From Glandiceps talaboti (lineage: Eukaryota > Hemichordata > Enteropneusta > Spengelidae): DNA of 64,000 nt. Below the pieces are notes generated by a model that saw only the letters and a list, made by a program, of their open reading frames with translations, searched no databases and was not told the DNA's origin. A program made the position numbers and the translations under genes. The stretch is taken from contig NC_135554.1 of the NCBI RefSeq assembly GCF_964340395.1, positions 10,971,475 to 11,035,474 on the forward strand. Reading direction: 5' to 3'. Shown here piece by piece: positions 1 through 64,000 of the stretch (position 1 is the first letter of the stretch; each line of letters starts with the position of its first letter).

Positions 1-813
1 ACGTACCCTCAATTCAAACTTTATTGGTCATTTTGATCTCATAGGTGACAGTTGACGGATGATGATTTGTTGTGAATATGTGTGAAATTGAGATAAAGTA
101 CAAAGTACAATAAATGAATCTTGGCTAAAGAAACTGTCTCAGTCATGCGTCGTCTGAACAGCTGCCGCATTCATATCCGGGTGTTTGTAAATCTGGTAAC
201 GAGAAGTAATGAATAATAGCGAACAGTAAAGAGATATTACGAGCAATAACGACTCAGGTATAGCAAGGAACGAGTAGGAATGATTAAAATACGTTTCTGT
301 GAATATAAATACATTACCGCCAATTTTAACATGCGCGCCCTCTACGACAAAATATTTCTTGTTAGTCCTACAGTGGTTCTCTAGCGAGCTAGATCCTCCA
401 CAACAAGTTCTCTCACTTGAAGTTGTCTAGGCAAAACAAAATTTTCGTTCTTGTTAAAAATAGAAATGTTTTCAATAGCCTATCCATTTTTGATGCTATT
501 TTTTCTATATGTACAATAATTTGACTCGTTGCTAAGAATGTGTTGATATTTGATGTTTAATCTATCCCAAATATTCATGAATTATTTTAGCTTATCTCTT
601 ACTCTACAGGTCTACAGAAGTCCAATTTTGATAACACAATTAACAGGTCTGTATTATATTGTTTGCGAACTTCCGAAGATTGAGCTGAAGTTGTTGAAGC
701 AGATATGATGGTATTCTCTCGGTAATGAAATGGAAAAATAATTTATTTATTAAGATCAGAAGATAGACTAAGTATTGTGACACAAGAGTCCTCCTCAAGT
801 GTTGGAACGCAAG

Positions 814-882
<69 letters not shown>

Positions 883-1250
883 GTACCATGTACCATTAGA
901 AGAAAACAACAAATGTCGACATTCATCCTGACGGCAGAGCAAGTACGAGCCAGGCTTAGACTAACAAAAATAAAAGAAAACAGAAAGATTACAATGGTCG
1001 AGATGATATGGTAATATTGAATATGCACGTTTTAGGGGTAAAGTCTTCGAAACTCACATTTTGTTTGAGTTGATTTGACTGACTTCGCCTACATACATGT
1101 ATGGTATACGTCTGTTTTTTATTCGTTGTCTGTTGTGGAAAAACCCTTGATAGATTCTAATGTTTGGTGAAGTCGATAAAAGTACATTCATATGCATTGT
1201 ATATATAAAATTCCTGGAAAACAAGTATGCTAGGTACAATTTGGTTGAGT
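1..1250. other. Intergenic stretch, no gene seen
   Basis: I see no coding exon here. The sequence is AT-rich, with a trinucleotide microsatellite at 815-882. The tandem duplication begins near its right edge. Confidence 0.5.
815..882. repeat. (ATC)n microsatellite
   Basis: About 22 uninterrupted ATC units. Long poly-His and poly-Met reading frames across it are by-products of the repeat. Confidence 0.95.
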
Positions 1251-1302
1251 ATCTCGAAGCTCTCGTGTAACCTAATGTGTGAATTTCAGGAGATAGTCTG
1301 TA

Positions 1303-1347
1303 TGACGTCATAGAACTGAATGCACGGCGAATAGAATATGAACCAAT
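1303..1347 (+). promoter_or_regulatory. CRE palindrome and CCAAT box upstream of copy A
   Basis: TGACGTCA, a full CRE palindrome, lies at 1303-1310 and CCAAT at 1343-1347. The CRE ends 251 bp before the ATG at 1561, the same distance as in copy B. Conservation between copies suggests a proximal promoter, but recent duplication could also explain it. Confidence 0.4.
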
Positions 1348-1560
1348 AAGAACACTTATAGGAACACTGTTAAGAACATTGCAATATAGTTCTTTAAAAA
1401 ACGTCCTTTGGCTACGATTATACGCATAATTCCAAATGGATTGTTCGTTACCATAGCAACAATAATAGATTATGTCATAATGAACTTGAACGCACCTATA
1501 TGGTCAGTCAGTAGTAGCCAAACCTTGGAACTGTTAGTTTGTTGCAGAAGAAGTTCAGTC

Positions 1561-2919
1561 ATGGGTGCGAATCAAGGAAAACTTTCCGGTGTGAAAATTG
1601 AAAGTGATAAGGCAAGGGTAAGTGTAATTCTACTTTTCAACAAAATCGGGATCTTTATATTGAGTGTTGCATAACTTTGAGTCACTTTAATAATTTCTTT
1701 ATGACTATCTTCAAATGGCACTTTTGAGATTTCATTTTTTACTCGAACATGATTTCTGAATTAATTCATAATTTTCAGAGAAAGAGAGTAAAGAAAGAAA
1801 ATAAATTTTTTGAAAAAAAGAAAAAAGAACTCGATAAAAAGAAAGAAAAACAGCAGAAGAAAGAGGAGAAAGAAAGAGAGAAGGAGGAACGAAGATGGAA
1901 ACTTGCCATAGAAAAAGAAAGGTAGGATAACCTCTATCTTTTCGTTGTCTTGGTTTTCCGTCGGAAGAAATGTTGTGACAATTCATGTATCCGTAGTTTA
2001 TTTTATGTGCTTCTAAAGGGAGGATAGGTATCGCAATGAGATCATCTTCAAACTTTGCGAGTTTAGATAACGTACTTTTATGATGAATGCGTCTATTCAG
2101 TAATTGCTACGGAAGAGTGAATGTAATGGTGGAAAGTGACGATAAATCAGTAAATTTAGATAATGTTTATCAATTTCTAACAGACATATGTCTAAATTAA
2201 CACCAAAGTTACTAAATTCTAGTATCACAGACAGTCATCCATGATATATCCCATAATCACAATATTTAAAAATCACTGATATATATTTAATAATATTTTC
2301 GAAAGTCAGCATGCTGACGACTGCTTGGGATGAACATATCATTTCATAGATTTCTAGGTGTGAATAATTCAAGATGCCATAATGTCTTGGACGCCTTTGA
2401 ACTTCAACTTGGAATACTTCGATCTTATTGTCCCCGTAACTTAATAAGAGTGTACCTGTGATATATATTAATAAAAGTAAAGAATTAATGACATAATTTA
2501 TTAATAAAGCAATGAATGAAAGTATCATGTGTCTTTCTCTTTTCTCTTTACTTCCTTCCCATAGTCGCAAACTCGAAGACATTGCCCGTTCCTTGGCAGT
2601 AGACATACCTGGTGAAGGTAGAGGTTGTACATTCAATCTCTCAAATGCTATGGTTGGGGTGAAACCCTTTAATTCCGAGGCGGATGTAAAATCCTCTCGC
2701 CAAGGGAAGAAAAAACACCACAGAGGCGGGGCTATGAAGGAACTGTTATTGTCACCAAGTAAAACAGAGTCATCTCCTGCCACCAGCCTTCAACCAACAT
2801 CTAAAGTGATTGACGTCGAAGAGGAGATGACTCTGTTCGCTAAATCAAGATTCGACGAGCATATGCGACGTGAAGAGGCGGCTAAAGTGGCCGTATACTT
2901 AAGTGAATCGCGTGAGTAA
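1561..2919 (+). CDS. Three-exon gene A: putative N-myristoylated, strongly basic protein (184 aa), unknown family
   Basis: Exons are 1561-1617, 1779-1921 and 2565-2919, with donors gtaagt and gtagga and acceptors ending cag and tag; the phases (0, then 2) fit. The protein starts MGANQGKLSG, which fits the N-myristoylation pattern (Gly2, small residue at position 6). Residues 20-66 are almost all Lys, Arg and Glu, so a long charged helix or coiled coil is likely. The last exon has a conserved block around VDIPGEGRGCTF, a basic KKKHH patch and an acidic VIDVEEEM segment. No known domain is recognised. The ATG is supported because the upstream frame is open here but stopped in copy B. By analogy with myristoyl-plus-basic proteins such as MARCKS it may bind membranes; that is inference. 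A gtgagt donor overlaps the last codons, so a further exon is possible. Confidence 0.6.
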
Positions 2920-3710
2920 CACTATACGAATTGAGTGTTGTTACTGTCAAAACATAAATTGTACATCAACCAACATCAATAGTCTCCAAATACGTATTGT
3001 GAAGAACCCCCCCCCCATCCTCACATACGACAATTGCAGACACCAAGAAACCATGATGATTATAGCAACTTTTGATCATCTGATGTAGACACAATTATAG
3101 GAACTTCTCTAGACCTATCGCAGTCACATTACACCTTCGGCACATATCGATCGTTTCTAGTATTCAGTGCATCTGAGTCTTCACCATTCAGAGACCAGAG
3201 AAGTTAACAGTGAAGTTCTGAAAGGTGCGACCAGTCAAGATATTATAGACCAATTGATAAAGTATATACCGCCACCAACCGTAGTCTGCCGACATCAACC
3301 TGTGTGTAAATAGCTTTGACAAATGACAACACTCAACCACCGTGATTCATCGATCAATCAATCAATGTATTACATTAATTGTAGTAAGACCATTCCAAAC
3401 CTGAAATTAAAAAAAAAATATCTCCTGTATTTCTTAAGTCTTGTTTCCTTTTTTCTTTTATTCCAACAAATCTCCCATCTTCCTATCTGTATTTCCTTAT
3501 TCTCCACCCCTTCCTCTTCTATCCCGGTTTAAATTGTCCTCATCAAGAGAATCTCTGACTTTTGTAAGTTTCCCCATATTTTGTTCAATGGTGACATTGT
3601 TTTGGGGTGTCAAATTTTCAGATGATAAAATCAGTTTAACAGCAACTGGATTGGTAGTACCCACCACTTCATCAATATAAGATAGAAACTGGTCTAGCTT
3701 TATTTTCTCA

Positions 3711-3744
3711 TCATCTGACCTGACCTGACCTGACCTGACCTGAC
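3711..3744. repeat. (TGACC)n pentanucleotide repeat
   Basis: About six units in the 3' flank of copy A. The matching place in copy B, near 7788-7804, has only about three degenerate units. Confidence 0.85.
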
Positions 3745-4334
3745 TTATGTATGGGCAACAAACATATGCAAGAGAACTTTGCTCAGAAAAAGGAAATTAC
3801 AAAAAATAAAACGATTGAATTTAGAAGAGTAGTCCATCATTTATCGTCTGAAATTATATCATGTTAGGAGGAGAAAATGAAAATTTTGAACCAGACTGGT
3901 GAATATTTAGTACATAGACGCCGATAAAACCATGGCGTTTTTTTCACCAGGTTTCCAATTGTCGCAGGGTTTACAAACGAATGAAATATTAACTGTCATC
4001 GTTTCAATTTCGTCAAATATGGACATATCATTGTGAAACTTTAGAGAGTAATGCGTACATGAACAAAGAAAAATCTTATGGTTTTAGATTTTCCATTTAG
4101 AAGATTAATTACAAAGTATTGAATTGACTTCGAACCGTTCCCTTTTTACCTTGCCCCCCCCCCCCCCCCCGATTTTTCAAAATAACCGTGAAACAAGTTA
4201 CCACTGTTTTGTTGCAAGGCTTGTAATCAATTATTTAGTTCGGTATCTCAGGAAATAAATACAGTCTCATTGAACATATTTATCAACGTGTTATGTTATA
4301 GTCTATCATTTATTAACAATATTCTGAAATACAT

Positions 4335-4599
4335 ATCCTACTCTAGACTGTCGACAGTCGCTCGCGCCTTTTTTTCCTACGTTTTATCTAAACTTAAGTC
4401 GTCGCCGCGCTCCGATCCGGCGCAACACTACTATAATCGCATACTGATATCGAGGGCCGAATGCCCGAGCCTTTGGCCCTCGATATCAGTATGCGATTAT
4501 AGTAGTGTTGCGCCGGATCGGAGCGCCGCAACGACTTAAGTTTAGATAAAACGTAGGAAAAAAAAGGCGCGAGCGACTGTCGATAGTCTAATCCTACTC
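4335..4599. mobile_element. Foldback (long hairpin) element with 9-bp target duplication
   Basis: The core at 4344-4590 is one long inverted repeat. The left arm begins TAGACTGTCGACAGTCGC and the right arm ends in its complement with one mismatch. Arms of about 115 bp flank a loop of about 15 bp near 4460-4475. The 9-mer atcctactc flanks both sides (4335-4343 and 4591-4599), which marks insertion. Copy B of the duplication lacks it. It has no coding capacity. A 9-bp duplication is typical of Mutator-like elements, but the class cannot be fixed from this. Confidence 0.85.
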
Positions 4600-5355
4600 T
4601 TCAACTCCGTTGTTCAATGCCTACATAAAAATCGCTATTTCTATTCAGCATGCAGTCTATTGTGTGAGCTTGCAACAATGTATTGAGACTGGTGAACTCT
4701 GGACTCCTATTTATTAGTGTACATTGAGGGCGCGCCACTGAACAAAATCCTACGTACCAATTTTCCCCAATCTTCAGATCTTCCGATGGAACAAATACTG
4801 TGCTATCAGGTGCTTGACATGGTGCGGTTTTGTTCTTTATGACTAAATTTCAAGGATATTTAACTTTATGAAAGTATGTATGTCAACAGAAAAAAAAATA
4901 TTTTATCAAAATTAGATTTATATATATATATAGAAGAGTTTAATGTATGTGAAAGTTATTTTCATTATAAATGTTGGGTTTCTCGTACTGTACTGTATTG
5001 GAAGATCTGTAATACACCAAAATCGACCGTTCATGAAAATAATGACCCTCCCCCCAAAAAACACCCCCAACAACCACACCACCTGTCATTTCTGTCAAGC
5101 TCCCGAAGATAAGAACGCAAAGGAATTTTTTAAAAATATTTTCACACAGAAAAATGCGACAGTAAACTTATGATTCGAATTGAGTAAAACCAAACCTCTC
5201 GACGGAAGTCTCATTTTGAAAGTTTTCAGTATTATAGATAAATAAACCGTGGTCAAATGGTAGCGAAATTATTTAAAACAACAAGCACCTAATATCGGAT
5301 CTCGTATTTAGAAGTTCTCGTTTTAACTAACGTGAATTTAGGGAATCCGTTTATA

Positions 5356-5402
5356 TGACGTCACAGAACTGAATCCATGACGTATAGAATATGTACACCA
5401 AT
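5356..5402 (+). promoter_or_regulatory. CRE palindrome and CCAAT box upstream of copy B
   Basis: TGACGTCA is at 5356-5363 and CCAAT at 5398-5402. The CRE ends 251 bp before the ATG at 5614, exactly as in copy A. Confidence 0.4.
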
Positions 5403-5613
5403 AAGAACACTCGTGGATACAATGTTAAGAACACTGCAATAGTTCTTTAACAAACGTTCCCCGGGTACGATTACGTACGCAATTCCAAATGGATTGTTCG
5501 TTACCATAGCAACAATAATAGATTACGTGTGATTGAACTGGAACGAACCCATATGGTCAATCAGTAGTAGCCAAACCCTGGAACTGTGAGTTTGTTGTAG
5601 AAGAAGTTCAGCC

Positions 5614-6963
5614 ATGGGTGCGAATCAAGGAAAACTTTCCGGTGTGAAAATCGAAAGTGATAAGGCTAGGGTAAGTGTAATTCTACTTTCAACTGTCTTG
5701 CTCTTTATATTGAGTGTTGGGTAACCTTGCTTCAATTTAATTATCTCCTTTCTGACGCTCTTGAAATTTTTTTTTTACTCGAATTTGTATTGTGATGTCT
5801 AAATTCATTCATTTTCAGAGAAAGAGAGTAAAGAAAGAAAATAAATTTTTTGAAAAAAAGAAAAAAGAACTCGATAAAAAGAAAGAAAAACAGCAGAAGA
5901 AAGAGGAGAAAGAAAGAGAGAAGGAAGAAAAAAGATGGAAACTTGCCATAGAAAGAGAAAGGTAGGATAACCTCTATCTTTGAGTTTTCTTGGTTTTCCG
6001 TCGGAAGAAATGTTGTGACAATTCATGTATCCGTAGTTTATTTTATGTGCTTCTAAAGGGGAGATAGGTATCGCAATGAGATCATCTTACAAACTTTGCG
6101 AGTTTAGATAACGTACTTTTATGATGAATGCGTCTATTCAGTAATTGCTACGGAAGAGTGAATGTAATGGTGGAAAGTGACGATAAATTAGTAAATTTAG
6201 ATAATGTTTATCAATTTCTAACAGACATATGTCTAAATTAACACCAAAGTTACTAAATTCTAGTATCACAGACAGTCATCCATGATATATCCCATAATCA
6301 CAATATTTAAAAATCACTGATATATATTTAATAATATTTTCGAAAGTCAGCATGCTGACGACTGCTTGGGATGAACATATCATTTCATGGATTTCTAGGT
6401 GTCTCGGAATTTTCAAGATGCCATAATGTCTTGGACGCCTTTGAACTTCAACTTGAAATACTTCGATCTTATTGTCCCCGTAACTTAATAAGAGTGTACC
6501 TGTGATATATATTAATAAAAGTAAAGAATTAATGACATCATTTATTAATAAAGCAATGAATGAAAGTATTATGTGTCTTTCTCTTTTCTCTTTGCTTCCT
6601 TCCCATAGTCGCAAACTCGAAGACATTGCCCGTTCCTTGGCAGTAGACATACCTGGTGAAGGTAGAGGTTGTACATTCAATCTCTCAAATGCTATGGTTG
6701 GGGTGAAACCCTTCCATTCTGAGGCGGATGTAAAATCCTCTCGCCAAGGGAAGAAAAAACACCACAAAGGCGGGGCTATGAAGGAACTGTTACTGTCACC
6801 AAGTAAAACAGAGTCATCTCCTGCCACCAGCCTTCAACCAACATCTAAGGTGATTGACGTCGAAGAGGAGATGACTCTGTTTGCTAAATCAAGATTCTGC
6901 TACCATATGCGACGTGAAGAGGCGGCTAAAGTGGCCGTATACTTAAGTGAATCGCGTGAGTAA
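5614..6963 (+). CDS. Three-exon gene B: paralogue of the putative myristoylated basic protein (184 aa)
   Basis: Exons are 5614-5670, 5819-5961 and 6609-6963. Their lengths (57, 143 and 355 bp) equal those of gene A, with the same splice sites and stop. The reading frame is intact. The few differences include R to K changes in the charged region, N to H after VGVKP, and DE to CY near residue 172. The N-terminal MGANQGKLSG is unchanged. Equal length and an open frame in both copies support a real protein-coding gene, although its function is unknown. Confidence 0.6.
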
Positions 6964-8609
6964 CACTATACGAATTGAGTGTTGTTACTGTCAAAACATA
7001 AATTGTACATCAACCAACAGCAATAGTCTCCAAATACGTATTGTGAAGAACCCCCCCCCCCCCATCCTCACATACGACAATCGCAGAGACCAAGAAACCA
7101 TGATGATTATAGCAACTTTTGATCATCTGATGTAGACACAATTATAGGAACTGCTCTCGACCTATCGCAGTCACATTACACCTTCGGCACATATCGATCG
7201 TTTCTAGTATTCAGTGCATCTGAGTCTTCACCATTCAGAGACCAGAGAAGTTAGCAGTGAAGTTCTGAAAGGTGCGACCAGTCAAGATATTATAGACCAA
7301 TTGATAAAGTATATACCGCCACCAACCATAGTCTGCAGACATCAACCTGTGTGTAAATAGCTTTGACAAGTGACAACACTCAACCACCGTGATTCATCGA
7401 TCAATCAATCAATGTATTACATTGTAGTAAGACCATTCCAAACCTGAAATTAAAAAAAATATCTCATGTATTTCTTAAGTCTTGTTTCCCTTTTTCTTTT
7501 ATTTCAACAAGTCTCCCATCTTCCTATCTGTATTTCCTTATTCTCCACACCTTCATCTTTATTTCTCACCCCTTCCTCTTCTATCCCGGTTTAAATTGTC
7601 CTCATCAAGAGAATCTCTGACTTTTGTAAGTTTCCCCATATTTTGTTCAATGACAATGGTGACATTGTTTTGAGGGTGTCAACTTTTCAGATGATAAAAT
7701 CAATTTAAGAGCAACTGGATTGGTAGTACCCATCCCTTCATTAAATATAAGATAGCAACTGGTCTCGCTTTATTTTTTCATCATCTGGCCTGATCTGACC
7801 TGACTTATGTATGGACAACAAACATATGCAAGAGAACTTTGCTCAGAAAAATGAAATTAAAAAAAAAATAAAAATAAAAAAATAAAAAAATACCCGATTG
7901 AATTTAGAAGAGTAGTGTATCATTTATCGTCTGAAATTATATCATGTTAGGAGGAGAAAATGAAAATTTTGAACCAATGAATATTTAGTACATATACGCC
8001 GGTAAAACCATGGCGTTTTTTCACTAGGTTTCCAATTGGCGCAGGGTTTTTACAAACAAATGAAATATTAATTGTCATCGTTTCAATTTCGTCACATATG
8101 GACATATTATTGTGAAACTTTACACAGCAATGCCTGTACATGAATAAAAAAAATCTTATGGTTTTAGATTTTCGATTTAGAAGATAATTACAAAGTATTG
8201 CATTGACTTTGAACCGTTCCCTTTTCACCTTGTTTTTCCCCCGATTTTTTTTCAAGATAACCGTGAAACAACTCAAGTTACCACTGTTTTGTTGCAAGGG
8301 TTGTAATCAGTTATTTAGTTCGGTATCTCAGGAAAGAAATACAGTCTCATTGAACATATTTATCGACGTGTTATAATCTATCATTTATTAACAATATTTT
8401 GAAATACATATCATAGTAGTCATAGTAATGAAAATAGACCAAGCCTACGAAGAAACCTGTTGGTTTTCAACACTGTTGTTTAATGCCTACGTAACCCGGT
8501 TACACGATGCAACTCGACTAGCAACGCACCATGCAATTCGTCGCATGCGACTGTAACTTTGGTTTTCCTAGACTTCACTGTTGCTATAAGATACCCCAGG
8601 TGTCCAGTT

Positions 8610-9210
8610 TCACAATGCCATAATGTCAAAAGTCTTAACTTCTTGGACGCCGTTGAACTTCAACTTGGAATACTTCGATTATATTGTCCATGTTACTTAA
8701 TAATACAAGTGTACCTGTGTTATTAATAAATGTAATGAATGTTTATCGATAATTAATGACATCATTTATTAATAAAGCAATGAATGAAAGTATCACGTGT
8801 CTTTCTCTTTTCTCTTTACTTCCTTGCTATAGTCGCAAACTCGAAGACATTGTCCGTTCCTTGGCAGAAGACATACCCGGTGAAGGTAAGGGTTGTACAT
8901 TCAGTCTATCAAATGCCATGGTTGGGGTGAAACCCATCCATTATGAGGCTGATGTACAATCCGCTCGCCAAGGAAAGAAGAAACATCATAGAGGCGGGGC
9001 AATGAAGGAACCGTTATTGCCACCAACTGCAACAGAGTCATCTCCTGTCACCAGCCTTCAACCAATTACATCTAAGGTGATCGACGTCGAAGAGGAGATG
9101 ACTCTGTTTGCTCTATTACGATTCCGTGAGCGTGTGAGGCGAGAAGAGGCGGCTAAAGTGACCATATAAGGTGAATCACGTGAGTAATTGAGTGTTGTCA
9201 CTGTCAAAGC
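8610..9210 (+). pseudogene. Partial third copy (C): only the last exon, 8833-9169
   Basis: Similarity to copies A and B starts near 8610, inside their intron 2, and runs past the last exon. The exon has its acceptor (ctatag) and is open to a stop at 9167-9169. It ends earlier than A and B because a TAA interrupts the VYLSESRE end, giving 112 residues from the acceptor. I find no copy of exons 1 and 2 upstream. It is either a broken copy or an alternative last exon for gene B, with which its phase agrees. Confidence 0.6.
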
Positions 9211-9837
9211 ATACACATACAGAAACAAATCAATAACAATCAACTTCCACCATCTGTGACGTAACTAATAGAATACACATCAACGACAATAGTGGTGAAG
9301 GTGAACCAGTCTGATTGCGATGTAAAACCCAATAATTTCATCAGTTGAGAAGACGTAGACATAGTGACATAATCCCCCCGTTCTTTTTACTTTATATACG
9401 ATGATGCGAAGAATGTTAAGGTTTTAACGTACGTAGCACTATTCAACATCTGATTTTATTCAGTACATCGTTACATAAACAATCTAAAAGTTTAATTTTG
9501 TTACAAGTCGGTAAAAGAAATATCCATTTTAAAAAACCCACTTAAATGTATATTGATATTTTGTGTACCTTATAAATCGTGTCATAATTCCATATACACA
9601 TCATAATAAAATATAAATATCTGCTGACAGGTCCATTTACTATATGCTAGACTCTATTCCAGAGTTCTGTATACTGAACCAGCTAAAGAACTGTAGAAAT
9701 TTTATTTGATAAGCCCACATAGGACTATATTTGATAAACAAACAAGTAAACAAACACATGCACAAAGAACAAACAATCAAAGAAAGAACAAGTAACTCTA
9801 ATCGAAATGGTATTAACTCCCACCTCAACTCAAACGC

Positions 9838-9874
<37 letters not shown>

Positions 9875-10479
9875 AACACAGATGGAAAACACACACAAAA
9901 GATTAAACAATAACAATAAATACATTGAGATATAAATATAACAATAAATATCAATAAATAACAATAAATATGTATTTTTATATGTAATATAATATTTTTA
10001 AAATAACAAGCCGGTTGTAGAGTAGAACAAGTCACGGTTTTTTTCGATTTCCATTGTGTTTTGAAATGAAATGGGCCCCTTTTTTTAACCTCACGTATAA
10101 AAATAAAATACTTAGCAAGCAGAAAGACATAAAAACTTATTTTTTCAATTTATTATACCAAGGAGACAATTTTCAGGGCACACCTGAATTGTTGGACGAT
10201 CTGGAATTCGTTAAAAAAATGTAGCCACATACTTTAAAAACAAAAGAAGATATGTTTTGCATTTTGTCGTTGAGGGCGGCTATCACCGCGACTCTCACTC
10301 GGACTTGGAGCACTATTTAATTGCAAACCTTTCTATTGTTATGACCCCCAAACTTCAGCTTGAAAATTACAACTTATAGGGTCCATTGTCATCGAATCGA
10401 GTATTTTTCGTAGTGTTATCAGCGTTCAGGAGAAATTACAAGTATGCAAATAATTGACCTTTACCCCCTATGACAATAC
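9170..10479. other. Intergenic stretch before ALG2
   Basis: AT-rich with no exon seen. It holds a (CA)n run at 9842-9872 and CAATAAATA-like repeats at 9909-9970. Confidence 0.5.
9842..9872. repeat. (CA)n microsatellite
   Basis: About 15 CA units. Confidence 0.95.
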
Positions 10480-10488
10480 CCGGAAGTG
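10480..10488 (+). promoter_or_regulatory. ETS/GABP-type site upstream of ALG2
   Basis: CCGGAAGTG lies 88 bp before the ALG2 start codon. ETS-family sites at this distance are common in housekeeping promoters; no TATA box is obvious. Motif match only. Confidence 0.35.
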
Positions 10489-10575
10489 CACGATCACACA
10501 AGATCAGAACATTCGTACGAAGTCTACGTGGCATTCCGGCTACTGCCGGGTAGTTCTCTCACATTAACACACAAG

Positions 10576-10926
10576 ATGGTGAAAGTAGTATTCGTTCACC
10601 CTGACTTGGGTATCGGAGGAGCCGAACGATTGATCGTTGACGCTGCTTTGGCCCTAAAATCCCGTAGCCATTCTGTTGAAATGTTAACAGCTCATCATGA
10701 TCCCAGCCACTGTTTCGAAGAAACCAGGGACGGGACACTATCTGTTACTGCAGTCGGCGACTGGCTGCCCAGGAGTTTCTTTGGCTTCTGCTACGCACTC
10801 TGTGCTTATATTCGTATGATGTATGTTGCCATGTACCTGGTTTTATTCAGTGGACTCGACTACGATGTTGTGATATGCGACCAGATATCGGCGTGTGTAC
10901 CGATATTGAAATGGAAGACGGCAAAG
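10576..10926 (+). CDS. ALG2: ALG2 exon 1 (residues 1-117)
   Basis: Starts at ATG in acaagATGG and ends in frame before the donor gtgacg (phase 0). It covers the GGAER motif and the hydrophobic segment. Confidence 0.9.
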
Positions 10927-11117
10927 GTGACGTCACACGACCCGACTGGCCTCGGGTTTCCTAATTTTCTGCTTGCATCATTCTTGTTTATTCAGGACAT
11001 GGTATATTTGTACAGACTTTATGTTAGATGTCTGACGATATGAATAATCTCAGAACATATTGTTGGCCGCCTTCACAATGTCAGTGTAGAGTTGTTGCTG
11101 GTCTATCATTGTATTCA

Positions 11118-11160
<43 letters not shown>

Positions 11161-11421
11161 GACCTGCAATTATTCAGTTTGAGAAAATAATGAGCCGGTG
11201 ATCAAAGTTTATCATCGACTAACGTTAAACTTAAACGTGCAGACCAGTTTTCTTTGTTGGGTTAGCTTTTATCAGTTTTGAAAATTTCTACCACGGCAAA
11301 ACTAGCCTGTGTAGACTTTACGTTTTAGTTTTAAAATAATGTGTAGTGATGATTGACTTCAAACATTCCTTTGAGATAAAGCAAGGTTGGTGGTATATTG
11401 CACTAAAGATGAAGAAAAGTT

Positions 11422-11495
<74 letters not shown>

Positions 11496-14400
11496 GGTGG
11501 TGGTGGTGGTGGTGATAATCATCATTATGATGATAGTGATGGTGATGATGAGGGTGTCAGTGATTGTGGTGGTGGTGAGGATGATGAGGATGGTGACAAC
11601 GACTTAGATGTTGTTGTTTTTTATTGTATCCCTGTTCTCTTTCAGTCATCATTTTCACCATCCATCTTTATTTAGTTCAGTTGTCCTGGCTTTAAATACT
11701 GATACTGCATGCATTTTATTTTTTATCATATCCAGAGCAAAGTCAGTAGCCCCATCTACACATAGGTCGTCCTACCTGAGGCAGTCCCAAGTCCTACCTG
11801 AGGTAGGATAGATTTGTGTCTACACGTAGGAAGGTTACAGCGTAGATGTCGCGCATTCCGTCCTGACAGTACTATAGGACGAAGTCAGGAGGGTTTCAGG
11901 AAACCTCTTAAAGGTGTCCTAAGTCAGGACGGTTTCAGGACAGGTTCAGGACGCATTTGCGTCTACACGCGCTTCAAACTATCCTGAATCCTACCTCAGG
12001 TAGGATTTTTAGTGCCGTGTAGACGGGGCTAGTGTTATCAATATGAACTTTAATAAACAAAAATATTAGATGTCTGACGCTATCTTTTCTTTTCCTTTAG
12101 ATCCTTTTTTATTGTCACTTTCCAGACCAACTTCTTACAAAGAGAGTGACCTTCTTGAAGAAAATGTACAGAGCACCAATTGATTGGTTTGAAGAGAAGA
12201 CTACAGGAATGGCTGATTGTATCCTGGTGAACAGTAACTTTACTGGTAAGTTGACAGTGTGTTTTGCTAAGGGAAGTAAGTAAGTAAAATCTGTCGAGGT
12301 TCCCTTGGCATTTTACCAGGGTTCTCAAACAATATGAAGATAGATTGTATATGTATGGGAAACACTGGAAAGTAATGGCTGTACATCTGATAGGAAGAAA
12401 TAAATAACACAGAGACCCTATGGAAAACAATGGAAAACCTGAACTAGAGACTCACACATGAAAAAAAAATAACATTAAAAAATCTACCTACCCATACCTA
12501 TTCTGAAATTGAGCACACAATTTTTTTTATTAGGCCTTACCACCACAACACTACTGGGTTCACTGTTCACTGCATGCATCTGTATGCAGATGTTGTACAT
12601 GTATTCATTGTTATATTGATTCATGTGACTGAACGTTTGCCTTTTTTGATTTGCAGCTGAAACTTTTAAGACAACATTTCAGTCTTTGTCGGACATTGTC
12701 CCAGATGTTCTATATCCCTCATTGAACTTCACTGCATTTGATGGACCTGTAGATGAGGCAGGAGATCTTATACCAAAGAATGTTGCTGTTCTGTTTCTGT
12801 CAATCAATCGATATGAAAGAAAGAAAAACTTAGGATTGGCCATAGAGGCTCTAGGTAAGTGTGAGCTAGTTGTAAGCTGATGGCTAAATCATAAGCATAC
12901 CACATTAAGGTGACTACATGTAATTTTGCACAGTGTTGCACAAGTCAACAAACGAACATCGTTCATTTAGGTGAAAAACCCCCTCCCCCTAAAAGAATGT
13001 TCACAAGTGCGATATCACACATTTTATATGATGTAAACCATGATGAAAACTATAGCGGCCACACCACTATGATCGATGCAATGTAAAAATCTGATTGTAA
13101 ACATACTACCAGAAATACAGCACCATATCTCACATTAGAAGAAAATTTTAATCAACTTATCAACATCTCAGTAGTAATTACAAAAGCTGTTATCATTGAA
13201 GGAGTTAAAATATTCCGTCAAAATTTGGTTAGTGCGAAAATGAAGTTCAGTAATCTCATTTGTGCCAGACCCCTCCCTTAAACAAACAAAGTTCGCTTAC
13301 TGAGCTTGTGTGACATTGTGCGACCATACCTAATTCATTTAGAGTGTTACAGGTAAAGCACAATTATGAATTGAAGTTATCACTAACATGTACAAATACA
13401 TGTACACTAACTTTTTTCATTATCGGGGTATACTATGTTTTTTTTTAAATTTCAAACAAATGACCACACCATCATTGTAAATGTTGTTATGATGATGAAA
13501 CATAAGATTTAAGTATCGGCTATCAGTAGGGTTGTCGGTGGCCGAGTGGTTAAACCACTTGCTTCTTATTACTGCAGTCAGGGTTCAAACCCCATTCAGG
13601 GTTCGATTAAATTTACCATACTGTAAGTAAGAAGAGTGTCATTCAGTTTGACTCTACCGAACAATGCAGGTTTTCCCCAGGTACTCCAGTTTCCTCCTGC
13701 ATTAACCCATGATGGATGGCCCTCACTGGACTTCTTGGGAGACAAGTGTTTATATACTTAAAGAACTACCCGGTATAAATAAAAGATTATTATTATTATT
13801 ATTATTATGGGCACCCATTACAGTAATCATGTATGAGTGAATCCTAAGTCTAATAACCTGACAGTAATTGCAAGAATTGTGTTACTGTTTGTTAATTATA
13901 CATATTTTTAAAAATTCAGCTGAATAAAATCAAGTAATAAGAAATACGCTGTGACTGACATATGTTGGCTGCCATCCTAAAAATCTATTTGAAAGGCGCA
14001 GTCCACAATGTGATTAAAATTTAAGGAAGAAAAGCAGTTGTCTAGCAGAGTTATTGATAAAGCTGGTCCAGAACAAATCAATAAACCTTCATCATTATTA
14101 TGGCCCCATTGATAATTCTAAATGAAGAACCTAGTCTCAGGATTGAATCTCTAGCCTTTTAGTGTCACTGACCTTTTAAAGTAGCTACATAATGTGTGTT
14201 GTCATATTGTGTTATTTTAACTATGTATTTACTTTACCAATGCTTTACACCACATGACGTAATAGTCAGGAATGTCTCCCAATCAGGATAATAGCACACA
14301 ATGTACTTTCCTTGTTTATCCTGATTGGGATAACTAAGGAAAGTACAATTTTACAATTTGCATGTTTTTAATTTTCGAATTATATTGTTGACAGGTACCA

Positions 14401-15193
14401 TTGGATTATCCGTATTGGGATAAATGGATCAAATTATTTCAGATAAAATCATTTCAAACACATCAAATCATTTCGAACACAAACGCACCTCAATACTGAT
14501 TTTCTATTTCTTTATTCCACATTCATATAGATTTTTTTTTTTTTTTTTTTTGGGGGGGGGGGGAGCAATGATAAATACCTGCACTTTCATCTATGACATA
14601 TTTATTCCAAGACTGTTATGGCTATGAACAAGTACACATACCATCAGTTAATTTTGATTCTGTGTCATCTTATTCCAGGAGAGCTGAAAGAGAATGTATC
14701 TGAGAGTGATTTCAAGAAAGTACACCTTATAATGGCTGGGGGCTACGACGACAGAGTTACAGAGAACAAAGAACACTACTTAGAACTGAGAGAGTTAGCC
14801 ATGAAGTTGAAACTTACTGACAATATTACTTTCCTCAGATCTTTTAGTGATTCTGAAAAGAGAATCCTTCTTGACAGTTGTACCTGTCTGTTGTACACTC
14901 CAAGTAATGAACACTTTGGGATTGTACCAATAGAGGCGATGTACATGCAGAGACCAGTCATAGCTGTCAACAGTGGTGGGCCATTGGAAACTGTTGCCAA
15001 TGAACAAACAGGGTATCTTTGTGACCCAGAGCCTGAGGCTTTTGCTAGTAAGATGCAGAAATTTGTGAGTGAGCCAGGGTTGAGAGATAAACTTGGTAAA
15101 GCTGGAAGTGAGAGAGTGAAGGCAAAATTCTCCTTTCAGGCATTCACCCATCAGCTTGATAGCATTGTGATGAGATTGCAGGAAGCAGAATGA
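10576..15193 (+). CDS. ALG2: ALG2, alpha-1,3/1,6-mannosyltransferase, four exons, 402 aa
   Basis: The enzyme adds the second and third mannoses to the dolichol-linked glycan on the cytosolic face of the ER, using GDP-mannose (GT4 family). Exons are 10576-10926, 12101-12245, 12657-12854 and 14679-15193; phases 0, 1 and 1 join cleanly. Residues 8-18 read [11 protein letters not shown], the ALG2 N-terminal motif. A hydrophobic stretch at about 68-94 fits the membrane-associated part. [21 protein letters not shown] and AGGYD follow in the expected order. The GT4 EX7E motif is Glu309 and Glu317 in [11 protein letters not shown]. Length matches the family (human about 416 aa). The frame upstream opens with GTG rather than ATG, so the ATG at 10576 is the start. 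Confidence 0.93.
11118..11160. repeat. (TTG)n microsatellite
   Basis: About 14 units, in ALG2 intron 1. Confidence 0.95.
11423..11515. repeat. (GAT)n(GGT)n compound microsatellite
   Basis: A GAT run changes to a GGT run near 11481, in ALG2 intron 1. Poly-Asp/poly-Gly frames across it are artefacts. Confidence 0.95.
11748..12030. mobile_element. MITE-like element with terminal inverted repeats
   Basis: The left end agccccatctacac and right end gtgtagacggggct are inverted repeats with one mismatch. The similarity continues inward to a shared inverted block, cctacctgagg / cctcaggtagg. AGT flanks both sides (11745-11747 and 12031-12033), which suggests a 3-bp target duplication. The interior has repeated caggac/gtcctg words and no coding frame. 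It is a non-autonomous DNA transposon in ALG2 intron 1; the family is not assigned. Confidence 0.7.
12101..12245 (+). CDS. ALG2: ALG2 exon 2
   Basis: Follows the acceptor tttcctttag and starts ILFYCHFPD. It ends after NSNFT plus one base at the donor gtaagt (phase 1). Confidence 0.9.
12365..12530. repeat. Dispersed repeat R1, copy 1
   Basis: Shares the word order atggctgtacatctgat, aacacagaga, atggaaaacaa, ctgaac-aga, tcacacatgaaa and tctacct with stretches at 23085-23245, 59820-60090 and, reversed, 30430-30610. It lies in ALG2 intron 2. Confidence 0.7.
12657..12854 (+). CDS. ALG2: ALG2 exon 3
   Basis: Follows the acceptor gatttgcag and reads AETFKTTF through [10 protein letters not shown] to EAL, ending one base into a codon at gtaagt. 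Confidence 0.9.
13528..13808 (+). mobile_element. tRNA-derived SINE with (ATT)n tail
   Basis: A Pol III A box (tggccgagtgg, near 13539-13549) and B box (ggttcaaaccc, 13582-13592) form a tRNA-Ser/Leu-like head. The body contains ttttccccaggtactccag and tttcctcctgc, and the 3' end is aataaaag followed by (ATT)n. Partial copies occur at 49940-49970 and, inverted, at 50965-51098. It lies in ALG2 intron 3. Confidence 0.85.
14277..14346. repeat. Nested inverted repeats (hairpin)
   Basis: tcccaatcaggataa at 14277-14291 pairs perfectly with 14316-14330. An overlapping pair, gtactttcctt and aaggaaagtac (about 14303-14313 and 14336-14346), can form a competing hairpin. It may be a relic of a small MITE in ALG2 intron 3. 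Confidence 0.65.
14679..15193 (+). CDS. ALG2: ALG2 exon 4 (C-terminal catalytic half)
   Basis: Follows the acceptor cttattccag and carries [15 protein letters not shown], the EX7E motif in [11 protein letters not shown] and VNSGGPLET. It ends at TGA 15191-15193. Confidence 0.92.
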
Positions 15194-15559
15194 ACATTTC
15201 TCAGTGACTCATGTTCACAGAAATACTAAACTTTCAGGCTTTTATAAACCTGAAGTCATGAATGAATACATGTGCCAAGTACTTTGTACACAAAATGCCA
15301 AGAAATTCTTATATTGTAGTTCATAAAATTTGTAAGCTCTAAATTTGTCCTAGAATTTTTCATCTTGTATGTATTTTTCTCATTATTTCTTTGTCTTTGT
15401 TTCAAAACACTGTATGACAATCTATTGATCCCTCTTTAGTCAAACCAATGTTTGAAACATATATTTTGGGGTATGTTACTACTCTATGTGCATGTACAAT
15501 GTAGACAGTATGTATACTGCAATACTTTGACATGATTGGATATTGTTGATTTTTCGTGA

Positions 15560-15565
15560 AATAAA
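15560..15565 (+). terminator. ALG2 polyadenylation signal
   Basis: AATAAA lies 367 bp after the ALG2 stop, in an AT-rich 3' UTR context. Confidence 0.5.
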
Positions 15566-15569
15566 GTAG

Positions 15570-18500
15570 TGTCACATTTCAGAGAGTGAACTGCATAGCA
15601 AAGTTATCACAACTCTGAAAATACTGATCGATGTGAACATGCATTTTTGCTCCAATGATTTTGTATTTTAAAATTTTATCTCAACAACTGGGAATATTTT
15701 CTGAAAGTGTTTTGTTTGATTTAATGACTTACCCCATAATATTGTCCACCATGAGATGTATTGAAACCTGTCTTGGTTAACATATTTGTGTAGCGCAGTA
15801 CACACAGTATTGCGCAATATATACAATACAATCAAATTGATGTTTGCGCCCACATCCAAAAATCAGTGCCCCCACAGAATCATGATTTCAGCCTGTAGCT
15901 ATACTACATATAAATAAACAACCTTAGATTGACATATACAGTGTCTCAATTATTGATATTGGTATTTTAACAATTTTCAGTAAATATATTGTTGTTTGTC
16001 TAAGCAAAAATATGATACCCCAGTTACATTAAGTGCAGGTTTAAGTATCAATGTATTTTGGCAGATCAACACATAGAGAGAATTTTGAAAGCACTTGTTG
16101 ATTTGATTGACATGTGTAATGACTGTTCGGTACTTTTAGTTGTGCCACCCCTGTCAAATTTTATTACTGATAAATTTGACTTTGTTGCTCCGTTCATCAT
16201 TAATTACAATTAGCTACTAAGGTTTAACGAGTAAACTAGATTTGGACAGGCAGGAATACCCTTTACCAATCAGGGTCAGAGTCCACCAGATATATATAAA
16301 CTGAATGCCTTCTGTAAGGGCAAAGCCTTCAGATGTTTGTTCCTCCACATATTAATTGTAGGAACACAATATGCTGCGCTATCTAGCTATCATACCCATG
16401 CATATACACACTAGAACATTGAGACTGTGGTCACTAGGGCTTATCCAAGCCAGATAAGCCCTAATGACCCCTTAAAAAAATATTCATGAATTTATTTTAA
16501 CACCATTTTATTAGCGCAACTGAACTGATGAGGTTCAGTAGTGCTGTAGGCATCGAAAAGTGTCTGACTGACTGTGTGTATGCTTGTCTGTGTGTCAAAA
16601 ACTTAAAGTCAAAAACCGCCATGATATTTGATAAGAAAATTACCATGGTGTCTAATTGGGAAATTGTTCATATCAAAATGATATTTGGTCAAAAAATTGA
16701 AGCTCAAATACTATTGGGCAGATTGGTCTGAAATTTGCTGGAAATGTTCTTATAGGGGTGTAGATTGGGATTGTTCATGACATGGTGATCCCATCAGTGG
16801 TATGCAAATCAGGGATAAAGAATTGCCATTTTGGTCAAAAATCTGTAATTCCAAAGGCACTTAGCTGATTTGGCTGAATTTTCACAAGGATGTTTTTAGG
16901 GATGTATAGATCACTGATATTGATTACACAATCCCATTAGCGATATGCAGAAAAACCATAATTTTTGGTGAAATGTCTGTGTACAGAAGTAATTGTTTTA
17001 TTGATCTCATTAAACCATTAAACATTTTTATGGGGTACTTAACATAATGTAACAAGTGTATGTGAATGGCCCTGGAACCTCCTTGAGGTTACTTGGAAAC
17101 ATTCTCTACCTAACTTTAACACTAAACCATAGGTTGGTTCAAGGTAAAATGCCTGTCCGTCCATCTGTCTCTGTCTTATAGATGATGCAAGTGATTTAGG
17201 TATTGAGCTTTGCCTCTAAAACTACTGGAGATGAAATTTGGTTATGATTCTAACAGTTGTGAGTGTGTCATACTTTCATGTAATTGTCCTAGCAACCATG
17301 ATAATGCCCTTAGCAACAGTCAAATGATAGTTGTCGTTTCTTACAATTATAACAACATGGATCGGTAGGCAATTGAATAAACATTTCAAAGATATGTAAA
17401 TGCCCTATCCAACAAGACCACACCCATAGCAACAGGTAAATATTGACGAATAATGCCAAATAACACCGGTGACGGGAAGGTGAATCAATAAACATTGCAA
17501 AATTGTATGTAGATATGCCTAGCAACAAGACCACGTCCATAACAACATTAAATGATGTGTATATTGCAGATATAACACCACGGATGGGTAGGCATGGGAA
17601 GAAATCTTCATAAAATGTATGCAGACCACATAATCATTACAGAAAATTAAAGTGTACTGTCAACAGTTGTGCTACAACACCAATGGCGCTTTTATCTTGG
17701 ATTATCCTTAACGGAAACATCTAGTCTCCCCCCCCCCCCCGAAGTATTTGCTCAGGTAATGACACCGGCCCTTCCTTTTATTGCTTGAACCCCCAATACC
17801 CCTATGTCCCCATTTGCTGTATTTTCTGAATGCCTCGTTTTCACTATACAACATGACTCACTGTGTAAATAGATGCTTAGATTGACAATGAGATACAAAG
17901 TCGAGTGAACCATCCTCTAGTGAAATTGCCTTCACACTTTTGAAGTGCAGAACTCTATATAAAATGTATGAAACTTATCACTGTTATGGCCACACTCCAA
18001 TTGTTTTACCAACAAAACAATGGCGGGTGAGTATATAAGGCCTAAGAAAATAACTAAAAAATAACCATTTTCCATCCCGACCGACCGACTGACCGACAGC
18101 TTGCAGCACAACATATTGCCCTAAGTGTACAGTGTTTATTTTAAGTACAATAACATACACTGATCACCTTTACGTCATCACCGTATATATATACTTACTA
18201 AAGACTGGACTACCTACATTGAAACAGCGTATTAGGTCAACGCAGAAAAACATTCACCAGTAAACTTGTACAGGAGCGTGCGACCATTCCCGGTGACCCT
18301 TTTTATCACATGTGGGTGCTATGTAAATCAGCAAAATTAAAGCTTTCCCGTAACTAGATAAAGTCCGTAAAGAAAGCGATATAGTCTAGTAACCATAAAT
18401 TATGGTAGACATTACATCGCGTGTACAGTTAGAAACTGACACAAAGTTTGCATCCTACAGAACAGAGATTAATCCGGACTTGCTGATTCATAATGTGTAT

Positions 18501-18957
18501 ATATAAGACAAGCCAATCCGGATGTCAGCTTTGTTTCAGTAAAGGACTTTTTCTATAAATCGGATATTGTTAACATGTTGAAAATCTCATCAGATATTCT
18601 TAAAATCTACGACCAAAGATAATCTGAAAATGCTTATTATGGCTTGTCCCCCGGCCCATCCATGGACTATGAAAATGTCCAGAAACCTTAAGCTTGTTGT
18701 AAATCCGAATTGTTTAACTTTTCAGTGTTTTTGACTCCAGTTCTGAAATATTAATGTTTTTATGTGCCATCTGCCTTTGGTTGACCCGCTGCACTTATTG
18801 ACTTTTATTGTAATATGTCAAACTTATGTCAGCGGAACCATTGTCTTTATGTTTTGTGTATCTATATTTAACTAACACAGTGAATAAAATAACTAATTAT
18901 AGCTATATGATACATGTATGAACAGATGACAGTTGCATTTTACATTCATTAACTGAC
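15570..18957. other. Intergenic stretch with a dispersed repeat (R2)
   Basis: No exon is seen between ALG2 and the fucosyltransferase gene. About 16510-17640 resembles 24620-25470: both hold a CTGT-type run or remnant, aattgggaaattgttc..tcaaaatg, and repeated tagcaaca..caaatgatg phrases. This is an interspersed repeat of roughly 1 kb. Confidence 0.55.
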
Positions 18958-18972
18958 TTGTATTCATCAACA

Positions 18973-19113
18973 ATGAGACTCATTCACAAGTGTTTCGTCG
19001 TGGTTATCATTTTCGGGGCATTTTCACTTTCTTTCTTCCACGTGATGAATGCACTTAGATGGATCCAACGAATTCATTTGTTGGCTCAACGACAATCTGA
19101 TAAGTTCCTGGAG
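18973..19113 (+). CDS. Fucosyltransferase-like exon 1 (signal anchor)
   Basis: MRLIHKC is followed by a hydrophobic helix. It ends KFLE at the donor gtagga (phase 0). The upstream in-frame TTG is not a start. Confidence 0.7.
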
Positions 19114-21791
19114 GTAGGAAAGTACAAATACTATAAACCCTTAACACTCGAGGTGTACTCAACGTACATGTTTTACATGGCATGTTTTATAATAATAGGT
19201 TAAATCTAAAGATGTATTTACATACATTCAAGTGCAGTATTTCTATTTAAATTTTCACAGGGATGTAGGTTTTCATTTCTAACAGCTTGTGTACTACGCC
19301 AATTTAGAATTAAATAGTAGACTACTGACTCTGATAATAAACTTTTGATCTTTCTAGTTGTGTTCTACTCAGCTTCAGATACCAAAATATTAATAAAACA
19401 AGAGTATTAAAAAATGTATGAAACATACAATATACATATTTTAAATTTGATATAATTCAAATAGCACCTGATTCAAACGACTTTTGCCTCAAATGATCGC
19501 CTTAATGATGCAATTATCGACTATTTTCTTAAGTAAAGGTAGATGATCACTGTCCATTATGTTCATACGTAGGTAATAATTACGTATCGTAGTGGTGTGT
19601 TTTTGTCCGTCTTTCTGTCTCTTTATCTGTCTCTTCCATACTGCTTCACAAGCTTACGCTTCTGTAAGTTAAAGGGAACAAAATCGGACTTTATTTCGTT
19701 CTAACTATTTTAGTTGATGTCACTCACGAAAAGTCACTTTCACCTAATCTAAATAAGATTATTCAAAATAGCTATGTCGAAACAACTGTTCTACAATACT
19801 GGGGTAGGGAATTCAGGGTATGGTGCCCAATTACCCATATTGACGTCACTCTGTACACAGGGGTGGGGAATTCTGGGCATAGTGCCCAACTACCTATGTT
19901 GATGTCACTCTGTACACAGGGGTAAGGATATCAGGGTACAGTGCCCAATTACCTATGTTGATAGCACTCTGTACTCAGGGGTAAGGAAATCAGGGTACAG
20001 TGCCCAATTACCTAATTTGATGGCACTCTGTACACAGGGGTAGGGAATTCTGAGTATAGTGCCCAATTACCTATGCTGACGTCATTCTGTGCATGGGGGT
20101 AGGGAATGCTGGGCATATTGCCCAATTACCTATGCTGGCATCACCAAGAGGGTTAGTGTCTGTATCTATTGTTTATGCCTCACAGGTCAATTAGGTAGAA
20201 ACAATTGACTAACTAGGTATATAGAAACATTAGGGAGATTGATAGATATGGATAGTGGTGACATCAGCATAGATAATTGGTAACCAAATCATGTCAGTTT
20301 TAATACTCTTAATTTGAGAGAAGTCGCACGATGTAGAGTCATTGTCGTCACTTTTCATGACTCACTGGACACCAACTAAAGCAAATGGGCTAACACCATC
20401 CGCATCTTTTTGCCCCTTTAAGGGAGACCGAATACAATATACTGAAGAGTGTCTTTAATGTTTTCTTAGAACACCTGCAATGATTCTGGGAAGGGTATAA
20501 ATACATTTGAAATCAGCACCAATATACTGGAACAAGAAAAAGGAGAGAAAACCACGACGTCTGCATCCCATGGAAGTGAAAAATATGAAATTAACACAGA
20601 CATTGAAACATCTTCATTACAGCCGTTTAACACACGGCTGCTAAATGGCTGTGTCCTTGCAATGGAGGTGCGTCAAGCGATGAAAGGGCGTTACATTTTC
20701 GCGGTTGTCAACTTTAACGGTGGCCCAAACTTTCAGTATCGACAGTTCAAAGTCGCTGTACAAATGGCGATACATATGAGAAGGACGATAGTTCTGTCAG
20801 ATTTCCAACATCATCGTATGAAAGAAAGTTATAGAAGGGTCCATTTTCATGAAACCTTCGATGAAGACATTTTTAAAGAATTTATGCCGACCATAACAAT
20901 TGATGAATATGTAGAGAACTGTGGTAAAGTTATCAAGGACGTCATCACCAACCCATACCTTCGAAATATTACTATTGATGATAACATGGGCACATATCTG
21001 ATTCAGAAGGAATGGTTATGGACGAGGGCAGGAATAAGTATCCCGTCTGGAAAACACTTACCTCGGTCTGAGTCTAAATGTCAGCAGCGAATGAAGGAGG
21101 CAGATACATCTCCATGTATTGTAATGACTAGTCCCGTAGACTTTCAAGGAGTCCAGGTCGAAGAAAAAGCAGAGGTTCACGAAGCTTTAAATAAACATTT
21201 AGTAAGAACACATTTTCTACGAAAGGCAGTCGCCAGTATAATCCCTAAGTTGTGTAATGGAAAATCTATTCTTGGACTTCATTGGAGGAACAGGACGGGA
21301 GAACAGTAAGTATATGGTCAATATTTCGTATGGCCTTTAGTTATACTCGAAAACGTTTTGCTTGACACATTCAAGTTCCAAAGCAGCATATACTCGGCAA
21401 AAAAGAGCATACATACCATCATAAGAACTCCTGTATTCTATTAAAAAATGTATAGTACTTGATATATAACTGCACCATCTCCTATATCAGGCCATTGTCA
21501 GTTATTTATCCTAATTATCACATCCACCCTTCTATAATTATTATACTTTCCTCTATAATAATTATTATCTTAGTTGATGGTATTGGTGGTGGGCGAAAGG
21601 GTGTGGTGGGTGTTTGGGGAAGTAGGATTCGATCTCTCCAAAACATGAAAACAAAATGTTAGGCGTTACTTTACTTTATACATGTCTATATGATCATTCT
21701 CTGCCAATATCCCTTCACACCTTACTTTTTAGATGATGGAAAGAGACAATCTTCAACGACTATCATTACAGATACATGTGCACACACACAT

Positions 21792-21844
<53 letters not shown>

Positions 21845-22449
21845 CACATGTATATATATCTTGTCCACATCAAACAAAAAAGATCTGCGTATTTTCTTTG
21901 ACCAGCTCAACAATCGCCACCCGAAAATCAAATTTACCGCAGAAGTTCATTCAACTTCAGTTCTTTTTCTAGATGTCATAGTTCACCTCTTCAGTCATGA
22001 GTTGGAAGCCGATTTATATAGAAAACCTGTACGTTGCCATCATCGAGTTTTCATCCTTCCCATATTTTCAAATCAGTAGTTTATTCAGGTGTACTTCTGA
22101 TCAGACGCCTTTGCAGTAAACCACAATGGTGTGATAAAAGACTTGCACAGATGTCGCTAATACAATGCGGGTATTTGGCGAAAATGTATGAATTCATATT
22201 TATCATAGACATATTGTGCCTCTCTCCTCAACCGTTCGGATTTACTACAATATAAACAGAAAGCACCAACGAATGGAGTGCCATGTGTTACAATATGTGA
22301 TCCTCGTCAGTCACATCTGTAGAATAATTAAACAACTGGAAGGTATATGGATACAAAGAGCCGGGACGATGTATCCCCATATTATCATTATTTATTTGCC
22401 AGAGGTCGAAAAAACAACAACCAAATTTAATAAATAAAAATAATAAAGA

Positions 22450-22494
<45 letters not shown>

Positions 22495-23236
22495 TCTGTC
22501 TGTGTCATCTGTTGTGTATTGTTTTAAGTATCAAGATTAGTTACTGTAGAATAGTGAAATTAATTAGCTATTTCATGATCATGACAATGTGTTATTCACA
22601 CAATTCTCTACACTGGAAATTACCATAGTATTGATTTGTATCGCTACCAATTTTACAAACAAACACATTTTGACACTATTGATATTATATTTCAGGTGTC
22701 GCATAGGTTCCCTTGGAGTAAGTAATAGTCCAAGGTGTGAGAACCTATTTGGAATTCAAATCCAACTGATTAAGGAACTTTCTGATAGGATACAGACAAT
22801 TATAAAACAAAACGATATAGGCTGTGTATTTGTTGCACATGCACCAGAGGAACCCCAGGTAAATATTTATTTAAGTACATTTGTAAGAATTAACAAATTA
22901 ATTGTAAAGAAGTATCGCTTTCTTCCCAAAAATTACCACAAAATGGTTTTCATTTACTTGTTTAGGCCGAAAACAAATTGTTTCGTTTCGGTTACCCTAC
23001 CCATTCAGTGCCGATCCTAAACCTTTTTTTACGAGAAAAATAATAATATCGCAAGAATTGTGAAGTCTTGTGAGAAATAGTGGATGTGGAAATTGGCATC
23101 AATTTAAAAAGGCAATACAAATCTGTTCCTCCAATCTGTGATAATGGCTGTATATGTGATGAGAAGAAACCAATAACACAGAGACCATATGGAAAACAAC
23201 AGAAAACATAACTACCTGAACTAGACGCTCACATAT

Positions 23237-23297
<61 letters not shown>

Positions 23298-24689
23298 ACT
23301 CATCAGTTGTACAAACTTTGCTGACATGATAATGCTCTGTTCACATGGCAAAAGCGAGTCAGAACTTTTGAAAACCATCTTCGCTGAGTTTTGTTGAAAC
23401 CAACCAGTTGCCATTTGTGATGATATCATTTCTATGGTGATAAATACGTGTGCTTGAGAAAATGTTTGCAACCTCCAATATTATTATTTTAGAACATTGT
23501 TCGCCTAATGTCTGACGATATACCCAACATCATCACAATAGCTGACGTCATTAACCTACATGACCCGTATGTAGATGAGTATGGTGGTGATGATTACTTC
23601 CAGTCATTGATTGAACAGGAAATATGTACAAGTAAGTCTCAGAATGTTACTAATAAGCATGCAACATAAATTAAATTTCCGGCGGGAAATTATTGTCCTA
23701 AGTATGACGTAACTACTGGCCAATAGGAGGCAAAGCTTAAACAGGTGCATGTCTTCGTTCAGACCAGTATTGCCACCAGTACGTTTGTCGTGTACTTTCA
23801 AAGTTTCGTTATTATTTAGTTTATGTTTCTGAAATCCAAGTTCAAGGTCAGCTGTTTAGTTTCTTTCCACAAAGTCATTATTCTTTTTAAAAAGATGCAC
23901 CATTTTTTTCTGCACACGAGGCATTGCACTCTGGTGCAGGTTTGCCGAACTTCTTTCCTAAGAATTACGTGTTTTACAGCTGTAGACCGTAGACAGAGTC
24001 AAAACTATTAAATAAACTATCAAGATCAGTGAGCCTGACAATAAGGTTTCAGGTTGAGATAGACACCAAAATGATAACACACAAACATCACTTACACCGT
24101 GCGGGCTCTTTAGTTATGATATACACAATAACAGCATGTACACTACTACACAACGTATAATCATTTGAAGTTTAAACAACATCCATGGTCACCAGCCAGT
24201 GAATATTTGTAGAATCTGACAGTTTACAGCTGATTTGACAAAATAAAGAACGAAAATCATTGAAAAAAACATATGCAGGATAACTGCTTCAGTATATTGA
24301 TTACATTTTAGGTAATATCGGAAGAGTATGTGTCTAAATTTTAACAGATTCTACAAACTTTCATTGGCTAGTGACCATGGATTTTGTTTGAACTTCAAAT
24401 GATTATACCTTGTGTAGTAGTATGCATGCTGTTACTATTTATATCATTAACTAAATACAGAGCCCACACATTGTAAGTGATGTTGGTGTGCTATTTTTAT
24501 GGTGTTTATCTCAACATGAAACCTAGGGATCGGGCTGACTGATCTTGATAGTTTATTCAATGGTTTTGACTCGGTCTACGGAAAACAGCTGTATATACAC
24601 TGAGTTTTCCTGGGCGGCTATGTGCTCTTTGGACGTTTTCAGCACAACTGAACTAAGGTTCAGCAATGCCTATGGCCTCGTAAAGCTGC

Positions 24690-24738
<49 letters not shown>

Positions 24739-27070
24739 GCCTGTCTGTCTGTCTGTCTGTCTGTCTGCCTGCCTGTCTGTCTGTCTGTTTGTCTGTGTGT
24801 GTGGATGTGTGCAAACAACTTATAGTCAAACCGCTGGACTTCTTGCCAAGGTGTTTGGTGGGTATATTACCTTGGATGTCTAGTTGGGAAATTGTTCTAA
24901 TCAAAATGCTCTCAATTTTGGTCAAAAATGATATTTTTTGGTCACAAAAAATCTTAAACTCAAAAACTACCGGGCAGATTGAAATTTGGGGGAACGTTAA
25001 TGAAATTAGGTCTAAAATGTTTCTTTTTGGTCAAAAATCTATAATTCCGAAACTACTAGACAGATTGGGCTGACGTTTTGTGGAAATGTTCTTAGGGGTC
25101 TTTAGACTAAAAATTGGTAATGACATCAGTTATATGTAAATTAGGTCTAAAATGTGTCTTTTTGTCAAACATCTATTACAAAGATAACAACAGGGATGGG
25201 TAGGTAAGTAAATAAAGATTTTGAAATGTATGCAAATATCCCTAGACACAAGACCACACCTATAGCAATAGCCAAATGATGGTGTATATTGTGACGATAA
25301 CAACGTATGGATGGTTTATAGGCAAGTGGGTAAACATCCAAAAAGTGAATGCAAATATGCCTAGCAATAAAACTATGTCGATAGCAACAGCCAAATGATG
25401 ACATATGGCAAAGGTAATAGCAGGGCTGGATAGGCAACCAGATAAACATAAACAAAAAACTACAGTTGTGCTACAACGTTATGGGCGTTATTTTTTTTTT
25501 TTTAACTTTGTAGCTTCCTGTGACCTGTTGGTAAATTTACGTACTTTTGTTGATTTGCATTGTTTAGCGCCTGCAGCCAATTTGGTTTCCTGGCTTTTCA
25601 TTCCTTCTTGTACTGTTCCGTAAATTCTTGTGGCTTCTTCTCATTACAGATGAAGACATTGCAATAGAGAACTTGTAAACCTGCCATGTTGAATGTTGTA
25701 TCATGGGAAATGTGATAATAAATTCTAATGAATTGGTATTGTAAACAATACTGATACATTGTTTGCAACCACAAATAATCAACTCATAGTTACCCTCACC
25801 ATTGTGGGATTTTTTTTATCGGTAGCTCCAGATTAGGTATTAAGATAACCCACAGATAACCCCATAGTCCTTTGCGTCTGAGCATGCTCAGTATGGATTG
25901 CAAGATCCTTATTGAATATGACATCAGCTTTCCATGTCAAATTAATGTTATTTCATATCAACTTAAAGTTATCAGCCCCCAACAGGGAGAGGCTATAGAA
26001 ATGTCCAATGTCCGTCTGTCCATCTGTATGTATGTACGTCTGTTATTCCTTATAGTCATAACTCAGATACACAATGTCGATTTCAACCAAACCTGGCACA
26101 ACTGTCAGGTCCTATTGAGTACATATTCACGACACTTAATTTTGCGATGATGACCTGTGGTTCAAAATGGTGGCCATATTTGTTGCAAAAATGCATATTT
26201 TGTCCATTACTTACAAACGTTTTATAGATTCAGACTCCATTCAAGTGTCTACATCACATTATCAATAGTTAGAATTCAAATAAGACCTGACCATTGACCT
26301 TGACTTTCATCATCAAGGTCAAATAGGCATAATAATGTTAAACTGTACATGTATATCTCTGACATGTACAGACTGATTTCAACCAAACCTGGCACAATTG
26401 TCAAGTACTATAAGTTAAATATACACATCACTTAATTTTGTGATCTTGACATTTATTGCAAAATGGCGGCCATAATTGATGTAAAAATGCCCATTTTGTC
26501 CCTCTCCAAAAGTTTAATACTTTCTGACACCATTAAAGTGTACCCCAACATTGTCAATGGTGAGCTTTCTAATGAGATCTTGACGTTTGATCTTGGTCAA
26601 AGGTCAAATCGAAAATTGTCTTTCCAACCATAGGGGTTTGAAAATGGGCGATGAATTTGTTTTTTGTAATTTCTTTTTACCAACAGGTTGTGATAAATGT
26701 TTTTTAAAAATTAAATCATTTGAAAAGTTGTTTTTTATGTAATTTATTTTGACCTACAGGGCTGTAGTTGGATTTGTTTTGCTCTTACACACATCCTTTA
26801 CTCGTTTAACTTAAATGACTTATGCCAAACGTGTGATATGTACTTCTTATTTTGCTTTGTATTAAGATCTGTTCTTTGCTTGAAGTTGACGTCATCAATT
26901 TTAACATAAATTGACAGGGAGGTCGATGGGTGCCATAGATAACAGTATCAGTAAAGGAGCATTCATGGCCGAAGTCATGAAAGGTCATGCATGAAATCAT
27001 ACTCACTAAGCTTTACTTTCAATACCAAGAAAAGTGTTTTAGCAACGTTTCGATGTGACAGGAACATCAA

Positions 27071-27151
<81 letters not shown>

Positions 27152-27155
27152 TTGT

Positions 27156-27219
<64 letters not shown>

Positions 27220-27414
27220 ATATATATATATATTATATGATTCCTGTTTTCCATATTTCCATATTTCTTTATTTCAGCATCAGATATTTTTGTTGGGAAT
27301 GGAGCATCAAATTGGTCGGCATTTGTATTCCAAGAGAGACAAGCGTTTGGAAACAAGACATGCTATAATATTGTTCGTCTTCCAAATATGCAGTCTTTTG
27401 GGGCTTATTTATAA
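18973..27414 (+). CDS. GDP-fucose protein O-fucosyltransferase-like type II membrane protein, five exons, 471 aa
   Basis: Exons are 18973-19113, 20470-21305, 22696-22858, 23493-23631 and 27278-27414; phases 0, 2, 0 and 1 agree throughout. Residues 8-22 are a signal-anchor helix after a short basic N-terminus, placing the enzyme in the Golgi/ER lumen. Residues 48-110 are a polar, Ser/Thr-rich stem. The catalytic part has NFNGGPNFQYRQF (about 128), which fits a donor-site loop, LGLHWRNR (about 316-322) with the His-x-Arg pattern of this superfamily, FVAHAPEE, and the C-terminal DIFVGNGASNWSAF (about 429-442), resembling the last POFUT motif. Acceptor and exact subfamily cannot be told from sequence alone. 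It is not a close match to POFUT1 or POFUT2. Confidence 0.8.
19799..20160. repeat. 60-bp minisatellite, about six units
   Basis: The unit reads roughly ggggtagggaattcagggta, tggtgcccaattacctat and tgacgtcactctgtacaca, with scattered substitutions. It lies in intron 1 of the fucosyltransferase-like gene. Confidence 0.85.
20470..21305 (+). CDS. Fucosyltransferase-like exon 2 (stem and N-terminal catalytic part)
   Basis: Follows the acceptor tgttttcttag. It opens NTCNDSG, continues without a stop through the stem, and ends in GLHWRNRTGE plus CA at the donor gtaagt (phase 2). It is the largest exon of the gene. Confidence 0.8.
21780..21842. repeat. (CA)n microsatellite
   Basis: A long CA run with one ta interruption, in intron 2 of the fucosyltransferase-like gene, next to the Penelope relic. 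Confidence 0.95.
21850..22190 (+). mobile_element. Penelope-like reverse transcriptase relic (frameshifted)
   Basis: One frame reads FFDQLNNRHPKIKFTAEVHS, then FLDVIVHL and ADLYRKP. Near 22040 the frame shifts to HPSHIFKSVVYSG, LLIRRLCS and KRLAQM. This order (LN..HP.IKFT, FLD, LYRKP, HPSH.K..YS..LR.RRIC) is the C-terminal part of Penelope-like reverse transcriptases. The fragment lacks the catalytic core, so it is dead. Confidence 0.7.
22451..22489. repeat. (GT)n microsatellite
   Basis: About 19 units, in intron 2 of the fucosyltransferase-like gene. Confidence 0.9.
22696..22858 (+). CDS. Fucosyltransferase-like exon 3
   Basis: Follows the acceptor tatttcag and begins with the G completing a Gln codon, then CRIGSLG. 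It ends CVFVAHAPEEPQ at the donor gtaaat (phase 0). Confidence 0.75.
23085..23245. repeat. Dispersed repeat R1, copy 2
   Basis: Contains gatgagaagaaacca, ataacacagagacc and atggaaaacaacagaaaac as in the other R1 copies. The (TA)n(GT)n run follows directly. Confidence 0.65.
23236..23294. repeat. (TA)n(GT)n compound microsatellite
   Basis: A TA run followed by about 20 GT units, in intron 3 of the fucosyltransferase-like gene. Confidence 0.9.
23493..23631 (+). CDS. Fucosyltransferase-like exon 4
   Basis: Follows the acceptor ttattttag and encodes NIVRLMSDDIPNIITIAD through FQSLIEQEICT, ending one base into a codon at gtaagt (phase 1). Confidence 0.75.
24690..24798. repeat. (CTGT)n microsatellite
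   Basis: About 25 units with a few CTGC variants, inside repeat R2 (about 24620-25470) in intron 4 of the fucosyltransferase-like gene. Confidence 0.95.
25650..25722 (+). CDS. Possible alternative last exon of the fucosyltransferase-like gene
   Basis: After the acceptor cttctcattacag, two bases complete the split codon of exon 4 (A plus AT). The frame then reads EDIAIENL and stops at 25676-25678. AATAAA follows at 25717-25722. Using it would give a 435-residue protein without the C-terminal GNGASNWSAF motif, probably inactive. It could be chance; transcripts would decide. Confidence 0.35.
27073..27233. repeat. (CTGT)n and (TA)n microsatellites
   Basis: A CTGT run at 27073-27150, then a TA run at 27158-27233. 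They end about 45 bp before the last exon of the fucosyltransferase-like gene. Confidence 0.95.
27278..27414 (+). CDS. Fucosyltransferase-like exon 5 (C-terminus)
   Basis: Follows the acceptor tatttcag and completes the phase-1 codon. It reads SDIFVGNGASNWSAFVFQER and NIVRLPN to TAA at 27412-27414. The GN..S.WSAF block resembles the final conserved motif of O-fucosyltransferases. Confidence 0.8.
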
Positions 27415-29653
27415 GTGATAAAGTGTTGACAAAAAAGACAAAACTTATTAGTAGTTCATTATTTCACATTATTTTTCAAGTAGAAAATCGCATGATGGAT
27501 TTAGTTCCATTAAGGCCTAGCTATGCCTGATGCTGATGTAAACTGAATGCTCTCCGTAAGGGCAAACCATTAAGATTGTTGTTCCTTGTTGAAAAGGACA
27601 ATTCTGTGCTAGCAGACATGATATTGTATATCCATTAGTTAGTACATTATTAAAACGTAGCTTTGGAACTTCGGCCGACACATCGCACGTATCCGCTTCT
27701 TCAAAAGTTGAGTTCGGCATATTTTCAACTTGCCGTAACTTTCATTAGAGTCCACCATTTTTACCTCCCGTAAGGGGGGGGGGTATTGAAATGGCGATGT
27801 GTATGTGTGTGTCTGTCAGTCAGTCAGTCAGTCAGTCAGTCTGTCTGTCTGTCTGTCTGTCTGTCTGTGTCATAATTTTCTTGAAAACGGCTGGTGCAAT
27901 TATAATGAAATTTGCTACACATCTTCCATATGCTAATGGCAAGAGCTGATTAGATTTGGTAAACAACCAATGAACATGAATTAGTTATTTGCATAATTAA
28001 TGGTTTTGAGTAATTAGGCTATATCTTCTAATTCAATATAATTTGGTTCATATGTTGACATTAACAAAGTGCTTATATCCTATAAGGTTTGTTTGTTTAG
28101 CTTTAAGCTTTCATTAACAATTTGCATACTTAATGAATTTCGGTAAATTTGGCTTCAATTTCAATATAATTTAGTACATAAGTTAATCATAACTAAGTGC
28201 TTATAAAGTTTGTTGATGTAGATTACAGTATTAATAAACAATTTGCATAAATAATGGCTTTCGATAATTCGGCTTTATCTTAAGAATGCAAGCTTCAAAT
28301 TTCATTAAAGCTTTATCTTTGCAATGTACGTTTCAAATTCCATATTATTTGGCACATGTATCAACCATGAGCACATTTCCTCTAAAACCTTTTCATATAG
28401 TTTTTAATTTTCTGACGAATTTGCATAATTTTTGTTTTTCAGTAATTATGCTATTTCTTAAGAATGGAAACTTAAACTTTAGATAATTTTGTATATGTAT
28501 TGTTAGTTGATGGTAAAGAAGTGCATGTGTCATTTAAAACTTGATGTAACTTATAATCTATGTGGTTAATCTAATGGTTTTTTGAAATAAATAATTAGGC
28601 AATATGTTAGCTGTGCAAGCTTCAAATTTCATTTAGTTTTATATAATTAATTTTTCGATTAAGTGATGCATCATGTATAATAGCTATAGTTTAGAAATTT
28701 GCATTCCAAAAATGTGTGTAGGTCCAACAATCTATGGTATTGCCCTTACCAGAGGCATTCAGGTGTTTACGGTATTATCTGTAATAAAGTCATTGACACC
28801 TCATTTGATGCCCGATACAGTTGGCAATGTTTCCTTATAAAATATGTTTTGTGTAATAAAGACTTTTGCTAAAAAGTCATGGGTGGACGTGATATTCTGT
28901 GCAACTACATGTATGTAGCGCTCGATTCTGATATAGTCCCTTCTACACCGTCCTACGAAAAGATGTGCAACACGCCTGATCCTAGCAAGCCACTACTGTG
29001 TTGGAGAGCCAATCACAAGAACCATCAGACTATCTACTTGTATCTGTTTGATGACAAAAATTTCACTCGGATGACCAATAATCGTGAAATCTGAAATTTT
29101 CATAAATAAACACAACACCCCAAAGCAAAACGAAACAAGCAGACAAAACAAAACATCAACAACAACGGGTCTTCAGAATGTAGTCCTGATTTAAACCGTG
29201 CGCAAGCTTGACTAGGGTGATATCTTATATAGTGCTTTCCCACACCGTGCTCAAAGCGTTTTACAATTATTACCCCTGGCTCGGATCAGAACGGCACAAC
29301 GGCCCTTTAGTCTTCAATGGAGCATACAATCCATTGCAGCCATTTCAGCGCATAGTTTTAAAGCCTTCACATTGCAACCTACATCCTACCAATTATACAG
29401 CTGGTTGACTGAGGCACAGTCGTGATTCAAGTCTTGCCAAAGGACTTTAGCCACTAAGAAACAAACAACAGGCAGCGTTCGAACCTGCAATCTATAGATT
29501 CCAAGCCGGTCACGCTAACCATTCGCCCATCACGACTCCACATATAAGCTACACGTATTAAGTATTCAGACAGAGTTTCCACAGTGTTTGTGTATAGAAT
29601 AAGGATTTAGACTGCTGCAATTAAAAGTAATCAATATACCATAATATACTCAC
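27415..29653. other. Intergenic stretch with degenerate repeats
   Basis: No exon is seen. A CAGT/CTGT run lies at 27815-27870, followed by AT-rich sequence in which aatttgcataa and aatataattt recur. About 28890-29100 matches 50520-50770 in intron 1 of the receptor gene, as part of the duplication that carries the signal-peptide exon at 29654-29720. Confidence 0.55.
29224..29540 (-). mobile_element. tRNA-derived SINE, antisense
   Basis: On the minus strand a tRNA-Ser-like head has an A box in tgggcgaatggttagcg (29513-29529) and a B box around gttcgaac (29477-29484). The acceptor ends do not pair, so it is not a functional tRNA. The tail side near 29224 reads tatatagtgc. The paralogous sequence near 50840-50870 lacks it, so it inserted after the duplication. 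Confidence 0.7.
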
Positions 29654-29720
29654 CTTTGCTTAACCTTAGTTTAACCAACAGTACAAACAGTATGAAGGAA
29701 ATCTTTATTACAAGTAACAT
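29654..29720 (-). pseudogene. Orphan signal-peptide exon of a third receptor copy
   Basis: On the minus strand it reads MLLVIKISFILFVLLVKLRL and SK plus one base, then the donor gtgagt. It is 67 bp and phase 1, like the first exon of the complete receptor at 53124-53190 ([20 protein letters not shown]). Flanks on both sides also match that locus. No matching receptor exons follow it; the next gene downstream is the fucosyltransferase-like gene on the other strand. It is best read as a relic of a lost tandem copy. Confidence 0.65.
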
Positions 29721-30289
29721 ACTGATTTCATAAGTAGATGTGGAGAGTAGCCTAGTATAAAGACAACAATAAGACTTTTTAATAATCAATGCAAATATTA
29801 GAATAGCCTTTTGAACATCTGTTAAAATAAACAAGATTTCGAGTCAAGTTCAAACCACAGTCGTGGTCCGCCAATTACATTTAAACAGAAGTCAAAGTTA
29901 TTTGCCTATCCGTAATGACTCATCACCCCTGACTGTAAAATAGCAATTGGAAATACGTAGACAGTACCTTGTTGCTGATGTCCTTGAGTAGTGAATAAAC
30001 GTAAAGCAGGACAATACTATCCTACTGTTATGTAAATATCCACGTAAACACTATTAACCTTTGCGACTCGCAGTTTTATAAGTATTAGAGTTGAAAGGAA
30101 ATGGGCTACAATAACCTATGGACACAATGCGACACGTTCTAAAATTCAACATCGGCGGGCGCTGGAATGTAGGTATTACTTTTGGGTAATATGTTCATGG
30201 GCCGCGCACCCGAATAATTTGCAGTATTCATGTGTTAAGCTTATTGTTTTCATTATTCATTTCATTAAAACAAACCAAAAAACTATCAC

Positions 30290-30333
30290 AAACAAACAAA
30301 CAAACAAACAAACAAACAAACAAACAAACAAAC
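30290..30333. repeat. (CAAA)n microsatellite
   Basis: About 11 units. Confidence 0.95.
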
Positions 30334-30429
30334 ACATTTTAGTATATACAATAGGATATATTTTCAATTTAATGTCTGTCAATACATCGTTTAGCATAAT
30401 ATAAAATAAGTGACGCCTAATGAGAAAAA

Positions 30430-30610
30430 TTGTGTGGTTCCGATTACGTTCAATTTTAGAATGGGTGGGTAGGTAGATTTTTTATTTTTTTAATATATTT
30501 TTTTCATGTGTGAGTGTCTAGTTCAGGTTTTCAATTGTTTTTCAAATGGTCTCTGTGTTATCTATTTCTTCCTATCAGATGTACAGCCATTACAGATTGG
30601 AAGAACAGTT
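30430..30610. repeat. Dispersed repeat R1, copy 3 (reversed)
   Basis: Contains the complements of the R1 words: catgtgtgagtgtctagttcagg, atggtctctgtgttat and atcagatgtacagccatta. Confidence 0.65.
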
Positions 30611-31084
30611 TTATGTTGTCTTTTTAAGTCAGTTTCTGCATCTACTATTTTCGTGAGACTTCCCAATTTTGAGATTTATTTTTTCTCTGAAAAAGTAATA
30701 ATAATAAAAAAAATTAGGGTTGGCAGTGAAAAACTGGATGGGTTCATGTAACGGGAACCAAACAATTATTCTTTTAGACGTGATTAAAAACAATTTCTGG
30801 TGATGCAAACTTTAAATTCTTTTTAAATTAAGCGAAATATAAAATCATGGTATACATGATTTCTTAATATGCGAATATAATAGAGTTTGTGATTGATGAT
30901 AATAACTTTGTACAAAGTATACAAAATGTCAGATTTTTCTATTTCACAATATTTGATCAATTGATTTGTTGTCTGGTTTAATAATCTCGTTCTGGTTAAT
31001 TTAAATCAAGATAAAAAATTGTGAAAACATATTACAATGAAACACCGATAAACAGGATGAATAAGACCAATGTTGTTAACTGTT

Positions 31085-31660
31085 AACAGCAATCAGGATA
31101 ATGTTATATAATGTTAACAGAAATGTTATTTAATGTTCATAGCAATCAGGTCAAAATGTTATTTAATGTAATCAGACTAATGTTATCTAATGTTAACAAC
31201 AATCAGGCTATTTGTTATATAATGTTAACAGCAATTGGGCCAATGCCATTCAATGTTACCAGCAATCAGGCTAATGTTAATTAATGTTACCAGCAATGAG
31301 GCTATAAATGCTATTTACTGTTAACAACAATTGAATCAATATCATTTGATATTAACAACAATCAGGCCGATGTCATTTAATATTAACAGCAATCAGGCTA
31401 ATGTTATTTAATGTTAACAGCAATCAGGCTATTGTCATGTAATTTTAACAGCATTTGGACCAGTGTTATTTAATGTTAACAGCAATCAGGCTAATGTTAT
31501 TTAATGTTCACAGCAATTGGACCAGTGTTATTTAATGTTAATGGCAATTGGGACAATGTTATTTAATGTTACCAGCAATCAGGTCAATGTTATTTAATGT
31601 TAACAGCAATCGGGCTAATGTTATTTAATGTTAACAGCAATCAGGTCAATGTTATTTCGA
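31085..31660. repeat. 31-bp minisatellite downstream of the complete receptor gene
   Basis: About 18 units near aatgttatttaatgttaaca plus gcaatcaggct. The same unit is repeated at 57730-58310, downstream of the second receptor gene, so the array was part of the duplicated block. Confidence 0.9.
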
Positions 31661-31755
31661 TCTAAACTCCAATGAAGACAATCAGCATTTGTTATGGAAT
31701 GAAAATTCGAAATTGAATTATTGTACACAATGTACGTAGGGCCAGCAAGGTTAAA

Positions 31756-31761
31756 TTTATT
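31756..31761 (-). terminator. Polyadenylation signal directly after the receptor stop codon
   Basis: On the minus strand AATAAA follows the TAG stop immediately. The second receptor gene likewise has AATAAA overlapping its stop. If used, the 3' UTR would be only tens of bases. Confidence 0.4.
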
Positions 31762-31952
31762 CTACTTTTCAACGAAGTCATAGTAGGTTTTGTCCTCATC
31801 CATGCAACCAGACTGTTCCACGTTTGCGTAGCATTTATCAACCTGAGAAGGGTTGCCAGTGTTATCCCTTTCTTTATTTTGCAGGCCTGTGTAGATATGT
31901 TGGTTTGTAACATCAGCCAATTCTGTATAGTTATCATCTGTTTCATCAGCAT
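31762..31952 (-). CDS. Receptor 1 last exon: cytoplasmic tail with ITAM
   Basis: Follows the acceptor catgaacag (phase 1). It reads [17 protein letters not shown] then HIYTGL, giving YxxL-x8-YxxL with Asp at -3 of the first Tyr. Further tyrosines lie in CYANV (pYxN, Grb2-SH2-like) and TYYDFVEK before TAG. The matching exon of gene 2 keeps both ITAM tyrosines. Confidence 0.8.
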
Positions 31953-32051
31953 CTGTTCATGAAAAAAATGTCAACGAATTAGTATTTTGAGAGGCCTAAG
32001 ATGTTACAAAAATGCTTTGTTTTGTATAAAAAATTGCCAAAACAACAACAG

Positions 32052-32118
<67 letters not shown>

Positions 32119-35100
32119 CACTACTACAACTACTTCCATGCATTCTGTGTTGCATCACACAAAGCGAGGTGAAGAGACGATAACATCAAGGCACAAAGAA
32201 CCCCAAGACGATAATTAGAAATATGCTTGGTATAGAGTTTTCTTACTTTTTCACTTCTTAGATTAATTGCCTTGTAGATTGATTTCCTTTCCTTGTAAAG
32301 TGATTTCATCCTTATAACGCATGGTGGTGAAACAACCAAATAACAAGTGTCCCAACCTTTGTAAAACTTTGTGACCATCACTCATTTTGAGAGACAATCC
32401 ATTAGTTCATCATTTTAATCTTTTAGTTCAATACTCAAACCATTGAAAAGTCGATGTTAACACACTGCCATTTATCATAAATTCATATGTCATATCAATT
32501 ATTCATATTGTTACCAGTAAGCTAGGTATCTGGCTACTGTAATAACAATACTTTAAATAATTTGCATAGGTTATGACGTTCGAGCATGCTAGCAGTACAA
32601 CGTTTTCTCAGCATTGAGCTTTGGAGCTGTCGTGGTCGACGATCTTAATTAATTCGGAAGTTCAATGCTAAAACACTTTGAACTGCTTGTGAATAACCTA
32701 TGTAAACCATTTGACCTACCAAGTTGATGAACGTTTTTGTTCCATACTTTAAGGTATTAGACCTCAGAAAATGGGAAACACTGTCATTCGAGATTCTTCC
32801 AATGATTTTAGAATAATATGTGAATCTGCAATTATAAACATTCCTAAGTAGAAAGATGGCGAAATATTGAATAAGAAAGAGGGTTACTTTTGTAATCAAA
32901 ACTCGGAATCATCATAATTAGTGTTGCTTACCCTTAGTTTTTCTATTTTGGTCTTGATTTTCTTTTCGCCTAAAATAGAAATATAACGGATATTGTTGTG
33001 TTGTTTAAAAATGTTTGAAAATTGGTAGACGATAACGCAACTCGTTAGGTATTTTGTCCATTGATATCATATTTCTCATCAAACAGCAATTATGCCCATT
33101 GTACATCAAAACACATCAAGGTAGCATAACACATAACGAGTTTATATAACAAAATAGAAAGTAATTCTAGAACTCAAACCAACTCTACGCGAAAAAGAAA
33201 AGACCCTTTCCAGAGTTGTCTTGATAGCGTTTTGAGACCATTTGACTGCCTGCACAGTATCCTTACTGGGTCGTGGCATGGTTGCGTGTTTGTCTTGACG
33301 TACCTTTCCACATTAAAAACAACATATCTTTCAATTGATGTGCAGATGAAGGAATTGATAAAGCCTACTTGGAAAACATATACACCTCAATGTTTAAATT
33401 TCGTAAATATCACTTGGGTAAGTTTAAAAGGGAACTTATGAAAAATATGTACTATCCTTTTAGTAAATTAGCTCTTGGTAGGGAGATTAATTCAAAACTA
33501 CGTACTTTTTGAAAATTAATAATATCGTAACTGTTGTAACAGCCGCTATGATTACAATTACCACAATCGTAACCGGAACAATAATCACAACTATATTGGA
33601 AGACTTCGAATCAACAGAACTCATGAGCAGTCCTGGAAGAAAAAGGGGTTTGAAAAACATAATAGCATGGAAAAGCACAAAACAAGCGTTGTTGCGTTAT
33701 TCGTTGGTGGGGAAGACATACATACATACATACATACATACATACATACATACATACATACATACATACAAATGAAAACTGGATCGTGTCAACAACTCAA
33801 AGGCCACACAATGGGTTTCTAAAAGTTCTCTGGAGCATTATTATGGTTATATCTAATAGTATATGTATACGCATCAAGTAGCTGGTAAGATGAGACATGC
33901 AAACACAGCACTGTGAATCAAATCACGATAACATTGTTTTAGAAATAACAGTCCAAAGATGTATTAAAGGCGATGGAAATCTGCAGGAAATATTAATTTC
34001 AAACGTAGGTTTAAGTCTCATCTCCTTACCTGTGATAATTGGTCCCATTAGAGGACTGGATGTAAAGAAAACCTACGGAAAGAGTAACAGTTTACACATA
34101 GCTAACAATCAGTTACCCGAACTAACTAATATAGCTTTGTTTTATTGACGCTTATAAGTAGACTAAGTGTATCCATCAGCTGTCTATATAAACCAGTATA
34201 CCCAAATCAACAGTTGTAATTTGGCAAACATATATAACAACCTTAAGACTCTGCATGCATTATCTTTACTCGTTACCTAAAACAATCTTCCATAAATGTA
34301 GTTGAAGACCAACCATCCTTTAACTCAAACGTATTTTAGTCCCCCGGACCCCCAGGGGGACTATTACAATGGGCTCCATCCGTCCGTCCGTCCATCCGAA
34401 ACACGTCATTACTCAGACATGCAATATCTGATTTCTTTCAAACGTAGTAGAAAGGTGACATGTCGCATGGAACAGATGCTACATTTTCGCTACATTTGCA
34501 GATTTGACCGAATGGCCTCGATGTTTGTACTTAAAAAATAATATGGCATAACTCAAAAATTGCAATACACATAGATTCTGTTCAAGTGTCTACCCCATTA
34601 CAAGGTACCCACTTTATTTAAGATATTGACCTCTGACTTTGACATTGACCATCGTGATCCATTAACAAAGTCCAGCAATTTCGTGCCACAGACTGTTTGT
34701 AGTATTTATTTGTTGTCAATATGTCTTAAGCTATGTCCACAGGCAATATAGGAGGAGACAAATATACATGTGGTTTATGTTTAGTAATTAGTGCTCATTT
34801 CATGTTTGAATGGTGGCCATATTTGGAGTAATAAACTAATATATAACTTCATAACCCAATACATAAAGTCCGTTCAAGTGTCTAACCCTATATAATCTCA
34901 TGCACGTTTTCTTGAAAGACAGTGACATTTGACATTGACCTTGTCCTTCTGGTCATTTATCAAAACAATGCTACTTTTTGCTTATTGCACAGTCTGTAGC
35001 ATTAAAATGGAGATTCAATTTAAGTGTCTATCACTATATCATTAGATGTACAATCTATGTTGAGATCTTGACCTTTGACCTTTACTTTCACCTCCAGAGT

Positions 35101-37605
35101 CAATTGTCAAAAGCCAGCGATTTCCTGTATTATCACAGATACAATTTAGTATTTATTTGTTACCTCATTGATTGAAACAACGGCGGGATGTACACAATTT
35201 GAACACATGAAGAAATCACTCACCGTAAACAAATTATCGAATTATCTTTTTTAATATGGCTTACCTCATTGTCGTTTTCAGGATTGTCCACATACACTCT
35301 GACAAAAACCACGTAATTAGCATTGGGGTCAAGTTCTCCATTGTGTGCCTCTGTTTCGTATACCTTTTTCGTTGTTGACCTTCTCGAATCGGTTCCTGCC
35401 TTGCATGATGATCGTTCACCATCTCCCAGCAGCACTTTAGCCCTGTAGTCGGTTCTTTGAGAGAAAGAAAAAAATGTTGAAGTTTGGTTCTTTAAGTGCC
35501 TAAACTCATTGTTGGTTTAACATGGAGAATGGGTATAATATTGAACTCACCCCAATAACTTGACGGCAGAGTATGGTGTACCAGCGTTGCCGAATGCTTC
35601 ATCATAGCTAGTTACTGCCTCCACTGGAAACAAAATATCAGGATTGGAATCTAATGGAAAGTCAGCGACTCTTGTGTTCACGTCCACCTCGACCTGGGCC
35701 ACTATGACGTCATAACACCTATTCTCAAAGAGAAAAGCCTTTATAAGACCCCCTGTAACATATTGTACAATGATTGTATAGTTATCATGTATAGACAAAT
35801 GATACTTGCAGGGGGAGGGGAAGGGTTTGGTAGAGTAGTTTTGAAGGTACACATATATCGTAAGAATGTCAAGTATTAGCTTTTGAAGTCGACAAGTATA
35901 AACCTACGGTATTTGTGAGTTTGGAAACAGAAAAGTGTATAGACGTTGGTAATGAAATTGTCTTTTAAAAATATTTAAAGGTGTACTAGCTGCAACTAGA
36001 CCATTTTGTTTGGAACTGCCTCATGGATAAAATGATTTCTTTTCATTACAGTACACAATTAGGTGTATTGAACCATCTATAGGTAAACTTGTGTGTATGG
36101 CCGTACACATATAACATTGCAAGAAACCTATTAAGTTTGAATTTTTCAGTATATCAGGAAAACTGTAGTTATCACATGACACGATGTGAAATAACACGTG
36201 ACAATTACTGTGACTGAAAGTGTATGTCATGACCTAGTACCTTGTGTTCTGATATTGAATATTCAATGAGGACTGCCATATATCGGTATCTCGGCAATTC
36301 AAACTAACATACTGGAGAATCTTTTGCTTAAAATATGTATTTGGTACGCGACAGCTTCTGGTATGCATATGTGGTTTAATTTGGTTCAACTCGTGAGCAA
36401 ATTAATTTTTTTCGTGGAAACCCTTTCAGGCCATCAGAATTTTCATGCTCCCCAATATTTTTTTCGTGGCCCTTCCCCACCTCCCGTTTTGTCTGCAGGA
36501 CCCCCTGTCATAAATTCTGACCGTTGCAGCGTTGTAAGCATTAATGGCTTCTCAGGTACGACACGAATGCTTACCTTACAGGCCCGTGTCTAGACGAAGC
36601 TTCAGACACTCTTATCCATATGGTGTTTGGCGAATCGACATCTTCATGAATTAATGACACTGGCGGTAAAGGGCGTGGTGGTGCTGACAACAGATTAACA
36701 AAACGACAATACTTTTCAATCAATGCTAGTCATCTAACGTAAATTATAGAGGTACACAACAAGAAAAAAACTACCCATTGTCTATTCGGCCTAACTCAAG
36801 CCAAGGGGACATTTGAGGATTTCGTCTGGATGGGGGTGGGGTGGGGGTGGGGTGGGGTATCCTGTTTTCAAAATTGACGGGGGAGGGGTTAGTCTGTTTT
36901 CACAATTTTGAATGGGGGGGGGGGTCATTGTGTATTGGATGGAAGAAAATACCATTTCCACAAAAGCATGTTCCGTCGGAAGAATGGTAAAATGGTAGAA
37001 GAATGGTCTTATCCCCATTTCTTATCTACATTCTTTAATATACTTCACTTAAAGTCAGATTTCAGTTTCTATTATACAGAGAATGATCATGAGCATTCGA
37101 AATTCTCTAACATATCAAAGTGACTTTACTATATCTGGCATAGTAATGCCACTATACCAATTAAAGTTACTGATACTACCACTGAGGGCTGTACTGCGAG
37201 ACCACACAGACTCGTCAGGGCGGTCTGGTAGTAGAGCCCCCAGCAATTAGAGTCTGGGTAAGCGAGACTAATGTGAGGTGAAAATAACAAGACAGCAGAT
37301 GCTACGTACCTGATGGGTTTGTAGAACATCCTATAACCTTTCTAGAGGGTACACTCCTTCCAGCATGACTGACAGCCGTCACTGTGAAATGATAATCAGA
37401 GTAACGCTTCAAAAGACTTTCTTCTTGCTTGTAACATTCCTTGACATCGACGTCCGTCTGAGCTACATGGAGCCATGTACCATTACCATCAATCACGTTA
37501 GTGTCACGTATGGATATTGAATACTCGATCTGTCATGAAAATAATATAGCATGAAGGTTAGCCAGATTTATCACAACAAACTATAGAAGGTTCTGGTACA
37601 TTAGG

Positions 37606-37647
<42 letters not shown>

Positions 37648-40600
37648 CTGTGCCTGTGTATGTATGTTGTTAGATGTAAGATGGTTGTCAACAGCAATGT
37701 TACAGATATATTCTGATATTACGGTACAATGATAGTAATGGTGGGATGTAAAGAAACTCGGGTGTAGTACCGGGGGGGGGGGGGGGGGGCTAAATCACAA
37801 AATAATGCAAAGTTTAATACAATATATGAAATTAAAATGTTACCCTCCAGTAATTTCATTCATAAAATATGTCCGTCTCCTTCAACAGATTTGTAAAATA
37901 CGACCCCCCCCCCCGTTTCGTGTGAGACCCCTGCAATGATTATTGAATGTTCGGTAATGAATTTCCTATATTGGTTTATATGTGATTGTGTACAGAATTA
38001 CTGGTCAAATCGAATATCTGATTAATCGGGTGAAAGCGTTCATAGAGAGACCTAAATGCACCCTTTAACCTAGAGTGTTGTATAACCAAGAGTAGTATAA
38101 ACTTATAAAACATAACCAATGAAACATCCACTTCAAGATTTGGAAAATGATACTCACTATGTAATAACGTATAATCCCATTGCCGTTTTCAGGTGCACGC
38201 CAACAGAGTTGACAAACTGACGTATCAGAGTATGATGTAATCATCGCCGTTAATTCCGACGGGGCAGAGGGAATATCTACGTCGCCTAAATGCAAAGAAC
38301 AATAAAATATGAACGAAATGAACACAGTCAAATGTTTTTACTTGAAATGGAAAATGTAAAATATCCGACATAAGCTTATAGAATTATTCTTTCCATTGAG
38401 GCTTTATTGAAACATATAGTATGTGTTTATTTCCGATACTTAATCATAGGGAATTTCTCATTACATTCCAAACAAAATAAAAAGATGAAGATTTTCGAGA
38501 ATGAGAAAAAAAAAGTGAAATAAACACACCTCCATTTCCATCGTTTTTATCCGTAGTCTGGTAAACAAGATGAGAGGGTTGACTTTCTTGGATATTTTCC
38601 TCTGAATGAACAGCTGTCACGAATATTTCATACTTTGTATTGGGCTGTAAACCATTTAATATGATGTCTCCCTCAAGACCTGACGCTGGGAGAGATAGAC
38701 AAGTAAATTAAAATAGGCAGGGTAAAAGTGATCCATCCATCAACCTGGTATTCCAATTTTCCAGCTGTTTAGTCTTACCGGGTAAATGTCGTTTATTGAT
38801 TTGTATATACATTTTTTACATGTAATTTACTGAATGTCTTGAAAAATTAAACTCAACCAGCTTACCACACAACCAACCAACCAACCAACCAGCCAACTAA
38901 CAAGCCAGCCAACCAACCAACCAACCAACCAACCAACCAACCAACCAACCAACTAAACGGCCAGTCAACCAACCAAGTAGTCTAGCTGCTAGTGACCTCG
39001 GCCTTCGAGGGCGAACGCAATACTACCAACCAAGTTAAACAAACCAAACCACCAGCCAGCAAGCCTGTCAGCCTGTCAGCCAGCAAGCCAGCCAGCCAAC
39101 CAACCAACCAACCAACCAACCAACCAACCACATTTGAAATGTTTGTTACATGTTACTTACTTTGTTCAGATTGTAATACATCCCCTTCATAAATGGAATA
39201 GTACACAATATAGTAATGAATTAAGGCATTTTGGGCAGCTGGAGTCCACATCACTTTAATCTGTGTAGATGACCATGACACGGCAGTGACACCATATGGT
39301 GGACTTGGCTCTGGTAAGGCTTCACCTAGAACAGAGTTACGTTTGTGTCATTTATAGTAAACATGTGATTGAACAGTACGATCCTCAGTAAGACTCGATA
39401 AAAAAATAGATCGCCAACAGAACAAAAAAGTAAACCCTTGATAACATAAAACAGTTATAGAACATGACATATGAAGAGAAGAGAAAAGAAATAAATATAC
39501 AATTGATTGTTAAATAGTTTAAACCAGTCAATGTACTAAACAATTATATGGCGAATATATTTGGACACTTATTTATACTTAATTATGCATGCATTTCTAT
39601 GAATATTTATCAAATATAAGTCTTCAAGAAAGACGCTTGTTATGAGCTTTCAAAATTATAGTTTTGCATGTATATATTTAAAAAGTATTTCCAATATTCA
39701 TATTATGATATTGTATGGCCATTTCTACAATTATCCGTACTTCATTGTATTCAATGAACGAATTATCGAACGCATGCATGAACTCACGAACAGATAAACA
39801 CAAGAATATATGCTAAAATGATAACTTGAATAGTTTGAGTTTAGGGATGATGCCACATATAGTTAACATGTTTCAAATATTTGAAGATTGAAATGACTCA
39901 CCCTCTGTGTTCGTCTTGACCCAATCACTTTCCGTATAATCGCTATATCCTTCCTCGTTGGCACAGCGTATTCGCATCTGATACATTGTATCCGGGTTTA
40001 GTTGGTTTATTGTATGGACGTAGTGGGAACCTGGTCCATTCACACGGTCATAGAACATCCAGGTAGCAAAGTCTGAATTCCGGTACTCGATGTTGCAGTG
40101 TGTGACCTCAAGGTTACCAGTAAAGGTGAGTCTCCAACTTAATGATATTTGCTGCGTTTCAGTAGGGCTGGTTGCAAGAATAATGACAGGGTCCGGTCTC
40201 TCTGCATTGATTCAGAAGAAAAAACAAGATATTCATCATTACAAAGAAATGTTATGTTTTACCTGCAAACTATGTACAATAAACACGGATGGATGGAAGA
40301 ATGGATGGATGGGTGGGTGGGTGGATAAATGGATGGATACATGAATGGATGAATGGATGGATGGATGGATGGATGGATGGAAGAATAGATGGATGGAAGA
40401 ATGGATGGATGGATGGAAGAATGGATGGATGGATAGATCGAGGAATTATTGAATTTGACAGTAACACACCCCCACACACAATTACTGAATTCGAAAGTAA
40501 TATTGTCTTACCGTATACAACTAGGTCGATATATATCAAGTAGTCGCTGGTGTATCCATTTGTTATACTGCAGTAATAAGTACCATTAACATAGCGATCA

Positions 40601-43600
40601 CTATTCAGTATAACTAATTCCGAATTAAGAGTGTGTATATGATTTCCTTCCAAGCTTGATTCAGTTATTCGAAACGTTGCATCATCGGTCGTTATCACAG
40701 TGTCATTCGGGGTAAACCACTGTATCGTCGGTATTGGATTCCCCGTTGCACCACACTCAAAGGTAGCAGTTTCACCAAAGGAAACGTAGGTAGTTTCTGG
40801 GAAAACATCTACCGTTACATTTACTGCAATTGACAGATTAAGATGTTTTAAAATTTGTACACATTGATTTACCTGTCAGAAATTCAAGAGCTACAAAAAT
40901 TATTGGTCTATGTTGTTTCATGTTATTTTTATTCTGATACAAAAACATAGTAAATTAGATTTTTATAAATAAAAAATCCAAATAAATATATATATACATT
41001 TCCCATCGATATTGTCACTTTAACAAATGTGATAAATGTGCATTTTACCAACCTGGTAATAAGACACAAACAACCCCCAGACCTTCACCACAAGATCTAT
41101 CATGCCAACGGCCAGCATCTGACAGATACATAGCTACACAGTTCTCATCTCGGCCTCCGCTAGGTTGGTTGTATTTCCATTTGAAGTAATCAGTCTGTTG
41201 AGATTCACCATCGGTGTATATACCTTCATCATCAATGTCGTTGAGATCGATCCAAAAACCATCAAAACCACTGAAATGATACAATTATTAAGATAAATAG
41301 ACTGTTATATGGATACCGTATGACATACCAACTTATCATAAAATATTGTATTGCATCGACTGTGTTATATATCATCTGCTGCAGCATTGTATCTTTGCTT
41401 AGAATATACATTTAAGAACTCTGTTTTATTGTTTGCTAACCGTCTAATGGTCTTATTTTGTATTTCATTGTATTGTTCATCTGATTCATATGGTGTTGCT
41501 TGAACTTGCATTCTGTTGTCTTATTTATGTTTTCCTTTTCAACATTAATATATCAGATTTATGTACATTATATTGTTACACAAAAGCCACTGGGGTTGAG
41601 AGAGAACGTAGTCTGTCCGTGTATCTTCTTTTCATTGGATTCCTGGTAACAGGTCCTTTCCCAGCTTCCCTAAACAATTGGCATTGCTTCTCATCTAAAA
41701 CCCATCCCCTACTTGAATAACTTCCGTCATGAAAGAAATGCGCTGTGTGTTCACTCCTTCGTGAACAAGCGTCGCCATTGCCATTTATACTGTAGATGAC
41801 ATCACCAGAAACTTGCCTATTGTTGCAAAATATTAAGGCGGGTGAAAAAAAAAATTAACTAGTTTTGATGTCGGAAATGAAAATGTGGGTCGGTCTACTA
41901 ATAAGAAAAAGGGAAAAAAATAAGGTCACCTTAATGCACATTATGAGACAAGCTCACATAGTCTGACTAGACAGCTTTCCTCAGATAACATGGGTTTACA
42001 GTGTATAGCAGACACTTTTAATGTGTCACCAAGATAAAACTTCCAATATATTTAGCAAATTGCTATCTGAGCAGTATCCACTTATTGACAACAGAAAATA
42101 CTTCGCTCATAGCGGAGTGTACACGCTTACATACTATACATGTGTGCAAAACTTCAACTTCAAAAGTACTGGAATGAATTGCTTATGGATCTTAAATATG
42201 AATGTTGTCATTGATTAAAGGTTAGTCTTGTACTAAAAGACATTTGATCAGATTAGTGTAGAAACTTGAATCGTATTAATATGTACAGCATGACCTTAAA
42301 TGTTAAGGTCAAGATCAAGGGGCATTGCCAAACTTCAGTGTTGACATAGGTGCAGATGATAGAATAGTGTCTCCAGATGCAAAATCTTAAAATTGCCAAT
42401 TGACCTTTAAAAGAAAGTGAAGGACAAAGGTCTGTGTTCGGCTTGAAAACTTACTTTTAATTTTTAAACATAACATATAATTACTTTGATGTGTCTCTGA
42501 GTGTAAAATTTCCAGTCGCTATGCCAATTCTGGCTGGACCTTGAAGGTCGATATCACGGCAAAGATGGATGTCTCAAAGAAGAATTAGAACAGTCGATAT
42601 GGGCGTGGACACTTTAATGGGGTATCCGGGTATTTATGTTATTGATTCCTGGTCAAAAGTGTTAAGATTCTTACAAATATGCCATCTGTTCGGCCATACT
42701 GATCAAGGTTGTTTAGTACAGTAATATGCATATGTCTCCTATAGGGTCTGACATTTGAACCAGGTTAAATTGAAATTGAACCATGCGTGGCAGGGATAGG
42801 GTTGTGCACAGATGGACGGACTAAAGCAAAAAGACACAGACAGACGGACGGATTGATGTATGTGTGCCTTTCCCATAGTCCTACCTTGGCATATATAATG
42901 CTGCAAGTCCAACCAAAGCCATATTATCTTTTCGATCGCGTATTGTTGGCAAGGTGCCGTTGATGCTGGAACAAAGTTCTTTTGCATCATGCCATGGCCT
43001 GAATTCTTGGAACATAAACGAGTAGCACATAGCTTTATCATTTCTCAGCTTAGTTTCGTCATTAGAGTACCAAGGACAACCTGCAAAACAAAGCAAAGAT
43101 AACGGAAATATACACAATTTACTCATATATGTGTAAAGGCATAGTCTAAGATTCAACGTTAATCTGTGCAGTTTGTGTCTTAAATGAGGTCATTAGTTAG
43201 CGATCTACTAACGATCATTAGTTAGTTCACAACATCATATATAGCAATGTAAACTCATACCATGAGCTGAAGATAGCCATCTTCATTATAAGAGAAAAGA
43301 TACATAAAGTATACTTAGTACAATATATTGACGTATGAGACAAGATCAGTCTGAATAGACAGCTTTTATTTTAAAATATGGGTGTAGACACATCAAGTGA
43401 GCATATATAATACAGCGATTCTAAATTTTAAACTGTCTTGTTTATTTACTAAATTGCTATTTGATTCTTAAGATAGCTAATCCAAATCAAAATCGAGGTT
43501 CTCAAAGTTTGAATGCATACACTTGAATTGTGTCTATTTGCTCAAACCTTGACCTTGTAGGTAAAGGTGGTCAAAAGTCAGTGTCACAATAGAAAGCTTG

Positions 43601-43993
43601 CCCCTGACAAAATGTGGTTATAGACACTTGACTGGTTTATCTTTTTACAACAGTTCTGTAGTTATTGAGTAAATGTCGATTTTACATTCAGTGTGAAGGT
43701 CAAGGCTAAAGGTCAGTGTCTGACATGAAAGCTTACTTATATAAATTAGGTGCAGATGTTAACATTGGCTCAATACAAAACATTTGAACTTACAGACGGA
43801 ATTGCTATTTGACATTGGAGATGAAAGTCAAGATCATATGTCGCTTTACCTGGCTTGAAAACTCACTTCTGTATATCGTGTATATATGTGACTCGTGTTC
43901 TCTATGTACCGGGTACAACATTTGTAAAGTTATATAGCAGATAGGTCTTTGACCTTGAAGATCATAAAGGTCACTTGAGCGAGAGAGAGAGAG

Positions 43994-44058
<65 letters not shown>

Positions 44059-47000
44059 CTTTATTGTCCACAGTGTATATATGGAAAATCGCTTTCAGTC
44101 ACTCAGGTCAAAGATTGACATACAATAATCAAAGAACATAAATAACAACAAGACAGGCTAAAATTACGGAGACAATGCTGATCAACAGCTAGTTAAAATG
44201 GGAATTGGATGATATAACAGCTATAAAGACGACATAAACGTTAAGTTAAAGTTCCCTGGAATTTAAAATTGAAATTGCTGATGGAATAAAAGAACGTTTA
44301 TAAAAATTCCTGCGTGCTTTTGGTACGCGAAATCTGCGACCAGAGGGGAGTTTTTCAAAGTATTGATTAAGGGGATGTGTCTTGTCTTTAAGTATCCCAC
44401 GTGTTATCCTCTTGGTGGAATTATGGTATAATTCTGACAATTGAATTTGCTGAGTTCCTATGAGTTTGGATGCTGTATTAATAACACGGCTGAGTTTATT
44501 TCTACTTGTCATGGTCAGATTTCCATACCATGTGGCAATATTAAAGCTCAGCACACTTTCTATTAAGCTTCTATAAACCCTTTCAAGTATACATTGACTA
44601 ACATTGAAACTTTTCAGCTTCCTGAGCAGAAACAATCGCTGTTGTGATTTTTTGTAAATCAAGTCTGTATTTTCCTTGAAACACAGCTTGTTGTCAATGT
44701 CAGTACCAAGATATTTAAAGAAACTCACTATCTCAACCACTTCGTTGTCAAAGGTGATTGCATCTGGCATTTCTCTCCCCTGTCTTTTATCGCACACTAA
44801 TTCTTTCGTTTTTCCGACATTGAGCTTGAGAAAACTTTGTTTGAACCAAGCACTAAGCCGCTCAATCTGAACATAATACTGTGATAGGGTGAACTCATCT
44901 TTAAGACAACCCACAAGAGCCATGTCGTCTGCATATTTAACCAAACTTAATATTGAATTTTTGCATGACATTTCGTTTGTATAGATGGAAAACAAAACTG
45001 GCGAAAGAACACAACCCTGGGGTACCCCTGTATTTAGGATGATCTCCTCTGATAAAATACCTCCCTCTACATTGACACGCTGTGGCCGGTCATGTAAAAA
45101 CTCCTTCACCCAGAGTACAATGTTATGACTAGTATTCATATCTAGTAGTCGCTGTAACAACAAATGTGGTTGGATAGTATTAAAAGCTGATGAAAAATCC
45201 ATAAAAAGAACTCGTACATACGAACCAGCATTGTCTAAATGGCTTGTTATCAAATTAAACAGTGTCAAAGTTGCATCCTCACCCCCCCCCCCTACCAGAC
45301 CTGTAGGCAAACTGTAGTGGATCTAAGTGACTGGCAACAGATCCAATCAATTGGTTACATACCAGTCGTTCCAAACTCTTTGCAATGATTGATGTCAGTG
45401 CCACGGGGCGAAAATCATTCAGAGCATTAGCTCTAGGTTTTTTGGGGACTGGAATAATGATAGAGGTTCTCCATGAGCGAGGTATGTAGTTAAGGCTAAA
45501 CAGAAATTTAAATAGTTGCGTGAATGTTGGAGCAAGCTGTGTAGCACACAGTTTCAGTACCCTACCCCCGACTCCATCAGGTCCTGGAGCTTTGTGTGGG
45601 TTAAGTCGAAGAAAACACTTGGTTACATCATGTTGATTAACTTCAATTGACGATGGCGTAAGACGCTCACATAGCTGTTCACATTCTCTGTTAAAGTCTG
45701 TAACATCAAAACGTGCGTAGAACTGGTTGAGATCGTTGGCAAACTTGACTGGGTCATCCGATAATGTACGTTGTTGTTTTTCCTTTCTTCCCATCATAGT
45801 GTTCAAACCTTGCCAAGCGTCCCTGGCGTTTCCATTACTTATTTTCTCCTCGACTTTGTTTTTGAATCCGATTTTGGCCAGTTTAGCGTTACTGTGAAAC
45901 TCTCTGTTCATCTGTTTTACTTTATTTGTGTCATGTTGTAAAAATGCAGATTTCTTCTCATTTAAGCACATTTTGAGATCCTTTGTTACCCAAGGTTTGT
46001 TGTTAGGATAGACACGCACTTCTTTCGATGTTATAATATTGTTCTCACAAAACTGAATGTACGAAGTCAGAGTATCGGTCAGCTCTTCCCCATCCGTACA
46101 ACTGTCAAAGAAAACTTGCCAATCGGTGATTTCAAAGCATCCCCTCAACGCCTCAATGTTATCATTGGTCCACTGTCTAACTTGTTTTATTACAGGTTTA
46201 GCTGATTTTAGTTTCTGTCTGTACTGTGGAAGCAGATGAATCACGTTATGGTCTGATCTGCCAAGTGGAGGACGACTTTTGGCAACAAATACCCGAGGAA
46301 TGTTACCATAGCACATGTCCAATGTTCTGTTAAGACGTGTTGGACAGGTGACGTACTGATGCAAATTAGGAAGAAGATTGGTAATGTCGCACCTGTTGAA
46401 GTCGCCACATATAAATACCGGTTGGTCCACTGACCTGCATAATGCTTTGTTATAGATTTCTGCGATCTTTTTCGCCGCTTGCGTGTTGTCCGGTCCGGGT
46501 ACATATACCAATATCACAGTTACCTGCCCAAATTCACGTGGTAAATAATGCGGTCTAAAAGAAACAGTTAAGATCTCGTAATGTTTCGTACTGACCATTT
46601 CTCGTACACAAAAGTTGGTCGCCCATTCTTCATTCACAAACATACACAAACCTCCACCAATATTTTTTGTTGTTTTTAGTTTATCTCTGTCAAAACGTAT
46701 TGTATTATAGCCCTGTAGATTAACGTCTACTATTTCCTCTGTCAACCAGGTTTCTGTAAAACAGAAAAGACTTGTTCTTCTATAGTCTCCGTCATACCTG
46801 GATAGTGTTGTAAGTTCGTCCATTTTGTTGGTTAGAGAGCGAAGGTTTGACAGTGTAATAGCTGGGAGAGGGAGTCTACTTCCACGTTTCTTAATTCTTT
46901 TCCTGATACCTCCTCTTGATCCCCGTTTTTTTCTTTCCTTCTTCGAATTGGCTTTGGTGTATTGGGTCCAGTCAATATCAATAGAGGGTGCAGGTACATC

Positions 47001-47271
47001 GCAGTTTCTAAAACTCAAAAGGTACTCACGGCTGAGAGTGACAACCGGCCCGCCATGATGATTCTCAGTTAGTGTAGTCGCAGCACCAGAAGACGTGAAT
47101 AAAGAGTCCGTTATCAGACACAGAGTCACTAAAATGACATACCACTTCGACGACATTGTTATATACAATATTTGATACAAAATACTTCACATCAACAGTA
47201 ACTGTTTACGTTTTACGATAAAAATGACCAGAGCGAGTGACCAGGGGTCTGCACTACGAGTTGCGCCCCCT

Positions 47272-47310
<39 letters not shown>

Positions 47311-47323
47311 GAGAGATAGAGAT

Positions 47324-47355
<32 letters not shown>

Positions 47356-49061
47356 ATGGACAGACAGACAGACAGAGAGTAGAAAGACCTAGCCCATTTT
47401 TTGTATCTTATGTATGGCAGTGAAACTCTACGTATTGCATACACCAAGTTCAACACATATACAAATTCGATTTTATCAAGACTACAGGACTTGCAATGAC
47501 ATAAAGTAAAGAAAGACAATTTTCGATTGATCAAACAATTTTTAAACTAAAGGATAAATGTCAAAACCAACCTCCTAACTTGGAACCGTAAATGTAACTT
47601 GAAACTTTATTCAGTACTTCTCGGTTCAGTTCATGTCCGGTTCCCTGTCTTTCGCGACAACTCGCATCCCATGTCAAAGATCTGTCACACCACCAGTCAT
47701 CCCAGGTTTCTCTAGACCTCTCCCATGCACAACGTTGTGACGACGATGACGGAAGACCATAGCGTCCAAGCAAATTTTCGTCCAATGGCGTTCCATCAAA
47801 CCATGTCCATTCATTATTCATGTAGACTAAACCAATATCACCCCTATCACCTGGAGGAAGGAAGAAGAATACCTGGAAGGAGTGAGTTGCAATTTGCGAA
47901 ACGTATTCCTGGTTTTGCAGCATGATATGTATATGAATAAATGTATACATCAATTTGTAAGCAAAACATCAATAATGCCAATAGGCAATCTGACTCTTTT
48001 GGTAGCCATAGTAACGACTACATCAGATTTAATAAGTGGGATCTGGGATTTTTAAATTCTTCCTATTTCCTTTCAAATTTTTTGAGTGTTGCATCGTATC
48101 TTTGTATCAAATTAAGTCCGCAAATAAAGTCTGTGTGTGTGTTTTCGTTTGGACACTATATGGATATCTCATTTGATAAATTTGTTCTTCATTCTCACCA
48201 CTTGACCCCGCAACTTGTTCTCTGCTATCATAAATTGTGATAAAGGCATTATTGTCCAGACATATATCCAATGCTTCAAGCCAAGTATTGCCACTGTTAG
48301 TTCTACTAAAGCTTCGGAAACATCCACCATGATTCCAGTTCCAGTCGGAGTGCACACAACCTTTTATTGTAAAGAACATAACACGACTATTAAGATAACA
48401 GCAATGCTTATTAATTAATTGATGGATTTATAGGCTAAAACAAGTAATGATTATCTTTTTACCACTTTTTATGTCATAACATAGGCATCCTCCATTCTCA
48501 ACTACTCATACCTCCTACCAGGTAAGTATGCTCACACACAGAACAATTTTAGGATGATTTAATGTATACAATTGGAAGAAGGCATTTTGGTATTTTGTGT
48601 CCATTTTAAATTGGTGTCTCTGTCTACATCCATCCATCCATCCATCCATCCATCCACCCATTATATCCATTCTTTATAATACATACATACATACATACAT
48701 ACATACATACATACATACCTTGTATACACGTTGGCACTGGCTTGTTCCAAATACTCCCGTTACATTGTGTCATTGCTGATCCATTCATACTATACGAGTT
48801 GTCACAATCATACGTTATAATAGCGCCATCTATGTACTGATTTTGGTTTATAATTCCCACCTCGGTTGCTCTATATCCATTTATTGGATTTCCAGGATCC
48901 AAGCAAGTTTCTATGTTCCAGGTAGAATTGATATACGTGTACTATGAGTAATGCATCAATGTGTAATTCGTAAATAACAAAATCATGTTCAAATTAAAAG
49001 AGTAACCTCTGATATCGTGATATACCGAGTAACAAATTTCATTGAAACACAATTGAGTTGT

Positions 49062-49149
<88 letters not shown>

Positions 49150-52100
49150 CTTAGTCCGTAGCCACAGTACAGATGATTATGCTCATTACGATTATCACTT
49201 CTCATTTATTAAATTTGCACGTCCTCAATTAATAAGTACGTACGATAGCATTGGTTATAAAAACAAATTAAAGCCTGAATATTGATGTTGTCATAAATGT
49301 TTTGGGATTTAAAACGTGATGAGCATATTGCGTGTCGGTTATATCCCTGTGATGCTTTTTGTACAACTTTATTGTTAACCCAATGATATGTATACCAGTA
49401 CTGAGTTATTAGTAGCGTTATCACTGGCGTATTGATATACTAGTATTAGAAGTTACATGTGCTTGTCCGAACTATGGCGGACTGTAATAAAGTTGAAGTG
49501 TTTAGTTCTAAGACGAAACCTCTCCGTGTTTTGCGTAAACCGTGTACTTTGGTGCAAAAGTATCACAATCCCCAATGGCAATGCTCATTACAACAAGTAT
49601 GCCGTTTGGTCATGTTTATATTCAATACCTACATGCATACACCTAATATGACTTCCAAATAAAGTACTTTGAACTATTGTTCCGTGTTATGTATAATGGA
49701 TGAACCTCAGTGTATGAAATAAAGACATAGGTAGTCATTCACTTATTATTTTTATCGTGATATTTGCATACAGGACCAAATCGTGATTATGATTTAAAAG
49801 ATATTACGCAATTGTGCAAGATTTTGCAATCACGCGAGATTTCTATTTAGTCTTATTATTCGCAAATCTATTACTGTAAATCAATCGACTCATCGAAACC
49901 AAAAGTCTACCAGTCTACTTCCTATACATGTCACGTATCAGGGTTATCGGTGGCCGAGTGGTTAAACCACCGGTGGAAATGAGTGAAAATGAAAAACGGA
50001 GACATTTTTTTCAAAAAACCAAAACTCTTTTGAAAACTGTCCACCTTACCCTTAACATTGTAAAGACTTAGACGATATAAAACTAATTGTGTGTTTCCGA
50101 TAATATGGCATCAGAGAATAGGGTAGGTATAGGCCGGGACTCTTTTTTATTTTACCTTTTTTAAAAATTGTTTTTATTTTTGAAAAAATATTACTTCGAC
50201 AAACTAAATGTCTATCAGAATACCGGTACCCCTTCAGTGATAGTTTGATGAAATATATACGGTAGCTTAAAACTAAGGTCGATCGGAAACACATTTTTTT
50301 CTTTTGCCTTATTAATTATTCCGTTAAAAATAGTACTTTTAATATTTGACATACACGTATTTAATAAAATCACTAGCAAAAACACTAACACTTTCCAATA
50401 AACTTGACAATCATTTCTTATTCGAATTAAAGTAAAATAACTACATTTGATATTCGTATCAGTTTTGTAGTGTAATAAAGACATTCACTGACAACATCAA
50501 GTGTTTACATGCTTGATATTGTGTACAACTATGTATATGCAATTTGTACGCAGGGATATTATAGAGTCCTGCATGTAGACGGTGTTAGTCTGACTAGTAC
50601 TCGATTCTGACAATGTCCCTTATACAAAGTCATGCGACAAGATCTGATCCTGGCAAGCCACTGCTGTGTTGGGGAGCCAATAACAAAAAAGAACCATCAG
50701 ACTATCTACTTATATCTCACCTGTTTGACGCCAAAAGTTCCTACTCGGATGACCAATAATCTTGAAATCAGAACTTTTCATATTTAAAAAAAGTACCCAC
50801 AGCAGGAAAGGAACTTCTCAATGGAGCCGATTTAAGCCGTTTGCAAGCAGGAGTAGGGTGACATCATATCCACTACAACTATTAAATATTCAGACAGTGT
50901 TCCCACTTATAGTTTGCGTATGAAATAAGGATGAGACGTTTGTAATTCAAAGTGCTTGTTGAATGGTCGCCACAAGATCGCAGCGCCCTAATGTCCTAGT
51001 GTTGAAGAAGCAGGAGGAAACCAGAGTACCCGGGGAAAACGTGCGTTGTTCGGCAGAGTCAAACACCCTTCTTACATACAGACCTGGTTAAATTTTTAAG
51101 TGTACATGCAAAGGTTGATAATTTTTTTCATTATTATGTTTATTTTGCTATAAAAATAAATGAAATTGCATTCATATACCTCTAAATATTATGCGCAATG
51201 GAAAGAAAGTCGCAAAAATACTTGCCCCCTTAATCCCCTGTGCTTCGACTAACTTCGGCGCCTCAGCCAGCTCACGAAAGGTGTCGAGGTCCCACGTGTT
51301 ACAAAAGCCTTCTTTAGAAGCCTTTGTGTAATGTTTACTTATGAATTACTAATTACGCTTGCCATAGAGTATTATCTGTAACTGTACATATTGTTGTGTA
51401 CCAGTGTTTTGTCGGCAGCACCCGCAGTGAAACGATCACCCTACACACATTTCCGAGTGATATAACTGAGTAGGTAACGGGTGAAGGCAGTTGAAACCAC
51501 GCGTAAAAACTGGACAGTGACGCCATACATGTATAGTGAAAGCCGGTAAATGTTACCGGGGCAGGGGTTCTCCACGCCACCAGTGTAGCCATGATCCAAG
51601 CGAAAAAAGGAAAACATAAAATAATTTGAAATGATGTTTCACGAATCAAGAAAGCAAGTTAGCTTCATAAAATATTTTCAGTACGATAGCAATTTTTTTG
51701 AAAACAATGCATAGTCCGATTGTATGTTTTGATTTCCATGTTGCTGAGAGTCGGTCGTTTTCATTGCGATACATCGCACGTACATACTGCATTGTCGCAA
51801 TCTTATCAAAGTAAAAAAGACGCAATGCTAATTATAATGTTGCTATTTTTGTTTCCATTGTTTTGTCTACCTGCAACGTAAGACATGTCTACCGATCAAA
51901 AACTCAAACAAAACAAAATGGTCGGAGACAATACGCCACAGTACATACACCACAGTACGACACCGGCTTCAGTGAACACGGGCCGTGCTTTGAAAGAAGA
52001 TGAAACCACTTCATGTCACTGTGTGGATGGTAATGAACGCAGTAAAAAATGAAATAAAGTGCGTGTACTCATAGGGATAGCTATCCAACAAAACGTTCTG

Positions 52101-53190
52101 CTCTAACGAATTTGTGGGTCTACTTTCGCGAAGATTTTGAATAGTCATAGAATGTACTATTACGAGACATGCTACATCTAAACAACTTGAGAGAATATTA
52201 TGGGGAACTCATTGTGTTGTGTTGTCTTCTCGTGAAACTATTCTCATCCGATCTCTGTATGATCGATGGGTACAGAAATATTAGATAGTTTTCGTTTCGA
52301 TTAGATTGTCTGCAGGAGCTGTTTTCCACCCATTGAACATTTATGTCAACAAAGGACTCTGACAACAGCCTTCACTTTATGTAAACAATACGGCTTCACT
52401 AGGACGTAAACAATACGCTGGATGGTCCATGTTGCGGTACAAGACAGCAAGGCATAGTCAGAAAACAAACACTAAACTTGCATGATGGATATTTAAACAC
52501 AGGTATACTATTACACATAATGGTACTAGCCATGACTATATTTTTCTGTGAAATTCACATCGAAAAAAAACCTTATAAAGCAGTGTCATTCAGTCTATGT
52601 GGTTGCGGACCACCAACTTCCTCACTCATTCACTGCCAGAGGAACTATCGTTACTGCTAGCGGTCGGTTCCAATGAATATGGCTAAATCACACCATCAGA
52701 TGTTAATGCTGGAGTGTATTGCTCTACGCTTGAGGCATCTGACGAATATTCAACGTCGTGTTCTGGTGAAAACCGGTTGTGAAGTTGACCTACCCCACGC
52801 TGTCCTATCCATATGCAAATGAGAGGTACTTACCTGAAGCATGGATGTATTAGTGATACATCCATGCCTGAAGTTGCACTGTAGCTGAGCCGAGAGTGCC
52901 TCATTTTTCGCACAATTTCTCGTTTTAGAATTATATTGTCCTATTACAAACCCGATTTCCTTTATTTTTATGGCAAAATAAACTTAATTACGAAAAAAAA
53001 TTATCAACCTTAGTTGCATGTACACTTTAAATCAAACCCAGCCGACACGTGGTGGGTTCGAACCCAGGCGGCAGAGGTAAGAGGCGTACGAGCTAACTGC
53101 TAAACCAAAACATATATACTCACCTTCGCTTAACCTTAGTTTAGCCAACAGTACACACAGTGTGATTGAAGCCCTTATTACCAGTACCAT
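31762..53190 (-). CDS. Multidomain type I receptor with ITAM tail, 18 exons, 1061 aa
   Basis: Exons, 5' to 3' on the minus strand: 53190-53124, 48910-48719, 48360-48199, 47850-47572, 43080-42885, 41270-41053, 40823-40512, 40201-39902, 39325-39161, 38685-38530, 38285-38158, 37529-37310, 35752-35551, 35454-35265, 34072-34030, 33632-33506, 32969-32932, 31952-31762. Every junction is in phase; the sum is 3186 bp. Layout: signal peptide 1-22, CCP 23-86, two C-type lectin domains 87-371, Ig 372-475, three FN3 476-798, membrane-proximal domain 799-943, membrane helix about 955-980, tail 986-1061. The tail has Tyr1007 and Tyr1019 in YTEL-x8-YTGL, an ITAM match, plus YANV and YDFV. No kinase or phosphatase domain is present. 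Ligand unknown; a recognition or adhesion receptor signalling through SH2 proteins is inferred. Most module borders are phase 1, which favours exon shuffling. Confidence 0.75.
32051..32117. repeat. (CTA)n microsatellite
   Basis: About 22 units, in the last intron of receptor gene 1. Confidence 0.95.
32932..32969 (-). CDS. Receptor 1 micro-exon, juxtamembrane basic linker
   Basis: A 38-bp exon between acceptor ctattttag and donor gtaagc. It converts phase 2 to phase 1 and encodes [12 protein letters not shown]. It is needed to join membrane exon and tail in frame; gene 2 has an equivalent at 58860-58888. Confidence 0.65.
33506..33632 (-). CDS. Receptor 1 transmembrane exon
   Basis: Follows the acceptor tttcttccag and reads [12 protein letters not shown], then a helix of Ile/Val/Thr/Ala (about 26 residues) with no charged residue, ending IFKK at the donor gtacgt (phase 2). 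Confidence 0.75.
33715..33770. repeat. (CATA)n microsatellite
   Basis: About 14 units, in a receptor 1 intron. Confidence 0.95.
34030..34072 (-). CDS. Receptor 1 small exon closing the membrane-proximal domain
   Basis: A 43-bp exon between acceptor ctttccgtag and donor gtaagg, phase 0 in and 1 out, encoding [14 protein letters not shown]. Only such an exon reconciles the phases of its neighbours, and the text fits the last strand of the membrane-proximal domain. Confidence 0.6.
35265..35454 (-). CDS. Receptor 1 membrane-proximal domain, exon 2
   Basis: Encodes [16 protein letters not shown] through [18 protein letters not shown] and ends NDNE at gtaagc (phase 0). The pattern LGDG...NG.L.P...Y.VF.R resembles the membrane-proximal region of type IIB receptor tyrosine phosphatases, a weak structural analogy only. 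Confidence 0.7.
35551..35752 (-). CDS. Receptor 1 membrane-proximal domain, exon 1
   Basis: Follows the acceptor atgttacag and reads [20 protein letters not shown], then VADFPLD and [11 protein letters not shown], ending phase 2 at gtgagt. Confidence 0.7.
36828..36920 (+). other. G-rich tract with quadruplex potential
   Basis: Several runs of four or more G separated by one to few bases (ggtgggg repeats), in an intron of receptor 1. G-rich on the + strand, so C-rich in the receptor transcript. Confidence 0.5.
37310..37529 (-). CDS. Receptor 1 FN3 domain 3, second exon
   Basis: Follows the acceptor catgacag (phase 0) and reads [11 protein letters not shown], then [20 protein letters not shown], the FN3 F-G strand signature. 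Ends TNPSG at gtacgt (phase 1). Confidence 0.8.
37604..37647. repeat. (GT)n microsatellite
   Basis: About 22 units, in a receptor 1 intron. Confidence 0.9.
38158..38285 (-). CDS. Receptor 1 FN3 domain 3, first exon
   Basis: Reads [17 protein letters not shown], then [20 protein letters not shown] at gtgagt (phase 0). The core Trp and Tyr of FN3 are present, with two extra cysteines next to the Trp. Confidence 0.8.
38530..38685 (-). CDS. Receptor 1 FN3 domain 2, second exon
   Basis: Phase 1-1 exon encoding [20 protein letters not shown], then [10 protein letters not shown], the L.P.T.Y...V.A FN3 signature. Confidence 0.8.
38872..38955. repeat. (CCAA)n microsatellite
   Basis: CCAA run, with a related run at 39086-39131; both lie in the intron splitting FN3 domain 2. 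Confidence 0.9.
39161..39325 (-). CDS. Receptor 1 FN3 domain 2, first exon
   Basis: Phase 1-1 exon encoding [20 protein letters not shown], then IKVMWTPA and HYYIVYYS; the FN3 A-C strands with core Trp. Confidence 0.8.
39902..40201 (-). CDS. Receptor 1 FN3 domain 1 (single exon)
   Basis: A 300-bp phase 1-1 exon. It reads [54 protein letters not shown]. Core Trp, Leu and Tyr are in place. Confidence 0.85.
40279..40442. repeat. (ATGG)n microsatellite, degenerate
   Basis: A long GATG/GAAT run in the intron between the FN3 and Ig exons of receptor 1. The long frames read across it on both strands are artefacts. Confidence 0.9.
40512..40823 (-). CDS. Receptor 1 Ig domain (single exon)
   Basis: A 312-bp phase 1-1 exon. 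It has the Ig pattern [15 protein letters not shown] and GTYYCSI (Cys, Trp, Y.C) and ends LVVYG at gtaaga. Confidence 0.85.
41053..41270 (-). CDS. Receptor 1 C-type lectin domain 2, second exon
   Basis: Follows the acceptor catttcag (phase 2). Reads [56 protein letters not shown]. The cysteines fit the fold. QPS stands where sugar-binding lectins have QPD or EPN, so calcium-dependent sugar binding is doubtful. Confidence 0.85.
41576..41816 (-). other. Unassigned open segment inside the lectin-2 intron
   Basis: After a tag acceptor, 80 codons stay open in phase 2: [18 protein letters not shown], then [20 protein letters not shown] and [12 protein letters not shown], to TAA. The phase matches lectin-2 exon 1. 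No clear phase-2 donor leads on to lectin-2 exon 2. It could be a terminal cassette exon, a decayed gene fragment or chance. I do not recognise it. Confidence 0.3.
42885..43080 (-). CDS. Receptor 1 C-type lectin domain 2, first exon
   Basis: Follows the acceptor gttttgcag (phase 1). Reads [39 protein letters not shown] and ends ALYMP plus two bases at gtagga (phase 2), which joins exactly to the exon at 41270. Confidence 0.8.
44246..45310 (-). CDS. LINE polyprotein, C-terminal part (reverse transcriptase)
   Basis: Contains RT motif A ([14 protein letters not shown]), motif B ([20 protein letters not shown]) and the catalytic [10 protein letters not shown], then a thumb region, to the stop near 44246. 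It is in a different frame from the upstream part; the shift lies in an 11-C run at 45282-45292. Only that shift separates it from a continuous reading frame. Confidence 0.85.
   Translation of the reverse strand: MPTGLVGGGGEDATLTLFNLITSHLDNAGSYVRVLFMDFSSAFNTIQPHLLLQRLLDMNTSHNIVLWVKEFLHDRPQRVNVEGGILSEEIILNTGVPQGCVLSPVLFSIYTNEMSCKNSILSLVKYADDMALVGCLKDEFTLSQYYVQIERLSAWFKQSFLKLNVGKTKELVCDKRQGREMPDAITFDNEVVEIVSFFKYLGTDIDNKLCFKENTDLIYKKSQQRLFLLRKLKSFNVSQCILERVYRSLIESVLSFNIATWYGNLTMTSRNKLSRVINTASKLIGTQQIQLSELYHNSTKRITRGILKDKTHPLNQYFEKLPSGRRFRVPKARRNFYKRSFIPSAISILNSREL
45279..47156 (-). CDS. LINE polyprotein, N-terminal part (endonuclease and start of RT)
   Basis: From ATG 47156 ([17 protein letters not shown]) through a Lys/Arg-rich segment ([12 protein letters not shown]), the endonuclease, a linker with [12 protein letters not shown], and the RT beginning at [13 protein letters not shown] and DFRPVALTS. 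It runs into the poly-C frameshift after [10 protein letters not shown]. The hydrophobic start is signal-peptide-like, which is unusual. No separate ORF1 is seen upstream. Confidence 0.8.
   Translation of the reverse strand: MSSKWYVILVTLCLITDSLFTSSGAATTLTENHHGGPVVTLSREYLLSFRNCDVPAPSIDIDWTQYTKANSKKERKKRGSRGGIRKRIKKRGSRLPLPAITLSNLRSLTNKMDELTTLSRYDGDYRRTSLFCFTETWLTEEIVDVNLQGYNTIRFDRDKLKTTKNIGGGLCMFVNEEWATNFCVREMVSTKHYEILTVSFRPHYLPREFGQVTVILVYVPGPDNTQAAKKIAEIYNKALCRSVDQPVFICGDFNRCDITNLLPNLHQYVTCPTRLNRTLDMCYGNIPRVFVAKSRPPLGRSDHNVIHLLPQYRQKLKSAKPVIKQVRQWTNDNIEALRGCFEITDWQVFFDSCTDGEELTDTLTSYIQFCENNIITSKEVRVYPNNKPWVTKDLKMCLNEKKSAFLQHDTNKVKQMNREFHSNAKLAKIGFKNKVEEKISNGNARDAWQGLNTMMGRKEKQQRTLSDDPVKFANDLNQFYARFDVTDFNRECEQLCERLTPSSIEVNQHDVTKCFLRLNPHKAPGPDGVGGRVLKLCATQLAPTFTQLFKFLFSLNYIPRSWRTSIIIPVPKKPRANALNDFRPVALTSIIAKSLERLVCNQLIGSVASHLDPLQFAYRSGRGGG
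47275..47375. repeat. (GA)n and (CAGA)n microsatellites
   Basis: GA-rich then CAGA-rich runs directly abutting the 5' end of the LINE. Confidence 0.9.
47572..47850 (-). CDS. Receptor 1 C-type lectin domain 1, second exon
   Basis: With acceptor cttcctccag (phase 1) it reads [47 protein letters not shown] and runs on about 25 residues to the donor gttggt. DIGL replaces the usual WIGL, and no EPN or QPD motif is present. A second possible acceptor 20 bp upstream would break the frame. Confidence 0.75.
48199..48360 (-). CDS. Receptor 1 C-type lectin domain 1, first exon
   Basis: Follows the acceptor acaataaaag (phase 1). Reads [47 protein letters not shown] and ends phase 1 at gtgaga. This is the N-terminal half of a C-type lectin fold with its three cysteines. 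Confidence 0.75.
48679..48718. repeat. (ATAC)n microsatellite forming the CCP splice donor
   Basis: On the minus strand the CCP exon ends exactly where a (GTAT)n run begins, so the donor gtatgt is the first repeat unit. An ATCC run lies just beyond, at 48629-48659. Confidence 0.85.
48719..48910 (-). CDS. Receptor 1 CCP/sushi domain (single exon)
   Basis: A 192-bp phase 1-1 exon. It has the four-cysteine CCP pattern [28 protein letters not shown] and VPTCIQ. Acceptor ggaacatag; donor gtatgt. Confidence 0.85.
49066..49147. repeat. (TA)n microsatellite
   Basis: About 41 TA units, in intron 1 of receptor gene 1. Confidence 0.95.
49940..49970 (+). mobile_element. SINE head fragment
   Basis: gggttatcggtggccgagtg and gttaaaccac match the 5' end of the SINE at 13528; the rest is missing. 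Confidence 0.6.
50520..50940. repeat. Paralogous segment shared with 28890-29600
   Basis: Blocks such as gatcctggcaagccactgct, aaccatcagactatctactt and cggatgaccaataatc recur in the same order near 28970-29090. This is the intron-1 part of the receptor duplication, with later insertions in each copy. Confidence 0.7.
50965..51098 (-). mobile_element. SINE body fragment, antisense
   Basis: The reverse complement carries gttttccccgggtactc and tttcctcctgc, as in the SINE at 13528. The tRNA head is missing. Confidence 0.6.
53041..53107 (-). mobile_element. tRNA-like SINE head, antisense
   Basis: On the minus strand ttagcagttagctcgtacg and gggttcgaaccc give A- and B-box-like blocks. It lies about 17 bp inside intron 1 from the donor of the receptor 1 signal exon and is absent from the paralogous exon at 29654. 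Confidence 0.5.
53124..53190 (-). CDS. Receptor 1 exon 1: signal peptide
   Basis: Starts at ATG 53190 and reads [22 protein letters not shown] plus one base, then gtgagt (phase 1). The phase matches the CCP exon. Assignment to this gene rests on position, phase and paralogy, since the first intron is about 4.2 kb. Confidence 0.65.
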
Positions 53191-53384
53191 ACTGATTTCG
53201 ATAGTAGATAAGGAGAGCAGCCCAGTAAGACAATAAGATACGAGAGACGTATTATCTCATTTCGAACAACTGTTAAAAATAAACAAGATGTCGACTTCCT
53301 GAATCGTGGTCAGTCAACTATGTAAGAAATCAAAAGTATTTGCATATCCGTAACGACTAAGCTTTTAAATATGGCTATGCGCTG

Positions 53385-54238
53385 TAAGGGAGCATTCGTT
53401 TTTTACGGGGAGGGGGGGGGGTCGGTCGGTGGAATTTGAGGTATGAATTAAATGTAAAAAGCAACCCCCCCTAAAAATTACTTTTCTAAAATTTGACCCC
53501 CCCCTAAATCCATCAATTGTAAAATGTGACCCCCCCCTATAAAATTTTTTCACTTGATTTATAATAGATTTATGAAACACTTGACTTATATGAGTGTTTG
53601 TTCGATATATCACATAATGGACCATGAAACCTAGTCCATGTAGTTCCGTGACTTCCAAGCAGTACACTGTCTGCCTGATCTTGTTGTGTGAAAGAGTTCA
53701 TTTTCAATGTCACTGCTATCACTTTCAGAGTCACTTTCCGAGTCACTTTCCTCTGATTCACCCAATTCATGTATCACTACATGTCCATCTTCTGATTCAC
53801 TGTCTTCGTCCATCTCATCCTCTTCATCGCTCTCCTCCTCCTCTTTATCCCTCTCATGGTTCACTCTCAGACTCAAAAATTAATTTGAATGAGTTCTGTT
53901 GTTTTTAAAGAGTTTTTAAAGAGTTTTAAAAGTGAGGTATGTCATTATATTGCCACAGCCTGAAAGTTTTATTTTTGTGATTCTGTGTTTTCTTTTTTTT
54001 ACTTGTTATCACCTGATCAGACAGAATAAAGACATGTTTGTATTCTGTTTTGTACATTTTTTTGTCAATTCTGTTGTTTTTTGCTATGATTCCATACAAA
54101 TCTGTTGTAAAAATTGACCCCCCCAACCATTGGATATAAAATTTGACCCCCCCTAAAAACTGCTTTGTAAAAGTCAACCCCCCCCCCCCCGAATTCCACC
54201 GCCCCCCCCCCTCCCCGTAAAAAACGAATGCTCCCTAA
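53385..54238. mobile_element. DNA transposon-like element with TAA target duplication
   Basis: gggagcattcgttttttacg starts the element at 53388 and its complement ends it at 54235, with inverted similarity over about 45 bp including long C/G runs. TAA flanks both ends, the TWA preference of PIF/Harbinger elements. Inside, aaaatttgaccccccc-type blocks repeat in both halves. A minus-strand frame at 53876-53631 encodes an acidic Glu/Asp/Ser stretch then TTRSGRQCTAW. The paralogous site near 29930 is empty. It sits upstream of receptor exon 1. Confidence 0.7.
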
Positions 54239-54239
54239 C

Positions 54240-55193
54240 ATATAGAGAAATTGAAAGCATAAAGACCGCACCTTGTTGCTGGTGTCCTTGAGTAGTGAAT
54301 ACACGTAAAGCAGGACTACTATATCCCGCCGTTGTGTGAGTGTCTGCGCAAACAGATTAACATAATACGACTCGCATTGTCAATGATGTCCCTCTTTCAT
54401 TTCACACACATTAAAAAGAAGAGACTTGAAAAGAAGCGCATACGTAAACTCAAAAGAAGAGAGTTGAAAAGCAGTTAGCTGAATGGACTACATTATGACA
54501 CATACGAACACAGTTCGATGCTTTGTGCTGCCTTATTTCACCCAGTAATTATATATCAGCTATTATCACATAGCGGATACACAAAACTTTCAATTTTGAC
54601 GCGTAGGAAGCTCATTATCATATTCTAGTTATTATGAAACTGTATTCAGCTACACAAATGTATCGTTACTGATAATTACAATTTCATCAGTTTTCTGTTT
54701 TTCGTGCATGTTTTCTGGAAGACGTATATATATATTACAGCTATTGTCAAAGCTTATATATGATAGGTTTTGAAGTCAAAGGCCATTGGTCAAAAAATAT
54801 TATGCAGATTGACAAGAAAATAAAATTTACAAATCTGTACGTCCCTGATCAGAAGTTACTGGTTTTTTTTTTGCAATATTTTCGTATGTCGGTGGTTATG
54901 AAAATATGGTGGAATATATTGACGTTTGAATTTTAAAAAATACACCAAGAGAAAATAACATCTCGTTTGACGGGCACTGAGCACAGATATGTTCACCCAT
55001 GTCACAACCAGATTGCAACACCTTCATTACGGTGAAATGCATCTCGGATTTAGAAGTCATCAAATGTGTACCAGTCATAGATCATGATGGGAGATTTGGG
55101 AATAAAATTGATGGGAATCAAGCTTTTGAACGAGGGTGCCCTCTAGAGGTTCATTGTTCTGGTTATGGTTTAAAAAAAGTATATGACAAAAGC

Positions 55194-55287
<94 letters not shown>

Positions 55288-57729
55288 ATATGCGATGCAA
55301 ACAGGGGGGGGGGGGGTGTGGAGGAGCTTTGTGTTTAATTTATAGATGACCCACAACCCTATGACCGAGTGGAATAAAACTATGCAAACAATCAAATGGT
55401 CCCAAAACTCTATCAACTAATCTTTGAAAGTTGTCATTCTTTAGGGTCGGGAAATGAAAGGGAGGGGGAGGGGATCAGAGGGGTAGGTTAGCACTCCTGA
55501 ATTGATTATGTTGTGTTATGACGTGCTTCAAATACCACGTGTGCCTAGTTTGCAATAGTGTACAAAAGACACAGTTTGATAGGATGCTGCTATGTCACCT
55601 GAAGTTGAGAATCATAACTATCAAAAGCCTGTATACATTGTAGGTGGCTCGAACAAAATACCAATTGACACCGATATAAATCAAACTGTGTGGGCTTTGA
55701 TGAACTGCTGTATTTCAGTCATGTACATGTACAATGGATAATGAATAAAACAGAAGAAAGGCCCGGTACATGTATGATGATAGGCAAACACAAAGAAATG
55801 TAAAAAAAAGAAAACGGAAAAGAAAATTAACAGCTAGGTTATATAAATATCCGAACTCCTACGCATCAATGGCGGCTACTTTTGCCCTATCACAGAGTTT
55901 ACATCACACATTCACTACTTTTTTAAAATGCATATTTAACAATAACATACATGGTGTAAATAATAATTAGTTTATTGATAAAATAGACTTGACTTAATTC
56001 TGAAACATATTCCGGTAAATTACGATTATGTACAATTCCACCAAACGCTAGTGTAGCGTATATATACAAAGTCAGTACAGTTGGTAGTTGTAGTTGGTAT
56101 GTCAACCAGCGACCAGTGTGTTCCTTTATCTTCCAAAGAATTGTTCTTTTTATACAGATATTTTCCCGAACAGAAATAGTAATTCATATTTGCATTGTTT
56201 ATAAATAAGACATTTATCTTCAGTATTTGAATAGCACAATTTACAACAAAATCCAATATGGCCCAATTGAAGGCAGCACTACCCTAGTTTTTGTTACCCT
56301 GCCTCTTGCCGTTGAGGGCATAACCCCCCCCCCCCCCCCCCCCACGCAGCAGAGTCTGGGAAAGTACAAGCAACATGGTCGCTGACAAAATCTGGGACAG
56401 GCACTGATTGGATAAAAATGATTCTGAATTTTTATTTTCATGAACTCTATGTATATTTAACAGAAATCAATGTATAAACGTTTTGAAAACCAATTTTGTC
56501 ATCAGGAGATAAATCAAAATAAACTGAGCTGGAGTTGCTAAATCACCATGTGGTTCTACTACAGAGGTCATGTTATGGGTTAGCTCTCCGTGCAGCCATA
56601 TTGTAACAATCGGCGACATTGTTTTTTTACCCAGACTCTGCTGGGGGATTTGATAAACAATTCAATAACTGAAATTGTTATAAAAAGAATTTATAAAAAA
56701 TATTGACAAAATTACAAGAATGGTGATTTGAAAGCATAAACTATTGTGCATTATTACTAATGGGATTTAAATCTGTAATAGTTGTAACTGGAGCACTAAC
56801 TAACAAAACACTTCCAATAAAGTTCTTGTTACAGCACGTGCAGCTTCAAGGTGAGAACTATTTGATTGGGGGGGGGGGAAAGAAAATTTGTCTGCAGGTG
56901 AAGGTGGAAAATATTTTTTTTTATCCTGTAATGGCTCGAGAAAAAAATTGTTCCAACAGACAGTAGTAAAAAAATATTGCAATGTAGTGAAAACAGCAAA
57001 ATTTGAGAATCCGATTCTCTAATTTTCTCTGGAGGCGCGCCACTTAAGTTGGCGCTAATATTTTCAATATTTTTGAGCAAGCCCTATATATGTTACTCCC
57101 CAGATCAGTCAGCTCCTCATGGATTTTTGTACCAAACGTTATCTGTTGGATATAAAATTTAAATAGCAGGAGCATGGATTGTAAACTGCTACTTATTGTT
57201 ACTTACACAGAACAAGTTAGTAGTGAACCAGTGTAGGTTTAATTATGAACGTCATGTTACGAAATTGATAAACGAGAAAATAAATTTCCATTGCTTCTGC
57301 ATATGGAAAAAATAATTTGATGCAGGACTGACAATAGGAAATAAAATTTTCTGTCACGGTGATGGGAAAAGAAATAACTGTCACACCCACTTCCTCCACA
57401 CCCCCTCAGAAATCAAATGGTTCTCCCTTACCTCCTTTTATCTGCGATTATATTTGGTACTACATGGTAGTATATATGGTTGGATCTTAAGTATTGATTT
57501 CCAAATTTAACGTATGTCATTACAACGTTAAACATAAACTAATGATTAACAGCATTTTGGTGATGTCACAAAGTTTAAATTCCCTTTACGTATGTGGACA
57601 TATAAAAGCATGGTATAAATGATCACTAAATATACGACTATGATAGAGTTTGATATTCATAACATTTTTTTCTAAAATATACAAAAAAAAATCAAGTATT
57701 TTAGTTCATAATATTTGATACATTGCAGT
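54240..57729. other. Stretch between the two receptor genes, no exon seen
   Basis: Presumed upstream region of receptor 1 and downstream region of receptor 2. It holds a TA run at 55197-55285, C/G homopolymers at 55303-55313 and 56324-56343, and inverted cagcagagtctggg / cccagactctgctg ends at about 56345-56358 and 56631-56644 that may delimit a roughly 300-bp MITE. Confidence 0.45.
55197..55285. repeat. (TA)n microsatellite
   Basis: About 44 TA units. Confidence 0.95.
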
Positions 57730-58310
57730 GTCATTTAATGTTCACAGCAATTGGGACAATGCTATTTAATGTTAACAGCAATCAGGTTAATGGTATTTAA
57801 TGTTAACAGCAATTGGGGTCTATGTTATTAAATGTTAGCAATCAGGTCCGTGTCATTTAATGTTAACAGCAATTGGGGGTTATGTTATTAAATGTTAACA
57901 GCAATCAGACCAATGTTTTTTTAAGTTAGCATCAATCAGGCCAATATTATTTACTGTTAGCAATCAGGCCCGTGTTATTTAATGTTAACAACAACTAGAC
58001 CAATGCTTTTAAATGTTAACAGCAATCAGGCTAATGTTATTAAATGTTAACAGCAATTGGGCTAATATTATTAAATGTTAACAGCAATTGGGCTAATGTT
58101 ATTAAATGTTAACAGCAATTGGGCCAATGTTATTAAATGTTAACAGCAATCAGGCTAATGTTATTTAATGTTAACAGCGATTGGGCCAATGTTATTAAAT
58201 GTTAACAGCAATCAGGCTAATGTTATTTAATGTTAACAGCACTTCAGCCAATGCTATCAAATGTTAACAGCAATCAGGCTAATGTTATTCAGCAATCGGG
58301 CCGATATCAT
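57730..58310. repeat. 31-bp minisatellite downstream of receptor gene 2
   Basis: The same unit as at 31085-31660 (ttaatgttaacagcaatcag), about 19 copies with variants caattgggccaatgttatta. Confidence 0.9.
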
Positions 58311-58425
58311 TTAGACCTAAACTTCAAGAAATTAGTATCAAGTAGAAAACCGTCACTTGATTTGCAATGGAAAACTGTATGTTAATTATTTATATATGAC
58401 GAAGGGTCAGCTGGGTTAGATTTAT

Positions 58426-64000
<5,575 letters not shown>

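Follow-up and report, generated by a model that had tools for sequence, protein, structure and literature searches.

The 64,000-nucleotide stretch analysed here (the window; C7:10971475-11035474 in a genome assembly of 590 Mb) carries on its minus strand a receptor gene, gene A, with an exact ITAM in its own cytoplasmic tail, and a second gene with the same type of tail. From comparison of these genes with their surroundings, we lean towards the view that gene A belongs to a cluster of ITAM-tailed single-pass receptors of a presumably non-vertebrate animal and that neighbouring receptor tyrosine phosphatases (RPTPs) with related ectodomains would form an activating/inhibitory set with them. 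The preliminary description of this DNA dealt with gene A alone; its account of the gene A tail stands, but it missed the second tail copy in the same window as well as the tie to receptor phosphatases, which lie outside it.

Gene A reads as an in-frame chain of 19 exons from an ATG at 53190 to a stop at 31762, with a product of 1086 amino acids; all internal exons are flanked by AG on the 5' side and GT on the 3' side, with consistent intron phases. The chaining of the in-phase model described previously is retained, with 19 exons counted here instead of 18. The protein is laid out as a signal peptide, a CCP domain, two C-type lectin domains, an Ig domain, three FN3 domains, a unit termed P4, a transmembrane (TM) segment and a 76-residue tail, and Pfam matches past the cut-offs comprise Sushi (2.2e-6), Lectin_C (3e-17, two stretches), Ig_3 (1.3e-10) and fn3 (1.3e-26, three stretches). 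Most of the domains are divided between exons, and disorder is to be expected in the tail. The features of gene A are as follows.

53124..53190, minus strand: exon 1, ATG and signal peptide; hydrophobic start
48719..48910, minus strand: CCP/Sushi exon; Pfam Sushi 2.2e-6
48199..48360, minus strand: lectin domain 1, first half; Pfam Lectin_C
47572..47850, minus strand: lectin domain 1, second half; donor uncertain
42885..43080, minus strand: lectin domain 2, first half; Pfam Lectin_C
41053..41270, minus strand: lectin domain 2, second half; QPS against QPD of the aligned MRC2 domain
40512..40823, minus strand: Ig domain in a single exon; Pfam Ig_3 1.3e-10
39902..40201, minus strand: FN3 domain 1 in a single exon; exon chain and Pfam
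39161..39325, minus strand: FN3 domain 2, first half; exon chain and Pfam
38530..38685, minus strand: FN3 domain 2, second half; exon chain and Pfam
38158..38285, minus strand: FN3 domain 3, first half; exon chain and Pfam
37310..37529, minus strand: FN3 domain 3, second half; exon chain and Pfam
36575..36683, minus strand: P4 exon a; exon chain, without Pfam or PDB match
35551..35718, minus strand: P4 exon b; exon chain, relatives in other genes
35265..35454, minus strand: P4 exon c (P4c); genome matches to the P4c query
34030..34072, minus strand: juxtamembrane exon; exon chain
33506..33632, minus strand: transmembrane exon; Kyte-Doolittle 3.49
32932..32969, minus strand: short basic cytoplasmic exon; exon chain
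31762..31952, minus strand: tail exon with stop; open frame and exon chain
31882..31929, minus strand: ITAM stretch in the tail; motif reading
31819..31830, minus strand: YANV (pYxN type); motif reading

The weak link of this chain is exon 47850-47572, which completes lectin domain 1; its donor was chosen among four candidates, and a chain that skips the exon also keeps the frame. Canonical sugar-binding C-type lectins carry EPN or QPD together with a WND calcium/sugar motif. Neither EPN nor QPD was seen in lectin domain 1, the best PDB match of which is NKG2-D, and lectin domain 2 has QPS, in place of the QPD of the aligned MRC2 domain, along with WHD, its best PDB match being macrophage mannose receptor 1. 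P4, a two-cysteine membrane-proximal unit encoded ahead of the TM segment by exons 36683-35265, matched nothing in Pfam, nor anything in PDB at E up to 10. The intron after lectin domain 1 houses a retroposon-like element (47186-44249, minus strand; class assigned by eye), with endonuclease/reverse-transcriptase-like ORFs in two large overlapping frames.

The ITAM consensus is D/E-x(2)-Y-x-x-L/I-x(6-8)-Y-x-x-L/I, and one 64-residue open frame of gene A holds YTEL at 31929, YTGL at 31893 and YANV at 31830, with Asp at -3 of the first box and eight residues between the two YxxL boxes. Both the YTEL-x8-YTGL string with its acidic -3 residue and the pYxN-type YANV behind it are thus present in gene A's own tail exactly as first reported. 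On its own the pattern turns up readily in AT-rich DNA translated in six frames: once hits with fewer than seven different residues had been dropped, 19 remained in the window, and tails A and B account for two of the 19. Among shuffled tails (200,000 shuffles each) the pattern arises at a frequency of 0.0007 for A and 0.0011 for B, and a PDB search with tail A returned nothing at E up to 10. An inhibitory reading of the tails was rejected for A, B and D (genes D and E are introduced below), none of which matches the ITIM pattern [SIVL]-x-Y-x-x-[LVI]; tail E has two loose ITIM matches, its second box among them. A PTP domain downstream of gene A was likewise rejected: a stop directly follows the tail, as it does in B, D and E, A and B can be aligned in their 3' regions, and no PTP match (PF00102) falls in the window among the matches listed.

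The second gene of the window, gene B, runs on the minus strand from 64000, where it is cut by the window end, to 58426, and encodes a CCP, an Ig and one FN3 domain, a TM segment, a short basic exon and an ITAM tail; its first exon was not found. The gene B ectodomain differs from that of gene A, the tail type is common to both, and the exon phases around the TM segment match. The features of gene B, together with the repeat arrays 3' of both genes and a copy of exon 1, are listed below.

63901..64000, minus strand: gene B CCP exon; cut at the window end, remainder read beyond the window
63296..63589, minus strand: gene B Ig exon; Pfam Ig_3 5.3e-7
60700..60855, minus strand: gene B FN3, first half; Pfam fn3 5.4e-11
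60226..60375, minus strand: gene B FN3, second half; exon chain and Pfam
59234..59336, minus strand: gene B transmembrane exon; Kyte-Doolittle 4.19
58860..58888, minus strand: gene B short basic cytoplasmic exon; exon chain
58426..58610, minus strand: gene B tail exon; ITAM at 58587-58540
57729..58313, minus strand: repeat array 3' of gene B; matches the array 3' of gene A
31060..31657, minus strand: repeat array 3' of gene A; matches the array 3' of gene B
29654..29720, minus strand: copy of exon 1 lying 3' of gene A; encodes a signal peptide and shares the donor

Tails A and B are identical at 39 of 61 residues (dS 0.46, dN 0.235), with 19 of 22 identical in the ITAM core against 20 of 39 outside it (Fisher p 0.011, the core limits having been set after viewing the alignment). 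Over the 22 core codons dN is 0.06 and dS 0.37, and over the last 36 codons the values are 0.315 and 0.513. Outside the tail, silent sites of the two genes give a dS of 2.6 in FN3 and are saturated in Ig as well as in the TM and short basic exons, yet at DNA level a likeness of some 75% runs through the tail exon, a portion of the intron before it and the array of repeats 3' of the gene. Either the tail cassette is therefore of more recent origin than the ectodomains, or homogenisation has taken place; and since the likeness of about 75% extends into intron and 3' repeats, conservation between the A and B tails reflects selection only in part, the remainder being the result of young copying.

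Several further observations concern the window and its flanks. The exon-1 copy at 29720 may open another unit or be a relic. Gene B contains a half-Ig exon ending in a stop (62440-62567), probably a broken domain, which adjoins about 1.2 kb of imperfect repeats (61150-62414), and between genes B and A lies a short minus-strand frame (56521-56430) with YFDL-x11-YTLI, a spacing of 11, for which no exon support was seen. A 3.1 kb stretch is directly duplicated (1249-4340 and 5304-8415) at 90% identity, and part of it recurs at 8620-9213; two palindromes, at 4344-4590 and 23975-24593, give inverted self-matches of 94% and 77% and are perhaps short inverted-repeat elements; and long transposase-like ORFs, recognised by eye, lie downstream of the window at C7 10954.8-10958.1 kb.

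Counts from searches of the whole assembly are lower bounds. With tail A as query at least four tails were recovered (4 matches, 4 candidates), A, B, D and E, all on the minus strand of C7 and inside 97 kb. Tail D lies at C7 11099296 (E 1e-9) and tail E at C7 11060010 (E 1.4), the weak match of the latter being backed by its own P4, juxtamembrane (JM), TM and short basic exons with phases 0-1-2-1, as in gene A; searching with tail E (3 matches) or with tail D (4 matches) revealed no further copy. In A, B and E the tail follows the TM and short basic exons with phases 2 and 1. The string D-xx-YTEL-x8-YxGL is kept in 4/4 tails found in the genome, and loss of the two tyrosines in homologues, which the preliminary description had named as a refuting case, is not seen within this genome, where all four tails retain both. 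Of the 52 gap-free alignment columns 16 do not vary, among them the -3 Asp, YTEL, the Y, G and L of the second box, the tyrosine of the YxN site and the last tyrosine; at a rate of 16/52, invariance of all four Y/L anchor columns would arise by chance with a probability of 0.007. The conserved tyrosines could also belong to a general phosphotyrosine scaffold, with YxN and YDxI/V taken up by Grb2, PI3K or Src SH2 domains and no tandem-SH2 signalling implied, as a C-terminal Y-D-x-I/V-E-K in 4/4 tails and YxN in 3/4 (E is without it) would suit; we consider this quite improbable, as conservation between A and B peaks in the ITAM core and not in the C-terminal half.

The preliminary description had suggested Syk/Src-type signalling. 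On the minus strand of C12, from about 9239.5 to 9222.5 kb, a locus picked from at least 54 SH2 matches plus tyrosine-kinase matches of the genome shows SH2, ankyrin, SH2 and tyrosine-kinase pieces in order, and Pfam assigns its seven pieces to SH2, Ank, Ank, SH2 and three times PK_Tyr_Ser-Thr. This SH2-ankyrin-SH2-tyrosine kinase order is that of SHARK, and the presence of such exons in order in the genome supports the Syk/Src-type suggestion. Fly Shark, with Src42A, is reported to act with the ITAM of Draper (PMC4503800). Separately, SH2, SH2 and PTP matches lie in order on the minus strand of C23, at about 3393-3375 kb, which suggests a candidate SHP/Corkscrew-type phosphatase.

The AP-2 type uptake motif is YxxPhi. 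YTEL and YTGL both fit it, so that the YxxL boxes might be uptake signals of an endocytic or adhesion receptor for which no kinase is needed, and lectin and CCP ectodomains, with macrophage mannose receptor 1 as the best PDB match of lectin domain 2, would suit such a role. Uptake, however, does not need a fixed eight-residue spacing, an invariant -3 Asp, Thr-Glu or two further invariant tyrosines, all of which recur in 4/4 tails, and SHARK-type kinase exons exist in the genome; we judge an uptake function unlikely, if worth keeping in mind.

The surroundings of the ITAM genes, mapped over 304 kb around the window with local profiles of genes A, B and X, are rich in related receptors. Gene D occupies the minus strand at about C7 11137-11099 kb and encodes CCPs, EGF, Ig, Ig, FN3s, P4 and an ITAM tail; no TM or short basic cytoplasmic exon was found between its JM exon and the tail, where a (TA)n run lies instead. 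Gene X (C7 11053.9-11043.3 kb) resembles D at 93.5% along 4.3 kb, its 3' end not being readable. Adjacent to D and head to head with it, gene R1 extends on the plus strand over about C7 11160-11214 kb, with CCPs, EGF, Ig, Ig, FN3s, P4 and TM followed by PTP matches; its JM and TM exons have the phases of the ITAM genes, and its first PTP carries WPDFGVP and, with VHC joined over an intron to SAGVGRTG, an intact active-site motif. A genome query with P4c gave at least five matches, in genes E, D, A and R1 and at R2, a plus-strand P4c locus at C7 11233529 upstream of a PTP group at 11239783. R1 thus resembles the ITAM genes in its CCP-EGF-Ig-FN3-P4-TM order and in its splice phases through TM, and R2 in having P4c upstream of PTP, the difference being that PTP domains stand where the ITAM genes have a short tail with two YxxL boxes. 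Judged by the same domain types and the same exon phases through TM (A, E and R1), the ITAM genes are related to the adjacent RPTP family. Similar CCP exon runs in gene E and R1 (C7 11068-11094 and 11160-11179 kb) may contribute variation to the repertoire.

C7 is rich in PTP matches, with at least 101 positions in 20 groups (12 kb limit) among the matches listed, which suggests a large receptor-phosphatase expansion; PTP-dense stretches among these matches lie at 7.40-7.92, 10.28-10.72, 11.20-11.25, 12.25 and 15.47 Mb. The position of the ITAM genes among RPTPs would also be expected if they were degenerate receptor phosphatases that lost their PTP exons and whose leftover short tail drifted to an ITAM look, and both the TM missing from view in D and the half-Ig exon with a stop in gene B could be taken as marks of decay. 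Yet the tail frames are open in 4/4 genes, dN/dS in the ITAM core is low and the TM-region phases are the same in A, B and E, which makes such an origin very unlikely in our estimation. In the parts that were read, genes A, B and E seem intact, D having the tail and no visible TM.

Only one pair of genes, D and R1, combines near-identical ectodomains with an activating-type and an inhibitory-type gene. Their DNA shares two blocks of 1.1-1.2 kb at 93% identity (one over Ig1, the other from Ig2 to FN1, both with their introns) that flank a block at 89%, the identity falling to 87-91% around EGF and the last CCPs and to 75-83% further 3'. Ten ectodomain exons are 79-96% identical in amino acids, with dS of 0.06-0.19, whereas P4 exons b and c are 41% and 44% identical, with dS of 1.83 and saturated, respectively; as P4b and P4c are so far diverged, the shared tract ends before the membrane-proximal part. 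Within this pair D may be broken or misassembled, given the (TA)n run in place of a visible TM. Gene A is without a demonstrated phosphatase partner, since its lectin exon has no close twin, the best other match (40%) lying on C6, with no PTP among the matches listed there.

In the activating/inhibitory set that we favour, the CCP/lectin/Ig/FN3 ectodomain would bind a foreign, altered-self or allogeneic surface, and receptor clustering would allow a Src-type kinase to phosphorylate both YTEL and YTGL. With a distance of 12 residues between them, the resulting phosphotyrosines could then dock both SH2 domains of the SHARK-type kinase, with the YxN site possibly adding a Grb2-type branch. The signal would be erased by the RPTPs next to these genes, whose related ectodomains would bind ligands of a similar kind. 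A more specific proposal, which we advance tentatively and with some doubt, is that these are invertebrate paired receptors in which the activating member would be an ITAM receptor and the inhibitory member a receptor tyrosine phosphatase, their ligand-binding parts being kept matched by gene conversion between neighbours.

In the lymphocytes of vertebrates, ITAM signalling and receptor phosphatases work against one another. If our reading is true, the two would be coupled in one animal through shared ectodomains, which would amount to a novel means of constructing an on/off receptor pair; the locus would then be a candidate for the recognition of self/non-self or of microbes in an invertebrate. 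No ITAM/receptor-phosphatase pairing was found in the open-access literature searched. A profile of the two tails gave 110 pattern matches in viral and 55 in prokaryote contigs, 0 confirmed in either, a result that says nothing on rarity in animals.

The preliminary description supposed that gene A is not of a standard family. Its architecture is indeed new, but the receptor is less unusual than was thought, as published reports describe ITAM, hemITAM or ITIM motifs in oyster CgIgIT2 (PMC11999971), an ascidian haemocyte protein (PMC5465252), and Hydractinia allorecognition candidates and Botryllus FcoRs (PMC12065747); with such invertebrate motifs already published, gene A alone offers a new architecture only, in a known kind of ITAM receptor. 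Oyster CgIgIT2 is likewise a single-pass invertebrate receptor with its own classic ITAM, with reported microbe recognition and ERK signalling, but has five Ig domains, and the accessible part of that report mentions no CCP, lectin, FN3 or phosphatase partner (PMC11999971). The Botryllus fester co-receptors resemble the present cluster as a linked multigene family with sushi and Ig domains, YxxI/L/V tail motifs, and activating and inhibitory types; they differ in having an ITIM, hemITAM or single core motif and not a full ITAM, and a fused PTP, lectin or FN3 goes without mention in the available text (PMC12065747). Drosophila Draper-I is reported to provide an invertebrate ITAM on which a Src kinase and Shark act, and Draper-I (ITAM) and Draper-II (ITIM, recruiting Corkscrew) exert an on/off control like that of the proposed set; Draper, by contrast, is CED-1-type, and control in the off direction comes from a phosphatase-recruiting splice variant, where the proposed set would use a receptor phosphatase encoded by its own gene (PMC4503800). 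Similar ectodomains with opposite tails, as proposed for D and R1, are also described for the vertebrate paired receptors CEACAM1/CEACAM3 and Siglec-11/-16, with gene conversion reported for Siglec-11/-16; inhibitory CEACAM1 differs from R1 in acting through ITIM/ITSM motifs where R1 has PTP domains.
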